Program-made: the position numbers and the translations under genes | Notes under the pieces: model-generated | What the model was told of the DNA's origin: nothing | Databases searched by the model: none | The model's input: the letters and a program-made list of their open reading frames with translations, nothing else | Part shown: piece by piece, positions 1 to 64,000 of the stretch | Position numbering within the stretch: position 1 is the first letter of the stretch | Layout: each line of letters begins with the position of its first letter | Source: Sphingobium baderi | Lineage (GTDB): Bacteria; Pseudomonadota; Alphaproteobacteria; Sphingomonadales; Sphingomonadaceae | Length of the DNA: 64,000 nucleotides | NCBI RefSeq assembly: GCF_001456115.1 | Contig: NZ_CP013264.1 | Location: 62,001 to 126,000 of the forward strand | Direction: 5' to 3'

Positions 1-40
1 CCATCGCCACGGCTTTATTCCGATTCCTGCGCCGTCCCAT
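1..40 (-). CDS. Possible 5' end of a gene running off the left edge
   Basis: An ATG on the minus strand at 40 opens a frame that stays open to the window edge (13 codons, Arg/Asn/Lys-rich start). A GGAAGG ribosome-binding site lies about 8 bases upstream, and the glycosyltransferase stop is only 16 bases before the ATG. This would make it the next gene of the same leftward operon. Too little is visible to name a product, and the call rests only on the start signal and spacing. Confidence 0.3.
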   Translation of the reverse strand, partial: MGRRRNRNKAVAM

Positions 41-56
41 TTTCAGAACCTTCCGT

Positions 57-1295
57 TCATGCCGCCGCCCGCGCATCGGATGCGGCGGATGCCAGCAGGC
101 CCCGATAGACAGGTTCATAGCGCAGGATGTTTGACGCCCAGTTGCGTTCGCCCTCCACAAAGGCACGCGCGGTCGCACGCCGTTCGTCCCAGAACTGCCG
201 GTCGGCAAACATGCCGGCCAGCGCGGTGGCGATAGCTGCCGGATCGTCGGGCGCGAACAGGGTGCCGGTGACGCCATCCTCGATCAATTCGCGATGACCG
301 CCGACGCTGGACGCGGCGACAAGCCTGCCCTGTGCCATGGCTTCCAGCGGCTTGAGGGGGGTCACCAGATCGGTAAGCCGCATCGCCTTTCGCGGATAGG
401 CAAGAACATCGATCTGTGCATAGTAATCCTCGACCTGTGCATGCGGCACACGGCCCACGAACAGGATGTGATCGGCAAAGGGCGATGCCATTGCCCGGTC
501 CCGCAGCGCCTGTTCGCAAGGCCCTCCCCCTACAAGCAGCAGTTTCGCCCTGGGCCGCGCCCGCACGAGACGGGGCATGGCGGCGATCAGGTCGTCCAGC
601 CCTTCATAATCATAGAAGCTGCCGATGAAGCCAACGACATCCGCGCCCTCCAGACCCAGCTTCCCGGTCAGGGCGGGATCGCGGGCAACGGGCGCGCCAA
701 ACTGGTCCATGTCGACGCCATTGGGCGAAACGATGATCTTTCGTGCATCGATCCCGCGCGCGATCAGGTCCGACCGCAGACCTTCGCAGATCACGGCGAC
801 CGCGTCGGCGTTTCGCACTGCATGGGTTTCGAGTTGGCGGGTCAGCCAATAGCGGGGGCTGCCTTCGGTGCCGGTGCCATTGCCGACCGCGGCATCCTCC
901 CAGAAGGCGCGAATCTCGTAAACGAAAGGGATGCCGTGCCGCCGTGCGATTCGCTGGGCCGCGATGGCGTTAAGCACGGGCGAATGGGCGTGAATGATGT
1001 CCGGGCGCCATTGCCTGACCAACGCATCGATCGCATCGGCATGGGCGGCAATGTCCCGCCATTCGCGCAGCAGGGCATTACCGGTCGCGGCCTCACCGGG
1101 CGTCCGGTGAAAATGCAGCCCATCCACGATTTCCTGTAATGGCCCCGGCGCGCCATGGCGGTGGCCGGTGATTCCCCGCACGTCCCAGCCCTTGCCCATC
1201 TGCGCCCGCAAAATGGCGCGGGTGCGGAACGTATAACCGCTTTGCAACGGCAAGCTGTGGTCGAGCACATGAAGAATACGCGTCGTCATGGCCAT
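57..1295 (-). CDS. Family 4 glycosyltransferase, exosortase-A-locus type
   Basis: A 412-aa GT-B glycosyltransferase. The N-terminal half holds the acceptor-side fold beginning ILHVLDHSLPLQSGYTFR, which resembles the exosortase/PEP-CTERM-associated glycosyltransferase group. The C-terminal half (from about residue 200) has the donor-binding Rossmann fold with GFIGSFYDYEGLDDLI and an EX7E-like motif around PLKPLEAMAQGRLVA. It should transfer a sugar from a nucleotide-sugar donor to a lipid-linked or polysaccharide acceptor at the cytoplasmic membrane face. The start could be this ATG or the one two codons in. It is divergent from the O-ligase-like operon at 1378, which supports a shared exopolysaccharide locus. 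The exosortase itself is not in the window. Confidence 0.85.
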   Translation of the reverse strand: MAMTTRILHVLDHSLPLQSGYTFRTRAILRAQMGKGWDVRGITGHRHGAPGPLQEIVDGLHFHRTPGEAATGNALLREWRDIAAHADAIDALVRQWRPDIIHAHSPVLNAIAAQRIARRHGIPFVYEIRAFWEDAAVGNGTGTEGSPRYWLTRQLETHAVRNADAVAVICEGLRSDLIARGIDARKIIVSPNGVDMDQFGAPVARDPALTGKLGLEGADVVGFIGSFYDYEGLDDLIAAMPRLVRARPRAKLLLVGGGPCEQALRDRAMASPFADHILFVGRVPHAQVEDYYAQIDVLAYPRKAMRLTDLVTPLKPLEAMAQGRLVAASSVGGHRELIEDGVTGTLFAPDDPAAIATALAGMFADRQFWDERRATARAFVEGERNWASNILRYEPVYRGLLASAASDARAAA

Positions 1296-1377
1296 TTCTC
1301 TGCCAGAAATTGTTTAACGGCCCGTCAACTCTGCCGCGCTAGGACAATCCCGTGCGTAGCGGAGCCTTCAACCCACG

Positions 1378-1500
1378 ATGATCGACACCCTATCCCTGCT
1401 GATCAGCCATGGCGTGATCCTGCTCGCCGCCTTCCGGCTGCTGTCGCGCCCGGATCTGGACCGCGATCCCGAAGCAAAGGGGCCGTCCGGCGATGCGTGA
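1378..1500 (+). CDS. 40-aa hydrophobic small protein ahead of the O-ligase-like gene
   Basis: A short frame of 40 codons starts at ATG 1378 and ends TGA 1500, overlapping the next gene by 8 bases (ATGCGTGA). The protein begins MIDTLSLLISHGVILLAAFR, so one short membrane-seeking segment is followed by a charged tail (RPDLDRDPEAKGPSGDA). The tight overlap suggests translational coupling with the O-ligase-like gene. Codon use looks like its neighbours. The function is unknown. A small membrane accessory protein of the polysaccharide pathway is an inference from context. Confidence 0.6.
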   Translation: MIDTLSLLISHGVILLAAFRLLSRPDLDRDPEAKGPSGDA

Positions 1501-2839
1501 CCTGTTCTTCATTGCTTTTCTGGGACTTTTTTTCCTGCTGGGCTTCCGGCGGCCGTTCCTGCTGATCGCGGTCTATGCCTATATCGACATCGTTTCGCCC
1601 CAGCGTCTTTGCTATTTCCTGCTCAACAGCATCCCGATTTCAGCCATCGCCTTTCTATTGGCGACCGGCGCGTGGCTGCTGGTGGACGACAAGAAGGATT
1701 GCCGATTCTCTTTCCGGCAGGTGCTGTTGCTGATCCTGCTTGGCTGGTGCGCCTATACGACCGCGACGGCGGATTTCCCCATTGAAGCGTCCCAAAAATG
1801 GTCCTGGGTGTGGAAGGCGCTGATCTTCGCGGTTTTCCTGCCGGTGACGCTACGCACGAAGCTGCGAATCGAGGCGCTGGCGCTGTTCATGGTGCTCTGC
1901 GCCAGCACGATCATCATAAACGGGGGCATGAAAACCGCGCTGTCGGGCGGCGGCTATGGCGTGCTCAACCTGATGGTCGACAATAATAGCGGCCTGTATG
2001 AAGGCAGCACGATCTCCACGGTGGCGATCGCGATCATCCCGCTGATCTGGTGGCTGGCGCACCACGGCACGATCTTTCCGCCCGACCGGCGCGTCAAGCT
2101 GTTCGCGCTCGCCCTCACCCTGGCTTGCCTTTTGATTCCCATTGGCACCGAAACGCGCACGGGCCTGCTCTGCATCCTGTTGCTGGGCGGAATGGCGCTG
2201 ATGCGCTCCAGGAAAAAGATGGTCTATGGCCCGCTGCTGATGCTCGCGGGGCTGATGGCCATCCCCTTCCTGCCTGCCAGCTTTACCGAACGCATGTCGA
2301 CGATCGAAAATCACCAAAGCGACGAAAGCGCATCGACTCGCGTTGCCGTATGGATGTGGACCATCGACTATGTGAAGGATCATCCAGGCGGCGGCGGCTT
2401 CGACAATTATCTGGCGAACAGCTTCACCTATCTGTCGAGCGGCATTGTGTCCGACAGCGGCGGAAAGCGAGTCGAAACGCGTATCGTGACCGACCGGGGC
2501 CGCGCCTATCACAGCGCCTATTTCGAAATGCTGGGCGAACAGGGCTATTTCGGATTCGCGCTCTGGGCGTTGATCCATATCGTCACCCTGGTCCGCACGG
2601 AAACGATCCGCCGCCGCTATTTGCGCGATACAGAAGCTGGAAACGGCTGGATCGCGCCACTGGCGTTAGCGCTGCAACAGGGACATCTCGTCTACCTGTT
2701 GGGCGCATTGTTCATCGGCATCGCCTACCAACCCTTCATTTTCATGCTGCTGTCGCTGCAAATCGGTCTGGACACCTATCTTTCCCGCCTCCGCAAGAAT
2801 CAGGCGCGGCAACCAATGCTGGCGGGAGTGGTGGCATGA
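1493..2839 (+). CDS. O-antigen-ligase-like membrane protein, exosortase-A system-associated
   Basis: A 448-aa polytopic membrane protein with about ten to twelve predicted hydrophobic segments and a large periplasmic loop (about residues 255-345), the topology of the Wzy/WaaL ligase superfamily. The opening and the region IDIVSPQRLCYFLLNSIP match my recollection of the putative O-glycosylation ligase associated with exosortase A loci. Members are thought to polymerise or transfer glycans at the periplasmic face. The ATG lies inside the stop region of the upstream 40-aa gene, and the ATGA overlap at 2836 couples it to the acyltransferase. The exact acceptor (protein or polysaccharide) cannot be told from sequence. 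Confidence 0.82.
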   Translation: MRDLFFIAFLGLFFLLGFRRPFLLIAVYAYIDIVSPQRLCYFLLNSIPISAIAFLLATGAWLLVDDKKDCRFSFRQVLLLILLGWCAYTTATADFPIEASQKWSWVWKALIFAVFLPVTLRTKLRIEALALFMVLCASTIIINGGMKTALSGGGYGVLNLMVDNNSGLYEGSTISTVAIAIIPLIWWLAHHGTIFPPDRRVKLFALALTLACLLIPIGTETRTGLLCILLLGGMALMRSRKKMVYGPLLMLAGLMAIPFLPASFTERMSTIENHQSDESASTRVAVWMWTIDYVKDHPGGGGFDNYLANSFTYLSSGIVSDSGGKRVETRIVTDRGRAYHSAYFEMLGEQGYFGFALWALIHIVTLVRTETIRRRYLRDTEAGNGWIAPLALALQQGHLVYLLGALFIGIAYQPFIFMLLSLQIGLDTYLSRLRKNQARQPMLAGVVA

Positions 2840-3918
2840 AGGGCGAGTTGCGTAGCCTGACCACCGCACGCGGCCTCGCGGCCTGGCTGGTGGTCTTCTA
2901 TCATATCCGGATCGGCTTGCCCTGGCTGCCAGAACCGTTGATGGCCGTCGCGCGCAAGGGTTATCTTGCCGTCGACTTTTTTTTCCTGCTGTCGGGATTC
3001 GTCATCTATCTGTCGGCCCATCGCGGGCTGCTGCGTGAGGGCGCGGCGGCCGTTCCCGCATTCCTCGCCCGCCGCTTCGCCCGGATCTATCCGCTCTATG
3101 CCGTGATCCTGTCCGGCACTGTCGCCTTCGCCCTGCTCCTGACGCTGACCGGCCGCGACACAGCGGGCTTCCCCTGGGCTGAATTACCGCTGCATGTCGC
3201 GATGATGCAGAATTGGGGGCTGACTTCATCCCTCAGTTGGAATCACCCCGCCTGGTCGATCAGCGCGGAGTTCGCCGCCTATCTGCTTTTCCCGGCGCTG
3301 ATGCTGTGGACACCTGTCAGCCGTGCGCGCCGACCCAATCTGCTGGCGGGCATGATCCTGCTGATCGCCATCCTCTTCCTCTGGCTGCGATGGGATGGAC
3401 AGACGACATTGGGCATGGACATTCCGCGCCACGGCCTCATCCGCTGTCTGACCGAATTCGGCTGCGGCGCGCTGCTCTGCGCTTTCTGGTTGCGCGGGCG
3501 GGATTGCGACAGGCGGGCGCTGCTGCTTTCGCTGGGGGGCGTGGCGCTGTTCTGGGGCCTATGGCTGCTGACGGGCGTGGGCAGCGAGATCTGGGCGTTC
3601 CCGGCGGGCGCCGCCTGCCTGATCCTGATGCTCGCCCACGCATCCAACTTGCGGAAAAATCCGCTCCACTGGCGCCCACTCGTCTATCTGGGCGAGATCA
3701 GCTATGCGACCTATCTCGCCCATTTCATGGCGTGGATCGTCTTCAAGATCATGTTCGTGGAAGACGCCGCGGCCATATCGCCAGTTCTGTTAGCAGCCTT
3801 TCTGTCGCTCCTGTTCCTCCTCTCCATGCTGCTCCACCATGGCGTCGAGAAGCCCGGCCGGCGATGGTTGACACATCCCTTTCCGAACTGGCGGCGCATC
3901 ATGGCGAGCGATCGGTAA
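2836..3918 (+). CDS. Acyltransferase family 3 membrane protein (OafA-like)
   Basis: A 360-aa integral membrane acyltransferase. Family hallmarks are the early Arg-Gly and His motifs (SLTTARGLAAWLVVFYHIR), the conserved GYLAVDFFFLLSGFVI segment and about ten hydrophobic helices. OafA/NodX-type enzymes move acetyl or other acyl groups from the cytoplasm onto extracellular sugars. The start at 2836 is fixed by the ATGA overlap with the O-ligase-like gene. It is the last gene of this three-gene operon and probably decorates the same exopolysaccharide. It is followed after 16 bases by the convergent pfpI-like gene. Confidence 0.88.
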   Translation: MKGELRSLTTARGLAAWLVVFYHIRIGLPWLPEPLMAVARKGYLAVDFFFLLSGFVIYLSAHRGLLREGAAAVPAFLARRFARIYPLYAVILSGTVAFALLLTLTGRDTAGFPWAELPLHVAMMQNWGLTSSLSWNHPAWSISAEFAAYLLFPALMLWTPVSRARRPNLLAGMILLIAILFLWLRWDGQTTLGMDIPRHGLIRCLTEFGCGALLCAFWLRGRDCDRRALLLSLGGVALFWGLWLLTGVGSEIWAFPAGAACLILMLAHASNLRKNPLHWRPLVYLGEISYATYLAHFMAWIVFKIMFVEDAAAISPVLLAAFLSLLFLLSMLLHHGVEKPGRRWLTHPFPNWRRIMASDR

Positions 3919-3934
3919 CCATCCGGGCAAGGCA

Positions 3935-4489
3935 TCAGGCGGCGGCGGTTACGCCTTCGATCACGGCCTTTCTGAATGCGAAGACGAAGGCGGGGATGTC
4001 GGCGGGTTTGCGGCTGGTGATGAGGTTGCCGTCGATCGCGACTTCCTGATCCACCACCTTCGCCCCGGCGTTGGCGAGGTCGGTGCGGACCGAAGGCCAG
4101 GATGTCACTGTCCGGCCGGACACGATGTCCGCCTCCACCAGCAGCCAAGGTCCGTGGCAGATTGCAGCGACCGGTTTTCCCGAATGGACAAAAGCCCGCA
4201 CCAGATCGACCGCCTTTCCGTTGGTACGCAGCCTATCGGGATTGGCGACGCCGCCGGGAAGGATAAGGCCGTCATAATCCTCGACCCGCACATCATCGAG
4301 CGTCAGATCGGGCGTGATGGTGGCGCCTTTTTCATCATGTTTCATGCCCTGAATGGGCTTCTTTTCGGGCGAGGCGAGCTTCACGGTAGCGCGCGCGCCG
4401 ATGAGTTGGTCGCGCGGGTCGAACAATTCCGATTGCTCGAAACCGTCTGTCGCGATGATGAGGATACGTGTCTGATCGATGGCGGGCAT
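3935..4489 (-). CDS. DJ-1/PfpI family protein (type 1 glutamine amidotransferase-like)
   Basis: A 184-aa DJ-1/PfpI protein. The nucleophile elbow AAICHGPW (Cys about residue 105) and a conserved acidic residue in the DGLILPGG region are present. Members of the YhbO/PfpI branch are reported as protein deglycases or stress chaperones; classical PfpI is a peptidase. The frame is open far upstream, but the start at 4489 has an AGGA site 8 bases before it and gives the usual family length. It stands alone between the acyltransferase (convergent) and topoisomerase IB (divergent). A general stress role is inferred. Confidence 0.88.
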   Translation of the reverse strand: MPAIDQTRILIIATDGFEQSELFDPRDQLIGARATVKLASPEKKPIQGMKHDEKGATITPDLTLDDVRVEDYDGLILPGGVANPDRLRTNGKAVDLVRAFVHSGKPVAAICHGPWLLVEADIVSGRTVTSWPSVRTDLANAGAKVVDQEVAIDGNLITSRKPADIPAFVFAFRKAVIEGVTAAA

Positions 4490-4543
4490 GGGACGATCCT
4501 TTTTTGCCTGTGAGAATGAAGCGACAACAATGCTGGCGAGCAT

Positions 4544-5614
4544 GTGTTGCGGAACGAAGCGATGAACGGCGGGTTTGCAGGGATGATAAGGAAGGCCGCC
4601 CCTTCTATGCCCGCACATGCCATTATCCATTCCGACGATAGCCAGCCGGGCATCACCCGCCGGGCATTGAAGCGAGGTTGGGCTTATTTCGGCGTTGACG
4701 GGACGCGCATCACCGACAGGGAGGAGATCGACCGGCTGAACGCCATCGCCATGCCGCCTGCCTATACGAACTGCTGGTTCTGCCTCTCCCCCTATGGCCA
4801 TATCCAGGCGACGGGGCAGGATGCCCGGGGCCGCAAGCAATATCGCTATCACCCCGATTTCCGGGCCGAGCGGGAAGCGGAGAAATATGCCGGATGCCTC
4901 GCCTTCGGCCTTGCTCTGCCGCGCCTGCGCGCCCGGCTGGACACCGATTTGTCCTGCCGCGGGATGCGGAAGGAAAGGACCATCGCCGCCGTGGTGCGCC
5001 TGCTCGACCTTGCCAAGTTGCGCGTGGGGAATGAACATTACGCCACCACCAACAAGAGCTTCGGGGCGACCACCTTGCGCCGCCGCCATGTGGACATGGC
5101 GGGGCATTCGCTGATGCTGCGCTATCGCGCTAAGTCTGGGCTGCTACGCGAAATGACGGTGACAGACCGGCGGCTGTCGCGCTTCTTGCGGAAGCTGCAT
5201 GACCTGCCGGGCCAACATCTGTTCCAATATCTGGACGAAGCGGGGGAAGCGCGGCCGATCACCTCCGGCGACGTCAACGCCTATATCGCCGAAACGATGG
5301 GCGATGCGTTCACCGCCAAGCATTTCCGCACTTGGGGCGCTTCCACCATCGCCTTCGCAGCGCTGTGCGAAGGGCCGGTCTCGCTCAAGCAGATGATCGC
5401 GCCAGTCGCCGAAGCGCTGGGCAATACCCCTGCCATCAGCCGGAAAAGCTATATCCATCCCGCGCTTATCGACTTGTGCAGGAACGGCCAGGACAAATGG
5501 CGTGAAGGGCTTCGCTTGCCGCGCCGGACGCGCTATCTGTCGCGACATGAGCGCGGGTTGATCGCGCTGCTGGAAATGCTGGCGGATAAGGAGCCGCTGC
5601 CTGCGGCGGCCTGA
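4544..5614 (+). CDS. DNA topoisomerase IB (poxvirus-like type)
   Basis: Up to 356 aa. It matches the bacterial type IB topoisomerases that resemble the vaccinia enzyme: an N-terminal domain with PPAYTNCWFCLSPYGHIQATG and GRKQYRYHPDFR, then the catalytic domain with LDLAKLRVGNEHYA, the KHFRTWGAS segment (active-site Arg) and the nucleophilic Tyr in SRKSYIHP (about residue 307). The enzyme relaxes supercoils by transient 3'-phosphotyrosine nicking. Possible starts are 4544, 4562, 4586 and 4607; I keep the first, although residues before MPAHAIIHSDDS may not be translated. It is a monocistronic gene upstream of mscS. Confidence 0.9.
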   Translation: MLRNEAMNGGFAGMIRKAAPSMPAHAIIHSDDSQPGITRRALKRGWAYFGVDGTRITDREEIDRLNAIAMPPAYTNCWFCLSPYGHIQATGQDARGRKQYRYHPDFRAEREAEKYAGCLAFGLALPRLRARLDTDLSCRGMRKERTIAAVVRLLDLAKLRVGNEHYATTNKSFGATTLRRRHVDMAGHSLMLRYRAKSGLLREMTVTDRRLSRFLRKLHDLPGQHLFQYLDEAGEARPITSGDVNAYIAETMGDAFTAKHFRTWGASTIAFAALCEGPVSLKQMIAPVAEALGNTPAISRKSYIHPALIDLCRNGQDKWREGLRLPRRTRYLSRHERGLIALLEMLADKEPLPAAA

Positions 5615-5644
5615 CCTCCTTTACGGCATGAGCGAAGGACAAGC

Positions 5645-6808
5645 ATGGCGGACCAGAAGGATGTGACGATAACCGGGTTGGACGGAAAGCCGCTGAACCT
5701 GCGTAACGACTGGGATCTGATGACGGGATGGGTTTCCGATCACGCCGTCCAGATCATGATCGCGGCGGGCGCGGCCATTGTCATCTATCTGCTGCTGACG
5801 GCGATGCGATCCTTCGGCACCCGGATAAAAGGCAAGCCCGGCGATCATCTGGGGGTATCCAATGTGCTGGGCCGGACCTTTGCCCGCACAACGCAGTTCT
5901 TCATGGTGATGGTCTCCGCCCGGCTGGTGGCCGGCTATGCCGATCCGCCGCCCGCATTTTACAAGACCGTGACCTTTCTTTTCACTATCGCCGCCGTATT
6001 CCAGGTGGCGATCTGGCTGCGCGAAGTCATCCTGGGCCTGATCGAGCGAAAAGCCACAGAGGACGGTCAGGCCGACACGCTCAGCAACGCGATGGCCCTG
6101 ATCCGGGTGCTGGTGACGGTGGCCCTGTTCGCCATCGCAACGGTGGTCGTGCTCGACAATCTGGGCGTCAACGTCACTGGCCTGGTCGCGGGCCTCGGCA
6201 TTGGCGGCATCGCCATCGGTCTGGCCGCGCAGGGCATTTTTTCCGACCTGTTCGCCGCGCTTTCCATCATCTTCGACAAGCCGTTCCGCCGGGGCGAGAT
6301 CATCACCTATGACCAGACGACCGCAAGGGTGGAGCGCATCGGCCTTAAAAGCACGAGATTGCGAGCGGTGTCGGGCGAGCGAAAGGTCATTTCCAACGCG
6401 AACCTGCTGCAAAAGGAAATCACCAGCCTCCAAACCCTGACGCAGCGGCGGGTCCAGTTCCTGATCGGCCTCATTTACCAGACGCCGGAAGACAAGGCCG
6501 AAGCCGTTCCCGCCATGCTGAAGGACATCGTGGAGAAGGAAGGGCATATATTCGTCAATGCGGGGCTGGTCAGCTTTGGCGCGAGTTCCCTGGATTTCGA
6601 GCTGAATTTCGATGTGCCCGACCCGGACAGGCACGATTATTTCCAGTCGCGGCACAAGGTCGGCCTCGCCATCTGGAAGCGTTTCAATGCCGAGGGGATC
6701 GAGTTCGCCTATCCCACGCAGACCAGCTTCACCGCCGCGCCGGATGGAAGAGCGGTGATGCCCTATCCTGATGTTCAGCCGGTGATCCGTGTTGACGGCC
6801 ACTCCTGA
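5645..6808 (+). CDS. Small-conductance mechanosensitive channel family protein (MscS)
   Basis: A 387-aa MscS-family membrane protein. There are four to five hydrophobic helices, the last being the Gly/Ala-rich pore helix LVAGLGIGGIAIGLAAQGIF (about residues 180-200). This leads into the beta domain (SDLFAALSIIFDKPFRRGEII) and the C-terminal mixed domain. The family releases solutes under hypo-osmotic shock. The ATG at 5645 has a GAAGGA site 7 bases upstream. It is longer than E. coli MscS because of extra N-terminal helices, as is common in this subfamily. There is no evident operon partner. Confidence 0.9.
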   Translation: MADQKDVTITGLDGKPLNLRNDWDLMTGWVSDHAVQIMIAAGAAIVIYLLLTAMRSFGTRIKGKPGDHLGVSNVLGRTFARTTQFFMVMVSARLVAGYADPPPAFYKTVTFLFTIAAVFQVAIWLREVILGLIERKATEDGQADTLSNAMALIRVLVTVALFAIATVVVLDNLGVNVTGLVAGLGIGGIAIGLAAQGIFSDLFAALSIIFDKPFRRGEIITYDQTTARVERIGLKSTRLRAVSGERKVISNANLLQKEITSLQTLTQRRVQFLIGLIYQTPEDKAEAVPAMLKDIVEKEGHIFVNAGLVSFGASSLDFELNFDVPDPDRHDYFQSRHKVGLAIWKRFNAEGIEFAYPTQTSFTAAPDGRAVMPYPDVQPVIRVDGHS

Positions 6809-6918
6809 TCCAGGATTCGGCCTGCCGTGAACGGGACTCGCCTCATCCCCAAGGCGTTGCGCGGCAGCGGCGGTCGCCCCTACTGCTCCCCGAAAGCATG
6901 ACAAGCGGGAAGCCGGAT

Positions 6919-7317
6919 ATGAACTTCACGAAAATCCTGACCGGCGCAGCGGCGCTGGTCATCGCCGCCATCGCGCCCGCCGCCCATGCCGAAGGGCTGG
7001 GCGCGGAAGTGAATTACGGGCGCGCGGACGGTCATTGGGGTGCGGAAATCGGCGCGGGCTATGCCATGGGTTTTGGCGGTTTCAGCCTGACGCCGGGCGC
7101 TGGCGTCTATTTCCGCAATGGCGACGAGCGGCTCTATGGCCGGATCGAGGCGGCCTATACGCTGCCCGCTTCCGCCACCATCGGGATCGGCGCGCGTTTC
7201 AGCAGCGACAATACCCGTCCCTATGCAACATTTGCCATGCCGCTGATCCCCAAGCTGCGGGTGAAGGGCAATGTCGGTCCCAAATATTATGCGGTCGGTC
7301 TGACGCTGGGTTACTGA
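6919..7317 (+). CDS. Exported 132-aa protein of unknown function, beta-rich
   Basis: From ATG 6919 the protein has a clear Sec signal peptide (MNFTKILTGAAALVIAAIAP, cleavage likely after AHA). A mature part of about 108 residues follows with alternating Gly/aromatic segments such as GAGYAMGFGGFSLTPGAGVYF and RIEAAYTLPASATIGIGARF. The pattern suggests transmembrane or periplasmic beta strands. It may be a small outer-membrane barrel, but it is short for one. A GGGAAG site supports this start over the in-frame ATG at 6898. The 3' end overlaps the convergent epimerase gene by 7 bases. I do not recognise the family. Confidence 0.7.
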   Translation: MNFTKILTGAAALVIAAIAPAAHAEGLGAEVNYGRADGHWGAEIGAGYAMGFGGFSLTPGAGVYFRNGDERLYGRIEAAYTLPASATIGIGARFSSDNTRPYATFAMPLIPKLRVKGNVGPKYYAVGLTLGY

Positions 7318-8288
7318 CCAAGACCCCACAGCGTTCCGGGGCGCAGCAGGCCGTCCTGAACGCAAAGGCCACCATCCCGATCGCTTGCCAGCAGCAAGGC
7401 GCCGTCCAGATCAATCCAGTCCGCCCCCTGCGCCACCAGCGCGGCGGGCGCGATGCCCAGCGACGTTCCCAGCATACAGCCCACCATGATCCGGAAACCC
7501 CGCGCCCGGGCTTCCCCTGCAAGCGCCAGCGCCTCGGTCAATCCACCCGCCTTATCGAGCTTGATGTTGACCGCATCGAAATCGCCGAGCCGGTCGAGAT
7601 CGGCCCTCGTATGACAACTCTCGTCGGCGCATAGCGGCAGGGACGCGCGGACGCCGGACAAGCGGCCTTCCTGTCCATGCAGCACTGGCTGCTCGACCAT
7701 TTCGACACCCAGCTCAGCCAAGGCCTGCGCCTCGACCGCTATATCCAGCGCGTGCCAGCTTTCATTGGCGTCCACGATCAGGCGAGCAGTCGGCGCCCCC
7801 ATCCGCACGGCGGCAATGCGAGCACGGTCGTCCTCGCCCGTCAGCTTGCATTTGAGCAGGGAGAACCCCCTTGCCACGGCGGCGCGGGCATCGGCCTCCA
7901 TCCGCTCTGGATCATGCAGGCTGATCGTAAAGGCCGTGGGGAACGGCGCGGGTTCCGACAGTCCCGCCAGCTTCCACACAGGCGTCCCCGCCCGTTTCGC
8001 CTCCAGATCCCAAAGCGCGCAATCCAGCGCATTGCGGGCAGCACCCCGCGGCATGGTTTCCAGCAACGCGAGCCGGTCGAGTGGCCCGTCATAGGCGTTG
8101 ATGGCGGCGGCGCAGCCTTCCGCGCTCTCGCCCTCATAATAAATCGCAGTCCCCTCCCCGCGCCCGACCAGCCCATCTCCCTCCACCACGCAGACTATGA
8201 CATCCACCACCGTCTTTGCACCCCGGCTGATGATGAAGGCTCCCGCCACCGGCCAACGTTCGACGGTTGCGGAAAGGATGCGGGTCAT
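7311..8288 (-). CDS. dgcA: Enolase-superfamily epimerase/racemase (N-acetyl-D-Glu racemase DgcA or dipeptide epimerase type)
   Basis: A 325-aa member of the muconate-lactonizing subgroup of the enolase superfamily. It has an N-terminal capping domain, then a barrel with the KCK base motif (LLKCKLTG), metal ligands in IVDANESW, EQP (MVEQPVL) and DES (CADESCH), and the second base in NIKLDKAGG. This is the signature of L-Ala-D/L-Glu epimerases and of the related N-acetyl-D-Glu racemase commonly annotated in sphingomonads. The substrate cannot be decided from motifs. Start 8288 has an AGGA site. It is divergent from rcnB-like 8580 with a 291-base gap. Confidence 0.82.
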   Translation of the reverse strand: MTRILSATVERWPVAGAFIISRGAKTVVDVIVCVVEGDGLVGRGEGTAIYYEGESAEGCAAAINAYDGPLDRLALLETMPRGAARNALDCALWDLEAKRAGTPVWKLAGLSEPAPFPTAFTISLHDPERMEADARAAVARGFSLLKCKLTGEDDRARIAAVRMGAPTARLIVDANESWHALDIAVEAQALAELGVEMVEQPVLHGQEGRLSGVRASLPLCADESCHTRADLDRLGDFDAVNIKLDKAGGLTEALALAGEARARGFRIMVGCMLGTSLGIAPAALVAQGADWIDLDGALLLASDRDGGLCVQDGLLRPGTLWGLGQ

Positions 8289-8579
8289 GCGGTGTTCCTG
8301 CGATGCGAGATGAACGGACGCGCGAATGGTGTCCTTACCACGTTCATAATGGCCCCTCCGCTCTTGTCCAATCACGCTTGATCTGTCGGTTTCATCATGC
8401 CTGCAATCCCTGCCTCCGCAGAAATGACGGAAGCCCCAAAAATGAATGGGCGGGCAGCGCTTTTCCTTGCCGCCGATTCTTTCAAATCGCTGACAGCCCG
8501 GTTCAGCACCGCGACATCGCCTTGCCCGCATAAGGGTGGCACGAGGGGCGCTATGCCCCGTGCAAGGAAAGCAACGACG
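8289..8579. other. 291-base divergent intergenic region with a hairpin next to the rcnB-like ribosome-binding site
   Basis: No gene is supported here. At 8539-8563 there is an inverted repeat: GCAC plus GGGGC pair with GCCCC plus GTGC around a GCTAT loop, with a two-base bulge. It ends directly before the AAGGA site of the rcnB-like gene at 8580. The rest shows no repeat or coding signal. Confidence 0.45.
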
Positions 8580-9512
8580 ATGCTGAGGAAAGTCATGCTG
8601 GCGGGCCTGATGGCCGCGACGACGCTGGGCGGGATCGCACCCGCCTACGCCCAGAACTGGGGCGAACGGATGCGCGGCCGCATGGAGCAGCCATCCGGTC
8701 ACGCGCAGGGCCAGGCCCGGCCCGGCGGCGATGCGGGGCGAAGCGCGGGACGCGTGCGCGCTGACAGGCCCGCGACACCGCGCGCGGAACGGCCCGCGCA
8801 GAACTGGCAGCAGCGCGCACGGCAGGATCGTCCGGCGCCCGATGTGAGGCCATCACCGCAACCACGCGCCGAATCGCGCTGGAACGGGAATGACCGCAAT
8901 CGCGGTGAGGTTCGGCAGGGTGCGCGCCCCGGCTGGCAGGGGGGAACCGCGCGGAACGACCGGGACCGGCGCGACAATGATCGCGGCGCCGCTTCCAATG
9001 TGCCGCAGCGGCAGGAATGGCGCGACCGCCAGAACGATGGCCGCAGCGCCGCCGACGACCGCCGCTGGGATGATAATCGCCGCAACGGCAACGACCGGCG
9101 CTGGAACGACAACCGCCGCAACGGCCGGGACGACCGCAACTGGAATCGCGGTTCCGCCAACAACCGCTTCGATGATCGGACGCGTTGGAGCAACCAGCGG
9201 CGCTGGGACAATGGCTGGCGCAACGACAGGCGCTATGATTGGCACAACTATCGCGCCCGTTATGGCGATCGCTATCGGGCAGGCCGCTATTATGCGCCAC
9301 GCGGATGGGACTATGGCTATCGGCGCTTTTCCATCGGGATTTTCCTGGGCGCCCCGCTCTATGCCAATAATTACTGGCTGGACGATCCCTGGTCCTACCG
9401 CCTGCCGCCCGCTTACGGCACGCTGCGCTGGGTCCGTTACTATGACGACGCGCTGCTGGTCGATGTCCGCGACGGCTATGTGGTCGACGTGATCCACAAT
9501 TTCTTCTGGTAA
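8580..9512 (+). CDS. RcnB family exported protein with a long Arg/Asn/Asp-rich linker
   Basis: 310 aa. It has a Sec signal peptide (MLRKVMLAGLMAATTLGGIA, cleavage near AYAQ), then about 190 residues of low complexity rich in Arg, Asp, Asn, Trp and Gln. This includes short repeats of the kind RRWNDNRRNG. The C-terminal RcnB-like domain of about 90 residues contains YRLPPAYGTLRWVRYYDDAL and ends NFFW. RcnB of E. coli is a periplasmic protein needed for nickel/cobalt homeostasis; whether this one binds metal is unknown. Start 8580 has AAGGA upstream; 8553 is an alternative. A paralogue lies at 10476. Confidence 0.82.
   Translation: MLRKVMLAGLMAATTLGGIAPAYAQNWGERMRGRMEQPSGHAQGQARPGGDAGRSAGRVRADRPATPRAERPAQNWQQRARQDRPAPDVRPSPQPRAESRWNGNDRNRGEVRQGARPGWQGGTARNDRDRRDNDRGAASNVPQRQEWRDRQNDGRSAADDRRWDDNRRNGNDRRWNDNRRNGRDDRNWNRGSANNRFDDRTRWSNQRRWDNGWRNDRRYDWHNYRARYGDRYRAGRYYAPRGWDYGYRRFSIGIFLGAPLYANNYWLDDPWSYRLPPAYGTLRWVRYYDDALLVDVRDGYVVDVIHNFFW
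9059..9175 (+). repeat. Short in-gene repeats encoding RRW-N/D-DNRRNG units
   Basis: Within the rcnB-like gene, near-identical stretches encode DDRRWDDNRRNG, NDRRWNDNRRNG and a diverged DDRNWNRG unit. The units are 30-36 bases, so copy number may vary between strains. Confidence 0.6.
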
Positions 9513-9558
9513 GCGCCGGATGATGCGAACTTCCTGAACTGGCCTTCAGGAACCACTT

Positions 9559-9589
9559 GGCCCGAAGCCGCGCGCTTCGGGCCATTTTC
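9559..9589 (+). terminator. Rho-independent terminator after the rcnB-like gene
   Basis: A perfect 9-bp stem (GGCCCGAAG at 9559-9567 with CTTCGGGCC at 9575-9583) and a 7-base loop are followed by ATTTTCATTT. It sits 46 bases after the rcnB-like stop and before the next gene's ribosome-binding site. Confidence 0.75.
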
Positions 9590-9627
9590 ATTTGCGCCGG
9601 GCGCGGCCCCGGTGGCAGGAGGGCGCG

Positions 9628-10305
9628 ATGAGCGAGATTATCGACGATGGCGGCGTCGCATCCGCTGCCCGCGCCCACATCGGCGACACCATTCGGGCGC
9701 GGCTGGACCGCAATCCCATGGTGCACCGGATCGACACTCCGCATCTGGAAATCTATGGGCGGCAAGACTTCCTGAGCGCGCAGGAATGTGCGGGCTTGCG
9801 CGAACTGATCGATGCGGGCGCGCAGCCATCCACGCTTTTTTCGGGCAGCGCCAATGCCGAGTATCGCACCAGCCACAGCTGCCATCTCAGCCCATGGAGT
9901 CCGCTGGTCGAAACGATCACGCAGCGCATCTGCGCTCTCACCGGCATCGCGCCCGAAACAGGAGAGACGCTGCAGGGACAGCGCTATACGCCTGGGCAGG
10001 AATATAAGGTCCATTGCGACTTCTTCCCGGTCACTGCCAGCTATTGGCCGCGCATGCTCAAAAGCGGCGGGCAGCGGTGCTGGACAGCAATGATCTACCT
10101 GTCCGGGGTGGAGGAAGGCGGAGAAACGCATTTCCCGAAATGCGAATTTATGGTGCCACCAGTCGAAGGCATGGTCCTGGTCTGGAACAATCTGGATCTC
10201 GACGGCGCGCCCAACGAATATAGCCTGCATGCGGCGCGGCCAGTCGTGCGCGGCACTAAATATGTCGTCACAAAATGGTTTCGCGAGCGCAAATGGGCGC
10301 CCTGA
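9628..10305 (+). CDS. 2-oxoglutarate/Fe(II)-dependent oxygenase, prolyl-4-hydroxylase-like
   Basis: A 225-aa double-stranded beta-helix oxygenase of the prolyl-4-hydroxylase alpha-like family. Iron ligands are the His and Asp of YKVHCDFF and the distal His of EYSLHAARPV. The 2-oxoglutarate-binding Lys fits GTKYVVTKW. The motif EGGETHFP is typical of the family. Start 9628 is fixed by a strong AGGAGG site. There is no signal peptide, so it acts in the cytoplasm. The substrate (protein proline or another small target) is unknown. It lies alone between two rcnB-like genes, each with its own signals. Confidence 0.87.
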   Translation: MSEIIDDGGVASAARAHIGDTIRARLDRNPMVHRIDTPHLEIYGRQDFLSAQECAGLRELIDAGAQPSTLFSGSANAEYRTSHSCHLSPWSPLVETITQRICALTGIAPETGETLQGQRYTPGQEYKVHCDFFPVTASYWPRMLKSGGQRCWTAMIYLSGVEEGGETHFPKCEFMVPPVEGMVLVWNNLDLDGAPNEYSLHAARPVVRGTKYVVTKWFRERKWAP

Positions 10306-10475
10306 AATCTCTGCGGGCCGTTACATCTTGCGACATAAATAACTGATTCCTGACTATTTCATTCCCGCTCGGTTCAGACGGCGGAGCGCATATGCGGGGC
10401 ACCGGCAAAGGAACCGGCGACCAGCCCGCAGGGTTGATCCCCCCACCTTTCCGAATCGGACGATGGAGACAGATT

Positions 10476-10946
10476 ATGCGTAAGTTGATCATATTGGGCC
10501 TGATCGCAGCGACCGCCGCACCGGGAATCGCTACGGCCCAGTCGGCCTCCGAATTGCGCCACGATCGGCGCGAAATCCGGCAGGACCAGCGCGACCTGCG
10601 TCAGGCCCAGCGCCATGGCGACCGTCATGACGTGCGCGATGCGCGCCGCGACGTGCGCGATTCCCGGCAGGAATATCGCGAGGACTGGCGCGACTATCGC
10701 CGGACGCACCGCGATGTTTATCGGGGCGGCAACTGGCGTGCGCCCTTCCGCTATTCGCGTTGGAACGTCGGCGCGCAGATGAGGCCGGCCTATTACAGCT
10801 CGCGCTATTATATCGCCGATCCCTATCGCTATCGGCTCCCCCGTCCGGGCGCCAATTTGCGCTGGGTGCGGCATTATAATGACGTGTTGCTGGTGAATGT
10901 CCGCACTGGTCGCGTTGTACAGGTCCATCGCGGCTTTTTCTGGTAA
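10476..10946 (+). CDS. RcnB family exported protein, short form
   Basis: 156 aa. It has a signal peptide MRKLIILGLIAATAAPGIA cleaved near ATAQ, an Arg/Asp/Gln-rich helical region (about residues 25-90, heptad-like RDVRDSRQEYRED), and a C-terminal RcnB-like domain with RYRLPRPGANLRWVRHYNDV ending GFFW. It is a paralogue of the gene at 8580, sharing the C-terminal domain but with a shorter linker. A periplasmic metal or envelope-stress role is inferred from the family. The ATG at 10476 has GGAGA 9 bases upstream. A strong terminator follows. Confidence 0.83.
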   Translation: MRKLIILGLIAATAAPGIATAQSASELRHDRREIRQDQRDLRQAQRHGDRHDVRDARRDVRDSRQEYREDWRDYRRTHRDVYRGGNWRAPFRYSRWNVGAQMRPAYYSSRYYIADPYRYRLPRPGANLRWVRHYNDVLLVNVRTGRVVQVHRGFFW

Positions 10947-10976
10947 GCGCGGCCCCCGAAAAGGGCTGACGCAAGA

Positions 10977-11016
10977 ACGGCTCCGGGTTCCCTTTCCCCG
11001 GAGCCGTTTGTTTTTT
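10977..11016 (+). terminator. Strong rho-independent terminator
   Basis: A perfect 11-bp stem (ACGGCTCCGGG at 10977-10987 with CCCGGAGCCGT at 10997-11007) and a 9-base loop are followed by TTGTTTTTTG. It terminates the rcnB-like gene ending at 10946. Confidence 0.92.
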
Positions 11017-11157
11017 GCCCGACAACAAAGCCACCGCCCTTGGCCGCGCCGCCCATTTCCAGGCGAGCGCGGCCGATGGCGCGTAAACGCCATCAGTCCG
11101 AAAGGGGGTGGACCGAGCGCGAAACGATCCGCAGCGCGAAAAGTTCCCTCGCTCGCC

Positions 11158-12738
11158 TCAGGCGGAGAGCGCCTGGGCGATCAGTTTCCGGCTGTTGTCG
11201 ATGCCATAAAGCGCGATGAAACTGCCCATGCGCGGTCCCTGATCCGCACCCAGCAGCGTCTGATAGAGCGCCTTGAACCAGTTGCGTAGCTCCGCGAAGC
11301 CGAACGCCTCATCCTTGCCGATGGCATAGACGATATTCTGTATGTCCTCCGCCGAGGCGTCAGCAGGGAGCGCGGCCAATTCCTCATCCAGTTTTCGCAG
11401 TGCCGCCGCTTCATGGGTTTCGGGCGCGCGCTTTTTGAGCGTGGGGGCCACGAAATCGCGATGGTAAGCGAGCGCATGGCCGATCAGGCGGTCGAGATCG
11501 GGATAGGTTTCCGGGCTGGCGTCCGCGACATAGTTGCGGAGATAGCTCCATACCTGATCGCGGGTCGCATCGCCCATCACCCCGACAAGGTTGAGCAGCA
11601 GACCGAACGTCACTGGCAGCGATCCTTGCGGAAGCTTGCCGTCATGGACGTGGTGGACCGGATTGCCCAGTTGCTGTTCGACCGGCTGGCTGGGGTAATT
11701 GCCCCGGAACTGCCAATATTCATCCACCGCGCGAGGAATGACGCCCATGTGGAGCTGCTTCGCCTTCTTCGGTTCGCGATAGGCGTAGAAGGCAAGGCTT
11801 TCCTCCGGCCCATAGGTCAGCCATTGTTCGAGGCTGAGGCCGTTGCCCTTGGATTTGGAGATCTTCTCTCCCTTTTCGTCCAGGAACATTTCGTAATTGA
11901 AGCCTTCGGGCGGACGGCCGCCGAGCGCACGGCAGATCTTTGAGCTTTGCGTGACCGAATCGATCAGATCCTTGCCCGCCATCTCATAATCGACGCCCAG
12001 CGCAACCCAGCGCATCGCCCAGTCGACCTTCCATTGCAGCTTCGCGCCGCCGGACAGGATCGACTGCTCGATGACCTCGCCTTCATCCTCGAATCGGATG
12101 AGGCCCGCATCGGCATCCACCACCTCGACCGGCACCTGAAGGACGATGCCGCTTTTCGGACTGATGGGGAGGACAGGCGAATAGGTCGCTTGCCGTTCCT
12201 TGCGAAGCGTCGGCAGCATGATGTCCATGATCGCCTGATAGCGGCGCAGCACCAGCTTCAACGTTTCGTCGAACGCGCCTGACTGATAGCGTTCGGTCGC
12301 GGAGACGAACTCGTAGTCGAAGCTGAAGCGGTCGAGAAACTCGCGCAGCATTGCGTTGTTGTGATGCGCGAAGCTTTCATATTTGCCGAAAGGATCAGGC
12401 ACCTGCGTCAGCGGCTTGCCCAGATGTTCCGCCAGCATCGCCTGGTTGGGCACATTGTCCGGCACCTTGCGCAGGCCGTCCATGTCGTCGCTGAACGCGA
12501 TCAGGCGCGTGGGATTGTCCGACAGCGCATGATAGGCGTTGCGGACCATGGTTGTCCGCAGCACTTCGTTGAAGGTGCCGATATGCGGCAGGCCCGACGG
12601 ACCATAGCCGGTTTCGAACAGGATATGGCCTTTTTCAGGTGCGCCCTGCTGATAGCGCTTGAGCAGCTTGCGGGCTTCCTCATAGGGCCAGGCCTTGGAT
12701 GCGCTCGCGGCGGCGCGGAGAATATCGGAAACGGTCAT
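11158..12738 (-). CDS. lysS: Lysine--tRNA ligase, class I
   Basis: A 526-aa class I aminoacyl-tRNA synthetase of the archaeal/alphaproteobacterial LysRS1 type. The HIGH-equivalent is in GPSGLPHIGTFNE (about residue 52). The KMSKS-equivalent is KISKSKGN (about residue 293). The Rossmann fold lies between them, and an alpha-helical anticodon-binding cage forms the C-terminal third. It charges tRNA-Lys and replaces the class II enzyme of most bacteria. The start is placed at the ATG giving MTVSDILRAAAS. The gene is monocistronic and divergent from the PilZ gene at 12866 with a 127-base shared upstream region. Confidence 0.95.
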   Translation of the reverse strand: MTVSDILRAAASASKAWPYEEARKLLKRYQQGAPEKGHILFETGYGPSGLPHIGTFNEVLRTTMVRNAYHALSDNPTRLIAFSDDMDGLRKVPDNVPNQAMLAEHLGKPLTQVPDPFGKYESFAHHNNAMLREFLDRFSFDYEFVSATERYQSGAFDETLKLVLRRYQAIMDIMLPTLRKERQATYSPVLPISPKSGIVLQVPVEVVDADAGLIRFEDEGEVIEQSILSGGAKLQWKVDWAMRWVALGVDYEMAGKDLIDSVTQSSKICRALGGRPPEGFNYEMFLDEKGEKISKSKGNGLSLEQWLTYGPEESLAFYAYREPKKAKQLHMGVIPRAVDEYWQFRGNYPSQPVEQQLGNPVHHVHDGKLPQGSLPVTFGLLLNLVGVMGDATRDQVWSYLRNYVADASPETYPDLDRLIGHALAYHRDFVAPTLKKRAPETHEAAALRKLDEELAALPADASAEDIQNIVYAIGKDEAFGFAELRNWFKALYQTLLGADQGPRMGSFIALYGIDNSRKLIAQALSA

Positions 12739-12865
12739 GAGCCAAGCCAGTAGCGGCGAACAGGCCGAAAGAAAACGCCCTTTCGGGGTAAATCTGTATC
12801 AAGCATCCGAGCGGTTTTCAGACTTCATTAACCTCATAAGTTCATATGAGCATTAAGGAGGAGCC

Positions 12866-13249
12866 ATGCAGATTCAGCGCGCCCGTGTCCGCATCGCAGT
12901 CGAAATTCCGATTGTCATCACCACTGTGCTTGACAGTCTGGAGGGAACGATCGTCGATCTGAGCGAAGGTGGCGCACAGGTAGTTGGGTGTTCCCTGCCC
13001 GCGAAAACGCAGTGCCAGCTCGATCTGGATGGCCATGTCGTGTTCGGCACGGTCCGTTGGTCCGAAGAGGACCGAATGGGAATCCGATTCCCCTATGAAT
13101 TGACCGAAGGGCCATTGCTGGAGCGGCTACATATGGCGCGGGCCGCACGGCGAGCACCGATGGCGGCCTATCAACCCGCCTATGAACGTCTGCCCACGAC
13201 GCCTTATGCCCCGCTGATACAAAGCGGCTTTGGACGGCGCATCCGCTAA
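12866..13249 (+). CDS. PilZ domain protein
   Basis: A 127-aa single-domain PilZ protein. The c-di-GMP-binding motifs are recognisable: an Arg-rich RARVRI near the start and DLSEGGAQV about 25 residues later. The rest of the barrel includes VFGTVRWSEEDRMGIRF. The Arg motif is close to the RxxxR consensus, so c-di-GMP binding is plausible but untested. A textbook AAGGAGGAG site precedes the ATG. It is likely a cytoplasmic second-messenger receptor. The partner is unknown. Confidence 0.88.
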   Translation: MQIQRARVRIAVEIPIVITTVLDSLEGTIVDLSEGGAQVVGCSLPAKTQCQLDLDGHVVFGTVRWSEEDRMGIRFPYELTEGPLLERLHMARAARRAPMAAYQPAYERLPTTPYAPLIQSGFGRRIR

Positions 13250-13314
13250 CGTCGGTCCGTGTCACGAACCAACTAGACGCTTGCCCGTTTACGCTGGATT
13301 AACCCTGTTGTCCT

Positions 13315-14349
13315 ATGCCGGTGACAGGCTTCCGCGCCAAGAAACCGCGCATTGAAGGACTGTCTGTGGCGTTCGACCTTTCCCTATCCAATCACGATAA
13401 GGAAGAGCCTCGTTCGCCCATTCTCCACGCTTGCCCGCCGTTGCTGGTCATGTCGGTGTTTTCTATCATCCCGGCAATCGGCGTGGGCACGGGTCTGTTT
13501 TCCATGGATATCGCTGCACTCGGCCCAATTTTCCTGGCGATTTCGGTGATAGTGGCATGTGGACTTCGCCTGAGCTGCCTAAAGATGCCGATGATAGGCC
13601 ACTTAGTCTGGGCCAGCGGCACCTTTTATCTGATCGCCCTGATCGTGCCGCTGGCCTGTGCAGTATTGGCCCGGACAGCCCTGCCTTATGCGGATGAAGC
13701 ATTGAGCCAAGCGGATCAGATGCTGGGCTTTGACTGGATGGCAATGATTCACTTGTATCAGGCGCATCCCATCGCGTCCGAATTCCTTGCAAGAGTGTAT
13801 ATGACGCTGAACTGGCAACCTCAACTTCTGCTTCTGCTGCTCTGCATTTTCCGATCCACGCCTATGGTTTATCGTTTCCTGACGGCATGGGCCCTCTGCC
13901 TGCTCATGACCGTCGCACTCTTTCCCTTTTTTCCTGCCGTGGCCGCGTTCGATTTTTATCGAATCAATGTTGCGGACATGCCTGGCCCCATCATGGAATA
14001 TGACTGGAAACTGCGGGAAATCATGGACGGATTAAGGAACGGAACGGACGCCGTTTTGGGTCTTGATCATCTGAAGGGCATCATAACCATGCCTAGCTTC
14101 CATGCGGCTTCAGCCGTATTGCTGACATGGGGTTACTGGTCGCTGACATGGATGCGCTGGCCTTTTCTTTTATTGAACGTCATCATGATCATCTCTGCGC
14201 TACCCATAGGCGGTCATTATCTGATCGACATTTTCGCGGGCATGGCGTTGGCTGCTTTGTCGATCCAGGGCGCCAATCACATCCATCGCCGGATCGACAA
14301 TTTCGAGGGTGTTCGACTCATCGCAAGATCATCTCTGCAAGCAGCCTGA
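13315..14349 (+). CDS. PAP2 superfamily membrane phosphatase / phosphotransferase (Aur1/Ipt-like)
   Basis: 344 aa with about six to seven hydrophobic helices. The PAP2-type active-site motifs are MPSFHAASAVL (motif 2 His) and GGHYLIDIFAG (motif 3 His and Asp), near residues 260 and 300. The helix layout fits the inositol-phosphotransferase-like PAP2 branch. Such enzymes remove or transfer phosphate groups on lipids at the membrane. Given the sphingolipid-based envelope of sphingomonads, a role in glycosphingolipid or phospholipid handling is possible but is inference. Start 13315 is the first ATG; later ATGs cannot be excluded. A CtrA-like site lies at 13288. Confidence 0.82.
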   Translation: MPVTGFRAKKPRIEGLSVAFDLSLSNHDKEEPRSPILHACPPLLVMSVFSIIPAIGVGTGLFSMDIAALGPIFLAISVIVACGLRLSCLKMPMIGHLVWASGTFYLIALIVPLACAVLARTALPYADEALSQADQMLGFDWMAMIHLYQAHPIASEFLARVYMTLNWQPQLLLLLLCIFRSTPMVYRFLTAWALCLLMTVALFPFFPAVAAFDFYRINVADMPGPIMEYDWKLREIMDGLRNGTDAVLGLDHLKGIITMPSFHAASAVLLTWGYWSLTWMRWPFLLLNVIMIISALPIGGHYLIDIFAGMALAALSIQGANHIHRRIDNFEGVRLIARSSLQAA

Positions 14350-14419
14350 AACGCCGCGCGGACTCCCGATCACCGCTTTTCGGGTTTCCCTTTTGTTCCG
14401 GCTCGCCTAAGCCGGACGG

Positions 14420-17176
14420 GTGATCGACCCGTCCGCCCTGCCCGCACTCCATGCCAGCCATGGCGGCATCTGGCATCGGGAGGAGGATCACACCCAGGGC
14501 ATCGCCAAGGGGCAGGCGATCAGCCGCGCGGCGGAGACCCCGACCCTGATCCTGAATGCGCCGCTCACCGGACAGAGGCTGGGCTATCCCGATCTGAATG
14601 GCCTCGACCTGCTGGAGTTGTGGGCATTCGTCTATCCCGCGCATTTCCTGGTGCCCACGCCCAAGGGGCTGGCCGAGGCGCTGGACCTGCCCGCCATCGC
14701 CAGCGAAGCGGATATTCCCGCGCTGTTGCAGATGGCGACGGCGCGGCTGCTCGACCGGATCGGATCGCCTGCATGGAAGGAACGCGAGGGCGCGTGGACG
14801 GCGGCGCAGGCGCTGCACCGGCTGCGCTGGCCATGGGCGCCGCTGGTGGCGCGCCGGATCGCACAGCCGAAGGAAGCGGAACGCTGGCTCTTTTCCAAAT
14901 TGCCCGAATGGGAGGAGACACCGCCGCGCCCCGCGGCCCGCGTGATCGCGCTGGAGGAGGATCAGGTACTCGGCCGGCTGGCGCACCTGACCGGCATGGA
15001 TGCGGAGCCGCGCCCCGGCCAGCAGGCCTATGCCGCCGCTGCCATCTCCGCCTTCCGCCCGCGCGCGCATCGCGATCAGCCCAACATGCTGCTGGCTGAG
15101 GCCGGGACCGGGATCGGCAAGACGCTGGGCTACCTCGCGCCCGCCTCGCTCTGGGCGGCGCAGGCACAGGGGACGGTGTGGGTGTCGACCTATACCAAGG
15201 CGTTGCAACGGCAACTGGACAGGGAAAGCCCGCGCCTCTTCCCCGATCCCGCGATGGCGGCCAAGCGCGTCGTGGTGCGGAAGGGGCGGGAGAATTATCT
15301 CTGCCTGCTGAACCTTGAGGATGCGCTGCAAGGCGGCTTTTCGGGGCGCGCGGCGATATTGGCGCAACTGGTGGCGCGCTGGGCGGCCTTCACCAAGGAT
15401 GGCGACATGATCGGCGGCGACCTGCCCGGATGGCTGCCGATCTTGTTCCGGCGCAACGGCTCCACGGCGCTGACCGACCGGCGGGGCGAGTGCATCTATG
15501 CGGGCTGTCCACATTACCGGAAATGCTTCATCGAGCGGTCAGTGCGGGCTTCGGCGGAGGCGGACATCGTCATCGCCAATCATGCGCTGGTGATGATCAA
15601 CGCCGCGCGCGGGCGGGAAACGGGGCAGCAGCCGCAGCGCATCGTCTTCGACGAAGGCCATCATCTGTTCGACGCGGCCGATTCGACCTTCTCGGTCGCG
15701 CTGTCGGGGCAGGAGGCGATCGAACTGCGCCGCTGGATCATGGGGCCGGAAAGCGGTTCGCGCGGGCGACGGCGGGGGCTGGCGGCGCGGCTTTCGGACC
15801 TTGCGAGCTATGACGAGGCGGGCGGCGAGGCGATCCGCATGGCGGCGGACGCGGCGCGCGCGCTCCCCGCCGACGAGTGGCTCAAGCGGATCGTCGCGGG
15901 CGAGCCTTTCGGGCCGGTCGAGGCGCTGCTCTCGGCGGTGCGCGGGACGGTCTACACCCGCGCGGGCGACAATGGCGAGGCGGATGCCGGATACGGGCTG
16001 GAGACGGAACTGGCCGAACCCGACGGCGCGCTGGTGGAGGCCGCGCAGGAAGCGGCGCGGGCGCTGGACGCGCTGCTGCGGCCCCTCACCCAGCTCGCCA
16101 AGCGGCTGGAAGCGGTGATCGAGGATGCGCCCGACTGGCTGGATGGCGCGGCGCGGGCGCGGGTCGAAGGGGCCATCGCTTCGCTGGGCTGGCGGTGCGA
16201 TCTGGTTTCGGCCTGGCTGGCGCTGCTGGCGCGGATCGGGGGACCGGCGGACGGGGACTTCGTGGACTGGCTGGCGGTCGACCGGATCGAGGGACGCGAG
16301 TTCGACATCGGCATCCATCGCCACTGGCTCGATCCGACGCGGCCGCTGGCGGAGACGGTGCTGAAGCCCGCGCAGGGCGTGGTCGTCACGTCCGCGACGC
16401 TGAAGGGCGGCGGCGATTGGGACAATGCGGAGCGGCGCTGCGGCGCGGCCCATCTGCCGCGCGGGGCGGATCGGTTCGAAGCGTCCAGCCCCTTCGACTA
16501 TGCGGCGCGGTCCGAGGTGCTGATCGTCACCGACATAAAGCGGGGCGACATCGCCGGGCTGTCGGGGGCCTATGCGCGCCTGATCGAGGCAGCGGGCGGG
16601 GGGACGCTGGGGCTGTTCACTGCGATCCGGCGGCTTCGGGCGGTCCATGCGCGGATTGCGGATCGACTGGCGCGGGCAGGGCTGCCGCTTTACGCGCAGC
16701 ATGTCGATCCGATGGATACCGGCACGCTGGTCGATATCTTCCGCGACGATCCGCGCGCGTCGCTGCTGGGAACCGACGCCCTGCGCGACGGGGTGGACGT
16801 GCCGGGCCATTCGCTGCGGCTGGTGGTGATGGAGGGGGTGCCCTGGTCCAAGCCCACGGTGCTGCACGCCGCGCGCAAGCTGGCGGAGGGCGGGAGCGCC
16901 TATGACGACCGGCTGATCCGGGCGCGGCTGGCGCAGGCATTCGGGCGGCTCATCCGGCGCGCGGGGGACAAGGGCAGCTTCGTCATCCTGTCCGCCGCTA
17001 TGCCGAGCCGGTTGCTGTCCGCCTTTCCGCCCGGCACGCCGATCCGCCGCCTGACGCTGGACGAAGCGATCATCGCCGTCAGCGTCGGCGGGCAATATAG
17101 CGATGGCCTTGGCGGCGGCATGAGGCTAGGGGATCAGGGAATCATCCATGATCCGCCCGCCCCGGAGAGAGAATGA
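14420..17176 (+). CDS. ATP-dependent DNA helicase, DinG/XPD-like with Fe-S cluster
   Basis: 918 aa. A family-specific N-terminal region of about 210 residues precedes an SF2 helicase of the XPD/DinG type: Walker A in AEAGTGIGKTLGYL (about residue 233), DEGH box in VFDEGHHLFD, and a four-Cys iron-sulphur site between them (one Cys in NYLCLL and three in GECIYAGCPHYRKC). The C-terminal helicase domain ends with the QAFGRLIRR motif VI. DinG-type enzymes unwind 5'-3' at forks, R-loops and G-quadruplexes. The start is GTG at 14420. It overlaps sixA by ATGA, suggesting coupling. Confidence 0.9.
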   Translation: MIDPSALPALHASHGGIWHREEDHTQGIAKGQAISRAAETPTLILNAPLTGQRLGYPDLNGLDLLELWAFVYPAHFLVPTPKGLAEALDLPAIASEADIPALLQMATARLLDRIGSPAWKEREGAWTAAQALHRLRWPWAPLVARRIAQPKEAERWLFSKLPEWEETPPRPAARVIALEEDQVLGRLAHLTGMDAEPRPGQQAYAAAAISAFRPRAHRDQPNMLLAEAGTGIGKTLGYLAPASLWAAQAQGTVWVSTYTKALQRQLDRESPRLFPDPAMAAKRVVVRKGRENYLCLLNLEDALQGGFSGRAAILAQLVARWAAFTKDGDMIGGDLPGWLPILFRRNGSTALTDRRGECIYAGCPHYRKCFIERSVRASAEADIVIANHALVMINAARGRETGQQPQRIVFDEGHHLFDAADSTFSVALSGQEAIELRRWIMGPESGSRGRRRGLAARLSDLASYDEAGGEAIRMAADAARALPADEWLKRIVAGEPFGPVEALLSAVRGTVYTRAGDNGEADAGYGLETELAEPDGALVEAAQEAARALDALLRPLTQLAKRLEAVIEDAPDWLDGAARARVEGAIASLGWRCDLVSAWLALLARIGGPADGDFVDWLAVDRIEGREFDIGIHRHWLDPTRPLAETVLKPAQGVVVTSATLKGGGDWDNAERRCGAAHLPRGADRFEASSPFDYAARSEVLIVTDIKRGDIAGLSGAYARLIEAAGGGTLGLFTAIRRLRAVHARIADRLARAGLPLYAQHVDPMDTGTLVDIFRDDPRASLLGTDALRDGVDVPGHSLRLVVMEGVPWSKPTVLHAARKLAEGGSAYDDRLIRARLAQAFGRLIRRAGDKGSFVILSAAMPSRLLSAFPPGTPIRRLTLDEAIIAVSVGGQYSDGLGGGMRLGDQGIIHDPPAPERE

Positions 17177-17715
17177 AGCGCCTGACCCTGCTGCGCCATG
17201 CCAAGTCCGACTGGGACGATCCGGTCGCCCGCGACTTTGACCGGCCGCTCAATCGCCGGGGAGAAAAAGCGGCGCTGTTGATGGGGCAATTCGCGCAGAC
17301 GAAGAAGATGCGCTTCGACCGGCTCGTGGCGTCCCCCGCCGTGCGGGTCGTACAGACGCTGGAAACCTTCTTTGCGGGTTATGGCGAAGCGCTGGACGCG
17401 CATTGGGACCGGCGCATCTATCTGGCGTCGGCGGCGACCCTGCTGGACGTGGTGCGCGATCTGCCCGAAGAGACGGGGAGCGCGCTGATGGCAGGGCATA
17501 ATCCGGGTTTTGAAGAACTGATCCTGGAACTGGTGCCGGACGATGGCGCCAGCCCGATACGAGAGGATGTGGAAGTGAAATTCCCCACCGCCAGCCTTGC
17601 CGTCATGGACCTGGCCATCGACCGCTGGGCCGATGCGGCAGAAAATAGCGCGACGCTGGTGAGCTTCATCCGGCCCCGCGATCTGGACCCCGCCTTGGGA
17701 CCGGGCACGCGCTGA
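17173..17715 (+). CDS. SixA-like histidine phosphatase
   Basis: A 180-aa histidine (phosphoglycerate-mutase-like) phosphatase. The catalytic RHG-type motif is LTLLRHAKSDW (His about residue 9). A conserved Arg lies in the LVASPAVRVVQT segment, and the second His is in LMAGHNPGFEEL. It resembles the phosphohistidine phosphatase SixA, which acts on phosphorelay or PTS proteins; the substrate here is unknown. Its ATG overlaps the helicase stop (ATGA), so it is probably translated from the same message. The GNAT gene follows after 10 bases. Confidence 0.88.
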   Translation: MKRLTLLRHAKSDWDDPVARDFDRPLNRRGEKAALLMGQFAQTKKMRFDRLVASPAVRVVQTLETFFAGYGEALDAHWDRRIYLASAATLLDVVRDLPEETGSALMAGHNPGFEELILELVPDDGASPIREDVEVKFPTASLAVMDLAIDRWADAAENSATLVSFIRPRDLDPALGPGTR

Positions 17716-17725
17716 GGCTTACTCG

Positions 17726-18247
17726 ATGACACCGATCCTTTGGCGCAGAGCCGAAATGCGCGATGCGCCTGCTCTGTCGATATTGGGCTGCGCGACATTT
17801 CTGGCAAGCTTTGCCCATGATCATCCGGGCAAGGCGCTGATCGACCACATCCTTGGCGCTCATGATGAAGCCTTTTATCGCGCCGTGCTGGGCGATCTCG
17901 ACCAGACGGCGCTGATCGGCGAAACGCCGCTAGGCGCACCGGTGGGTTATGCGCTGCTGACGCCGCCAGACCTTCCAGTTCCGGTAGTCAAAGGACTGGA
18001 CGCAGAATTGAAGCGCTTTTACCTGCTGAGCGGCTGGCAAGGGCGGGGCAATGGCGACGCGCTGATGGAGCTGGTAGTGGCCGAAGCGCGGGCGCGAAAG
18101 GCGCAGCGCCTGCTGCTGGCCGTCTATTTCGCGAATGAAAAAGCGCGCCGTTTCTATGGGCGGCATGGCTTTGCGGAAATCGGCGAAACCGTCTTCATGG
18201 TCGGGGACGTGCCGTTCCGCGACCTGATCTATGCTCGTTCGCTGTAA
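17726..18247 (+). CDS. GNAT family N-acetyltransferase
   Basis: 173 aa. The GNAT acetyl-CoA-binding motif A is GWQGRGNGDALMELV (about residues 98-112), followed by the beta5-alpha4 region LLLAVYFANEKARRFYGRHG, where Tyr/Asn positions are typical. It probably acetylates a small-molecule amine or a protein N-terminus; the substrate cannot be inferred. It is the third gene of the helicase-sixA-GNAT set and converges on merR with an 8-base gap. Confidence 0.88.
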   Translation: MTPILWRRAEMRDAPALSILGCATFLASFAHDHPGKALIDHILGAHDEAFYRAVLGDLDQTALIGETPLGAPVGYALLTPPDLPVPVVKGLDAELKRFYLLSGWQGRGNGDALMELVVAEARARKAQRLLLAVYFANEKARRFYGRHGFAEIGETVFMVGDVPFRDLIYARSL

Positions 18248-18255
18248 ATAGACCC

Positions 18256-18597
18256 TTACTCGCCCAGCGCCTGCGCCAATGTGGTGCGGATCGACTCCAG
18301 ACGCCTGAGCAGATCAGTTCCGGGCTGGCTCGGCTGCGACTTTGGCGAAGATGCGCCATTGCCGTCGGCCAGCGCCTTTTGCGCGCCGCGCACGGTGAAG
18401 CCTTCGACATTGAGAAGCTGGTTGATCCGGCGAACCAGCGCGACATCGGCCGGGCGGTAATAGCGTCGGTTACCCGCCCGTTGCAGCGGACGAAGCTGTG
18501 GGAAGCGCGTTTCCCAATAGCGCAGTATATGTTGCGGAAGATCCAGCTCACCCGCCAACTCACTGATGGTCAGAAACGCACCCTCTGCCTTTTCCAT
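18256..18597 (-). CDS. MerR family transcriptional regulator of the ihfA-merR block
   Basis: A 113-aa protein with a winged-helix MerR DNA-binding domain: LTISELAGELDLPQHILRYW, wing residues NRRYYRPADVALVRR and a dimerisation helix. It has no C-terminal Cys or ligand pocket, so it is not a metal sensor. This short MerR follows ihfA in many alphaproteobacteria, and the order here (rpmF-plsX-fabH-ihfA-merR) matches. The target is unknown. Confidence 0.9.
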   Translation of the reverse strand: MEKAEGAFLTISELAGELDLPQHILRYWETRFPQLRPLQRAGNRRYYRPADVALVRRINQLLNVEGFTVRGAQKALADGNGASSPKSQPSQPGTDLLRRLESIRTTLAQALGE

Positions 18598-18680
18598 GAA
18601 GCAGATGTTGCACCCATAGTTGAGCCAAGGTCAACCATGGTAAATGCATGATATGTGCTAAAAAAGACGCAAACCGGCGT

Positions 18681-18977
18681 TCAGCCGCCGGCCACGCGGT
18701 CCCGCATGGCCTGACTGGCGCGGAAGGTCAGCACGCGACGCGGTTCGATCGGCACTTCCACACCCGTTTTCGGGTTGCGGCCCATACGCTGATTCTTGTC
18801 GCGCAGGACGAAGGTGCCGAAGCTGGAGATTTTCACATTTTCTCCCCTCTCCAGCGCGTCAGCCATATGTTCGAGGATGGATTCCACCAGCGCCGCCGCT
18901 TCGGCGCGCGAAAGGCCAATGTGACGATTGACGCTTTCTGCAAGGTCGGCCCGCGTCAAGGTTCCATTGCCCGTCAT
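18681..18977 (-). CDS. ihfA: Integration host factor alpha subunit
   Basis: A 98-aa HU/IHF-fold protein beginning [18 protein letters not shown]. The DNA-intercalating beta-arm has the signature [12 protein letters not shown] (Pro about residue 64), and a basic segment [11 protein letters not shown] follows. IHF-alpha pairs with IHF-beta to bend DNA at specific sites in recombination, replication and transcription. Start 18977 with a GGGGAAG site gives the normal length; the frame is open further upstream. It may help the integrase of the 37.4-kb element, since many such recombinases need IHF (inference). Confidence 0.95.
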
Positions 18978-19093
18978 ATGACTTCCCCGTTTAGTACCCC
19001 TTTGATGAAGGTGCCCCAGAAGCGCAATTTTTGCAAGGTGGCATAAGGACAAGAAAGCGTTTCAAAACTAGACTTTACAAGGAGGAGAAAGAG

Positions 19094-20062
19094 CTAGACG
19101 CGCAAGGCGCAAGCGCCCCAGGTGAAGCCGCCGCCCATGGCTTCCAGCACGAGCAAGTCACCTGTCTTGATCCGGCCGTCGCGCACCGCCAGATCGAGCG
19201 CCAGCGGCACCGACGCGGCGGAAGTATTGGCATGCTGATCCACCGTCATGACGACCTTTTCGGGCGGCAGCTTCAGCTTGCGCGCTGTCGCGTCGAGGAT
19301 GCGGGCGTTGGCCTGATGCGGGATCAGCCAGTCGATATCGGCGGGGGTGAGGTCCGCCAGCGCGAGCACTTCGGTCAGGACGGAAGCGAGATTGACGACC
19401 GCGTGGCGAAAGACTTCCTGCCCCCTCATCCGCAACTTGCCAACGGTCTGCGTGGTAGAAGGCCCGCCGTCTACATAGAGCAGCTGGTTATGGCGGCCAT
19501 CGGCATGGAGTTTCGATGCGAGGATGCCGCGGGTGCCCTCCGTGCTTTCCTCCGCGCCAAGCACGATCGCGCCCGCGCCATCGCCGAACAGAACGCAGGT
19601 GCCTCGGTCTTCCCAGTCGAGAATGCGGCTGAAGGTTTCGGACCCGATCACCAGCGCGCGCCGGGCCGCGCCCGAGCGGATCATGCTGTCGGCGACTGTC
19701 ACCGCATAGAGGAAACCGGAACAGACAGCCGCCACATCGAAGGCGACGCAATCGTCGATGCCGAGCGCCGCCTGCACCAGCGTGGCGCTGGCCGGGAAAG
19801 TCTGATCGGGCGTGGCGGTCGCCAGGATGATGAGATCGATGTCCTGTGGAGTCAGCTTCGCGGCATCCAGCGCGGCGCGGGCCGCATCGGTCGCCAGCGA
19901 CGCGGTAGTTTCTCCTTCGCCCGCGATATAGCGCGCGCGGATGCCGGTGCGCTCCACAATCCATTCATCGCTGGTGTCAACCGTCTGCGCCAGTTCCGCA
20001 TTGGTGACCTTGCGCGCCGGCAGAGCCGAACCCGTGCCCAGAAGTATCGAACGGCGGATCAC
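19094..20062 (-). CDS. fabH: Beta-ketoacyl-ACP synthase III
   Basis: A 322-aa thiolase-fold KAS III. The catalytic Cys is in [12 protein letters not shown] (about residue 112), the His in IPHQANARI, and the Asn in [12 protein letters not shown]. It condenses acetyl-CoA with malonyl-ACP to start fatty-acid synthesis. It overlaps the plsX stop by 4 bases (ATGA), so the two are coupled. ihfA follows after about 116 bases. Length and motifs are normal. Confidence 0.97.
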
Positions 20063-21114
20063 TTTGCGGACAGCTCCTGCTTGGAGGGTGCGGACAAGGC
20101 TTCGATCCCCGCCATGTCGGCGGCGATGCGCCGGGTGATGTCTTCCTCCAGCAGGCGCGCGGCGACGTGGACGGCGTTGGCCACGCCCTTGTCGGTGGCG
20201 CCCCCATGGCTTTTTATGACCACGCCGTTGAGGCCCAGAAAAACCGCACCATTGTGATTATTGGGATCGAGATGATGTTTGAGCAGATCCATCGCAGGCT
20301 TGGAGATCAGGAAGCCGATCTTGGAGCGCAGCGAACTGGTGAACGCCTTGCGTAGCAGGTCGGTGACGAAACGGGCGGTGCCCTCCGCGGTCTTGAGCGC
20401 GACATTGCCCGAAAAGCCGTCGCACACGATCACGTCGACATCGCCCCGGCCAATCTTGTCGCCCTCGGTAAAGCCTTCGAAGGACAGTGGCAGCGCATCG
20501 GCGGCGCGCAGGATCGCGGCGGCGTCGCGGATTTCGTCGGTGCCCTTGAGTTCCTCGGTGCCGATGTTCATCAGGCGCACGCGCGGGCGGTCGAGGTCGC
20601 AGGCGATGCGGGCATAGGCCGCACCCATCACCGCGAACTGGACGAGGTTGCGCGCATCGCATTCCGTGTTCGCGCCAAGGTCCAGCATGACGACATCGTT
20701 ATCGCCCAGCGTTGGCAGCATCGCAGCTAGCGCGGGCCGGTCAATGCCCGGCATGGTGCGAAGCGCAACCTTCGCCATCGCCATCAACGCACCGGTATTG
20801 CCCGCCGACACGGCTGCCCCGGCATCGCCCGATTTCACGGCAGCGATTGCCATGCTCATCGAACTGCCCTTCTTGCGAACGGCGGCACTGGGCTTGTCGC
20901 TGCCATCGACCACCGAATCGCTATGGACGACTTCGGAAGCCGCGCGCAGATTGGGGTGGTTGTCGAGCGCCGCCTTGATCTGCGTTTCGTCACCGAACAG
21001 GATGAAACGCAGGCCGTCATGACGGCGACGGGCCAAAGCCACGCCCGCCATCATAACGCGAACGCCTTCATCCCCGCCCATCGCGTCGATTGCGATTCGC
21101 GGATGGTTCGGCAC
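20059..21114 (-). CDS. plsX: Phosphate acyltransferase PlsX
   Basis: A 351-aa PlsX. The N-terminal motif [19 protein letters not shown] and the conserved [12 protein letters not shown] and [14 protein letters not shown] segments (here [14 protein letters not shown]) are present. It converts acyl-ACP to acyl-phosphate for phospholipid synthesis, feeding PlsY. It is a peripheral membrane enzyme. It sits between rpmF (32 bases upstream) and fabH (overlapping), the standard arrangement linking lipid synthesis to ribosome production. Confidence 0.96.
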
Positions 21115-21146
21115 GTCAGATCACCTTTGCGGCGGAAAGAATGTCG

Positions 21147-21326
21147 TCAGGCTCCGACGGCAACGACTTCACGACCATTATAATGGCCGCAAGCATCGCA
21201 AAGATTATGCGGACGCTTCAATTCGCCACAGTTCGAGCATTCCTGGAACGCTTCGACGCGCAGCGAATCGTGGCTGCGGCGCATACCGCGGCGGGAGGGA
21301 GACGTTTTCCTCTTTGGGACAGCCAT
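21147..21326 (-). CDS. rpmF: 50S ribosomal protein L32
   Basis: A 59-aa protein beginning MAVPKRKTS, with the basic N-terminal tail and the zinc-binding pair CSNCG...CDACG typical of L32, ending [12 protein letters not shown]. It was found by translating the short frame upstream of plsX. An AAGGTG site precedes the ATG at 21326. It heads the rpmF-plsX-fabH operon. The 216-base gap to the divergent MAPEG gene should hold the operon promoter. Confidence 0.96.
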
Positions 21327-21542
21327 GTCGGCACCTTATTCCGTAAATAAAAATCTGGTTGTGCGACTGGCCGTAATCCGATGGATGCGGACGCCACAGG
21401 CGCCGCAGACCCATGCGGCCCGGGTGATCGCGAAGCCCTGCGCCTATACCGCTTTTTAGCCGGGGCGCAAGTCCTTCCTTGCCCCTGCCCGCTCCTGTCT
21501 TATGCTGCGGCATCCCGTCACGTCCCTGGGGGAGAGGACATC

Positions 21543-21974
21543 ATGCTACTGCCGATCACGCTGACGCTGGCTGCCGCCTGCGCGCTCATTAACCTGTGGC
21601 TGGCGAGCCGCTGCGTGCGAATCCGGATGGCCGACAAGGCCATACACGGCGATGGCGGCAACGCCCTGCTGGCGCGGCGGATGCGCGCCCATGCCAATTT
21701 CATCGAATATACGCCGATCGTCCTGATCCTGTTTGCGCTCATTGAGATGGCGCTGGGCGCATCGCTGTGGCTGTGGATCGGCGCGCTTGCTTATGCCATC
21801 GCGCGAATCGCCCATGGGCTGGGCATGGATGCGGAAAGCGGCGGCGGCCTGCGCGCCATGGGGGCGCTTGCCACATGGATCATCATGATCGCGCTGGCTG
21901 GCGCCGCGCTCTATGCCGCTTATTACGGTACGCGGGAAATCCCCGCGCCGCCCGCACTGGCCGCCGTCGTCTAG
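21543..21974 (+). CDS. MAPEG family membrane protein
   Basis: 143 aa with four hydrophobic helices. The MAPEG signature includes RMRAHANFIEYTPIVLILFA, where the Arg, Asn and Glu line the glutathione site in characterised members. The family includes microsomal glutathione transferases; bacterial members such as YecN are poorly characterised. The start at ATG 21543 is preceded by GGGGGAGAGG. The 3' end overlaps the convergent MBL gene by 4 bases. Confidence 0.88.
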   Translation: MLLPITLTLAAACALINLWLASRCVRIRMADKAIHGDGGNALLARRMRAHANFIEYTPIVLILFALIEMALGASLWLWIGALAYAIARIAHGLGMDAESGGGLRAMGALATWIIMIALAGAALYAAYYGTREIPAPPALAAVV

Positions 21975-22621
21975 GCCAGCACTGCATCGGCAACGAACGG
22001 GTTACTCCGTCGTTCATGCGCGAAATTGCTCATGGGGCCATGGCCGGGAACGAAGGCCGTGTCCCCGCCAAGCGGCCAGAGCTTGCCGGTGATGGCGTCG
22101 ATCAAATCCTGATGATTGCCCATGGGGAAGTCGGTACGGCCGATAGACCCTTGAAACAGCACGTCGCCGACGATGGCGAGCTTGCTGGGGGCGTGGTGGA
22201 ATATGACATGGCCGGGCGTGTGGCCGGGGCAATGCAGCACATCCAGCACCAGATTACCCACCGTCACCTGATCTCCATCGTGGAGCCAGCGGTCCGGTTC
22301 GAAAATTTGGCCTTTTATGCCGTAACGGCTGCCATCCTCGGCAAGCCGGTCGATCCAGAACCGATCCGCTTCATGCGGCCCTTCGATCGGCACGCCCAGT
22401 TCTTCCGCCAATATGCCCGTCTGCCCGCAATGATCGATATGCCCATGGGTGACGAGCAGCTTTTCGACGGTCACGCCCTGTTGTTCGGCGGCCGCCTTGA
22501 GCCGGTCGAGATCACCGCCCGGATCGACGAAGGCGCCCTTATTGGTGGCCGTGCACCAGAGCAGGGTGCAATTCTGCTGCAAGGGCGTGACAGGGATAAT
22601 AGTGGCTTTGAGCGGAGGCAT
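21971..22621 (-). CDS. MBL-fold metallo-hydrolase, glyoxalase II-like (YcbL type)
   Basis: A 216-aa metallo-beta-lactamase-fold hydrolase. The metal-binding motif THGHIDHCG (about residue 58) is followed by His in CPGHTPGHV, Asp in AIVGDVLF and His in VPGHGPMSN, a complete two-metal site. It is close to YcbL, a type II glyoxalase-like thioesterase without the C-terminal substrate domain of GloB. Start 22621 has a GGGGAG site 7 bases upstream; 22627 is the alternative. The Rrf2 regulator lies directly upstream. Confidence 0.9.
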   Translation of the reverse strand: MPPLKATIIPVTPLQQNCTLLWCTATNKGAFVDPGGDLDRLKAAAEQQGVTVEKLLVTHGHIDHCGQTGILAEELGVPIEGPHEADRFWIDRLAEDGSRYGIKGQIFEPDRWLHDGDQVTVGNLVLDVLHCPGHTPGHVIFHHAPSKLAIVGDVLFQGSIGRTDFPMGNHQDLIDAITGKLWPLGGDTAFVPGHGPMSNFAHERRSNPFVADAVLA

Positions 22622-22689
22622 GGTCATGCTCCCCGATGTGGCGAAGAGGCGGGTCGGGCGCAAGGCCCTGCCCCAGAACTATCGTCCTA

Positions 22690-23124
22690 TCATCGTTCCT
22701 GCTCCGCTTCCTCCATGTCGAACCTCTCGGCCAGGCTGATGCCGTCAAGCACCTTGGCCGTTTCGTCACGCAGACGCAGCATCACCCGATGCAGGCGACA
22801 CTCCGATTCGGGCAGGCAATTATTGCAGGTTTCGTGCGCGAAACGGCTGGCGCAGGGCGTGAGCGCGAGCGACCCACGCGTCAGCCGCACAATGTCGCCA
22901 TAGCTGATGTCGACTGGCGCAAGGGCCAGCCAATAACCGCCATCCCGCCCACGCTGCGTTTCCACCAGCCCTTCGCGCGCCAGTTCGGACAGGATCACCG
23001 TCAGGAACTTGGAGGGAATATTCTGCTGCGACGAAATTTCGGTAAGCGGAACCGGGCCCTGACGGTAGCGATCGGCCAGATGCTGAAGTGCGCGGATGGC
23101 ATAGCGGGTCTTCTGCGAAAGCAT
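22690..23124 (-). CDS. Rrf2 family transcriptional regulator with a Cys-rich sensor region
   Basis: A 144-aa Rrf2 protein. The winged helix lies at about residues 1-75 (MLSQKTRYAIRALQHLA and ISSQQNIPSKFLTVILSELA). The sensor segment around residues 90-112 has four Cys (PCASRFAHETCNNCLPESEC). This pattern can hold an Fe-S cluster as in IscR/NsrR/RsrR, although the spacing is not that of IscR. It probably senses redox, iron or NO. It is upstream of the MBL gene in the same direction. Targets cannot be assigned. Confidence 0.88.
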   Translation of the reverse strand: MLSQKTRYAIRALQHLADRYRQGPVPLTEISSQQNIPSKFLTVILSELAREGLVETQRGRDGGYWLALAPVDISYGDIVRLTRGSLALTPCASRFAHETCNNCLPESECRLHRVMLRLRDETAKVLDGISLAERFDMEEAEQER

Positions 23125-23240
23125 GGGTCCGTTATTCGCTCATGTCCGCGATTTGACAAGGTCGGGGCGCAGAAATCCGGGCATCGCCCTGCACGGCGAT
23201 GATGGCGCGCGCGGTTCCGTGGGAAGCCGCGCGCCGCGCT

Positions 23241-23597
23241 TCACGCCGCCGCACCCTCCAGCGCGGTTTCATAGGTCGATGCCTTGAAGCCGACGATGGT
23301 GCGCCCACCCACGTCCAGGATCGGGCGCTTTATCATCGACGGGTTCGCCATCATCAGCAGCACCGCCTTGTCCGCGTCGATATGCGCGCGATCCCCTTCC
23401 GGCAAAGCGCGGAACGTCGTGCCCGAACGGTTGAGGATGGTTTCCCAGCCATGCTCGTCCACCCATCCGCGCAACGCCGCTTCGTCGACGCCCGACACCT
23501 TATAGTCGTGGAAGCTGTATGGAAGGCGGCTGTTGTCGAGGAAATTGCGCGCCTTCTTGATCGTGTCGCAATTCTTGATGCCATACATGGTGATCAT
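23241..23597 (-). CDS. ArsC/Spx-family thioredoxin-fold protein (YffB-like)
   Basis: 118 aa, starting MITMYGIKNCDTIKKARNFL. The thioredoxin-like fold has a single active-site Cys (NCDT) and the family C-terminal motif MIKRPILDVGG, where the Arg-Pro pair is conserved. Members of the YffB/Spx-like branch of ArsC reductases are thought to be glutathione-dependent thiol reductases; the substrate is unknown. It is preceded by RidA with a 6-base gap, so the two are cotranscribed. Confidence 0.88.
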   Translation of the reverse strand: MITMYGIKNCDTIKKARNFLDNSRLPYSFHDYKVSGVDEAALRGWVDEHGWETILNRSGTTFRALPEGDRAHIDADKAVLLMMANPSMIKRPILDVGGRTIVGFKASTYETALEGAAA

Positions 23598-23603
23598 GGC
23601 GGA

Positions 23604-23984
23604 TTATCCTTTGAAAGCGGTGACGTCGATTTCGATCTTCATCAACGGCTCGATGAGGCCGGTGACGGTGCAGGTGGCAGCGGGGCGGATGTCCCCGAAA
23701 ACCGCGCGCAGGGGCGCTGCGATTTCGTCCCAATATGCAGGGTCGGTGATGTAATAATTGACGCGCACGACATCGCCGAAGGAAAAGCCGTCCTCCGCCA
23801 GCGCGGCGCCTATGACCTTGAGCGCATTGGCGGCCTGATCGGCAACGCGTTCCGGCATGGCTCGGGTGTCGGGGTCATAGCCGGTAGTGCCTGACACAAA
23901 GCACCAGTCGCCCTGAACCAGAGCGCGCGAATAGCCGACATGCGCCTCAAACGGCGAACCGGAAGATATCAGCCTGCGGGACAT
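23604..23984 (-). CDS. RidA family protein
   Basis: A 126-aa YjgF/YER057c/UK114 family protein. Conserved positions include VSGTTGYDPDT, NALKVIGAALAEDGFSFGDVVRVNYYITD and the C-terminal ALMKIEID-like segment (here PLMKIEIDVTAFKG). RidA proteins deaminate reactive enamine/imine intermediates. The key Arg of classical RidA (in the PAATCTV region) appears to be absent, so this is probably a Rid1-7 subgroup member. Start 23984 has GAAGGA upstream. Confidence 0.9.
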   Translation of the reverse strand: MSRRLISSGSPFEAHVGYSRALVQGDWCFVSGTTGYDPDTRAMPERVADQAANALKVIGAALAEDGFSFGDVVRVNYYITDPAYWDEIAAPLRAVFGDIRPAATCTVTGLIEPLMKIEIDVTAFKG

Positions 23985-24121
23985 GAGGATTCCTTCGATG
24001 CTGCGCGGAAAGGGATCGCGCGGCTCTTGCCCCGTTGGCGACCCGCTGTCCAGCGCTTTCGGGAACAGTGGGCGGCGCGATCCGTTGGAACGGCAGGATC
24101 GAGAACCAAAAGGATCAAGCG

Positions 24122-24415
24122 ATGAGCCAGCTTCCCCCTGAAGAACCGGAAGAGAATAGCGAACAGGCCGAAGCAGGAACGCAGGCGCAGGATGTGGCGG
24201 AATCTGCGCGAACCAATTCCACCGACCTGGCCGAGGACAGCGAACATGGCGGCCGGTCCAATCCCGCACTGATCATGCCCGAGGATGCGCCCGACCTGGT
24301 CGACCGGATGACGGACATGGTGCGGTCTGGCCGGATCGACACCGACGCCTTTGCGGGAGAGCCGCAAATGGATGACGAGGAAGACGAACTGGGACCAACC
24401 GAAGACGAGGATTGA
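24122..24415 (+). CDS. Small acidic protein of unknown function
   Basis: 97 aa, very rich in Glu, Asp and Ser, with no hydrophobic segment and no recognisable fold. It begins MSQLPPEEPEENSEQ and ends EDELGPTEDED. The central part MPEDAPDLVDRMTDMVRSGR is the only stretch likely to be ordered and may be a short helix pair. An AAGGA site precedes the ATG, and codon use agrees with the genome. It is probably a disordered cytoplasmic protein. Confidence 0.7.
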   Translation: MSQLPPEEPEENSEQAEAGTQAQDVAESARTNSTDLAEDSEHGGRSNPALIMPEDAPDLVDRMTDMVRSGRIDTDAFAGEPQMDDEEDELGPTEDED

Positions 24416-24421
24416 CCGGAG

Positions 24422-25870
24422 CTATTGCGCCGCCCAGCCCCCTGCCGTCGCGACATAGAGGCGCGCGACATTGCGAAGCTGGCGCGCCCGCGCTTCGACC
24501 AGTGATGAAGTGGCGCGCTGATACAGGCGGTTGGAATCGAGCACTTGCAGGATGCCGCTATTGCCGACCTGGAAACTCTTGCGGGAAAGATTGAGCGACC
24601 GTTCCGCGACGTCGAGCGCCTCGCGCTGATTGTCGACCGTACGGGCGTCGTTGTTCAGGGAATGGAGCAGGTCGGCCACCTGCCCGAAAGCCTCGATAAC
24701 GGTCTGCCTGTAGGTCGCGGCGGCCACCTGCATACCCGCCTGCGCCCCGCGCCGTTCAGCCTTGAGCGTGCCGCCATGGAAGATCGGCGCGGTGATACCG
24801 CCGAAAATGTCGAAAGCACGGAAACCGCTGTCAAGAATATGGCCGACATTGGGCGCGCCCTGTTCGATCGTGGCGCCTAGGGTGATGCTCGGATAAAGCC
24901 GCGCCGTCGCGACACCCACGCCAGCGGTAGCCGCGTGAAGTTCCGCCTCCGCCTGGAGGATATCGGGCCGTTTGTGCACCAGTTCCGACGGCAACGTTAC
25001 GGGCACGCTTGCCGGCAGGGTGAAGCTTGCAAGCGTGAAATCGGTCGACCCCAGATCGGATGGAGCCACACCTACCAGCACTGCGAGCATATTGCGCGCC
25101 TCCGCTAGTTGCTGGTCCAGTTGGGGCAGTTCGCCGCGATCATTGGCAAGCTGGCTCTGCACGCTCAACAGTTCGACCATCGTTCCCTTGCCCGCCCTGC
25201 GACGTGCGTCGGTGAGGTCCACCGTGCGCTGATCCTCGGCAAGCAAGGCCGTCGTCGTCTCGATGCGGGCGCGGGTGGCGGCTATGGCGAGTACCTGATT
25301 GACCACCCGTCCAGCAATGACGAGATGCGCGGCCTCCGTCTCACGGGCCTGCGCCTCGGCCTTGGCGACTGCCTGTTCAACAGCGCGCTTCTTGCCGCCG
25401 AACAGATCGAGGTCGTAGCTGATGCCGCCGCCCACGGAATAGAGATTGAAGATCGGATTACCGCCTGTGGACCCTATGCCCGCCGGGTCGAAGCCGAAAC
25501 CGGCAAGGTTCACCTCCTCCCGTTCGGCGCGTGCATGAGCGTCCACCTGCGGCAGGCGCGCGCCTGCGACCGCGGCGATGCGCGCCTGCGCCTGCAACAA
25601 TGTGGCATTGCTGGCCGCAAGGCTCTGGTTATTGGTCATGGCTCGATCAACCAGCGCGTTGAGTTCGGGCGAACCGAAGGATTCCCACCAGCGCAATGCC
25701 GGTCCCTCGCCGGGTTGCGCGACCGGGCCACCGGGCGATGTCTGCAAGGTGGCGCCCGGCGCGATATAATCGTGCGTCGGGGGCGAGGCAGGGCGCACGA
25801 AATCGGGACCGGCGGAACAACCGGCCAGCATCAGCCCCGAAGTAAGAGCAAGAAAAAGCGAATGTCGCAT
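24422..25870 (-). CDS. Outer-membrane efflux lipoprotein, NodT/OprM family
   Basis: A 482-aa outer-membrane factor. It has a lipoprotein signal with lipobox LAGCSAGPDF, then the two tandem repeats of the TolC fold with long coiled helices (QSLAASNATLLQAQARIAAV, DSNRLYQRATSSLVEARAR). It forms the exit duct of a tripartite exporter. It is the third gene of the HlyD-EmrB-NodT operon, 3 bases after the emrB-like stop, so its partner is the DHA2 pump. Confidence 0.93.
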   Translation of the reverse strand: MRHSLFLALTSGLMLAGCSAGPDFVRPASPPTHDYIAPGATLQTSPGGPVAQPGEGPALRWWESFGSPELNALVDRAMTNNQSLAASNATLLQAQARIAAVAGARLPQVDAHARAEREEVNLAGFGFDPAGIGSTGGNPIFNLYSVGGGISYDLDLFGGKKRAVEQAVAKAEAQARETEAAHLVIAGRVVNQVLAIAATRARIETTTALLAEDQRTVDLTDARRRAGKGTMVELLSVQSQLANDRGELPQLDQQLAEARNMLAVLVGVAPSDLGSTDFTLASFTLPASVPVTLPSELVHKRPDILQAEAELHAATAGVGVATARLYPSITLGATIEQGAPNVGHILDSGFRAFDIFGGITAPIFHGGTLKAERRGAQAGMQVAAATYRQTVIEAFGQVADLLHSLNNDARTVDNQREALDVAERSLNLSRKSFQVGNSGILQVLDSNRLYQRATSSLVEARARQLRNVARLYVATAGGWAAQ

Positions 25871-25873
25871 ATA

Positions 25874-27406
25874 TCATTCCATATGGAAGGCGAAATCGTC
25901 CTCGGTCGGCTTGTGGCGCGCCGACCGCATGAAGAGGAGCATCGGCATCATCAACAGCGTCACGATGAATAGCGCCCAATAGGTATCGATATAGGCGACC
26001 ATCGCCGCCTGACGTGTAATTTCGGCATTCAGCCGCGCGACCGCCGAGGGCAGGTTGAAGTCGAAGTCCGGCATTTGCCAGCTGAGCAGCGGATTATCAG
26101 GCCTGATGCCTTCCACCAGACGCGAATGGACCGTGGCGGTGTTGCGGATTGTCATGGCCTGAACCACCGAAATGCCGATCGCCGAACCCAGATTGCGGAT
26201 CAACGTGAACATGGCTGCGCCCTCATTACGCAAACGCTGATCCAGCGTCGCAAAGGCAAGGGTGGAGAGCGGCACGAAAACAAGACCGGTGCCCAATCCC
26301 TGAATGAAGCCCGACATGATGATGGGTCGTTCGTCCATGCCGAGCGAAAAACCGGACATGGTATGCATCGAGACCGCGCACAGGATGAGTCCCGACAAGA
26401 TCAAAAGGCGCGTGTCGTAACGCCGGATCAACTGGCCGACCAGCATCATGGACACCATAGTGCCGACACCACGCGGCGCGGTTACGAGCCCGGTCAGCAC
26501 GACCGGATAACCCATGAGTTGCTCAAGCATCGGCGGGAGAAGCGCCAGAACCGAGAACACCACCACGCCTATGAAGAAACCGAAAATCGAACCGAGCACG
26601 AAATTACGATCGGCAAACAGTCCCAGTTCGATGAACGGCTTCTTCGCCGTCATGATGTGAACGAGGAAGAGATAGAGGAAAAAGGCCGCCGCCAACGCTT
26701 CGATCCAAATCTCCGTGGAGCTGAACCAGTCCTGCTGCTGGCCCCGGTCGAGCATCAACTGAAGCGCGCCGATGCCCAGCGCCAACAGCGCAAAACCAAA
26801 GAAATCGAGGCTCCGCTTTTCCTCGTCCTCCGTTTCCGAGAGAAAGGCTGAAATGCCCATGAAGGTCACGATGCCGACCGGCAGGTTGATGTAGAAGACC
26901 CAGCGCCAGGTCAGATTATCAGTAAGCCAGCCACCCAGGGCAGGACCGACGATAGGCCCGAGAACAGCACCCATGCCCCAGATCGCCATGGCGGACCCGT
27001 GCCGCTCCGGCGGATTGATATCGAGCAAGATGGCCTGGCTCATAGGCACGAGCGCCGCGCCAAACATACCCTGCAACATGCGGAAGGCGACCAGTTCGCC
27101 GATATTCGTTGCAATGCCGCAAAGCGCCGAGGCGATGGTGAAGCCAATGATCGAGACCTGCATCAGCCGCTTGCGGCCGAACCGCCCGGCCAGCCAGCCG
27201 GTGAGCGGCGTGAAGATGGCGGCGGAGACGATATAAGAGGTCAGAACCCAGGTGATTTCGTCCTGGGAAGCTGAAACGCTGCCCTGAATATGCGGCAGCG
27301 CCACATTCGCGATAGTGCTATCCAGCGCATTCATGATCGTGGCGGTCATCACCGAAAAGGTGAGGAACCGGCGTGTCGTGGCGTCGGGATAGGTGACGTC
27401 GCTCAT
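25874..27406 (-). CDS. DHA2 family (EmrB/QacA) drug efflux MFS transporter
   Basis: A 510-aa MFS permease with 14 predicted helices. DHA2 signatures are LDSTIANVALPHI in helix 1, motif A GRFGRKRLM after helix 2, and the helix-5 motif GAVLGPIVGPALGGWL. It exports hydrophobic drugs or solutes against proton uptake. It overlaps the HlyD gene by 4 bases and precedes the outer-membrane factor. The substrate is unknown. Confidence 0.94.
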   Translation of the reverse strand: MSDVTYPDATTRRFLTFSVMTATIMNALDSTIANVALPHIQGSVSASQDEITWVLTSYIVSAAIFTPLTGWLAGRFGRKRLMQVSIIGFTIASALCGIATNIGELVAFRMLQGMFGAALVPMSQAILLDINPPERHGSAMAIWGMGAVLGPIVGPALGGWLTDNLTWRWVFYINLPVGIVTFMGISAFLSETEDEEKRSLDFFGFALLALGIGALQLMLDRGQQQDWFSSTEIWIEALAAAFFLYLFLVHIMTAKKPFIELGLFADRNFVLGSIFGFFIGVVVFSVLALLPPMLEQLMGYPVVLTGLVTAPRGVGTMVSMMLVGQLIRRYDTRLLILSGLILCAVSMHTMSGFSLGMDERPIIMSGFIQGLGTGLVFVPLSTLAFATLDQRLRNEGAAMFTLIRNLGSAIGISVVQAMTIRNTATVHSRLVEGIRPDNPLLSWQMPDFDFNLPSAVARLNAEITRQAAMVAYIDTYWALFIVTLLMMPMLLFMRSARHKPTEDDFAFHME

Positions 27407-28518
27407 TTCGAGGGTGCGGCCGTCGCTCGCGCCGAACCGAAGAGATGCCGACGGTGTCCGGTGTCGACCGTGACCAGCGCGCTTAGCCCAGCGTGAAGCG
27501 GAAGATCCGCCGGCGCGTTCGCCAGTTCCAGTTCGACCGGTAAGCGCTGCACGACCTTCACCCAGTTGCCGGTCGCATTTTCAGGCGGAAGCAAGGAGAA
27601 GGCATTGCCGGTGCCAGGGCTGAAACTGCTGATCCGCGCCTTAAGCTCATAGTCGGGATAAGCGTCGAGCTTCACCGTCGCCCCTTGGCCCAGCCGCATG
27701 TAACGCAACTGGCTTTCCTTGAAATTGGCTTCGATCCACAGATGTCTGCCAACCAGCGTGAAGACCGGGCGGCCGGCGGCTACATAATCGCCGACCTGAA
27801 GCTGGCTCACCTTGGTGACGATGCCGTCCTGCGGCGCCTTGACCGTGGTATAGTTCAGATTGAGCTGTGCATCGTTGACGTTCGCGGCGGCATAACGCAC
27901 GCTTGGCTGATCGGTGACGGGCGCGTCGACCTGGCCAGAGAGCGCAGCCTTGATCCCCGCCGCGTCCTGACGCGCCCCGGCGATCGCCTGACGTGCGGTC
28001 TTTACGGCCAGGGCCGCCTGTTCATACTGATCCTGGGAGCTGATGCCCTGCCCCAGCAGATCCTTCTGCCGCGCGGCCTCGCGCGTTGCATAATCGAGCT
28101 GGGCCTGTGCCGCTTCTATCTTCGCATCGGCCGAGGCATAGTCGGCCCGCCGCGCCGCAACCTGGCTGCGGGCATCGGCCAACTGGGCATGGGCGGCGTG
28201 CAACGCCGCCTGATAATGGTCGGGATCGATCCGGAACAGAACCTGTCCGGCCTTCACCACCTCATTCTCATGGACCATGACAGCGATGACATGGCCGCTC
28301 ACATTGGGCGTGATCGCGACCAGCCCGGCCTGGACATAGGCATTGTCCGTTTCCTCATAACGCCCACCGGAAAGATAGGCGATCAACCCGCCGACGATCA
28401 GCACTACCGGCGCGGCGATCAGCAGTGGCCGACGGAGTCGTGCTTTGAGCGAGGGACGCTCGGGTTGCGGCGTATCAAAGGCTCCGTCTGCTTGAGAATC
28501 CGGCGACATATCGAGCAC
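27403..28518 (-). CDS. HlyD/EmrA family periplasmic adaptor
   Basis: An adaptor with one N-terminal membrane anchor (PLLIAAPVVLIVGGLIAYLS), a lipoyl-like domain (NVSGHVIAVMVHENEVVKAG), an alpha-helical hairpin (about residues 100-210) and a beta-barrel domain. It links the EmrB-like pump to the outer-membrane factor. The start is uncertain. GTG 28518 has AGGA 7 bases upstream and is my choice (371 aa); ATG 28509 and ATG 28548 are in frame. It is transcribed divergently from the LysR gene. Confidence 0.9.
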   Translation of the reverse strand: MLDMSPDSQADGAFDTPQPERPSLKARLRRPLLIAAPVVLIVGGLIAYLSGGRYEETDNAYVQAGLVAITPNVSGHVIAVMVHENEVVKAGQVLFRIDPDHYQAALHAAHAQLADARSQVAARRADYASADAKIEAAQAQLDYATREAARQKDLLGQGISSQDQYEQAALAVKTARQAIAGARQDAAGIKAALSGQVDAPVTDQPSVRYAAANVNDAQLNLNYTTVKAPQDGIVTKVSQLQVGDYVAAGRPVFTLVGRHLWIEANFKESQLRYMRLGQGATVKLDAYPDYELKARISSFSPGTGNAFSLLPPENATGNWVKVVQRLPVELELANAPADLPLHAGLSALVTVDTGHRRHLFGSARATAAPSK

Positions 28519-28621
28519 GATGAGTTCCTGTAAATTGGATAAAAGCATGGCCTGAACGGCATCCGCCCGTGCCTATAGAGCAGCAACATTCCCTGCCTAG
28601 TGATTATTGGCCAGCTTTATT

Positions 28622-28636
28622 ATGAATCATATTCAT
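28622..28636. promoter_or_regulatory. Palindromic operator candidate overlapping the LysR start codon
   Basis: The sequence ATGAAT-CAT-ATTCAT is a perfect palindrome with 6-base arms and a 3-base centre (arms 28622-28627 and 28631-28636). The LysR ATG starts at 28635, inside the right arm, in the 116-base gap between the divergent efflux and LysR genes. This placement fits autoregulation or shared control. Confidence 0.5.
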
Positions 28637-29585
28637 GCAAACTATCGACCTCAATCTTCTTCGCGTGTTCGAAACCCTCTATGATACGCAAAGCGTCACT
28701 CGCGCAGCGGAACGGCTGGGCCTTACCCAATCCGCGATCAGCCACGCGTTGGCCCGCCTGCGCCAGGCTATCGGCGATCCCCTGTTCGTGCGGCGTGCCG
28801 GTGGGTTGCAGCCGACCGCGCGCGCTATCGAAATCGCGCCTGGCATTCGGGACGGGCTGAACCAGTTGCACGGCGCTCTGGAGACCGCACCGTTCGATCC
28901 TGCTACCGCCAGCCGCCGATTCCGCATCGGCGCCGGCGTCTATTTCTGCACCCTGCTCATCCCGGATCTGATCGCGCGCGTTCGCACCCTGGCGCCTCAA
29001 GTCTCGCTCTCCATCCACGCGCTGGGTTCCGATCTCCTTGCCTCGCTCGACAATGGTGCGACGGACATCGCGCTTGGCGTGTTCGGCAGCGCGCCGAAGC
29101 GACTGTTGCGCCAGCACCTCTTTCGTGAGGAGATGGTCTGGATCGCAAAGCCCGACCATGCCGTCGTGCGCGACCCCGCGCTGCTCGCAGCCGTACCGGC
29201 TTCCGGCCTGCTGCAAGTCGCGACCGGCCGCCCCTTTCCGGGACATGGCGCTTTCAGTTGGGAGAACGGGCTGGAGCGTCTTGTCGTCGCCACATCGGTC
29301 GGCGACCTACCCAGAGGTTCCGAAGTGACCAGGGAAGCGAGCAATGTCCATGACGCGCTCACAGCCATCGCCATCGTCTCCGTCACGGACCTTGTCGCGC
29401 TGGTGCCGCGCCAGCTTGCCCGCAAAAGCGCGCAGGCGGGCCAGATCGCTATCGTTCAGGCCGGGGAACCGAACAGTCATATGGACATGACCATGCTCTG
29501 GCACACCCGGATGGCGGGCGACGCTGGCCTCCGCTGGCTCCAGGGATTGATTCTTTCCTGTCTTGATCCGGCCAGGCAGGACTGA
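28635..29585 (+). CDS. LysR family transcriptional regulator of the efflux operon
   Basis: 316 aa. It has an N-terminal winged HTH (DLNLLRVFETLYDTQSVTRA, ERLGLTQSAISHALARLR, PLFVRRAGGLQPT) and a periplasmic-binding-like effector domain from about residue 90. The DNA-binding opening resembles the NodD/LinR-like LysR branch. It is divergent from the efflux operon and probably controls it in response to the exported compound (inferred from arrangement). The palindrome at 28622-28636 overlaps its start. Confidence 0.92.
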   Translation: MQTIDLNLLRVFETLYDTQSVTRAAERLGLTQSAISHALARLRQAIGDPLFVRRAGGLQPTARAIEIAPGIRDGLNQLHGALETAPFDPATASRRFRIGAGVYFCTLLIPDLIARVRTLAPQVSLSIHALGSDLLASLDNGATDIALGVFGSAPKRLLRQHLFREEMVWIAKPDHAVVRDPALLAAVPASGLLQVATGRPFPGHGAFSWENGLERLVVATSVGDLPRGSEVTREASNVHDALTAIAIVSVTDLVALVPRQLARKSAQAGQIAIVQAGEPNSHMDMTMLWHTRMAGDAGLRWLQGLILSCLDPARQD

Positions 29586-29599
29586 TCACGGCGGAGAGG

Positions 29600-29872
29600 T
29601 CAGTCCATCTTCTGCCGGCCTGCACTGAACCAGACAGCCACAACCCACCCACAGAGCGCGCAGGCCCCGAGCCAGACCAGAAAAGCGGCGGCATCTCCGC
29701 TGAGCGCCAGAAGAAGGCCAGGAATACCGGCCGCAACGCTCAGTGCCTGACGCGACCTCCGGCGCCATTCACGCCTCGGCACGCGCCCGACGCGGATTCG
29801 CTTAGGATCGCCCAGACACAAGATAAGGATGCAGATCGCGGAGAATGCACTCGCCAGAAAGGCCCAGATCAT
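29600..29872 (-). CDS. DUF3325-like small membrane protein
   Basis: 90 aa with three hydrophobic segments, beginning MIWAFLASAFSAICILILCL and ending in a short charged tail. An Arg-rich loop (GRVPRREWRRRSRQA) lies between helices 1 and 2. Size, topology and position after a PepSY protein fit the DUF3325 family, which is common in iron-uptake clusters. Its ATG overlaps the stop of the PepSY gene (TAATG), so translation is coupled. No biochemical role is established. Confidence 0.75.
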   Translation of the reverse strand: MIWAFLASAFSAICILILCLGDPKRIRVGRVPRREWRRRSRQALSVAAGIPGLLLALSGDAAAFLVWLGACALCGWVVAVWFSAGRQKMD

Positions 29873-31464
29873 TATGCAACGGCCATTGTGGAAGAGGCAG
29901 ACGACGCCGCTCCGCCGCGACGCCCGCGTTGCCTGGTGGCCTGCCAGACAGTCCACATGCCCGCGAGAAAAAAGGCAAGATCAAGGGCCGGAATGATGAC
30001 CTGTCCGACGGCGATCGTTTCCGGCCAGCCCGGCCCCCCGGCAACAAGGCGCAGGGGCGGAAGCGCCATCATGATGAGGCCGGTCACAAACTGGAGGGCG
30101 CGCACGAGCGTTGCTGATCCGAATAGTAAGCCGCCGGCGATCACGGTACCCGATGCGATCAGGAAAGACGCAGGCGTCCAGAACGTCGCCGATCCCAGCG
30201 GCATGGTGATGAGGAACCCGGCAGCGGACGCCACCAGCGCCAGCGGCAAACCAAAGCCCACGACCGTCACCGTCCGGTCCAGCCATTCAAGCGAGCGCAT
30301 GGTTTCACGCCGGCGCACAAGCCATAGGCGCAGGCCCGTGATCGTGACGTAGCACATCGCAAAGCCCAACCCGAACCAGACCGCCTTGGAAAGGACACCC
30401 GCGAAATTCCCGAAGTGAAGGGGCGCCATGGTGGCAGCCAGGGTTCCGCCCGCCGACGGTCGGGTGCCGATGGAGGGCTTGGTCCGCAGGAATTGCGCCT
30501 TGGCGCCATCGTAGAGCAGTGTCACCGGCTCGATATCGCCAGCCTTGGGCGAGTGGAAGCTGGTCACCTTTGCATCGGCGCGCCCGAAATTCTCTATCGA
30601 AACGAAGGTCGGTATTTCTCCGGTGCGGCGTATGGCGTCCGCCGTGATCCGGTCGAGATTGCCCATGACGACGGGCCTGGGATCGGGCGGCCCCGGATTG
30701 CCGAAAACCGCGTCGCTGAGCGCCTGAACATTGCCGCCAAAGGCCGCCATGGCGACGACCGGCACGCCGATCGTGCCGAAAAAGGAAAAGAAGCTGCCCG
30801 TGAATGCGAGGATGAAAGCAAAGGGCAGGCTCCACGATCCGGCCACGCTGTGCCGATCGCGATCGACCAGAACGGGATTGGCCCGGCGGCGCAGGGTAAA
30901 AATGTCCTTGAGCAGATGCCGGTGGATCAGCAATCCGGAAATGGCCGCGACCAGCATGGCAAGACCCAATATCCCGGTCAGCAGCAGGCCCCAGGGATCG
31001 GGAACATGCAAGCGAACATGCGTGTCAACAAGGAAGCTGCTGAGCGCGTCATCGTTGCGCGGGCCGAATACTTCCTCCCCGGTTCCGTGCAGCGTTGCGG
31101 CGACATTTCCTTTGCTATCGAGCTGATAATATATGCCTCGGCTGACGAACGTTCCGTCCGGGTCGGTCTCATGCCGGTGAAAGAAGGCCCCCAGATTATG
31201 GTCGCCGATCTCGAACAGATCGACCCCTTCATGATATTTTTCCGGCGTCCGGGCGCTCAAACTCCGGATCGCGCCGTCAATCGGCCGTTCAAACGCGGAC
31301 CGGCTTTCCACGTGCCCCGCCGACCAGATGCCGATCTCTTCCGCAAAGACCGCCGCCATGCCCGTGAATACAACCGCATAGAGCAGCAAACCCAGCACGA
31401 TGCCCGACCAGCCGTGGACGGCGACCATCAGCTTGGTCTGGTCCTTTTCCAGGTGAATCATCAA
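29872..31464 (-). CDS. PepSY-associated TM helix protein
   Basis: A 530-aa PepSY_TM-type membrane protein. A first helix (KLMVAVHGWSGIVLGLLLYA) has the HxWxG-type motif. A long periplasmic region (about residues 40-140 and 240-330) is followed by groups of helices with LLIHRHLLKDIFTLRR. Such proteins are often iron-regulated and linked to siderophore reduction or TonB-receptor loci. It overlaps the DUF3649 gene by 4 bases upstream and DUF3325 downstream. A Fur-box-like site lies before the operon. A ferric-siderophore reductase role is inference. Confidence 0.88.
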   Translation of the reverse strand: MMIHLEKDQTKLMVAVHGWSGIVLGLLLYAVVFTGMAAVFAEEIGIWSAGHVESRSAFERPIDGAIRSLSARTPEKYHEGVDLFEIGDHNLGAFFHRHETDPDGTFVSRGIYYQLDSKGNVAATLHGTGEEVFGPRNDDALSSFLVDTHVRLHVPDPWGLLLTGILGLAMLVAAISGLLIHRHLLKDIFTLRRRANPVLVDRDRHSVAGSWSLPFAFILAFTGSFFSFFGTIGVPVVAMAAFGGNVQALSDAVFGNPGPPDPRPVVMGNLDRITADAIRRTGEIPTFVSIENFGRADAKVTSFHSPKAGDIEPVTLLYDGAKAQFLRTKPSIGTRPSAGGTLAATMAPLHFGNFAGVLSKAVWFGLGFAMCYVTITGLRLWLVRRRETMRSLEWLDRTVTVVGFGLPLALVASAAGFLITMPLGSATFWTPASFLIASGTVIAGGLLFGSATLVRALQFVTGLIMMALPPLRLVAGGPGWPETIAVGQVIIPALDLAFFLAGMWTVWQATRQRGRRGGAASSASSTMAVA

Positions 31465-31775
31465 TGGCTCTCCTGCACGACGGGGACCGGGCCGAGTAAC
31501 TTGAATGCTACCAGTCCGCCATGCAGGACCAGCAGGGCGATTGCGGCAATGCCCACACGCGCCAGCTTGCGGTCAAGGCAGGCATGGAAGAAGAGCGCGG
31601 CCCAGATCAAGGGCGCCAGGACCAGGGGCAAGACCAGATTGTCGACACCCGCAGCCCCGCCGGGAAGCCAGAGGGGCATTCCGGCCATGACGACAAGCGT
31701 CACGATGACTGCACCTGGTCCCGCAAACAGGATACGAATCCACTTACGCCAAGCCAGCGACACGGCTTTCTCCAT
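31461..31775 (-). CDS. DUF3649-like small membrane protein
   Basis: 104 aa with three predicted helices (ILFAGPGAVIVTLVVMAGMP, LVLPLVLAPLIWAALFFHAC, VGIAAIALLVLHGGLVAFKL). It resembles DUF3649, which is found with PepSY and DUF3325 proteins in iron-acquisition operons. It is the first gene of the three-gene leftward operon and overlaps the PepSY ATG by 4 bases. The function is unknown. Confidence 0.78.
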   Translation of the reverse strand: MEKAVSLAWRKWIRILFAGPGAVIVTLVVMAGMPLWLPGGAAGVDNLVLPLVLAPLIWAALFFHACLDRKLARVGIAAIALLVLHGGLVAFKLLGPVPVVQESH

Positions 31776-31834
31776 ACTTTCGTTCCGGGCCGTTGCGACC
31801 GTTAGCGACCCTGCTGAATAGAGGCAAGAGAAAT

Positions 31835-31853
31835 GCTATTGATAATCTTTCGC
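31835..31853. promoter_or_regulatory. Fur-box-like site upstream of the PepSY operon
   Basis: The 19-mer GCTATTGATAATCTTTCGC matches 14 of 19 positions of the classical Fur consensus, with the central GATAATC intact. It sits 60 bases before the DUF3649 start. Iron repression of the operon is a reasonable inference. Alphaproteobacterial Fur/Irr sites differ, so the match is only suggestive. Confidence 0.5.
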
Positions 31854-32000
31854 ATATTAGAATCCGCCTGCCGATACTCCACCCCTGCCGGAACCGTCTG
31901 TCAGCGATCCGCAATCAGAAGCTGCTCCAACGATGGATGGGTAGGTTTCCGGCACTTTCATGAAAATTTTGCATGACTTATGCCCAATTGAAGTGTTGGT

Positions 32001-32018
32001 TATCATGTTCCCATGATA
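32001..32018. promoter_or_regulatory. Palindromic operator candidate before paoABC
   Basis: A perfect inverted repeat TATCATG-TTCC-CATGATA (7-base arms, 4-base centre) lies 69 bases before the paoA start. Nearby, TTTCATGAAA around 31948 is a second small palindrome. The rest of the 311-base gap between 31776 and 32086 shows only the Fur-like site and no gene. A dedicated regulator is not adjacent. Confidence 0.45.
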
Positions 32019-32086
32019 TTACATCGCTTCTCCGTAGGTGACGAAGCGCATAGCGCCGTCCCGCCGACAGGGAAGGGCTATGAGGC

Positions 32087-32722
32087 ATGGAAGGCACCAG
32101 CGAGGTTGAACTTTCACGACGAACGCTATTGGCCGCCAGCGGCGCTTCGGTCGCGGCAAGCGCCTTGCCGGAAACATCCGCGCACGCCGCACTGCCTCGG
32201 AGCAAGCCAATGACCTCGCAGCTTTCGTTCACGGTCAATGGAAAGCGTGAAACGCTGGAAATCGACACGCGCACCACCTTGCTCGATGCTTTGCGCGAAC
32301 ATTTGAAGTTCACCGGCACCAAAAAAGGCTGCGATCATGGCCAGTGCGGCGCCTGCACCGTGCTCGTCAACGGCAAACGGATCAACAGCTGCCTCTCTCT
32401 CGCCGTCATGCATGAAGGGCATGAAGTCACGACCATCGAGGGGCTGGGCACGCCCGACAAGCTCCATCCGATGCAGGCGGCCTTCATCAAGCATGACGGC
32501 TATCAATGCGGTTATTGCACGCCAGGACAGATCTGCTCGGCCGTTGCCGTGTTAGAGGAGATCAAGGCGGGCGTCCCCAGCCATGTCAGCGCCAGCCTGA
32601 CGGACGCACCCGGCTTCACCAACGAAGAGATGCGCGAAAGGATGAGCGGCAATATCTGCCGCTGCGGCGCCTATTCCAATATCCTCGAAGCGATGACCGA
32701 AGTTGCAGGAGGGAAGGCATGA
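32087..32722 (+). CDS. paoA: Aldehyde oxidase 2Fe-2S subunit with Tat signal (PaoA-like)
   Basis: 211 aa. A twin-arginine signal ([20 protein letters not shown]) directs the folded complex to the periplasm. The plant-ferredoxin-type 2Fe-2S domain follows ([12 protein letters not shown], Cys about residues 82-105). The helical second cluster domain has [11 protein letters not shown] and NICRCGAY. It transfers electrons in the periplasmic molybdenum aldehyde oxidoreductase with PaoB and PaoC. It overlaps paoB by 4 bases. Confidence 0.93.
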
Positions 32723-33669
32723 AGCCCTTCACCTACGAACGCGCGACCGCGCCGCGCGATGCCGCCGCCAAGGCCGCATATACGCCAAACGCGAAATTCA
32801 TCGCGGGCGGCACCAACCTGCTCGACCTCATGAAGCTGGAGATCGAGGCTCCTGCCCATCTGATCGACGTCAATGGCCTGGGCTTCGACAGGATCGAGGA
32901 AACGAAGGATGGCGGCCTGCGTATCGGTGCGCTGGTGACCAACAGCGACATGGCAAGCGATCCGCGCATCCGCCGCGACTATGGTCTTCTGACCCGCGCG
33001 ACGGTAGCAGGCGCTTCGGGCCAGTTGCGTAACAAGGCGACGACGGCAGGCAACCTGCTCCAGCGCACGCGATGCCCCTATTTCTACGATACCAACCTGC
33101 CCTGCAACAAACGCAAGCCAGGCGCCGGATGCGCCGCCATCGGCGGATTCAGCCGCCAGCTTGGCGTCATCGGCACCAGCGATGCCTGCATCGCCACCCA
33201 TCCCAGCGACATGGCGATCGCCATGCGTGCGCTCGACGCCACGGTGGAAACGATCCGGGCGGACGGTTCGACCCGCGATATTCCCATCGCCGATTTCCAC
33301 CGCTTGCCCGGCGACACGCCCCATGTGGAAAATGCGCTGGAGAAGGGCGAATTGATCACTGCCGTCACGCTGCCCAAGCCGATCGGCGGGACGCATATCT
33401 ATTATAAGGCGCGCGACCGGGCCTCCTATGCCTTTGCGCTGATTTCAGTCGGTGCGGTCATCCACAAGGATGGGACCGGCCGCGTCGCGCTGGGCGGCGT
33501 CGCGCCGAAGCCATGGCGCGTGGAGGCGGCCGAAGCCCAGATGCCCAACGGTGCAAAGGCCGTGACGGCACAGCTTCTGGCAGGCGCAAGACCGACCGAA
33601 CATAACGCCTTCAAGCTCACTCTGGTCGAACGGACGCTGGCGGCCGCGATCGCGCAGGCAAGGGAATAG
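32719..33669 (+). CDS. paoB: Aldehyde oxidase FAD-binding subunit (PaoB-like)
   Basis: A 316-aa CO-dehydrogenase-flavoprotein-type subunit. The FAD-binding motif is [13 protein letters not shown] (about residue 30) and the second is [15 protein letters not shown] Cys-rich insert ([21 protein letters not shown]) fits the extra 4Fe-4S cluster known in E. coli PaoB. The C-terminal domain follows. It has no signal peptide and would travel with PaoA. It starts at ATG 32719 inside the PaoA stop and ends 3 bases before PaoC. Confidence 0.93.
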
Positions 33670-33672
33670 ACG

Positions 33673-35871
33673 ATGAAATTCGACACGCCCGCCATCGCCA
33701 ATCCCATCGACAAGCTCAAGGTCATCGGCCAGCCGACCGATCGCATCGACGGGAAGTTCAAGACGACCGGCACAGCACCCTATGCCTATGAACGGCACGA
33801 TGTGGCCCCCGGCCAGGCCTATGGCTTCATCGTCGGATCAGCCATCGCCAAGGGCCGCGTCGACACCATCGACCTCAAGGATGCGCGCGCCGCGCCTGGC
33901 GTGGTCGACATCCTCACGACGCTTGACATGCCACCGCTGCCGCTGGGCCCGATGAACTTCGCCAACCTCTTTGGCGGGCCCGACATCCAGCATTATCACC
34001 AGGCGATCGCGATCGTCGTTGCGGAGAGCTTCGAGCAGGCGCGCGCAGCGGCGGCATTGGTCAAGGTCGACTATGTGCGTAGCGACGGCCGGTTCGATCT
34101 GGCGGCGGAGGCTTCCAATGCGAAACCTGCGGACGAGCGCAGCGGCATCAAACGAGTCGGCGACTTCGAAAGCGCCTTTGCCGCCGCGCCGGTGAAGATC
34201 GACGCCCATTATACCACGCCGGACGAAACCCATGCGATGATGGAACCCCATGCCAGCATCGCGTCGTGGGCAGGCGACAAGCTGACTTTATGGACATCCA
34301 ACCAGATGATCGCGTGGAGCAAGGGAGCGATCGCGAAGATGCTCAATCTCGCTCCAGAGAATGTCCGCCTCGATTCTCCCTATATCGGCGGCGGTTTCGG
34401 CGGAAAGCTGTTTATCCGTTCAGACGCGGTTCTGGCGGCACTGGCCGCAAAAGCGGTAGCCCGCCCAGTCAAAGTAGCGCTGAGCCGGCCCCTCATGGCC
34501 AACAACACCACGCATCGGCCTGCAACGCGGCAACGCATCCGCATCGGCTGCTCGCCCGAAGGGAAGATCACGGCGATCGCGCATGAAAGCCTGTCGGGCA
34601 ATCTGCCGGGCGGATCGCCCGAACCAGCCACACAACAGACCGAACTGCTTTATGCGGGCGAGAATCGGCTGACTGCATTGAACCTTGCCACGCTTGACCT
34701 GCCGGAAGGCCATGCGATGCGCGCTCCGGGCGAAGCGCCGGGCCTGATGGCGCTGGAAATCGCCATCGACGAAATGGCGGAAAAGCTGGGCATGGACCCG
34801 GTGCAATTTCGCATCCTCAACGACACGCAGGTCGATCCGGCCAATCCCCAGCGTCGCTTTTCACAGCGCCAACTGGTTGAATGCTTAGGCACCGGCGCGG
34901 AGAAATTCGGCTGGGATCGCCGCAACGCCAAGCCAGCCGCGGTGCGGGACGGGCGCTGGCTGGTCGGCATGGGCGTGGCGGCGGGATTCCGTAACAATCT
35001 GCTCACCCGGTCTGCCGCCCGGGTCCGGTTGGACGCACAGGGCATCGTGACGGTGGAAACCGACATGACCGACATCGGCACCGGCAGCTATACGATCATT
35101 GCCCAGACGGCAGCGGAAATGATGGGCATCACCCTCGATCAGGTCGTCGTGAAACTGGGCGATTCCGATTTTCCGGCCTCGGCCGGATCAGGTGGCCAGT
35201 GGGGCGCGAACAACGCCACTGCGGGCGTCTATGCCGCTTGCGTCAAGTTGCGCGAAGCCGTGGCGCAACAGCTTGGCTTCAACGCCACCGACGCGCAGTT
35301 CAGCAATGGACAGGTCCGTTCGGGCAATCGCACCGCACAACTGGCCGATGCAGCCCGCAACGGCGAACTGGTGGCCGAGGACTTCATCGAATATGGCAAT
35401 CTCGACAAACAATATCAGCAGTCGACCTTTGCCGGCCATTTCGTGGAGGTGGCAGTCGACGGCTTCACCGGAGAAACCCGTATCCGCAGGATGTTGGCGG
35501 TCTGCGCGGCTGGACGCATCCTCAATCCCAAGGCAGCGCGCAGCCAGGTGATCGGCGCAATGACCATGGGTGTCGGCGCCGCGTTGATGGAGGAACTGGC
35601 GGTCGACAAACGCTTCGGGTTCTTCGTCAACCACGACCTTGCGAGCTATGAAGTGCCGGTCCACGCCGACATTCCGCATCAGGAGGTGATCTTCCTGGAC
35701 GAGGTCGATCCCATATCCTCGCCAATGAAGGCGAAGGGCGTGGGCGAACTGGGCTTGTGCGGTGTCGGCGCTGCTGTCGCCAATGCGATCTACAATGCCA
35801 CAGGCGTGCGGGTGCGCGACTATCCGATCACGCTGGACAAGCATCTCGACCGGCTGCCGCAGCCCGTGTGA
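33673..35871 (+). CDS. paoC: Aldehyde oxidase molybdopterin-binding subunit (PaoC-like)
   Basis: A 732-aa xanthine-oxidase-family large subunit. The molybdenum-cofactor motif IGGGFGGKLFIR (about residue 240) is present. The catalytic Glu lies in the late motif KGVGELGLCGVGAA (about residue 690). The cofactor is expected to be the MCD form in bacterial PaoC. It oxidises aldehydes to acids in the periplasm. No XdhC/PaoD-type maturation gene is adjacent, so cofactor insertion must rely on one elsewhere. Confidence 0.93.
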   Translation: MKFDTPAIANPIDKLKVIGQPTDRIDGKFKTTGTAPYAYERHDVAPGQAYGFIVGSAIAKGRVDTIDLKDARAAPGVVDILTTLDMPPLPLGPMNFANLFGGPDIQHYHQAIAIVVAESFEQARAAAALVKVDYVRSDGRFDLAAEASNAKPADERSGIKRVGDFESAFAAAPVKIDAHYTTPDETHAMMEPHASIASWAGDKLTLWTSNQMIAWSKGAIAKMLNLAPENVRLDSPYIGGGFGGKLFIRSDAVLAALAAKAVARPVKVALSRPLMANNTTHRPATRQRIRIGCSPEGKITAIAHESLSGNLPGGSPEPATQQTELLYAGENRLTALNLATLDLPEGHAMRAPGEAPGLMALEIAIDEMAEKLGMDPVQFRILNDTQVDPANPQRRFSQRQLVECLGTGAEKFGWDRRNAKPAAVRDGRWLVGMGVAAGFRNNLLTRSAARVRLDAQGIVTVETDMTDIGTGSYTIIAQTAAEMMGITLDQVVVKLGDSDFPASAGSGGQWGANNATAGVYAACVKLREAVAQQLGFNATDAQFSNGQVRSGNRTAQLADAARNGELVAEDFIEYGNLDKQYQQSTFAGHFVEVAVDGFTGETRIRRMLAVCAAGRILNPKAARSQVIGAMTMGVGAALMEELAVDKRFGFFVNHDLASYEVPVHADIPHQEVIFLDEVDPISSPMKAKGVGELGLCGVGAAVANAIYNATGVRVRDYPITLDKHLDRLPQPV

Positions 35872-35954
35872 GCATTGCCCGCTACAAAAATGCATCACCG
35901 CTTTCCCTTGTTGCATGTCCAAATATGGACTATGCCTTGATCTGGAGGCGCAAG

Positions 35955-36476
35955 ATGATCGAACAGCCCAATGATGCAGCGATAAATGCCGGCCCTGCCG
36001 TGCTCGATCTTTCCCGTTTCGAGCCGGTCAACCGTCGTCGCCTGAGCGCGCCAGCCTTGCGTACCTTCCTGGTTATCGCCGATCTGTGGGGCCTGACGGA
36101 GCAGCAGCGCCGCTTGATCCTCGGCTATCCATCCCGCTCCACCTTCCACAACTGGTGCAAGCAGGCGCGTGAGCATGGCTCGATCACCCTAGATGTCGAC
36201 GTGCTGACACGCATCTCCGCTATACTGGGCATCCATCAGGCTTTGCGCGTACTCTTCACCGAAGAACGTGAAGGCGTCGCCTGGTTGCGCCAACCACATA
36301 ATGCACGCCCGTTCGGCGGGAATCCGCCGCTCGACATAGCCACCAACGGGACGCAGGACGGCCTGATGACCATCCGTCGTTTCCTCGATGCGGCGCGGGG
36401 AGGTCTCTACATGCCTCCAACAGCCACAGAAGCGGATTTCGTGCCCTATGAGGATAGCGAGATCATATTCCAGTGA
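35955..36476 (+). CDS. Xre/MbcA/ParS-type antitoxin
   Basis: A 173-aa antitoxin of the RES-Xre type. An N-terminal helical DNA-binding region (about residues 30-95, LTEQQRRLILGYPSRSTFHNW) precedes the C-terminal MbcA/ParS toxin-binding domain with ISAILGIHQALRVLF and WLRQPHNARPFGGNPPLDI. It should bind and neutralise the downstream RES toxin and repress the pair. ATG 35955 has GGAGG upstream; 35924 is in frame. It overlaps the toxin by 4 bases. Confidence 0.88.
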   Translation: MIEQPNDAAINAGPAVLDLSRFEPVNRRRLSAPALRTFLVIADLWGLTEQQRRLILGYPSRSTFHNWCKQAREHGSITLDVDVLTRISAILGIHQALRVLFTEEREGVAWLRQPHNARPFGGNPPLDIATNGTQDGLMTIRRFLDAARGGLYMPPTATEADFVPYEDSEIIFQ

Positions 36477-37171
36477 CAGGCACACTTTCAAGCGCGCCAC
36501 ATCCAAGCTTTCGCCTCATCCCATCCCGCTTTCCTCCGATCGGGCTCTTCGACACAGTCGCCACGGCAGCCGATGCGGAGGCCGTCATGGAACTTGCCGG
36601 CTGGACCAACGACCGTCTGGTGGCCAATCGGCTGGCCCGGCTACCCAAGTCCCAATGGGTCTATGGCCGCGCCAATTCCGGGGTCATCATGGCCACGTTC
36701 CTGCATACGGCCCCCCGGGGCATGCGCTTCAACGGCCCGGATCTCGGCGCCTGGTATGCATCCAGCGAGATCGAGACAGCGGCTGCGGAGGTCGGACACC
36801 ATCTGCGCCGCGAAGCGATCGCCCGCAACGTGCCGAGCATGAACCGAACCTACCGGACTTATTCAGCCAAGCTGCTTGGCGATGATTATCACGACCTTCG
36901 TGCGCTACAGAGCAGTCTCAAAGATATTTATCGATCCGACAGCTATGATGCTGCCCAGCAATTTGGAGAAGTCATTCGGACTGAAGAAAAGGCCGGCATC
37001 ATATTTGACAGCCTCCGTCGCAAAGGCGGAACGAATATTGTTTCTTACATCCCGACTAACATCGTCGACGTAATGCAAACCGATCATTTCGAAATCAGCG
37101 TCGAAGCCGGAGCGCGCGCGATTTACGTGCGGCGCCTGGATGCCATCAATATCCGACATCTCAAGCAGTAA
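36473..37171 (+). CDS. RES domain toxin, NAD+ phosphorylase type
   Basis: A 232-aa RES-domain protein. The three namesake residues fit FRLIPSRF (Arg), WYASSEIETAAAEV (Glu) and IIFDSLRRKGG (Ser). RES toxins such as MbcT degrade NAD+, stopping growth when freed from antitoxin. The start is GTG 36473, overlapping the antitoxin stop (GTGA), so expression is coupled. The pair lies just outside the left att site of the 37.4-kb element and could be part of an older mobile segment. Confidence 0.9.
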   Translation: MTGTLSSAPHPSFRLIPSRFPPIGLFDTVATAADAEAVMELAGWTNDRLVANRLARLPKSQWVYGRANSGVIMATFLHTAPRGMRFNGPDLGAWYASSEIETAAAEVGHHLRREAIARNVPSMNRTYRTYSAKLLGDDYHDLRALQSSLKDIYRSDSYDAAQQFGEVIRTEEKAGIIFDSLRRKGGTNIVSYIPTNIVDVMQTDHFEISVEAGARAIYVRRLDAINIRHLKQ

Positions 37172-37396
37172 TCGGATTGGGCGTCCAGTCCGTTAAAGGG
37201 CACAGGCCTGCTCATTTGGCATCAGTTTTTCACATGACGGCGCAAACGCCCGGAAGATCGCCAAGGACAGGATCGTTCATCATTGGACCACAGACCAGCA
37301 CTCCCCACCGGGAATCTGTATGTAACATCTGGCTGGTAACTCTTCCCTCAAGGGGTGAGGCTCTCTTTGGAGAGTTAAAACCCTGCAAAAGCAAGG
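37172..37396. other. 225-base gap between RES toxin and attL with a weak cruciform
   Basis: No gene is supported. At 37338-37376 AACTCT and AGAGTT flank an inner CCTCA/TGAGG hairpin, followed by AAAACCC; this may be a weak terminator or remnant. No other signal was seen. Confidence 0.4.
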
Positions 37397-37436
37397 TGGT
37401 GACCCCTACGGGAATCGAACCCGTGTTTCAGCCGTG
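37397..37436. repeat. attL, 40-bp direct repeat of the tRNA-Glu 3' end
   Basis: The 40 bases are identical to 47831-47870 and begin TGGTGACCCCTACGGG, the reverse complement of the T-arm, acceptor and CCA of tRNA-Glu. Only the 3' half of the tRNA is present here. After base 40 the two copies diverge (GAAGGCG here, AAAGGGC at the tRNA). Confidence 0.93.
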
Positions 37437-37658
37437 GAAGGCGAAAAGCGTTTAGAAACAAGGGCACGTCCCCTGTTTCATGTTTCGTTCCCGCCATTGT
37501 ATTTCAATGGGTTGCAGGGAAGGGGGGACGGATACGCGCCCCCTGATGGGCAAAAGAAAACCCCCGATCTGGCGGCAACCGGATCGAGGGCGGAATACCT
37601 TTCCATGACGGCGGACAGGCTGGCGGACGTTACCGTACGCCAGGCGGTGACGCAATGA
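37434..37658 (+). CDS. Possible small protein at the left end of the element
   Basis: An open frame of up to 74 codons ends TGA 37658, overlapping the next gene by ATGA, which hints at coupling. Its first in-frame ATG lies in the att repeat, so the true start is probably later, and no convincing ribosome-binding site is seen. The last part, SMTADRLADVTVRQAVTQ, looks helical. A palindrome and a leftward terminator-like hairpin lie in the same stretch, so part may be non-coding. I do not recognise it. Confidence 0.3.
   Translation: MEGEKRLETRARPLFHVSFPPLYFNGLQGRGDGYAPPDGQKKTPDLAATGSRAEYLSMTADRLADVTVRQAVTQ
37455..37510. repeat. Two palindromes just inside attL
   Basis: Arm pair GAAACA-A-GGG and CCC-C-TGTTTC (37455-37464 and 37470-37479) form a 25-base palindrome with one mismatch and a CACGT centre. 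A second perfect one is CCATTG-TATTT-CAATGG (37494-37499 and 37505-37510). They may be integrase arm sites, repressor operators or part of a replication origin. The role is inferred only from position. Confidence 0.55.
37552..37590 (-). terminator. Leftward rho-independent terminator candidate
   Basis: Read on the minus strand, 12-base arms (37579-37590 and 37561-37572; one mismatch, one G-T wobble, 6-base loop) are followed by TTTTCTTTT. It faces left with no leftward gene next to it, so it would stop antisense transcription reaching the att site. Confidence 0.5.
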
Positions 37659-38209
37659 GCGCCGTGGATCTTTACGCAGAGGCGCGCACCGCATCCGAGC
37701 GGGTGCGACAGCCGCATATCGACCGCCTGCTGGCGCTGGGCGTTCCCGGCCCCGCCATTGCGATCCTGGGCAACCGTGAAATCCCTTTCGGCGTTGGCAC
37801 GGTCGAGAGGTTAGAGCGCGGGCTTTACCAGCCCGGCGACGGCACCTTGCATGTCATTTCCCCCGTCTATGCAGAGGGCGAGATTATCGACCTTCTCGCA
37901 TGGCGCAGCGATGCCCCCGGAAACTGGGCTTGGCGGACGGGCTTAGGCTGGGCGCTGGGCACTGACATGTTGCTCCCGCGCTGGGATGACGATGCCGTGC
38001 AAATCCACGCCACGCCGTTGGACTGGCTGCGCGCTGGCGGCGAGGGAATGTGCATCCTCGATTGGGAAGCGCCTGAGCTGGGCGAGCTTCGTGCACTGGA
38101 GGCGATCGCGGCAGACGAATGGATTGCGCAACGCCTTGTCCGCGCTCTGAGCAAGCCTCAGCGGCTCCCGAACATTATCAGGCGGAAGGAGGAGCGCCGT
38201 GCTGCGTAA
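37655..38209 (+). CDS. Unknown protein upstream of the element's helicase
   Basis: A 184-aa soluble protein beginning MSAVDLYAEARTASERVRQP. It contains a Trp-rich central region (IIDLLAWRSDAPGNWAWRTG) and MCILDWEAPELGELRALEAI, and ends in a basic tail. I know no domain for it. It overlaps the helicase start by 11 bases and is probably a replication accessory or primase-like factor by position, but no Toprim or zinc motif is visible. The overlap with upstream and downstream frames supports one operon. Confidence 0.75.
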   Translation: MSAVDLYAEARTASERVRQPHIDRLLALGVPGPAIAILGNREIPFGVGTVERLERGLYQPGDGTLHVISPVYAEGEIIDLLAWRSDAPGNWAWRTGLGWALGTDMLLPRWDDDAVQIHATPLDWLRAGGEGMCILDWEAPELGELRALEAIAADEWIAQRLVRALSKPQRLPNIIRRKEERRAA

Positions 38210-39557
38210 CCTCGAATCCCTGGACAGCCACGCATCGCGATGGTCTGGCAACTGGAACAACCCCGCCGGGGGCGGAGCATCCGCTGCGGACGCGCATCCG
38301 TTGCCGAGCTTAGACCTGGCTGCGCTCGCGAACGTCAAACCCCAGCCCAAGCCCTTCGCCATCGAACGTATCGCGCCATCGGCAGAGGTGACGCTTTTGA
38401 CCGGCCCTGGAAGCGCGGGGAAATCGCTCTTGGGTCAGCAACTGGCGACGGCTGCGGCGGCGGGCCTTCCTTGCCTTGGGCTTGCCGTCATGTCTGGCCC
38501 GGCGATCTATCTGACATGCGAGGACGATGCCGGGCAATTGCACTGGCGGCAGGCGCATATCTGCGAAGCCATGAACGTGCCTATGGGCGCGCTGGCAGGC
38601 AAGCTGCACCTTATCAGCCTTCGCGGCGAGCTAGATAATGCGTTAACCGTGGAGGCTGTGGACGGAAAGACAGCGCCCTCACCGTCCTATGTACGTCTCG
38701 TTCAGTGGATTAGGAGCAGTGGCTGCGGACTGGTCATTCTCGACCACGTAGCGCATCTTTTCACCGGCAATGAGAATGATCGCGGCGACGTTACCCGCTT
38801 CGTCAATCTGCTGAACAGGCTGGCAGGCGAGACAGGCGCGGCGATCCTGCTACTCGGACACCCGAACAAAAGCGGTGATAGCTATTCCGGCTCGACGGCA
38901 TGGCTGAACGCGGTGCGCTCGCAAATCACGATCGACCATGAGCGCGATGCGGATGGCACCATCATTGATCATGACGCCCGGGTGCTGTCGATCGGCAAGG
39001 CGAACTACGCTAAAAAGGGCGAGGCGCTGCGCTTCCGCTGGCATAAGTGGGCGTTCGTTCGGGAGGATGATTTACCGGCTGATACGCGTGCGGAACTGGC
39101 CGAGGTGATCCAGCTCAATAAGGAAGATGATGCTTTCCTCGCCTGCCTTCGCGAGCGCGATGCCCAGGGCGATGGTCGATCGGTCGGACCGTCCCCCGGC
39201 CCCAACTACGCCCCTAGTCAATTCGTGGGGATGAAGCAGGCGAGAGGGCTGAAAAAGGAAGCCCTGAAGCGAGCGATGGACCGGCTATTTTCAGTCGGTC
39301 GGATAGAGTCCGCGACCGTCCACAACAAGGCTAAGGGGCGCGATGTGACGATCATTCGGGAGGTTCCCCAGACTTCCCCGAACGCCTCCCCGAACGCTTC
39401 CCGAACACTGATCCCGAACGATCCCGAACCCGCAGAAATGCGTCCCCGCACACACACTATATATACTACGTATATAACGGGCGCGGCCCATGGGTCCGCC
39501 GCGCCCTATCCAGATGATGAAATCGACTGGGGCACGGATGGGGAGGCGGACGAATGA
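38199..39557 (+). CDS. RepA-like AAA/RecA-fold hexameric helicase of the element
   Basis: 452 aa. The RecA-like ATPase core has Walker A GPGSAGKSLLGQQL (about residue 69), Walker B GLVILDHVAHLF (about residue 180) and a sensor segment ILLLGHPNKSGDSYSGSTAW, as in RSF1010 RepA-type helicases of plasmids and satellites. The C-terminal 130 residues are variable. It would unwind DNA for element replication. Start GTG 38199 has AGGAGG upstream. The 3' end overlaps the next small gene by ATGA. Confidence 0.85.
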   Translation: MLRNLESLDSHASRWSGNWNNPAGGGASAADAHPLPSLDLAALANVKPQPKPFAIERIAPSAEVTLLTGPGSAGKSLLGQQLATAAAAGLPCLGLAVMSGPAIYLTCEDDAGQLHWRQAHICEAMNVPMGALAGKLHLISLRGELDNALTVEAVDGKTAPSPSYVRLVQWIRSSGCGLVILDHVAHLFTGNENDRGDVTRFVNLLNRLAGETGAAILLLGHPNKSGDSYSGSTAWLNAVRSQITIDHERDADGTIIDHDARVLSIGKANYAKKGEALRFRWHKWAFVREDDLPADTRAELAEVIQLNKEDDAFLACLRERDAQGDGRSVGPSPGPNYAPSQFVGMKQARGLKKEALKRAMDRLFSVGRIESATVHNKAKGRDVTIIREVPQTSPNASPNASRTLIPNDPEPAEMRPRTHTIYTTYITGAAHGSAAPYPDDEIDWGTDGEADE

Positions 39558-39712
39558 CCGCTCCCGCTTTCACGGCTCGCCAGCTTGCCAAGGAGATCGG
39601 CAGGCTCTCCCCCGACTGGCGCAACCCCGAACGCTATTTTGAGAACAGGCACGAGATCGAGCGCGAGCTGCAACGCTTGGCCCGGCAACTGGAAAGGATG
39701 GGCAATGGCTAA
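39554..39712 (+). CDS. 52-aa helical small protein
   Basis: 52 codons from ATG 39554 to TAA 39712. The product begins MTAPAFTARQLAKEIGRLSP and has a long charged helix (EIERELQRLARQLERMGNG). It overlaps the helicase stop (ATGA) and the HNH start (8-base overlap), so the three are coupled. The amphipathic helix suggests a coiled-coil partner protein. The function is unknown. Confidence 0.65.
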   Translation: MTAPAFTARQLAKEIGRLSPDWRNPERYFENRHEIERELQRLARQLERMGNG

Positions 39713-40091
39713 TTGGCCCTACAACACGACGACATGGAAGCGGCTCAGAGCAGCGCACCTATCCTTGCACCCGCAATGTGAGGGATGCGAAGCCATGGGC
39801 AGGCTCACCCTCGCTAACACGGTGGACCATCGTGTCGCTATCAGCGACGGCGGGCATCCCTTCCCTGGGCATGATGGCTTGGCGTCCTACTGCGCACCCT
39901 GTCATGGGGCAAAGACGGCGCGGGGCTCTGAGGCGGGCGCGATCAAGAGCACGAAGCCGAGGAAGGGATGCAACCCCGATGGCTCGCCGCTCGACCCTGC
40001 GCATCCGTGGTCAGAAAAATCGCTCAGAGCTGAGCCTAAGGGACCGACGCCTGACCTTCACAATCAGTTAGTTTCAAAAGGAAACCTATAA
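39705..40091 (+). CDS. HNH endonuclease of the packaging module
   Basis: A 128-aa HNH nuclease. The metal-binding Cys pairs CEGC and CAPCHGAKTARG frame the catalytic VDHRVAI (His about residue 43). HNH proteins next to terL are required for cos cleavage in HK97-type phages and occur in cf-PICIs. It overlaps the terL start by one base. The C-terminal tail is basic and Pro-rich. Its position directly before terL suggests cos-type packaging of the element. Confidence 0.9.
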   Translation: MANWPYNTTTWKRLRAAHLSLHPQCEGCEAMGRLTLANTVDHRVAISDGGHPFPGHDGLASYCAPCHGAKTARGSEAGAIKSTKPRKGCNPDGSPLDPAHPWSEKSLRAEPKGPTPDLHNQLVSKGNL

Positions 40092-41677
40092 TGGGTGCAA
40101 GGGGTCCGGGCGCTGGTCGCCTGAAAGCCGTTGCTGCGAGGGCTGTGTCGGCTGCGCTTCCGTGGGAGCAGGAGAACATGCCGCCTGCCGAGAAGGTGTT
40201 GGCCTTCCTGCGAACCCTGCCCATCGTGTCGGGCCTCAAGGCTGGCGAGAAGATGGAATTGCTGGCGTTTCAGGAGCAATTCGTGCGCGGGATATATGAA
40301 CCCTGCGACGATCAGGGCAAGCGTCTGGTGCGTCTTGCTGCGCTGTCTGTGGCACGTGGCAACGGCAAGTCTGGTCTGCTGGCCGGTCTGTCGCTGGCTC
40401 ACCTCATGGGGCCGATGCTGGAACCCTATGGCGAGTGCTATGCCGCCGCACTCGACCGCGAACAGGCTGCGGTCCTGTATCGCATGGTCTGCGCCTATAT
40501 TTACGAAACCCCATGGATGGCTGCGCGTGTGAATATCCGCGACCAGTTCAAGGAAATCACCGATCACGAAAGCGGCTCGATCTGGCGGGCGCTGACTTCG
40601 GACGCGCGCAAGGCCCACGGCTTGGCCCCGTCCTTCTGGGTGGCGGACGAGGTGGCGCAATGGCGATCCCGTGAACTATGGGATAATCTGCGGACGGGCA
40701 TGGCGAAGCGCAAACATGCCCTGGGCGTCACGATCAGCACGCAGGCGGCGGACGATCTGCATTTCTGGTCTGAGATGCTGGACGCGGAGCCAGCACCATC
40801 GGTCTATGTCCAGCTTCACGCCGCACCTGATGACTGCGCGCTGGATGACCGGGAGGCATGGGCGGCGGCTAATCCTGCGCTCGGGGCGTTCCTCAACGAG
40901 GATGAATTTGCGGATGCTGCGGCCATGGCAATGCGCTCGCCATCCTTCGCCCCTGCCTTCCGCCTGCTGAACCTCAATCAGCGCATTGCAGCCGAGGGCC
41001 GGTTCATCGAACAGGCGGATTGGGACGCGAACGGCGATCCCTTCGACGTGGCCGAGCTGGAGGGCAAGCGATGCTATGGTGGCCTTGACCTGTCGAGCAC
41101 CCGCGACCTGACTGCGCTGGCGCTGTGGTTCCCCGATGAAGGCAAGCTGCTGGTCTGGCATTGGGTTCCTGCTGATACGATAGGCGAGCGCGTGGAGCGT
41201 GACCGCGTGCCCTATGACCGCTGGGCCGATGAGGGATGGATAGAGCGGACCGTGGGCAGGGCGACCGACCGCACGGCCATAGCGCGCCAGCTTGCCGAGA
41301 TCAGGCAAGCCTATGACGTGCAGGGCATCGCCTTCGACCGCTGGCGTTTCGAGGATCTGGGAAAGCTGCTGAGCGACGAGGGCATAGACCTGCCCATGGT
41401 CGAGTTTGTGCCCGGCTTCAAAAGCTACGCCCCTGCCGTGGATGCCTTCGAGCGGGCGCTGCTGGATCGCCGGATGCAGCACAACGGCAATCCGCTGCTG
41501 CGCTGGCAGGCCGGTAACGTGATCGTGGAGCCGGACCCGGCCGGGAACCGCAAGCCGACCAAGGCGAAGTCGCTGGACCGGATCGACGGCATCGTGTCCG
41601 CCATCATGGCCTGCGGGCTGGCTGAGAGGGACGAAGGGCCGCAAACCTATAAAGGCAGCGGGCCTATGTGGCTTTAG
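40091..41677 (+). CDS. terL: Terminase large subunit
   Basis: 528 aa. The ATPase domain has Walker A VARGNGKSGLLAGL (about residue 93) and Walker B FWVADEVAQWRS (about residue 185). The RNase-H-like nuclease domain begins YGGLDLSSTRDLTAL (catalytic Asp about residue 330) and has further acidic residues in MVEFVPGFKSY and SLDRIDGIVSAIM. It pumps DNA into the prohead. The first residues MGARGPGAG resemble the start of some small terminases. No separate small subunit is recognisable. Confidence 0.93.
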   Translation: MGARGPGAGRLKAVAARAVSAALPWEQENMPPAEKVLAFLRTLPIVSGLKAGEKMELLAFQEQFVRGIYEPCDDQGKRLVRLAALSVARGNGKSGLLAGLSLAHLMGPMLEPYGECYAAALDREQAAVLYRMVCAYIYETPWMAARVNIRDQFKEITDHESGSIWRALTSDARKAHGLAPSFWVADEVAQWRSRELWDNLRTGMAKRKHALGVTISTQAADDLHFWSEMLDAEPAPSVYVQLHAAPDDCALDDREAWAAANPALGAFLNEDEFADAAAMAMRSPSFAPAFRLLNLNQRIAAEGRFIEQADWDANGDPFDVAELEGKRCYGGLDLSSTRDLTALALWFPDEGKLLVWHWVPADTIGERVERDRVPYDRWADEGWIERTVGRATDRTAIARQLAEIRQAYDVQGIAFDRWRFEDLGKLLSDEGIDLPMVEFVPGFKSYAPAVDAFERALLDRRMQHNGNPLLRWQAGNVIVEPDPAGNRKPTKAKSLDRIDGIVSAIMACGLAERDEGPQTYKGSGPMWL

Positions 41678-41871
41678 GGAAGTCGTATCGCGACCAGGCG
41701 TAGGATGCGGCGCATCGCTTCGGGACGGCTCATGCTAGGATCATTCCCGGCAATCCAAAGGTCGAGCAATTCGAGGTCATCGGGTTGGAGGCGGACGCCA
41801 ACAAGCGCCCCGCGTCCGCCGCGCGATGCCGGACCACGTTTCCGGGTTAACCTAGTTTCTTGACTGTCCAT
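41674..41871 (-). CDS. Ribbon-helix-helix-like DNA-binding protein
   Basis: 65 aa from ATG 41871, with a basic N-terminus (MDSQETRLTRKRGPASRGGR). A beta-strand and two-helix core follows: VGVRLQPDDLELLDLWIAGN and MSRPEAMRRILRLVAIRL. This is the Arc/CopG ribbon-helix-helix pattern. It is the only leftward gene in the element and ends against terL (4-base overlap). It is divergent from the gene at 41958, with an inverted repeat between them, so it may regulate that operon. Confidence 0.7.
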   Translation of the reverse strand: MDSQETRLTRKRGPASRGGRGALVGVRLQPDDLELLDLWIAGNDPSMSRPEAMRRILRLVAIRLP

Positions 41872-41894
41872 GAAAACCGGGTTCACACATTTTC

Positions 41895-41929
41895 GAGCCG
41901 GACGAAAGTTTGCACCTTCCGCCCGGCTC
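41895..41929. promoter_or_regulatory. Inverted repeat between the RHH gene and the rightward gene at 41958
   Basis: Perfect 7-base arms GAGCCGG (41895-41901) and CCGGCTC (41923-41929) flank a 21-base centre in the divergent intergenic region. It could be an operator for the RHH protein or a transcript hairpin. Confidence 0.45.
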
Positions 41930-41957
41930 TAACCGCAACCGTCACTTGGAGACGATC

Positions 41958-42296
41958 ATGGCTATCACCGATCTACGGGCGGATTCCGCCCTTGTCACCC
42001 TACCGAATTGCATACCCTCCATGCCTGCCGTAGCGCGCATCCTGTCCCGCTATGACCGGGAGCGGCTGGAGGGATTTGTCGCTATTGCTATCGACCTCAT
42101 GGACCTGATGGACGGCGATCCTGATCTTGAGGACGACGATCCGGCGGGCGGTAACGTCGAGGACGAACGGCAAATGGCGGAAGGTGAAGATTACTATCGC
42201 CTGCCGCCCCGCTACGGCATCGACCAGACCAAAGGGCCGATCAATGAGATCGAGGCCTATCGCCAGCATCGGCGGGATATGGGGTGTCTGGGTTGA
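41958..42296 (+). CDS. Acidic unknown protein of the element
   Basis: 112 aa beginning MAITDLRADSALVTLP. The first half is helical (MPAVARILSRYDRERLEGFV, IDLMDLMDGD). The second is very acidic and ends in a Tyr/Arg-containing tail (IEAYRQHRRDMGCLG). ATG 41958 has GGAG upstream. I do not recognise the family. It lies between the packaging and the capsid modules. Confidence 0.65.
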   Translation: MAITDLRADSALVTLPNCIPSMPAVARILSRYDRERLEGFVAIAIDLMDLMDGDPDLEDDDPAGGNVEDERQMAEGEDYYRLPPRYGIDQTKGPINEIEAYRQHRRDMGCLG

Positions 42297-42342
42297 CCGC
42301 GTGTCCCGCTCGGTTCGGCTGAGCGGGTTTATTTCGCGTATC

Positions 42343-42383
42343 ACTCAAAATGAGTTGACGCCTCATTCATTCTGAGCGATAGA
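42343..42383 (+). promoter_or_regulatory. Candidate promoter overlapped by CTCA/TGAG palindromes
   Basis: A -35-like TTGACG (42355-42360) and a poor -10-like GATAGA (42378-42383) are 17 bases apart. Over them lie ACTCA-AAA-TGAGT (42343-42355), AATGAG...CTCATT (flanking the -35) and a further TGAG at 42373. Four alternating half-sites suggest a repressor or activator operator for the head-gene operon. Confidence 0.5.
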
Positions 42384-42408
42384 CGGAATGGAAAAGCGAG
42401 GCGGGTAT

Positions 42409-43080
42409 ATGGCGACTATGCCGGAATTGATTGCAGTGCTGGAAAAACATCGCGTTGATAACGGCGCGACGTTGGAACTGTTCGGCCGCCGCCTGCGCGA
42501 AGCGGGCCGTATCACGAAGGGGAAGCGTGGGCGGGGCGCGGCCCACATGACGTATCTCGATGCTGCTCGGCTGTTGATCGCTTGCGCTGCGACTGACCAC
42601 CCGGAGCGCGCCGTTGATGCTGAATATGTTTTTAGCAATCTCGTCCGCCATTCGGAAGCCGGCATTGATGGAGATTTTCCATTGCCTGCTGTCGAAGCAG
42701 CTACGCTCGACCTTGGACTGGCTATGACGCTTGAGGCCATTGGCAACGGCAGCGTTGATGCTATTGCAAAGAAACGTTGGGAAGCAGAGCACCCGGAAAG
42801 CCACATCCGTGCTCCCGCTTTCTGCTGGCTTCGGCTTCATCGGAGCCACACCAGCGCCGATATTCGCGTTTTGGCTGGTCGATACATCTATCATCATCCG
42901 GCGCTCAAGGCACTCACTGACAGTATCGACAACGGCACTCTGCACGAAGTCCGTGACTTCGCCACGGACGCGCTGGATCGCGAGACGTATCGTTTTCGTA
43001 CCGGCAAGAATCTTGCTGCTGAGTTCGAAGAAAAGCTTCTGAACGATGTCGCCAAGCTGATCGCTGGTGAGGAATATTAA
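42409..43080 (+). CDS. Unknown 223-aa protein, first gene of the capsid operon
   Basis: Start 42409 has a GAGGCGGG site; ATG 42388 is in frame but lacks one. The N-terminal part is basic and helical (MPELIAVLEKHRVDNGATLE, LFGRRLREAGRITKGKRGRG, LDAARLLIACAAT), and the C-terminal part is mixed. The basic helical N-terminus could bind DNA, making it a possible small terminase or regulator, but I do not recognise the family. It is separated from the capsid gene by 151 bases of hairpin-containing leader. Confidence 0.65.
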   Translation: MATMPELIAVLEKHRVDNGATLELFGRRLREAGRITKGKRGRGAAHMTYLDAARLLIACAATDHPERAVDAEYVFSNLVRHSEAGIDGDFPLPAVEAATLDLGLAMTLEAIGNGSVDAIAKKRWEAEHPESHIRAPAFCWLRLHRSHTSADIRVLAGRYIYHHPALKALTDSIDNGTLHEVRDFATDALDRETYRFRTGKNLAAEFEEKLLNDVAKLIAGEEY

Positions 43081-43189
43081 TCTTGAACCCGCCTCTCCCC
43101 AAGGCGTCCTCCGCCGCGTCCGGCACTGAGGAAGGGGTGCACCCCATGGGGACGTTTTGCCCACGCTGCGAAGCGTCGGCTTTCACCGC

Positions 43190-43211
43190 GCCGGGGGCTT
43201 CGGTCCCCGGC
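43190..43211 (+). other. GC-rich hairpin in the capsid-gene leader
   Basis: GCCGGGG (43190-43196) pairs perfectly with CCCCGGC (43205-43211) around an 8-base loop, ending 20 bases before the capsid ATG at 43232. There is no U-run, so it is not a terminator. It may tune translation or protect a processed mRNA end. Confidence 0.4.
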
Positions 43212-43231
43212 CAGATTGAGGAAGTGAGACT

Positions 43232-44542
43232 ATGAATCTTCACCAACTGCGCCAGCGCAAAGCCGAGCTACGAGCGGCAAGCGCGGCTATTATCGCTGCT
43301 CCGGCTGGTGCCGATGGGCTGCTTTCCGACGAACAGCGTTCGCAGTTCGACACCAACGCCACTGAGCTGGACCGCCTACAGGGCGATGAGCAGCGCATGG
43401 AGCGCATGGCTGCGGACGATCATGCAGCATCGGGCACTACCCTTGCGGGCAAGGGCAACGGCAACGCTGTTGAATATCGCGTTTTCGCGGACGCCAAGGC
43501 GACCGGCAACGCCGATCTGGATTCCTGGCGCACCCCGGAAGGCGAGCGCGTCCCCGTCCTGAGCCGCGAACAGCGCATCGCTGATTTTGCGGACGCATCG
43601 AACAGCGCCGCGAACGAGATCGGTTTGCGTGGCGTCCTTTCCGCGCTGGTGAACGGCCCAAAGAACGAGCTGGAGCGCCGCGCTCTCACGGAAGGTTCGG
43701 CCTCTGCTGGCGGCATCCTGCTGCCCGCTCCTATGGCTGGCGGCATCATCGACGTGGCTCGCACCAAGAACGTGGCGTTTCAGGCTGGCGCTCGCACCGT
43801 CCCGATGGCGAACAAGACGCTTCGCATGGGCAAACAGCTCACGGACGTTGTGCCCCAGTGGCGCGCTGAAAATGATCCGATTGCCGAAAGCGATCCGACT
43901 TTTGGCGACGTGACGCTGGACGCCGAGAATCTGGCGGTTCTTATCAAGGTTTCGCGGGAATGGCTGGAGGACGTGCCGAACGGCGATCAGCTGCTGCGGG
44001 ACAGCATGGCGGCGGCATTTGCGCGCGGTCTGGATGCTGCCATTTTCTTCGGCACCGGCACGAGCAACGCACCCCTGGGTCTGGCTAACACCACTGGATT
44101 GCAGACTGTCAGCATGGGCACCAACGGCGCGGCGCTCACCGGCTGGGCACCGTTCCTTGACGCTGCGCTGGCGCTGGAAACTGTCAACGAGGGTAAGATT
44201 GACGCCATCGTTCTGGCGCCCCGCACCAACCGCGTGATTGCCGGTCTGACCGACACCACCGGGCAGCCCCTCCAGCGTCCGCCGCTGTTGGCAAATGTTC
44301 CGATCCTCAGCACGACCGGGATTCCTGTCAATGAGACGCAGGGCACGGCGACCAACGCCTCCAGCGCCTTCATGGGCGACTTCTCGCAAGTCCTGGTGGG
44401 CATCCGCACGGCGCTGCAAATCACCGTCCTGCACGAGCGGTTCGCGGATACCGGACAGGTTGGCTTTGTGGGCTGGCTCCGCGCCGATGTGGCGGTTGCA
44501 CGTCCTGCGGCTCTTGCAAAGATCGTGGGCATTAAGCCGTGA
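43232..44542 (+). CDS. Major capsid protein, HK97 fold
   Basis: 436 aa. The N-terminal delta (scaffold) domain of about 140 residues is Ala/Gln/Arg-rich helical (LHQLRQRKAELRAASAAIIA). The HK97-fold body follows: EGSASAGGILLPAPMAGGII, VPMANKTLRMGK, VSREWLEDVPNGDQLLRDSM and the GTGTSNAPLGLAN loop. The C-terminal P-domain strands are present. The protein assembles the head and its delta domain is cut by the protease at 44539. It is intact and carries its own start and RBS (GAGGAAG). Confidence 0.93.
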   Translation: MNLHQLRQRKAELRAASAAIIAAPAGADGLLSDEQRSQFDTNATELDRLQGDEQRMERMAADDHAASGTTLAGKGNGNAVEYRVFADAKATGNADLDSWRTPEGERVPVLSREQRIADFADASNSAANEIGLRGVLSALVNGPKNELERRALTEGSASAGGILLPAPMAGGIIDVARTKNVAFQAGARTVPMANKTLRMGKQLTDVVPQWRAENDPIAESDPTFGDVTLDAENLAVLIKVSREWLEDVPNGDQLLRDSMAAAFARGLDAAIFFGTGTSNAPLGLANTTGLQTVSMGTNGAALTGWAPFLDAALALETVNEGKIDAIVLAPRTNRVIAGLTDTTGQPLQRPPLLANVPILSTTGIPVNETQGTATNASSAFMGDFSQVLVGIRTALQITVLHERFADTGQVGFVGWLRADVAVARPAALAKIVGIKP

Positions 44543-45057
44543 TCGAGCGCCGCTCTCTGGCAATGGGGGAGGTGCGGGCAGAGTCCCGCACCCTTTCCGG
44601 CTACGCTATCGTCTATGGCGCTGAGGCGCGGATTAACGGCGGGCTGGAAACGATCGCTGCGGGCGCAGTATCGGAATCTCTCGCCAGTGGGCGGGACATT
44701 CTGGCGCTGGTCGATCATGACGCGAGCCGCGTCCTGGGCCGCACGAAATCGGGCACGCTGCGGCTGGTCGAGGATGCCCGTGGGCTTGCCTTCACTATCG
44801 ACCTTCCCGACACCTCAGCGGCGCGTGACGTGCTGGCGCTGGCTGAGCGTGGCGACCTGGGCGGCATGAGCTTCGGCTTTTCCGTCCCAGCTGGTGGCGA
44901 CGAATGGCGCGGAAACAAGCGCACGGTCCGCAAGCTGGCGCTTCATGAAATCAGCGTGATCGCATCGCACCCGGCCTACACCTCAACATCTGTGGAAGCG
45001 CGCGCTGCAAGCAATGAGCTGGAGCTGCTGCGGCTTCGTCTGGAGCTTTACAGATGA
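44539..45057 (+). CDS. HK97 family prohead protease
   Basis: A 172-aa S78-type prohead protease. The family motif is LSGYAIVYG near the start, the catalytic His is in LALVDHDASRVLGRT (about residue 60), and the Ser lies in LGGMSFGFSV (about residue 114). It cleaves the capsid delta domain during maturation. It starts GTG overlapping the capsid stop (GTGA) and overlaps the portal by 4 bases. Its order after the capsid gene is reversed relative to HK97 itself. Confidence 0.92.
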   Translation: MIERRSLAMGEVRAESRTLSGYAIVYGAEARINGGLETIAAGAVSESLASGRDILALVDHDASRVLGRTKSGTLRLVEDARGLAFTIDLPDTSAARDVLALAERGDLGGMSFGFSVPAGGDEWRGNKRTVRKLALHEISVIASHPAYTSTSVEARAASNELELLRLRLELYR

Positions 45058-46244
45058 CCTTCATGGAAACCCTGCGGGGCTGGTTAGGAGCGCCTGAGCG
45101 CCGCGACTATCAACCGCCTGTCACTATGACCACCTTGGGCGTGGGCGTCCCCTGCGAGCCTGCTAACCCCTATCTGGCGGAAAACCTCGCTGTCGTGCTG
45201 GCTGCCGTCAATATCCTGTCGGGCACCATGGCGGCGCTGCCGGTGATCGTCTATACGCGGCGACAGGGCGAGCGCATCGAGCAGCCCGACCACTGGCTGC
45301 AAAAGCTAGTGCGCGGCGGACCTAATTCGCAACAGGTATGGGGCGGATTGATCGAGTCCGCTGTTGCCTCAGTCGAGCTTCACGGCAATGCGCTGGTCGA
45401 GATCGAGCGGGACGAGAACGGCAGCGTCAATGGTCTGCGCTTCATCCCATGGCCTTGGGTAACGGCGCAGCTGCTTTCGACCGGACGCATGGCGTTCGAC
45501 GTTTACGAGCCGCAGATGCCAGCCATGGGCGCGCGCAAGCGCCGCCTCCTGGCCGCTGACGTGATCCACCTCAAGGACCGCAGCGACGATGGCCTTATCG
45601 GGCGCTCTCGCCTGAGCCGTGCCCGTGAGACGCTGAGGGCGGCGACGGCGCAGCAAACCTTCGCCACTGCCTTCCTGGAGCGTGGAGCGCAACCTAGCGG
45701 CGTTCTCGAAGTCCCCGGCGTGATGACGCAGGAACAGCGCACGACCTTGCGCGAGGCGTTCAAGAGCCGTCACGGCGGCGCAGACAATGCCGGTTCTACC
45801 TTGGTCCTGGACGGCGGCATTAGCTGGAAATCGGCGCAGATTAGCCCGGAAGATGCCGAGCTTTTGGCCTCGCGTCGTTTCAGTGTGGAGGAAATTGCTC
45901 GCGTGTTTGGCGTCCCCCCGCCGCTGGTGGGCGACCTGTCGCACGGCACATTTACCAACAGCCGGGAGGCGGCGCGATGGTTCGGCCAGTTCTCGCTCAC
46001 CCCTCGCGTTCGCCGGATCGAGGCGGAATTGAACCGGGCGCTGTTCGGCCCTGGCAGCCGCTATGAAATCGAGTTCGACATGAGCGACCTGTTGCGCTCC
46101 GATCCTGAAACCCGCTGGGCATCGCACAAGATCGCAGTTGAGGCGGGCATCCTTGACCCTGACGAAATCCGTCAAATTGAAGGATGGAATAAGCGCAAGG
46201 TGGAGGCGGCCAAAACCCCGGTGGAAGGAGAACAGGCGGCATGA
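45054..46244 (+). CDS. Portal protein, HK97 family
   Basis: A 396-aa portal protein. Recognisable parts are PYLAENLAVVLAAVNILSGT, LIESAVASVELHGNALVEI, the VIHLKDRSDDGLIGRSRLSR region and the conserved VEEIARVFGVPPPLVGDLSH with FTNSREAARWFGQFSLTPRV. The portal forms the dodecameric DNA gate and terminase/connector docking site. It overlaps the protease and connector genes by 4 bases each. Confidence 0.94.
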   Translation: MTFMETLRGWLGAPERRDYQPPVTMTTLGVGVPCEPANPYLAENLAVVLAAVNILSGTMAALPVIVYTRRQGERIEQPDHWLQKLVRGGPNSQQVWGGLIESAVASVELHGNALVEIERDENGSVNGLRFIPWPWVTAQLLSTGRMAFDVYEPQMPAMGARKRRLLAADVIHLKDRSDDGLIGRSRLSRARETLRAATAQQTFATAFLERGAQPSGVLEVPGVMTQEQRTTLREAFKSRHGGADNAGSTLVLDGGISWKSAQISPEDAELLASRRFSVEEIARVFGVPPPLVGDLSHGTFTNSREAARWFGQFSLTPRVRRIEAELNRALFGPGSRYEIEFDMSDLLRSDPETRWASHKIAVEAGILDPDEIRQIEGWNKRKVEAAKTPVEGEQAA

Positions 46245-46507
46245 CTGATCTTGTCACCCTAACGGAAGCAAAGCTGTTCCTGCGCGTCATCCATGACGAT
46301 GAGGACAGCATCATTTCCATGATGATCGCGGCGGCGTCGGAAGCGGTTGGCGATATTGTCGCGGAGATCGACCCGGACAATGTGCCGGTGCGCCTCAAGC
46401 TGGCTGTCCTGAGCCGCGTGGCGGTCATGTATGACAGCCGGGATAGCATGGAGGCGGGCAAGGGCGAATTGCCGATGCTCACCCCCTTGCGGGCGTTGGA
46501 GGTCTGA
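46241..46507 (+). CDS. Head-tail connector (HK97 gp6-like)
   Basis: An 88-aa small helical protein, TDLVTLTEAKLFLRVIHDDE then DSIISMMIAAASEAVGDIV and a C-terminal helix with AVMYDSRDS. This is the gp6-like adaptor pattern that sits below the portal. A single adaptor is present; a second (stopper) protein that full phages have is not seen. In a satellite, the adaptor would set which helper tail can attach. It overlaps its neighbours by 4 bases and 1 base. Confidence 0.85.
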   Translation: MTDLVTLTEAKLFLRVIHDDEDSIISMMIAAASEAVGDIVAEIDPDNVPVRLKLAVLSRVAVMYDSRDSMEAGKGELPMLTPLRALEV

Positions 46508-46752
46508 TGACGGACGCGGCTGCCCTTCCTAACTGGCCCGCGCGGCTGGGCGAGGATTTGGCCGCCGCGTATCTTGGCGTCTCGAAAACTAACTTTCGCG
46601 GGAAATGGCAATCGCGCCAATATCCTCAGCCGGTGCGGGACGGAAACCGCCTGCTATGGTCGCGTGTCCAGCTCGACCGCTTTGTCGAGGCTCAGTTCGG
46701 CCTCACCGGCGCAAATGAACAGGGGGATGATTCGTGGGCCGACTTGAGATGA
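46507..46752 (+). CDS. AlpA-like/excisionase-like HTH protein
   Basis: An 81-aa winged-helix DNA-binding protein with LGEDLAAAYLGVSKTNFRGK then QYPQPVRDGNRLLWSRVQLD and FVEAQFG, the AlpA/MerR-type HTH and wing. AlpA regulators activate satellite and PICI excision genes; Xis-type factors direct excision. It overlaps the integrase start by 4 bases, so both are made together at the distal end of the head operon. Confidence 0.85.
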   Translation: MTDAAALPNWPARLGEDLAAAYLGVSKTNFRGKWQSRQYPQPVRDGNRLLWSRVQLDRFVEAQFGLTGANEQGDDSWADLR

Positions 46753-47813
46753 AGGGCATCTGTCAGAAACACGGCAGGCTCTACTACCGACGCAAGGTCG
46801 GCGGGCGTGACACCTATATCCGCCTGCCTGCCCTGGACGATCCCAACTTTGCCGCTGCCTATGCCGATGCTTCGCGTCCCGACAAGGCCCGCGCTAAGCC
46901 TGCCAAGGGCACGTTTGCAGCGCTGGTGGCGGACTATCGGGCTTCCAGCGAGTTCACGACCCTTTCGGACACGACCAAAACCAACCGCCTGCGCTATCTG
47001 GATATGATCGTGTCCGAGCATGGGCATCGGACGGTGGCAGGATGCCGCCCTAGCGACGTTCGGAAGATGAGGGACGCCTATGCTTCCCTTTCCGGTAAGG
47101 CGAACAACTGGCTGGCGACCTTCAAGGCGCTGATGAGCTACGCGGCGCTTAACGACTGGCGGCGCGACAACCCGGCGCGCGAGGTCCGCAAGCTGGAAGA
47201 TGGCGAGCACGAGCCATGGCCTGCGGACGTGCTGGAGCAGGCGCTTGCCCATGCCTCCCCTACCCTTCGCCTGGCGATCATCACCGGCCTTTGCAGCGGC
47301 GCGCGGATCGGTGACGTTATCAAGATGCAGCACGGATGGCATGATGGCCATTTCATGCAGTTCACGACCAGCAAGCGCGTGGGGCGCAAGACGGTCGGCG
47401 TTCCGGTCGCTGTTCCGATGCACCCGCTTTGGCTGGAAGAAATCGCCAAGTTGCCGCGCAAAACAATGACGCTGATCTATGACCGATCTGGCAAGCCGTT
47501 CGCAGATACCGGAGTGCTGCAAGAGCGCGTTCGGACCCTCATGAAGTCCATCGGAAAGCCGACTTATCTCAGCAACGGCAAAGAGCGGAATTACACCTTT
47601 CACGGCCTGCGGAAGAACGCGGCCTGTTACTTGGCCGAGCTTGGCCTGAGTGACATCGACATTGGCGCTATCTGTGGAATGACCCCTGACACAGTGCGCC
47701 ATTACACGAAGCGGAAACGGGCGCTGATGATTGCGCGCGGTGCTGCTGATCGTGTGACGCGGGGGGACGTTCTCCCCTTAAAAGGGGGACGGTCGCAAGG
47801 AGCAGCAAAATAA
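46749..47813 (+). CDS. int: Tyrosine recombinase (site-specific integrase)
   Basis: 354 aa. The core-binding domain lies at about residues 50-150 and the catalytic domain follows: Arg in GLCSGARIGDVIKM, Lys region TTSKRVGRKT, His-x-x-Arg in YTFHGLRKNAACY and nucleophilic Tyr in VRHYTKRK. It inserts the element at tRNA-Glu; attR starts 18 bases after its stop. Start 46749 overlaps the AlpA-like stop; GTG 46734 is in frame. Confidence 0.93.
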   Translation: MKGICQKHGRLYYRRKVGGRDTYIRLPALDDPNFAAAYADASRPDKARAKPAKGTFAALVADYRASSEFTTLSDTTKTNRLRYLDMIVSEHGHRTVAGCRPSDVRKMRDAYASLSGKANNWLATFKALMSYAALNDWRRDNPAREVRKLEDGEHEPWPADVLEQALAHASPTLRLAIITGLCSGARIGDVIKMQHGWHDGHFMQFTTSKRVGRKTVGVPVAVPMHPLWLEEIAKLPRKTMTLIYDRSGKPFADTGVLQERVRTLMKSIGKPTYLSNGKERNYTFHGLRKNAACYLAELGLSDIDIGAICGMTPDTVRHYTKRKRALMIARGAADRVTRGDVLPLKGGRSQGAAK

Positions 47814-47830
47814 ATGCCGCAAAATCAATA

Positions 47831-47870
47831 TGGTGACCCCTACGGGAATCGAACCCGTGTTTCAGCCGTG
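47831..47870. repeat. attR, 40-bp repeat within the intact tRNA-Glu gene
   Basis: Identical to attL at 37397-37436. It covers the CCA, acceptor 3' strand and T-arm and part of the anticodon arm of tRNA-Glu on the minus strand, so integration keeps the tRNA functional. Confidence 0.93.
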
Positions 47871-47906
47871 AAAGGGCCGCGTCCTAGACCGCTAGACGAA
47901 GGGGCC
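47831..47906 (-). tRNA. tRNA-Glu (anticodon TTC)
   Basis: A 76-base tRNA on the minus strand. The acceptor is GGCCCCT with AGGGGTC, the anticodon loop CTTTCAC (TTC), the T-loop TTCGATT, and the encoded 3' end CCA. All stems pair, with one G-T pair in the acceptor. It is transcribed toward the element, which sits at its 3' end. Confidence 0.96.
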
Positions 47907-48005
47907 ACATGCAGTCCGCCTGAGCGATGCTGCGAAGCGAGGCGGGCATTAGGGGTTGGCTTCGCGCCGGTCAACCCCCTTAGGTCATCAAAATGCAGCT
48001 TTGTT

Positions 48006-49772
48006 TCAATCGGCCCAGGCGGCGTCTTCCAGATGGAGTTCGGCAGCGGGGCGCGGGCCCCAATCGTCGATCTTCGCCCGGCCAGCCACCCAAAGCCGCC
48101 GATCCCTGGGCGCTGCGAGAATGGCCTGCCCCAGTTCCGTTTCGGCCTTGCGGAAGGCGATGGTCTTGATCGACCGGCCATCGTCGCCCGCCATGATGGC
48201 GCGCAAATGGCCGTTGCCGACCACATCCGCCTTGATGACGCGCATGGGCCCGGACGCGATGAGCGGCGCGGGCCAGCCCGCCCCATAGGGACCGCCGGCT
48301 TCCATCGCCGCGACGAAATCGGGATTGACCCCGGCAGGCGCGAGCACGGCGTCTATCATCAGGGCGCGGTCGTCGCGGGAACGGGCCACGGCGGCGGAAA
48401 GGCGATCGTCGAGGAAATCGATCAGCGCATCCAGCTTTTCCGCCGCAACGGTCAGGCCCGCCGCCATGGCATGACCCCCGCCGGCGACCAGCAGACCGCC
48501 ATCCTTGGCGGCGAGGACGGCGGCGCCCAGGTCGACGCCGGATATGGACCGGCCCGACCCCTTGCCGATGCCGTCTTCGTCGAGGGCGATGACGATGGCG
48601 GGACGCCCCGCTTTCTCCTTGAGGCGGCCCGCCACGATGCCGATGACGCCGGGATGCCAGCCCGCACCGGAGACCAGTGCAACAGCACGATTGCCCTGCG
48701 CCTCCAGCAACGCCTCCGCCTGTTCCTGCACCAGCGATTCGATGGCGCGCCGCTCTTCGTTGAGACGGTCGAGTTCGGCCGCGATGCGGGCGGCTTCCAG
48801 CGGATCCTCGGTCGTCAGCAGGCGCACGCCCAGATCCGCCTTGCCCACGCGCCCGCCCGCATTGATGCGCGGCCCCAGCGCGAAGCCCAGATCATGACAC
48901 AGCGGCGCGCGGCTAAGGCGGCTGGCGTCCATCAGCGCGGCAAGGCCGATGTTGCACCGCTTCGCCATGACCTTCAGTCCCTGCGCCACAAAGGCCCGGT
49001 TCAGCCCCTTGAGCTGCGCCACATCGGCGACGGTGCCCAGCGCCACGATGTCGAGCAATTCCATGAGCGGCGGTTCGGATCGCGCCGCGAACCGTCCGCG
49101 CGCACGCAACGTCCGCACCAGCGCCGCGCCCAGCAGGAAGGCCACGCCCACCGCCGCCAGATGGCCATGCGCGGCGGCTTCATCCGCTTCATCGAGGCGG
49201 TTGGGGTTGACCAGCGCGAAGGCTTCGGGAAGCGCGGCGGCGCATTTGTGATGATCGACCACGACCACATCGACGCCGGCCTGCTTCGCTTGCAGCAACG
49301 CGTCGAAAGCCTGCGCGCCGCAATCGACGGTGACGATCAGGCTCGCGCCCTCTCCCGCCAGCCGCACCAGCGCCTCGCCCGATGGACCATAGCCTTCCAT
49401 CAGGCGATCGGGGATATAGGGTTTCGCCTTCAGTCCCAGATCGCGCAATAGCCGGATCAGCAGCGCCGCGCTGGTCGCGCCGTCCACGTCATAATCGCCA
49501 AAGATGCGGACATCCTCCTGACGCTGCACGGCGTCAGCGAGCCGGTCGGCGGCGGCGTCCATGTCGCGGAACAGGCTGGGGTCGGGCATGAAATGACGGA
49601 TGGTGGGGTTGCGGTGCGCCTCCACCGCCTCACGCGGACAGCCGCGTGCCAGCAGCAATTGCGTCACCAGATCGTCGGGGCGATAACCGGGATCGCGGGC
49701 ATCCGCCCCCTGCCCGCGCCAGCGCCAGGGTTGGCCCGATATGGAGCGGGAGATGTTCAGCGCGATCGTCAT
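48006..49772 (-). CDS. recJ: Single-stranded-DNA-specific exonuclease RecJ
   Basis: 588 aa. DHH-family motifs: IFGDYDVDGATSAALL (about residue 92), IVTVDCGAQAF, VVVDHHKCAAALP (DHH) and FALGPRINAGGRVGKADLGV; the DHHA1 domain has SGAGWHPGVIGIVAGRL and SGRSISGVDLG. It degrades 5' single-stranded ends in recombination and repair. The frame is open to 50012; the chosen ATG gives the normal length, but no clear ribosome-binding site is seen. Confidence 0.95.
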   Translation of the reverse strand: MTIALNISRSISGQPWRWRGQGADARDPGYRPDDLVTQLLLARGCPREAVEAHRNPTIRHFMPDPSLFRDMDAAADRLADAVQRQEDVRIFGDYDVDGATSAALLIRLLRDLGLKAKPYIPDRLMEGYGPSGEALVRLAGEGASLIVTVDCGAQAFDALLQAKQAGVDVVVVDHHKCAAALPEAFALVNPNRLDEADEAAAHGHLAAVGVAFLLGAALVRTLRARGRFAARSEPPLMELLDIVALGTVADVAQLKGLNRAFVAQGLKVMAKRCNIGLAALMDASRLSRAPLCHDLGFALGPRINAGGRVGKADLGVRLLTTEDPLEAARIAAELDRLNEERRAIESLVQEQAEALLEAQGNRAVALVSGAGWHPGVIGIVAGRLKEKAGRPAIVIALDEDGIGKGSGRSISGVDLGAAVLAAKDGGLLVAGGGHAMAAGLTVAAEKLDALIDFLDDRLSAAVARSRDDRALMIDAVLAPAGVNPDFVAAMEAGGPYGAGWPAPLIASGPMRVIKADVVGNGHLRAIMAGDDGRSIKTIAFRKAETELGQAILAAPRDRRLWVAGRAKIDDWGPRPAAELHLEDAAWAD

Positions 49773-49908
49773 GGCACGGCTGTAGACCCGTCCCGCCGCC
49801 GAGGGAAGCGCGCCGTCGATCGTAGCGGGTTTGGAACCTGCACAAGACATTGAGCGTATTGTCAATTCCACGCTCCTGTGAAAGAGCGGGCATGAAAGGG
49901 GCAAAAGA

Positions 49909-52026
49909 TTGACGGGCGACAGGCGCAGAACCGGGATGGGGCATGCCATCGGCATGGCTATGATCGCGGCGTGCCCACCCACTCTGATGGCCCAGACACC
50001 ACCTCCCGCCAATGTAGACCAGCCCGCGCCCGAGCCTGAAAAGCCGATCCTGTCAGACGACCAGTTCGAACAGCGCCTGCCCCCTCTGGGCGACGCGCCA
50101 TCGGACGCCGCATCGCCGCTGCCGTCCGTCGACAGCTGGCTGGATCAGCAGATGCCGCAGACCGCCGCAACGCCCGGGGAATTGCCGCCCACCACCGAGC
50201 CGGCCGCCGACGCAGAACTGGCCCAGCCCCTGCCCGCGCTCGACAGCGTGACGGTGCCCGCGCAGGTCGCTGAAGATGTTCCCGACGAAAAACTGCCCGC
50301 CGTGCATTATGCGGTTTCGGTGGAGGGTTTCGACGGCACCGGACTGGAAGACGAATTCCGGGAAGCCTCCGCCCTGGTCGACGGCAAAGGCAAGGCGGAC
50401 ACCGCCGCCATGGTGCAGGCCCGCGCGCAGGAGGATGAGGCGCTCGCGGTGCGGCTGCTCTATTCGGAGGGCTATTATGACGGAACGGCGCTGTCCTCGC
50501 TGGAACAGTCGGGCGACGGCGCGCTGAAGGCAGTGGTTTCGGTGACGCCGGGGAAAAGATACCGGATCGGCGACATCGTCATCAATGTGGGGCCGACCGT
50601 GCCGCCGGGCCTGATCCGCGACAGCCTGCCGCTCAAGACCGGCGATTATATCGTGGCGGCGCAGGTGGAGGGCGCGGAGGCCAATGTCGCGCTCAAGCTG
50701 CCGGAGAACGGCTATCCCTTCGTGAAGGTAGGGGACCGCGATATCTTGCTCGATCCCGCCACCGTGACGGGCGACTATATGCTGCCGGTCGAAACAGGAC
50801 CGCGCGGCTCCTTCCGGGGCATCACCACCAGCGGAAAGAAGCAGGCGTTCGGCGCGGATCATATGAAAGTCATCAGCCGCTTCAAGCCGGACGAGCTTTA
50901 CGACAGCCGCAAGGTGGACGACCTGCGCCGCGCGCTGGTGGCGACGGGGCTGTTTTCCAGCGTCGCCGTCGATCCGGTGCAGACCGGCGCGCCGGGACCG
51001 GACGGCACGGAATATGTCGACCTGCATGTCGAGCAGGAAGCCGGGCCGCCGCGCACGCTGGCGGGCGAGCTGGGCTATGGCACCGGGCAGGGATTCCGGG
51101 CCGAAGGGACATGGACGCACCGCAATTTCTTCCCGCCCGAAGGCGCGTTGATCGGCGGGGTGATCGCGGGGACGCAGGAACAGGGCGTATCGGGTACCTT
51201 CCGCCGGTCCAACGCAGGCAAGCGCGACCGGACGTTCCAGGCGGGCGTCAACGTCAATCACCAGAAATATGACGCCTATGAAGCCTTCACCCTGGGCCTC
51301 AACGCCAGCATCTCCCGCCAGTCGACGCCGATCTTCCAGAAGCGATGGACTTATACTTATGGCGTCGAAGTGCTGCTTTCGAACGAAAAGACCACAGTCG
51401 ACGAAAGCACGGCGGACGCCAAGCGGCTGACCTATTTCATCGGCGCATTGCCGATGCAGCTTGGCTATGACCGGTCGAACGACCTGCTCGATCCCACCAA
51501 GGGATTCCGCGCCAATCTGCGCGTGTCGCCCGAAGCGTCGTTGCAAGGCAATGTGTCGCCCTATGTCCGGGCGACCTTCGATCTGGCGGGCTATTATCCG
51601 GTGTCCGACAGTCTGGTGGTCGCGGCGCGCACGCGCGTGGGCACGATCACCGGGGCGGCGCGCGACGACATTGCCCCGTCACGGCGCATCTATGCGGGCG
51701 GGGGCGGATCGGTGCGCGGCTATGGTTATCAGGAGTTGGGGCCAAAGGACGCCAACAACGATCCGGTCGGCGGCCGGTCCGTGAACGAGTTCGCGGTCGA
51801 GGGGCGCTATCGGTTCGGCAATTACGGCATCGTCGCCTTTGTCGACGCGGGGCAGGTCTATGAAAGCGCCATGCCCAAATTCTCCGACATTCGGTACGGC
51901 GTCGGCATAGGCGGGCGCTTCTACACCAATTTCGGTCCCTTCCGCGCGGATATCGCCATGCCGATCAACCGGCAGCCGGGCGAATCCAAATTCGCCCTCT
52001 ATATCGGCATAGGGCAGGCATTCTGA
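49909..52026 (+). CDS. tamA: TamA-like Omp85 outer-membrane assembly protein
   Basis: A protein of up to 705 aa. After a secretion signal and a Pro-rich low-complexity linker (about residues 30-130), there are POTRA-like domains (VHYAVSVEGFDGTGLEDEFR, VVSVTPGKRYRIGDIVINVG) and a C-terminal 16-strand barrel with the Omp85 motif GGGGSVRGYGYQELGP and terminal VDAGQVYES. The start is uncertain: TTG 49909 has AAAGGGG upstream, while ATG 49936 is an alternative. It pairs with TamB directly downstream (TGATGG overlap). Confidence 0.92.
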   Translation: MTGDRRRTGMGHAIGMAMIAACPPTLMAQTPPPANVDQPAPEPEKPILSDDQFEQRLPPLGDAPSDAASPLPSVDSWLDQQMPQTAATPGELPPTTEPAADAELAQPLPALDSVTVPAQVAEDVPDEKLPAVHYAVSVEGFDGTGLEDEFREASALVDGKGKADTAAMVQARAQEDEALAVRLLYSEGYYDGTALSSLEQSGDGALKAVVSVTPGKRYRIGDIVINVGPTVPPGLIRDSLPLKTGDYIVAAQVEGAEANVALKLPENGYPFVKVGDRDILLDPATVTGDYMLPVETGPRGSFRGITTSGKKQAFGADHMKVISRFKPDELYDSRKVDDLRRALVATGLFSSVAVDPVQTGAPGPDGTEYVDLHVEQEAGPPRTLAGELGYGTGQGFRAEGTWTHRNFFPPEGALIGGVIAGTQEQGVSGTFRRSNAGKRDRTFQAGVNVNHQKYDAYEAFTLGLNASISRQSTPIFQKRWTYTYGVEVLLSNEKTTVDESTADAKRLTYFIGALPMQLGYDRSNDLLDPTKGFRANLRVSPEASLQGNVSPYVRATFDLAGYYPVSDSLVVAARTRVGTITGAARDDIAPSRRIYAGGGGSVRGYGYQELGPKDANNDPVGGRSVNEFAVEGRYRFGNYGIVAFVDAGQVYESAMPKFSDIRYGVGIGGRFYTNFGPFRADIAMPINRQPGESKFALYIGIGQAF

Positions 52027-55000
52027 TGGCGGACGATACTCCCCTTCCCCCAGCCCGTCCGGGACGCCCGCTCTGGGCGAAGATCGCCATCGGCGCGGCG
52101 GGCCTGGGGGTGGCGCTGGCCATGCTGGTCGCCGGGCTGCTGCTGTTCCTCAATACCCAGCCGGGCAAGACATTCCTGATCCGCCAGATCGCCGCGCTCA
52201 AGATGGAATCCGGCATGGCGATCGAGGTCGGGCGGATCGATGGGTCGATCTACAGCGACATGGTGATCCATGACCTCGTCCTGCGCGATCCCAAGGGCGT
52301 GTTCGCCGTCAGTCCGCAAGTGCATGTGGTGTGGCGCCCGTTCCGCTACATCAACAACCATATTTCCGTGCAGTTGCTGGAAAGTCCGCTGGTGGTGCTG
52401 GCGCGCAGTCCGCAGTTCAACCAGACGCCGACCGATCCCAACGCGCCGATCCTGCCGGACCTCGACATCGACGTGGACCGGATGAAGCTGGCGCGGTTCA
52501 TCCTCGCCAAGCCCGTCATCGGGCAGAAGCGGGAAATCGCCATCGACGGCGTGACCCATATCGCCGATGGCCGCGCGCAGCTTTCCGCCAATGCCGTGGT
52601 GGACAGCGGCGACCGCCTGGCCGCGAGCCTGGACGCCGTGCCTTCGCAGAACCGCCTCGCCATGAAGGGGACGCTCACCGCACCCAAGGGCGGCGTGATC
52701 GCGGCGATGACGGGACTGACAGACGGCGTCACCGCAACGCTCGACGGCAAGGGCACATGGCAGGCATGGGACGGGCGACTGGTCGCGACATCGCCCAAAG
52801 GCGAGCTTGCGAATATCGCGCTGGCGGCGCGGGATGGGAATTTCACCGCCAAAGGCCCGCTGCGGCCCGGCCTCGTCTTTGCCGGGACGGTGGACCGGCT
52901 GACGACCCCCGCCCTCGACGTGGACCTGTTCGCGGGCCTCAACGAGCGGCGCGTGAACCTCAAAGGCACATTGCGCTCGCCTGCGCTGGCGGCGAACGCG
53001 CAGGGCCTCATCGACCTGGGCAAGAGCCGGTTCAGCGCGCTCAAGATCGACGCGACGCTGCTGACGCCCGGCGCGATCATGGAAAAGGTGAAGGGCCGGG
53101 ATGTGCGCGCCTCCGTCATTCTCGACGGGCCGATGGCGACGCCCTTTGTCGACTATGACATCACGGCCGCCATGCTCGCCTTCGATGCGACCGGCATCGA
53201 AGGCTTGAAGGCCAGCGGGCGGGCGGTGATCGACACGGATCGCATCCGCATCCCGGTGAGCGCCACGGCGCGGCGGGTGACGGGCCTTAACGCCGCCGCT
53301 GGGGGCCTGCTCGAAAATCTGCGCGTGAAGGGCGACTTCGCTTATGCAGGCGGAAAGCTCATCAGCGACAACCTCAAGATCAACAGCAACCGGATCGACG
53401 CGACGGCCATTGTCCTCGCCGACCTCGACAACGCCATCTATCGCGGCGCGCTCAAGGGGCGGGTCAATGATTACAAGGTCGACGGCGTCGGCATCGTGAA
53501 CCTGACCACGGACATGGAGCTGGTGCCGGGGCCGAAGGGCGGCTTTGGCCTGTCGGGCAAGTTCGGCGTGCGGACCGCGCGATGGGACAATGCGTCGGTG
53601 CGCGATTTCCTGGGCGGCAACGCAGTCGCGAGCGGGCGGATCGGCATGACGCCGGAGGGCAAGTTCACGCTGGCGGGCCTGAAAGGCGCCGCGCCCAATT
53701 TCCGAATTCTGTCCGGCTCCGGCAGCTATGACACGGATGGCGCGATAACCTTCGACGCGGCGGCGGCGTCGAAGCAATATGGGCCGCTGACGCTAGCCGT
53801 GCGCGGCACGATGGAGCGGCCGCAAGCGGTGCTGCGCGCGGCGCGACCCAATGTCGGCGTGCAGTTGCGCGACGTCGTGGCAAAGCTGAACGGCGAGGCG
53901 GCGGGATACCGGCTGGAGGCGACGGGCGGGTCGGACTATGGCCCCTTCTTCGCCAATTTGCTGATCCGCACGGCGCAGGGACCGCTCACCATCGACGTGA
54001 CCAGGGCGCGCTTTGCAGGCGTGGATATGGCTGGGACACTGCGCCAGACGCAGGCAGGGCCGTTCTCGGGCCAGCTTTCCCTGAACGGATCAGGCATCAA
54101 CGGCGCCGTTCGTCTGGCGGCGGTCGGCGAGGCGCAGGGCGTCGACGTGAACGCCACCGCCAGCAATGCGAAGCTGCCGGGCGAGGCCGATGTGGTGATC
54201 GGACGCGCGCTCGTCAGCGCCTCCATGGTGATGACGGACCACCCCCGCATCTTGGCCGATGTGCAAATGGCGAACGCAGCCTATGGCGACTATATCGTGC
54301 GGAAGGCACGAGCCAGGATCGACTATCAGGGCGGACGAGGCCGCGCGCAGCTTGTCGCCGACGGGTCGAGCGGCGTACCCTTCTCTGTCGCGGTCAACGC
54401 AGCGCTGCGGCCGATGCTCTATGCAGTGGCAGTGCAGGGCAAGGCGAGCAATGTCGATTTCCGGCTCGACAAACCCGCGATCATTCGTATCGAGCAAGGC
54501 GGATACCGGCTGGAACCGGCGACGCTGGTGCTGCCGCAGGGGAAAGTCGATCTGGCCGGCCGTTTCGGTGACCGCACGACGATGCAGGCGCGGTTCAAGG
54601 ACTTCGACCTCGCCATCGTCAACATGTTCAGCCCCGGCATCGGCATTGGCGGGCGGGCGACGGGGACGCTGGACTTCGCGCAGGAAGGAAACGCCTTCCC
54701 CATCGCGACGACGCGCCTCGCGATCAGCGACTTCCGCCGTTCCAGCCTGACCGCCGTGTCCGATCCGGTGGCGATGAATGTCGAAGGCAAGCTGACGGCG
54801 GCGGGCGGCGACCTGCGCGGCGTCATCCGCCGCGGCAATGCGTCGCTGGGCCGCTTCATCGCAACGCTGGCGCCGCCCGGACCGGGCGCAACCTGGTCCG
54901 AGCAACTGATGGCCGCGCCGCTGGACGGAGGCATCCGCTATGCCGGGCCTGCCGATGTGCTCTTCTCCTTCGCCGGGCTGGCCGATCAGCGGCTGACGGG

Positions 55001-56219
55001 ACCGATCGCGGTGGCGGCGGACTTTGGCGGCCGGGTGAACGATCCGCGCATCAACGGCCTCGTCCGCGCCAATGCGCTGACCTATGAAAATGAGACGTTC
55101 GGCACGCGGGTCACGCAAATGCGGCTGGACGGGCGCTTCACCAATGACCGGCTGGAGATCAGGGACTTTTCCGGCCGGGCGGGCGACGGTACCGTGCAGG
55201 CGAGCGGGACGGTGGGGCTGGCGGCGGACAGCGGCTTCCCGATGAACATCGCGGTGAAGATGGACCGCGCCCGCCTCGCCCGCAGCGAAGCCATCACCAG
55301 CGTCGTCAGCGGCACGCTCGCCATCACCAACAGCGCGGCCAATGGCGGGCTTATCAAGGGCGACCTGTCGCTGCCCGAAACCCGCTACCGCGTGGCGTGG
55401 CAGGGCGGCACCGACATCCGCCAACTGCAAGGCGTGCGGCGCAAGGGCGAGGGCACGGATATCCTGGACCAGCGCATCGCGGCGCGGCAGGCGGCGGCCA
55501 AGCCCGCCGACTGGAAGCTCGATATCCGGGTGCGGGCGGATAATGAAATCTATGTGACCGGCATGGGCCTCGATTCCGAATGGAAGACCAACATGCGCGT
55601 CACCGGCACCACCGCCAATCCGCGCGTGGTCGGCAAGATCGAGGTGATACGAGGCCGCTACAGCTTCTCGGGCCATCAGTTCGAACTGGAGCAGGGCGTC
55701 ATCAACTTTGACGGGGAGATGATGAACCCCACGCTGGCGATCCGGGCGGAAACGAAAATCGACGCGGTAACGGCCGGTATCGGGGTCACCGGAACGGCGC
55801 AACACCCGGATATCGCCTTCATCTCCAATCCAACCCTGCCGCAAGACGAGATATTGGCGCGCATCCTGTTCGGCAGCAATGTCGCGAACCTGTCGGCGAC
55901 GCAGGCGGTGCAACTGGCGGTGGCGCTCAATGGCCTGCGCGGCGGCGGCGGGGGACTCAATCCGATGGGCAAGCTGCAGGGCGCGTCCGGCCTCGACCGC
56001 ATCGGCATTGTCGGTGGGGACGAGGCGAGCGGACGCGGCACGTCGCTGGCGGTCGGGCAGCATATCTCCAACAATGTTTATGTGGAGGTGATTACCGACC
56101 CCAAGGGCTTCACGGCAACCCAACTCGAAATTGCACTGTCCAAGACGTTAAGCCTGCTGTCGAAAACCGGCACTAATACGGGGTCCTCTGCAAACCTGCG
56201 CTATTCGAAGGATTATTGA
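52026..56219 (+). CDS. tamB: TamB-like translocation/assembly module protein
   Basis: 1397 aa. It has one N-terminal membrane anchor (IAIGAAGLGVALAMLVAGLL) then a long periplasmic beta-groove of repeated AsmA/DUF490-type segments. The C-terminal TamB (DUF490) domain has RGRYSFSGHQFELEQGVINF and DEILARILFGSNVANLSATQ. With TamA it links inner and outer membranes; TamB-type proteins move phospholipids to the outer membrane and help fold some outer-membrane proteins. It is full length. Confidence 0.95.
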   Translation: MADDTPLPPARPGRPLWAKIAIGAAGLGVALAMLVAGLLLFLNTQPGKTFLIRQIAALKMESGMAIEVGRIDGSIYSDMVIHDLVLRDPKGVFAVSPQVHVVWRPFRYINNHISVQLLESPLVVLARSPQFNQTPTDPNAPILPDLDIDVDRMKLARFILAKPVIGQKREIAIDGVTHIADGRAQLSANAVVDSGDRLAASLDAVPSQNRLAMKGTLTAPKGGVIAAMTGLTDGVTATLDGKGTWQAWDGRLVATSPKGELANIALAARDGNFTAKGPLRPGLVFAGTVDRLTTPALDVDLFAGLNERRVNLKGTLRSPALAANAQGLIDLGKSRFSALKIDATLLTPGAIMEKVKGRDVRASVILDGPMATPFVDYDITAAMLAFDATGIEGLKASGRAVIDTDRIRIPVSATARRVTGLNAAAGGLLENLRVKGDFAYAGGKLISDNLKINSNRIDATAIVLADLDNAIYRGALKGRVNDYKVDGVGIVNLTTDMELVPGPKGGFGLSGKFGVRTARWDNASVRDFLGGNAVASGRIGMTPEGKFTLAGLKGAAPNFRILSGSGSYDTDGAITFDAAAASKQYGPLTLAVRGTMERPQAVLRAARPNVGVQLRDVVAKLNGEAAGYRLEATGGSDYGPFFANLLIRTAQGPLTIDVTRARFAGVDMAGTLRQTQAGPFSGQLSLNGSGINGAVRLAAVGEAQGVDVNATASNAKLPGEADVVIGRALVSASMVMTDHPRILADVQMANAAYGDYIVRKARARIDYQGGRGRAQLVADGSSGVPFSVAVNAALRPMLYAVAVQGKASNVDFRLDKPAIIRIEQGGYRLEPATLVLPQGKVDLAGRFGDRTTMQARFKDFDLAIVNMFSPGIGIGGRATGTLDFAQEGNAFPIATTRLAISDFRRSSLTAVSDPVAMNVEGKLTAAGGDLRGVIRRGNASLGRFIATLAPPGPGATWSEQLMAAPLDGGIRYAGPADVLFSFAGLADQRLTGPIAVAADFGGRVNDPRINGLVRANALTYENETFGTRVTQMRLDGRFTNDRLEIRDFSGRAGDGTVQASGTVGLAADSGFPMNIAVKMDRARLARSEAITSVVSGTLAITNSAANGGLIKGDLSLPETRYRVAWQGGTDIRQLQGVRRKGEGTDILDQRIAARQAAAKPADWKLDIRVRADNEIYVTGMGLDSEWKTNMRVTGTTANPRVVGKIEVIRGRYSFSGHQFELEQGVINFDGEMMNPTLAIRAETKIDAVTAGIGVTGTAQHPDIAFISNPTLPQDEILARILFGSNVANLSATQAVQLAVALNGLRGGGGGLNPMGKLQGASGLDRIGIVGGDEASGRGTSLAVGQHISNNVYVEVITDPKGFTATQLEIALSKTLSLLSKTGTNTGSSANLRYSKDY

Positions 56220-56364
56220 GGACGACGGAGGGCTGTCGTGGATGGGATTTACGGCTCCCACGGCAGCCAAGGTCCCACCTGCCTTCGACACGTCCGCTCC
56301 TAAATGGCTGTCCGGTCGGGACGGCCATTGAGGCTTGCGGGCTGGACTGCTAAGCGCGGCCATC
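56220..56364. other. 145-base gap between tamB and the ABC exporter
   Basis: No gene is supported. A TTG at 56335 is in frame with the ABC gene but the ATG 56365 is preferred. No strong terminator was seen. Confidence 0.3.
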
Positions 56365-58152
56365 ATGGATGATATGACACAGTCATCGCCCCGCGCCGCC
56401 GAGCGTCCGTCCCTCGGCAGCCTCGGGATGGTGTGGGGTTTCGCGCGGCGTTATCCCTCCCGTATCGGCGGAGCGCTCATAGCCTTGCTGGTATCTTCCG
56501 CCGCCACGCTTGCCATTCCGGCCGGTTTCCGGCTGGTCATCGACCGGGGCTTCATTGGCGGCGGCGATATTGGCCGCTGGTTCGAATATCTGTTCCTGAT
56601 CGTCACCATTCTGGCCATCGCCACTGCACTGCGTTTTTATTTCGTGGCATGGCTGGGCGAACGGGTGGTCGCCGACATACGATCCGCCACGCAGGCCAAT
56701 CTGCTGCGGCAAGCCCCCCGTTTCTTCGAGGAAAACCGTCCTTCCGAAATAGCATCACGCATGACGTCCGACACGGCCATCATCGACCAGGTCGTCGGCT
56801 CCACCGTATCGGTGGCACTCCGCAATATCGTCACGGGGATTGGCGGATTGGTCTATCTGTTCGCCCTGGCTCCCAAGCTGGCCGCTTTGCTCCTTCTGGG
56901 CATTCCAGCGATCGTGCTGGCCATGGTGAGCCTTGGCCGCCGCGTCCGTAAACTGTCCCGCACCAGTCAGGACAGGTTGGCCGATGTTGGCAGCGTGACA
57001 TCCGAAGTGCTGGGCGCAATGAAAGTTGTTCAGGCCTTCGGACAGGAAAAGCGTGAAGCGGCGCGATTCGACAGCACGGTCGAGGCAGGTTTCGATACCG
57101 CGCGTCGCCGGATTTTGCTGCGCGCTGCTATGACCGCAGTGGTGATCGCCTTGGTTTTCGGATCGATCACCGCCGTGATGTGGCAGGGCGCAGTCGATGT
57201 GTCCGCAGGACGGCTTTCGGGCGGAAGCATCGCCGCTTTCGTGCTGACCGGCGGCCTGGTTGCCGGGGCTTTTGGCGCCCTGTCGGAAACGTGGGGAGAT
57301 CTTCTGCGCGGCGCCGGCGCGGCCAGCCGTTTACATGAATTGATGGCCGCTGAACCTCAGATCCTCCCTCCAGCGCAGCCCAAAGCACTTCCGTACCTTC
57401 CTGACGGTGCCCGACTGGAGTTCGACAAGGTTCATTTCCATTATCCCACCCGCCCGGACCAAGCAGCGCTCAAGGGTGTGTCACTGGATATCGCGCCTGG
57501 ACAGACCATGGCGATTGTCGGCCCTTCGGGTGCAGGCAAGTCGACCCTGATCCAGTTAGCCCTGCGCTTTTATGATCCGGATGCGGGCGAAATACGCCTG
57601 AACGGTATTCCCCTGACACAGGCAGATCCGGCTACCCTGCGTTCTATGATCGCTCTGGTTCCGCAGGAAAGCATCATCTTTGCAGGATCAGCGCGTGACA
57701 ATCTGCGATACGGCCGATGGGACGCTTCGGATGAAGAGATCTGGGTTGCCGCACGGGCCGCCAATGCCGAAGCTTTTCTGCGAGCCTTGCCCGATGGGCT
57801 GGACAGCCATCTGGGCGAAGGTGGCTCGCGTCTGTCGGGCGGTCAGCGTCAGCGCATTTCGATTGCCCGCGCCTTGCTACGCGATGCGCCCATATTGCTG
57901 CTGGATGAAGCCACTTCCGCTCTGGATGCCGAATCGGAAGAGCTGGTCAAGGACGCGCTTGAGCGGCTGATGCGGAACCGAACGACGATCGTCATCGCCC
58001 ACCGCCTGGCAACCGTTCGCGCGGCCGACCATATTGTCGTGCTGGATGAAGGCCAGGTGGTTGAACAGGGCGATCACGCCACGTTGGTGGCTGAAGGCGG
58101 CCTTTATGCCCGATTGGCGCGGTTGCAGTTCCAAGACGGCGTGCCCGCCTGA
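56365..58152 (+). CDS. ABC transporter, MsbA-like fused permease/ATPase
   Basis: A 595-aa half-transporter. Six membrane helices occupy about residues 30-320. The ATPase follows, with Walker A GPSGAGKSTLIQL, signature LSGGQRQRISIARALL, Walker B ILLLDEATSALD and H-loop VIAHRL. It is of the ABCB type that exports lipids, lipid A precursors or drugs as a homodimer. The substrate is unknown; a true msbA would be expected elsewhere. Confidence 0.92.
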   Translation: MDDMTQSSPRAAERPSLGSLGMVWGFARRYPSRIGGALIALLVSSAATLAIPAGFRLVIDRGFIGGGDIGRWFEYLFLIVTILAIATALRFYFVAWLGERVVADIRSATQANLLRQAPRFFEENRPSEIASRMTSDTAIIDQVVGSTVSVALRNIVTGIGGLVYLFALAPKLAALLLLGIPAIVLAMVSLGRRVRKLSRTSQDRLADVGSVTSEVLGAMKVVQAFGQEKREAARFDSTVEAGFDTARRRILLRAAMTAVVIALVFGSITAVMWQGAVDVSAGRLSGGSIAAFVLTGGLVAGAFGALSETWGDLLRGAGAASRLHELMAAEPQILPPAQPKALPYLPDGARLEFDKVHFHYPTRPDQAALKGVSLDIAPGQTMAIVGPSGAGKSTLIQLALRFYDPDAGEIRLNGIPLTQADPATLRSMIALVPQESIIFAGSARDNLRYGRWDASDEEIWVAARAANAEAFLRALPDGLDSHLGEGGSRLSGGQRQRISIARALLRDAPILLLDEATSALDAESEELVKDALERLMRNRTTIVIAHRLATVRAADHIVVLDEGQVVEQGDHATLVAEGGLYARLARLQFQDGVPA

Positions 58153-58190
58153 ACATTCCGGCGCATTGCGCCGACCCAAAAATAATTCGC

Positions 58191-58538
58191 TCAATTCAGG
58201 AGATCTTGACGCGCCAGTCCGATGACATGATCGAAAATTGCGGGGTGTAGGGGTCTGTCGAAAGCACATCCCGATTCATGCGCCCGCGTCCACAGCACGA
58301 TAGCCCGGCGCCCTTCGAAACCTGGTAAAGCGATCCACAATTCCTTGCCAGGGGTCAGCTTCGCGAAACTTTGAAGGCGAAAGCCCGCGAGAGACAGATT
58401 TGTGATCCGGCTTGTGAACCAATTTTCGCCTGGCCGCCGAATCCTGACATCGATCGACACGGACCGCCGTTCCGCCCCCCGTCCTCTCCGATCCGGCCCT
58501 GGCTGCCGTTCGGCATCGATGGTCCGATGTCGCGTCAT
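58191..58538 (-). CDS. PilZ domain protein
   Basis: 115 aa. A basic N-terminus with RRGRGAERRSVSIDV carries the Arg motif of PilZ. The second motif is NLSLAGFRL, followed by the barrel strands ELWIALPGFEGRRAIVLW and ESGCAFDRPL. It is a likely c-di-GMP receptor, paralogous in fold to the protein at 12866. It is followed on the same strand by no close gene. Confidence 0.82.
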   Translation of the reverse strand: MTRHRTIDAERQPGPDRRGRGAERRSVSIDVRIRRPGENWFTSRITNLSLAGFRLQSFAKLTPGKELWIALPGFEGRRAIVLWTRAHESGCAFDRPLHPAIFDHVIGLARQDLLN

Positions 58539-58706
58539 GTCACATTTTTACATGGGCCTTCATCGTAACAAAAAAGTTAACGAGCAGCCCCCAGCGTATA
58601 TGCATGACAAAAAAAGGGCCGCCGAAGCGGCCCTTTGGGCAGGTAGAAACTTCTCTTCCAACACGCCAGAAAGCAGGATTATCCTCTCCCCAGCGCGGCG
58701 GCGGTA
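58539..58706. other. Gap between PilZ gene and exbD, carrying the tonB operon terminator
   Basis: The only strong signal is the terminator at 58607-58636. The remainder, including a short A-rich patch near 58570, shows no gene. Confidence 0.5.
58607..58636 (-). terminator. Rho-independent terminator of the tonB-exbB-exbD-exbD operon
   Basis: A perfect 10-bp stem (AAAGGGCCGC at 58613-58622 with GCGGCCCTTT at 58627-58636) and a 4-base loop are followed by TTTTTTTGTC on the minus strand. It lies 71 bases after the last exbD stop. Confidence 0.92.
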
Positions 58707-59129
58707 TCAGAAGTTCCCATATTGCTCATTGCCAACGAAGCCCAGCTTCGTGACGCCAGCGCGTTTAATTTCCGCCAACACCTGATCGACCACAACATAG
58801 CGGGTCTGGGCATTGGGCTGGAACTGCAGTTCCGGCTCAACTGGCAGACGCAGCGATTGCTGCAGATACTGACGCAGGGTCAGCAGGTCGATCGAGGAAC
58901 CGTTCCAAGTGATGACACCGCTGGGATCGATTGCGACCTTGTTCTTGACGGGATCGATCACGCTGTCCGTCGGCGGCGCATTCTGCGGCAGGTCGATCTT
59001 GACCGCGTGGGTCTGGATCGGGATCGTGATGATGAACATGATGAGGAGAACGAGCATGACGTCGATAAGCGGCGTCGTGTTCATTTCCATCATTGGTTCG
59101 CCGTCATCTTTTCCGGCACTCATAGCCAT
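58707..59129 (-). CDS. exbD: ExbD/TolR family protein, second copy
   Basis: A 140-aa ExbD-type proton-channel partner. One membrane helix (PLIDVMLVLLIMFIITIPIQ) contains the essential Asp, after a short cytoplasmic stretch with MEMNTTPLID. The periplasmic domain follows. It works with ExbB to energise TonB. It is the last gene of the operon and about 30% shorter in its periplasmic part than the other ExbD at 59151. It may form mixed complexes or serve a second system (inference). Confidence 0.92.
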   Translation of the reverse strand: MAMSAGKDDGEPMMEMNTTPLIDVMLVLLIMFIITIPIQTHAVKIDLPQNAPPTDSVIDPVKNKVAIDPSGVITWNGSSIDLLTLRQYLQQSLRLPVEPELQFQPNAQTRYVVVDQVLAEIKRAGVTKLGFVGNEQYGNF

Positions 59130-59150
59130 GGGGCGATACTCCTAGAACTT

Positions 59151-59639
59151 TTACAGCCGCTGCGTGGTGGTGCCCGGTTCAGGTTCGGAGATGAAGCCGA
59201 CCTTCGGGAAACCAGCGCGCTGCATCGTGTAGATGGTGCCGCCGATGCACCGATATGGGGTATTGATATCGCCGCGGATGTGCACTTCAGGCAAATCCTC
59301 CGGCGTCAGATTTTCGACGCCACCCGCTTTCTTGATATCCGCTTCCAGCTTCGCCACCGCACGATTAAGCAGCTCATCGGACGAAACCCGGGTCAGGTTC
59401 CAATACACCGCGCAGCTACCGTCCGAACCAGTCGTGACCGACAGGGAAACATTTTCCGGCTTCGTCGTCGTCGGCTCGAACGCCACCTTGGGGAGCTGCA
59501 GCTGAACCGTCTGGACGACGACCGGGACCGCGATGAGGAAGATGATGAGCAACACCAGCATGACGTCGACGAGCGGCGTCGTGTTGATGTCGGACATCGG
59601 GGCGTCATCACCGCCGTCGGAGCCAACACTCATTGCCAT
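59151..59639 (-). CDS. exbD: ExbD/TolR family protein, first copy
   Basis: 162 aa. The helix PLVDVMLVLLIIFLIAVPVV with the conserved Asp follows SDINTTPLVD. The periplasmic part has an insert with two Cys (DGSCAVYWN and PYRCIGGT), which could form a disulfide and is absent from the other ExbD. Start 59639 has AGGA upstream; the frame is open further. It is cotranscribed with exbB. Confidence 0.92.
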   Translation of the reverse strand: MAMSVGSDGGDDAPMSDINTTPLVDVMLVLLIIFLIAVPVVVQTVQLQLPKVAFEPTTTKPENVSLSVTTGSDGSCAVYWNLTRVSSDELLNRAVAKLEADIKKAGGVENLTPEDLPEVHIRGDINTPYRCIGGTIYTMQRAGFPKVGFISEPEPGTTTQRL

Positions 59640-59752
59640 TGATAATATCCTAACATACGTCTCTATGGCGCCCCGCCAAGCGAGGCCCATGGCCGGTTGG
59701 GAACCAGGCGATCGCAGCCGCCCGCCGGTTCCCGAACCGGCTTTTCAAGCGA

Positions 59753-60511
59753 TCAGGCCTTGTTCGGCGCAGCGGCCGGCTTGGCAGCCGAAGCAGCCGG
59801 AGCGGCAGCCACGGACGGACGAACCGCACCGTTCGAAACCAGATAAGCCAGCAGATCAACGGTGAAGCTGTTGAGCTGTTCCGCGATCGACTTGTTGCGG
59901 CGCTGCAGGAAGTTATAGGCAAGCACCGCAGGAACGGCCACGGCCAGACCCAAGGCGGTCATGATGAGCGCTTCACCGACCGGGCCTGCAACAGCGTCAA
60001 TCGATGCCTGACCAGCCGCGCCGATCTTGATGAGCGCGCGATAGATGCCGATAACCGTACCGAACAGACCGATGAACGGCGAGGTCGCGCCAACGGTCGC
60101 GAGGAAGGCAAGGCCGCCACCCAGGCTGGAGTTGATCTGCGCTTCCGAACGCGCAAGCGAGCCGTGCAGCCAATCATGCGCTTCGACCGGATCGGTCAGC
60201 TTGGTGTGTTCTTCCTGAGCCTTGATGCCGTCATCGACGATCTGCTTGTAGGCCGAATTCTTTTCAAGCTTCGCCGCGCCTTCCTTCAGGCTGGGCGCAC
60301 GCCAGAAGCTCGCGCGGACCTTCTTGCCCTGGTTGATGACCTTCTGCTGCTCGATCAGCTTGGTGAACAGGATGTAGAAAGTGCCGACCGACATGGCGCA
60401 AAGGATGATGAAGACGGTCCAGGCAATGACGCCGCCCTGCTCGAGGGCTTCCATCAGACCGTAGGGATTGGCCGCCTTTGGGGCAGCGGCCGCTGCGATA
60501 GACATCAACAT
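59753..60511 (-). CDS. exbB: ExbB/TolQ/MotA family proton channel
   Basis: 252 aa with three helices: GVIAWTVFIILCAMSVGTFY, LAFLATVGATSPFIGLFGTV and LIMTALGLAVAVPAVLAYNF. The latter two line the proton channel. A conserved Ala/Pro-rich tail follows. It forms the pentameric channel around ExbD and passes energy to TonB. Start 60511 has GAGGGAAG 8 bases upstream; TTG 60517 is possible. Confidence 0.95.
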   Translation of the reverse strand: MLMSIAAAAAPKAANPYGLMEALEQGGVIAWTVFIILCAMSVGTFYILFTKLIEQQKVINQGKKVRASFWRAPSLKEGAAKLEKNSAYKQIVDDGIKAQEEHTKLTDPVEAHDWLHGSLARSEAQINSSLGGGLAFLATVGATSPFIGLFGTVIGIYRALIKIGAAGQASIDAVAGPVGEALIMTALGLAVAVPAVLAYNFLQRRNKSIAEQLNSFTVDLLAYLVSNGAVRPSVAAAPAASAAKPAAAPNKA

Positions 60512-60585
60512 GTTCAAGACTTCCCTCTCAAATAGATCGTAAGAAAGGGAAGGCGGCGTGGGTCGCCAGCCTTCCCGTCACTGAA

Positions 60586-61239
60586 TTACTCCGGCAGTCG
60601 CCAAGTGATGCGGCCATTATATGTATCCGCCATCTCCTGGCCGTCCGAACCCTTGGCGGGCTTGAACCTGGCGCGTTTCGGCAGCAGGCGGCATGTCGCC
60701 TCGTCGAGATCGGAATGGCCGGTCGAAGAGGTGATGGTGCAGCTGGTCACGCGACCATCCGGTCCGATTTCCAGTCTGAAGCCAGCGGTACCCGAACGTT
60801 CTTCACGCTGGGCGCGGCTTGGATAGTCGGCATCGCTGAGCCAGCTACCAGGCGCCGAGCGCGGCGTTGCACGGCTTGCCGCGACCGGGGGCGGAGGCGG
60901 CGGCGGCGGTGGGGCCGCTACCGGAACCGGATTGAAAACCGGCGGAGGTGTACGCACGGTCTGGATCGGCGGCGCAGGGGCCGGCGTCTGCACGATCGGC
61001 GGAGGAGCAACGACCGGCGGCGGCTCGACCGGCTGGTCTGGCGGCGGCGGCGGCGGCTCCTCATCAGGCGGCGGCGGCTCCTCTTTCACGTCGATCACAT
61101 TCAGCTGTTCCGCCGCCTTTTTGACATATTTCATGCCAAGACCGGTGACGAAGGCATAGCCGAGAACAGCGTGAATCAGGGCGACGATAATGATCGAGAT
61201 CGTGCGACTCGATCCTTGCGAGTGGTCAGCATAGGCCAT
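60586..61239 (-). CDS. tonB: TonB energy transducer
   Basis: 217 aa. It has an N-terminal anchor (TISIIIVALIHAVLGYAFVT, with the SHxxxH-like His region reduced to a single His), a Pro-rich spacer (about residues 50-120) and a C-terminal TonB domain with GFRLEIGPDGRVTSCTITSS and CRLLPKRARFKPAK. It delivers energy to outer-membrane receptors for iron complexes and other large solutes. It is the first gene of the operon. Confidence 0.94.
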   Translation of the reverse strand: MAYADHSQGSSRTISIIIVALIHAVLGYAFVTGLGMKYVKKAAEQLNVIDVKEEPPPPDEEPPPPPPDQPVEPPPVVAPPPIVQTPAPAPPIQTVRTPPPVFNPVPVAAPPPPPPPPPVAASRATPRSAPGSWLSDADYPSRAQREERSGTAGFRLEIGPDGRVTSCTITSSTGHSDLDEATCRLLPKRARFKPAKGSDGQEMADTYNGRITWRLPE

Positions 61240-61388
61240 TCGGCAACGACACTCCTTAACTCAGCTTACTAGTTGTTATGCACAAATGAGCCAAAAACGA
61301 CCCAAGACGGCCGGGCTCTCCCGGACATCCTTGGCCTATATCCTTCCCATTTGCTACCCTTCAAATTCCTATCGCGGCATCTTCCGCC

Positions 61389-61421
61389 ACGCAAACGCTT
61401 TATCGCTTCACCCGTTTGCGT
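61389..61421. promoter_or_regulatory. Perfect 9-bp inverted repeat in the tonB upstream gap
   Basis: ACGCAAACG (61389-61397) and CGTTTGCGT (61413-61421) are separated by 15 bases, within the 252-base gap between tonB and the gene at 61492. A second, weaker pair GCTTGCA/TGCAAGC spans 61455-61489. There is no U-run, so an operator is more likely than a terminator. Confidence 0.45.
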
Positions 61422-61491
61422 TTACAAACAATCTTAGCATCTCGCCATGGAATGGCTTGCATGTGACATTGATGCAACGGATTGCAAGCAT

Positions 61492-62388
61492 ATGATGAAG
61501 AAGACAGAGAAATCTACCGGCATGTCGAAAAATATCCTTTGGGCATGCCTCATTTCCGCCTCAAACCCTTTGATTTGGGCAAGTCCGATTGCTCAAGCCG
61601 CTCCACAATACTCGGAGTCCCCCCACTCCATCGTATCTTCCGGGCCCTCCTATGCGGACATTGCCGACCTTGCCGATGAGGCGCCCATCATCGCGCATGT
61701 GCTTATCCGCAACAGCATCCCCCTGTCCGAAAAACATGCCGGAGACGTGCCGCCTGGCTATCGACGCCTCTATATCGAAGCGGATGTAATGGCCCTGATT
61801 CGCGGAGAGGGCGGCGTCAGCCCCTCCGTCAGCTACCTATATGATGCGCCGATCGACACCCGGGGAAAAACGGCCAAGCTGAAAAAGGTCCAAATGCTGC
61901 TGTTTGCGAGACAAGGCACGCGGCCGGGTGACATCCAACTGGTCGCGCGGGATGCACAGATTCCCGCCACCTCCGCGGATATGGAACAGGTGAAGAATAT
62001 TGTTTCGGCGCTTGTAGCGCCGGATGCTCCGCCCCGCATCATAGGACCCGGCGATGCCTTCCATGTGTCGGGCACCATAGCGGGTGAAGGAGAGACACAG
62101 ATTTTCCTTCGAACGGAAAATGGAGACCCTGTCTCTCTCTCAATCATAAGGCGACCCGGTCAGGAACCGCGATGGGCCGTGGCCTTGGGCGAGATCGTCG
62201 ATGAAGCGGCGCGCCCGCCGCAGCCCGGCAGCCTGCTCTGGTACCGGCTTGCCTGCGCCCTTCCTCCCACGCTTCCTCCCCGATCGATCCGGGCATTGTC
62301 AGTGCCCGATGCCGAAGCGGCACAGGCGGACTATCGGCTTGTGATGCAAGCGCTGGACCAATGCGACAGGACAAGGCAGGTTCGCTAA
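61492..62388 (+). CDS. Exported protein of unknown function
   Basis: About 298 aa from ATG 61492 (61522 is an alternative). A Sec-type signal (SKNILWACLISASNPLIWAS) is cleaved near AQAAPQ. The mature part is mixed alpha/beta with no membrane helix. Segments include APIIAHVLIRNSIPL, YRRLYIEADVMALIRGEGGV and QMLLFARQGTRPGDIQLVAR. I do not recognise the family. It lies between the tonB operon and hom, transcribed toward hom. Confidence 0.7.
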   Translation: MMKKTEKSTGMSKNILWACLISASNPLIWASPIAQAAPQYSESPHSIVSSGPSYADIADLADEAPIIAHVLIRNSIPLSEKHAGDVPPGYRRLYIEADVMALIRGEGGVSPSVSYLYDAPIDTRGKTAKLKKVQMLLFARQGTRPGDIQLVARDAQIPATSADMEQVKNIVSALVAPDAPPRIIGPGDAFHVSGTIAGEGETQIFLRTENGDPVSLSIIRRPGQEPRWAVALGEIVDEAARPPQPGSLLWYRLACALPPTLPPRSIRALSVPDAEAAQADYRLVMQALDQCDRTRQVR

Positions 62389-62418
62389 GCTCCCTGCTTT
62401 TCCTTGGACTATGGCGTT

Positions 62419-62441
62419 AGGGCCGCTATCAGCGCGGCCCT
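62419..62441. other. 8-bp hairpin in the leader of hom
   Basis: AGGGCCGC (62419-62426) pairs with GCGGCCCT (62434-62441) around a 7-base loop, without a U-run. It could be a weak terminator of the upstream gene or an mRNA leader hairpin. Confidence 0.35.
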
Positions 62442-62468
62442 GACCTGCTGGAAGAATAAGGATAGGCC

Positions 62469-63773
62469 ATGACAAATCTCCACCGCCATGCCCCGCTGCG
62501 CGTCGCGCTCGTTGGTCTGGGGACAGTGGGCGGCGGCGTCATCCGGCTGCTCCAGACCAACGGCGACCTGATTGCCAGGCGCGCGGGCTGCCCGATCCAG
62601 GTCGTCGCGATTTCGGCGCGGGACCGCAACAAAGACCGAGGTGTCGACATATCCCCTTATGAATGGGTGGACGACATGACCACGTTGGCGGCGCGCGATG
62701 ATATCGATGTGGTGGTCGAACTGATCGGCGGCGCTGATGGCCCTGCGCTGACGCTGGCGCGGCAATGCCTGACTGCGGGCAAGCCCTTTGTCACGGCAAA
62801 CAAGGCGATGCTGGCGCATCATGGGCTGGACCTGGCAGCACTCGCTGAAAAGGCAGGCATTGCGCTCAAATATGAAGCGGCCGTCGCCGGAGGCATTCCC
62901 GTCATCAAGGGCATGCGCGAAGGCGCCGCCGCCAATGAGATCAGCCGAGTCTACGGCATTCTCAACGGAACCTGCAACTACATCCTGACCACCATGGAGA
63001 AGGAAGGACGCGGATTCGACGATGTGTTGAAGGAGGCCCAGGAACTCGGCTTTGCGGAAGCCGACCCCAGCTTCGACATTGACGGCGTGGATGCGGCGCA
63101 CAAGCTGACTATCCTCGCCAGCCTCGCCTTCGGCACTGAGCTGGATTTCGACAATGTCGCCATCACCGGCATTCGTCATGTGATCGCGGCCGATATCGCC
63201 GAAGCCGCGGCACTGGGCTATCGCATTCGCCTCGTCGGCATGGCCGAGAATGGTCCTGATGGCCTGTTCCAGCGCGTTCATCCGATGCTGGTCCCGACCG
63301 ATCACCCCCTTGCCCATGTCGACGGATCACTCAACGCCGTGGTGGTGGAAGGCAATTTCGTCGGTCGCCTGTTCTTTGAGGGGCGGGGAGCTGGCGAAGG
63401 CCCCACGGCATCGGCGGTCGTCGCTGACCTGATCGACGTCGCGCGCGATGAGTATGGCGATGCCTTCGCCATGCCGGTGGCCGCACTCAGTCCGCAGCCG
63501 CCGGCCGACGCCGGCCATCGCATCGGACGCAGCTATTTGCGCTTCAAGGTTCAGGACCGGCCCGGCGTATTGGCGGAAATCGCTGCCGCGACCCGGGATG
63601 CGGGCGTATCCATTGAAAGCATGATCCAGCGTGGCGCGAATCAGCAGGACGGCGTTCTGATGGCGATCGTCACCCATGCTGGGGAAGAGCGCCGCGTAAG
63701 CGAAACGCTGGATCGCCTTGCCGGATCGGACAGCCTGCTCCAGACTCCGATGGTCATGCATATCCTCGACTGA
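62469..63773 (+). CDS. hom: Homoserine dehydrogenase
   Basis: 434 aa. The NAD(P)-binding motif is VALVGLGTVGGGVIRLLQ. The catalytic domain has TANKAMLAHHGLDLA, KYEAAVAGGIPVIKGMREG and NGTCNYILTTM with the substrate-binding residues. A C-terminal ACT domain (about residues 350-434, RPGVLAEIAAATRDAGVSIE) provides feedback control, probably by threonine. It reduces aspartate semialdehyde to homoserine for Thr and Met synthesis. The ATG is at 62469 and the protein is full length. Confidence 0.95.
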   Translation: MTNLHRHAPLRVALVGLGTVGGGVIRLLQTNGDLIARRAGCPIQVVAISARDRNKDRGVDISPYEWVDDMTTLAARDDIDVVVELIGGADGPALTLARQCLTAGKPFVTANKAMLAHHGLDLAALAEKAGIALKYEAAVAGGIPVIKGMREGAAANEISRVYGILNGTCNYILTTMEKEGRGFDDVLKEAQELGFAEADPSFDIDGVDAAHKLTILASLAFGTELDFDNVAITGIRHVIAADIAEAAALGYRIRLVGMAENGPDGLFQRVHPMLVPTDHPLAHVDGSLNAVVVEGNFVGRLFFEGRGAGEGPTASAVVADLIDVARDEYGDAFAMPVAALSPQPPADAGHRIGRSYLRFKVQDRPGVLAEIAAATRDAGVSIESMIQRGANQQDGVLMAIVTHAGEERRVSETLDRLAGSDSLLQTPMVMHILD

Positions 63774-63804
63774 TGCCAGTTGGGATTCAGCGCAACCAGA
63801 AGCT

Positions 63805-64000
63805 GTGCAACAAAATATCCTCAACTGGCTCCCCCAACCGCAGCAAGGTGCGATTGGCGCGTTTGGGACAATCGAGATTGCCGACGACGGCAAGCGCACA
63901 GGATGGGCTGACGCCGGTGCTCCAGCAGCAAAACTGGCGACGATCAGCGGAACGACCAATCCTGGCAACCCTGCTTCTTTTCCGCATTTGCTAACGCCGG
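63805..64000 (+). CDS. Possible partial open frame at the right edge
   Basis: From GTG 63805 a frame is open to the window end (VQQNILNWLPQPQQG, then a Gly/Ala-rich stretch ending near PGNPASFPHLLTP). No ribosome-binding site is clear, codon bias is weak, and no family is recognised. The other short frames after hom look like shadows. This may be non-coding. Confidence 0.2.
   Translation, partial: MQQNILNWLPQPQQGAIGAFGTIEIADDGKRTGWADAGAPAAKLATISGTTNPGNPASFPHLLTP

Follow-up and report, generated by a model that had tools for sequence, protein, structure and literature searches.

The closest described systems to the locus reported here are the capsid-forming PICIs (cf-PICIs), which are said to carry their own capsid, protease, portal, connectors, TerL, HNH, TerS, AlpA and Pri-Rep and to be devoid of tail and lysis genes (PMC10690885, PMC10448857), with a mean size of 14 kb as given in another source (PMC10803314). 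The Streptomyces satellites MulchRoom and MiniFlayer are likewise described as possessing their own terminase, portal and capsid, and the MulchRoom tail matches that of its helper in length and is said to be helper-derived (PMC10690885). A further group, from E. coli, is described as tRNA-integrated and as containing MCP, decoration and tape-measure genes with most tail genes absent (PMC10448857).

The window analysed here is a 64,000-nucleotide stretch of the Sphingobium baderi contig NZ_CP013264.1, within which an element of about 10.4 kb occupies a tRNA-Glu(TTC) gene on the minus strand, the right att copy being the 3′ end of that gene and the attL-attR spacing amounting to 10434 bp. Like the cf-PICIs, the element has its own capsid, protease, portal, connector, TerL and HNH and no detected tail or lysis genes; to this extent the cf-PICI content ascribed to it by the first-pass annotation stands, whereas the TerS that belongs to the cf-PICI set was not detected, and at 10.4 kb the element is smaller than the cf-PICIs at ~14 kb. 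From its sequence, the element is very probably a capsid-forming phage satellite. Because TerS is undetectable, the statement that it works like a cf-PICI is firmer than the statement that it is one, and the element falls outside strict cf-PICI membership.

By their description, MulchRoom and MiniFlayer resemble the element in having their own terminase, portal and capsid and differ in their virulent helpers, direct terminal repeats and scaffold, and they are reported as non-homologous to the cf-PICIs (PMC10690885). The E. coli satellites are described as being without terminase, protease and adapters, all three of which are found in the tRNA-Glu element, and by that description they rather resemble the relatives L027, L028 and L275, which combine MCP with a tape measure (PMC10448857). 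A direct comparison is offered by L324, a circular 15,995-bp record from Klebsiella pneumoniae FDAARGOS_1323 labelled a cf-PICI from gene content, which likewise encodes its own head proteins (HK97 capsid, protease, portal and connector) together with HNH, TerL and integrase, has no annotated tail gene and follows the same MCP-protease-portal order; it also has AlpA, to which the AlpA-like HTH of the tRNA-Glu element may correspond. Its portal is 31% identical to that of the window and joins it in a weak group (84/45). In contrast, HNH-TerL lies 5′ of MCP in the tRNA-Glu element and 3′ of the connector in L324, an AAA_25 ATPase stands against a DUF927 protein, the sizes are 10.4 kb and 16.0 kb, and the hosts of the element's family are alphaproteobacterial, unlike that of L324. 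The HK97-like phages (HK022, Rivra, Shpa and others) have homologous TerL proteins, ~37-38% identical among the matches listed, and homologous portals of 27-35% identity, but their order is TerS-TerL-portal-protease-MCP, followed in HK022 by the tail genes.

Table 1 Features of the tRNA-Glu element; positions refer to the window
Feature	Position	Strand	Evidence or remark
attL	37397..37436	+	40-bp copy of the tRNA-Glu 3′ end; exact repeat of 47831-47870
orf184	37655..38209	+	no Pfam/PHROG match; one chance-level NCBIfam match
replication ATPase, AAA_25, primase/helicase-like	38199..39557	+	Pfam 2.2e-32; PHROG polymerase/primase 2.1e-28
51-aa mini ORF	39554..39709	+	overlaps rep stop and HNH start
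HNH endonuclease	39706..40091	+	Pfam 3.5e-5; PHROG 3.6e-24; 65% to element 2
terminase large subunit TerL	40091..41677	+	Pfam (TerL nuclease) 1.2e-38; PHROG 2.2e-120
ribbon-helix-helix (RHH, CopG-like) protein	41674..41886	-	Pfam RHH_1 0.0027, below cut-off
orf128	41910..42296	+	similar segments in L034, L058
orf230	42388..43080	+	conserved from 42409
structured RNA leader	43158..43231	+	covariation, covariance model, genome scans; 3′ end at MCP start codon
HK97-fold major capsid protein MCP	43232..44542	+	Pfam 3.1e-39; NCBIfam 9.2e-47
prohead protease S78	44539..45057	+	Pfam 4.8e-40
portal protein	45054..46244	+	Pfam 6.6e-92; in satellite-only clade
head-tail connector Ad1 (gp6-like)	46241..46507	+	Pfam 2.3e-8; PHROG 5.1e-16; 80% to element 2
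AlpA-like HTH	46507..46752	+	PHROG transcription regulator 3.3e-9, 'excisionase and transcriptional regulator' 0.0047; Pfam HTH_17 0.023, below cut-off
tyrosine integrase	46734..47813	+	PHROG 2.7e-32; Pfam 0.015, below cut-off
attR	47831..47870	+	within tRNA-Glu; 40 bp, identical to attL
tRNA-Glu(TTC), integration site	47831..47906	-	ARAGORN, Rfam

The genes for the integrase, HTH protein, ATPase, HNH, TerL, MCP, protease, portal and Ad1 are each one uninterrupted open frame, and with their family matches and the exact repeats they bear out the earlier description of an intact gene set between 40-bp att sites in tRNA-Glu. The HTH gene has a PHROG regulator match; its AlpA-like assignment is weak, and the product is likely an excisionase or regulator. 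In the replication ATPase, which matches primase/helicase PHROGs, Pfam and PHROG reveal no separate primase domain. The start of HNH was set at a conserved ATG at 39706, the mechanical ORF beginning at 39585, and profile matches to the RHH protein occur in other elements too. Stretches related to the 51-aa ORF are present in 53 loci (repeats included), mostly directly 5′ of HNH, and the two databases scanned with it, Pfam and NCBIfam, gave no match. Both this ORF and the RNA leader had been missed in the first-pass annotation, and a second element of the same genome (element 2) lay outside its view.

Pfam, PHROG and NCBIfam scans of the element confirmed the earlier report that tail and lysis families are absent, and orf184, orf128, orf230, the RHH protein and the 51-aa ORF (the last in Pfam and NCBIfam) match none either. 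TerS was not found with the same three databases or by phmmer with seven TerS queries, a search that a divergent TerS could escape. A hidden TerS may be encoded by orf230, relatives of which lie upstream of MCP in 34 loci (window and repeats included); its AF2 model (pLDDT 89) predicts a confident fold with no match in the PDB at E<=0.001. The predicted structure of MCP, at pLDDT 43, is too low for use. Ad1 is the single connector, a PF05521 head-completion protein or second connector being present in element 2 only.

The capsid gene is preceded by a structured RNA for which there is no Rfam match, the Rfam scan having returned, apart from the tRNA, just one sub-threshold chance match. In two genome surveys all its strong matches lie 5′ of satellite capsid genes, and it was searched for in L324 and not found. 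The DNA 5′ of MCP was at first taken for a possible cos site, and covariation favours an RNA instead; a cos site was not located, and the region may double as both. The leader would probably control capsid synthesis.

Element 2 lies at a tRNA-Arg with a spacing of 10,422 bp, and relatives were found in 13 of the 397 genomes of the family as well as more widely in the Alphaproteobacteria. The window capsid alone, used as query, found no relatives in the genome-contig or viral-contig collections, from which relatives were recovered with portal and capsid alignments. Att sites were called by a repeat search alone, in which repeats had to lie 5-20 kb apart and near the integrase, score at least 14, and either overlap a tRNA or reach a score of 20. 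The 44 loci that passed, out of 79, have a median spacing of 10,602.5 bp (SD 571), and 41 of them lie at a tRNA. HNH, TerL, MCP, protease, portal and integrase occur together in 38 of the 44, and the MCP-protease-portal order is kept in all 147 portal-relative loci having the three genes (repeats included). The counts of 34, 53 and 147 loci contain duplicated places (L093=L051, L104=L065, L105=L057/L066, L134=L063, L141=L064, L109/L112=L060/L058, L098=L053, L108=L059, L140=L062; among viral contigs, L219 and L110, L280 and L032). Three closed metagenome circles with head genes and integrase measure 10,030 bp (L239), 10,163 bp (L252) and 10,483 bp (L271) and match neither HK022 tail proteins nor four tape measures, and among the best 120 of 184 capsid homologues the longest contig is 10.0-11.2 kb in 16 and 11.2-25 kb in 5. 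By sequence comparison, the tRNA-Glu element is shown to be a member of a widespread, mostly tRNA-integrated ~10.5-kb family without tail modules.

A tail module was found in none of the 44 att-bounded relatives, either by PHROG scans, among the families listed, or by phmmer with HK022 tail proteins, for which a gpI-like gene was the only match. Of their 265 unassigned ORFs of at least 60 aa, every one that reached 90 aa was PHROG-scanned (161 measuring 90-449 aa, 18 measuring 450 aa or more), the other 86 measuring 60-89 aa; for 148 of the 161 the result covers the most frequent 25 among 54 matching families, and a rare tail match could lie outside, while the first tally covered 25 of 115 families. 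The family is not tail-free without exception: single tail genes occur in three of the 44, as a tape measure in L116 and L134 (L063) and the gpI-like gene in L145, and a tape measure is also found in L027, L028, L274 and L275 and matched by L280, part of the L032 place.

In the portal tree, 30 of 33 satellite portals, that of the window included, form one clade (support 99/91) with all 10 phages outside, and its sister group, weakly supported, consists of two portals, from a Klebsiella and an Arsenophonus element. The window TerL is 96% identical at the amino acid level to those of both elements in genome G196 (dN/dS 0.10-0.12), and seven comparisons with the window or the G196 elements gave dN/dS of 0.10-0.32, with dS >1 in two, which indicates that the genes are under purifying selection. 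That modules are exchanged is shown by the pair of elements in a single genome and by 96%-identical TerL proteins next to unrelated capsid genes.

The head genes, of HK97-like phage type, could also suggest a defective, decaying prophage from which the tail and lysis genes have been deleted, and the few relatives with single tail genes, together with the damaged L057, in which TerL is shortened and MCP was not found, would agree with this. Against it, elements with these genes in this order and of this size are found again at many other tRNAs, for the most part in Alphaproteobacteria, two copies reside in one genome, closed circles have equal length, selection is purifying and the portal clade contains no phages. 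Neither tailed intact relatives nor degraded genes in the tRNA-Glu element were found, and the copies with tail or lysis genes at this tRNA-Glu site that the first-pass annotation had named beforehand as evidence against a satellite did not appear: in 19 same-genus loci (18 with ~1.5 kb of sequence on the left side of the tRNA, L084 with 100 bases only) the element is absent without trace. Because of the second element, the recurrence, the ~10.6-kb spacing without tail module, the circles and the portal clade, the deleted-prophage reading is largely refuted and very unlikely, and the satellite reading proposed earlier gains support. Slightly less probable still is a satellite that takes its tails from a gene transfer agent of the host. 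The genome does contain an RcGTA-like cluster with its own capsid and portal (L033), and an HK97-type helper prophage was not found, the genome's three HK97-type portals being those of the two elements and this cluster; nor was a PF10145 tape measure, the one tail type searched. On the other side, the identity of L033 was judged by eye, without a profile, from gene order and ORF starts, on which it was also rejected as a helper prophage, and its portal is distant from those of the satellites, with 29% identity over 270 aa. Least probable of all is a domesticated device whose tail-less capsids serve some different end, for instance DNA release without tails. The lack of tail genes and of an identified helper would allow it, but the integrase, att sites, patchy presence and kept head-tail connector argue for mobility with tails.

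A capsid-forming satellite would be expected to operate as follows. First, helper infection or prophage induction would lead to excision by the integrase and the AlpA-like protein, circularisation and replication. Next, the element's own capsid and protease would form small proheads, into which HNH and TerL would cut and package its DNA. Finally, Ad1 would couple these heads to helper tails and the helper would lyse the cell, and the head-only family probably spreads by such tails borrowed from full viruses. From the narrow size range around 10.5 kb a small head is predicted, and by HK97 volume scaling 10.4 kb would fit a head of T=3, or one of T=4 if loosely filled.

Taken jointly, the data might tentatively be read, as a possibility we hold with some doubt, as a radiation of head-only satellites in its own right, centred on the Alphaproteobacteria, that combines 10.5-kb packaging without a recognisable TerS with a satellite-specific capsid RNA switch timed to the helper, neither feature having a known description, and whose sister elements form a continuum of borrowing, from HNH-TerL with heads through heads without terminase to a capsid accompanied by no more than TerS and/or a tape measure. 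The use of helper tails by capsid-forming satellites is known, and what is new here is a leader RNA without Rfam match before a satellite capsid, which provides a testable regulatory handle. The findings extend head-making tail-less satellites to bacteria with no case in the parts of the cf-PICI literature consulted, and suggest that many ~10-kb 'viral' contigs in IMG/VR are such satellites.

The window element is bounded at both ends by exact 40-bp repeats recovered in a repeat search, the right-hand one being the 3′ end of a tRNA-Glu(TTC) gene. It encodes, in order, orf184, an AAA_25 replication ATPase, a 51-aa ORF, an HNH protein, the large terminase subunit (TerL), an antisense RHH protein, orf128, orf230, the capsid, protease and portal proteins, the gp6-like connector Ad1, an AlpA-like HTH protein and the integrase. 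Every frame is open and adjacent genes frequently overlap. The element as delimited in the first-pass annotation is borne out. The claim that it lacks tail and lysis genes likewise holds, as none of its proteins matched tail or lysis families above the cut-off in family-profile searches; a tail chaperone model matched the portal once, weakly and below threshold (0.0084). The predicted fold of orf230 is confident, yet has no PDB match. An Xre-type antitoxin and RES-domain toxin pair adjoins attL.

The same genome (G000) contains a second tail-less, capsid-forming island, element 2, flanked by near-repeats at tRNA-Arg(CCT) with a spacing of 10,422 bp versus 10,434 bp for the window element. It encodes an integrase, a small HTH protein read as AlpA-like, a replication gene unlike that of the window element, a PF05521 head-completion protein (1.9e-23), and HNH, TerL, protease, portal and connector proteins that are 65, 48, 61, 51 and 80% identical to their window counterparts, respectively, with a capsid just 25% identical. 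Given the equal size and content at two different tRNAs of one genome, chance deletion of two prophages is hard to credit.

Copies at the locus with tail or lysis genes, which the earlier annotation had considered decisive against a satellite, were also looked for. The tRNA-plus-flank query matched in 60 of 61 genus genomes (G430 matched in the tRNA alone), and at 19 same-genus loci that retain the tRNA-Glu and flank no element was seen in the 1.5 kb on the left side of the tRNA (100 bases for L084). On their left, the similarity of these sites to the window stops at the att region, which suggests that this site may be a hotspot. The own genome yielded no HK97-type helper prophage: of its three PF04860 portals, two belong to the elements and the third to a cluster resembling the RcGTA type of gene transfer agent (GTA), PF05521 occurs in element 2 only, and PF10145 has no match in this genome. 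For one capsid-forming PICI (cf-PICI), too, it is reported that a resident prophage does not have to act as helper (PMC11389934).

The portal search of 397 family genomes (E<=1e-60) yielded 16 loci, distributed over 13 genomes with the own one counted. When named genomes were scanned with a portal alignment, 79 loci came up, most of them in Alphaproteobacteria (Sphingobium, Croceicoccus, Rhizobium, Roseomonas, Acetobacter, Magnetospirillum, Reyranella and Parvularcula). Desulfovibrio, Salinisphaera and some other groups contributed the remaining few, several of which come from MAGs. As the class-wide search of 385 genomes (E<=1e-80) returned only two matches, one of them the own genome, the family is widespread but thin outside sphingomonads. 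Att-like repeats are present in 44 of the 79 loci, 41 of them at a tRNA, with a spacing of 8,672-12,134 (median 10,602.5, SD 571); nine further spacings of the satellite group, element 2 included and some representing the same places as among the 44, are 9,540 to 10,580, with one of 12,418. IMG/VR holds 316 stretches encoding a portal relative, and the best 80 retained include one circular contig (L239, 10,030 bp). Thirty-three capsid-relative contigs were inspected for closure and gene order. L252 is a circle of 10,163 bp with the order MCP-protease-portal-int-rep-HNH-TerL (MCP, major capsid protein) and a capsid 56% identical to that of the window over residues 99-436, and L271 is a circle of 10,483 bp that carries protease and capsid as one fusion; HK022 tail proteins and four tape measures gave no match in any of the three circles. 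The 33-bp repeats at the ends of L275 may be its att sites. Elements in two genomes (L055, L058) lie beside the same flanking gene pair, with no tRNA detected at the site.

HNH, TerL, MCP, protease, portal and integrase are all present in 38 of the 44 bounded relatives, HNH and TerL being missing in L116, L119, L120, L125, L126 and L134. The unassigned proteins of at least 450 aa (n=18) comprise 16 that match primase/helicase families and two tape measures (L116, 2.6e-133; L134, 1.7e-51), and 161 unassigned ORFs of 90-449 aa gave one tail match among the matches listed, a gpI-like gene in L145 (4.9e-41). Single tail genes therefore do occur, and no tail module was found in the bounded relatives or the ~10-kb tape-measure elements.

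Coordinates of the elements and features discussed in the text
Feature	Location	Remark
Window element	window 37397-47870	between the 40-bp repeats
Element 2	C1:3874296-3884771 (L034:2297-12772)	own genome
Toxin-antitoxin pair	window 35757-37171	
orf230	window 42388-43080	family upstream of capsid gene in 34 loci, some being the same place twice
Conserved leader	window 43158-43231	directly upstream of capsid start
Lone lambda gpI-like tail gene	L145:11440-12084	between portal and integrase of Dongia element
Tape-measure gene, ~10-kb element	L116:5210-7228	
Tape-measure gene, ~10-kb element	L134:4453-6231	
Tape-measure gene, ~10-kb element	L027:7204-9216	
Tape-measure gene, ~10-kb element	L028:6668-9289	
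Tape-measure gene, ~10-kb element	L275:5759-9487	

In the portal tree, 30 of the 33 satellite rows, window included, form one clade (support 99/91), outside of which lie ten phages and the GTA. Three satellite rows, L271, L276 and L279, group with phages, which indicates that small capsid-bearing elements are not of single origin. The portals of cf-PICI-like elements from Klebsiella and Arsenophonus are sister to the satellite clade with weak support (84/45). Among the matches listed from 50,697 records, the best phage portal shares about 35% identity with the window portal, and other satellites reach 55% in genomes and 69% in IMG/VR (L171). The order MCP-protease-portal is found in 147 of 147 loci of L092-L250 with all three genes found, some loci being the same place twice and the portal rows having been collected by similarity, irrespective of tails. 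The Klebsiella record also follows this order, whereas HK022 and seven annotated phages have the opposite one, portal-protease-MCP (in this comparison IPK is unannotated and the Mae-JY04 product names give no portal or MCP). The satellite order is nevertheless no universal rule, as capsid relatives also show MCP-portal-protease (L270, L276, L277, L279) and protease-MCP-portal (L260-L265 except L263, and L271), and a Roseomonas plasmid has portal-protease-MCP. Several of L260-L266 and L271 encode protease and capsid as a single fused frame.

TerL of the window element shares 96% identity with its counterparts in both elements of genome G196, while the portals are 48-50% and the capsids 22-24% identical, a sign of module exchange. 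The dN/dS values point to purifying selection: they are 0.10-0.12 for TerL, 0.14 for orf230, 0.19 for the connector and 0.32 for the protease. Comparison of the G196 elements with each other gives 0.19 (capsid) and 0.31 (portal), and the capsids of L027 and L029 give 0.05, dS exceeding 1 in the orf230, protease and L027/L029 comparisons. The capsid search revealed seven further tRNA-bounded elements (L025-L031, 7.7-10.5 kb) with an integrase and a capsid 38-46% identical to that of the window, in which a profile search found no TerL, protease or portal; the small terminase subunit (TerS) is present in L025, and TerS and a tape measure in L027 and L028. The window element thus joins the packaging genes of one group to a capsid of the other. 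Contig L269, 6,460 bp with a 111-bp terminal repeat and hence a 6,349-bp circle, showed no phage genes apart from TerS, HNH and capsid, and L267 resembles a tandem of this unit. Precedents for capsid-only elements are described in two reports, on SaPIbov5 Ccm, a capsid homologue redirecting helper assembly (PMC8569155), and on E. coli satellites (PMC10448857).

The capsid gene is immediately preceded by a conserved, covarying RNA leader consisting, in this order, of a GCGA-loop hairpin, a 3-bp helix around a GC-rich hairpin and a ribosome-binding site. In an alignment of 37 sequences built on a seed pattern that constrained part of hairpin 1 but left helices 2 and 3 free, 97.7% of cells are paired versus 84.3 in shuffles, and 10 of 19 pairs are changed on both sides. 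Double-change cells number 87 versus 32.9 in shuffles (0/500 as high), and sliding gave 2-11; the signal from further pair types is weaker (18 versus 15.9; 38/500 shuffles equally high). The covariance model matched in 29 of 100 sources, 28 at full length, and each of the 28 has an MCP frame that begins where the leader ends; 11 of these lie outside the alignment, one of which, L134, repeats L063. Carriers include the window, L051, L058, L061 and L128. The leader was not found in L034 (element 2), L025-L032, the GTA cluster, nine phages, the Klebsiella element or the circles L239, L252 and L271, and so marks only part of the family. The region matches no Rfam family. Both genome surveys were filtered strictly, at the cost of weak matches, and their strong matches all lie before satellite capsid genes. 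Among 394 family genomes there were 12 matches, 11 of them in satellite-bearing genomes of the portal survey: ten at satellite capsid genes and one, in G139, on a separate contig, where the capsid gene that follows is truncated because the contig ends. The twelfth (L350, 9e-4) lies among housekeeping-type ORFs; satellite-bearing G178 and G263 gave no match, and among 337 class-wide genomes the own genome was the sole match. We infer that the leader regulates the capsid gene.

Of the original proposal of a capsid-forming satellite, the functional part stands: the window element resembles a cf-PICI in how it works and most likely relies on borrowed tails. No TerS was detected in it, and on this one feature it falls outside cf-PICIs in the strict sense. 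We therefore regard it as a new, alphaproteobacteria-centred variant of capsid-forming satellites.
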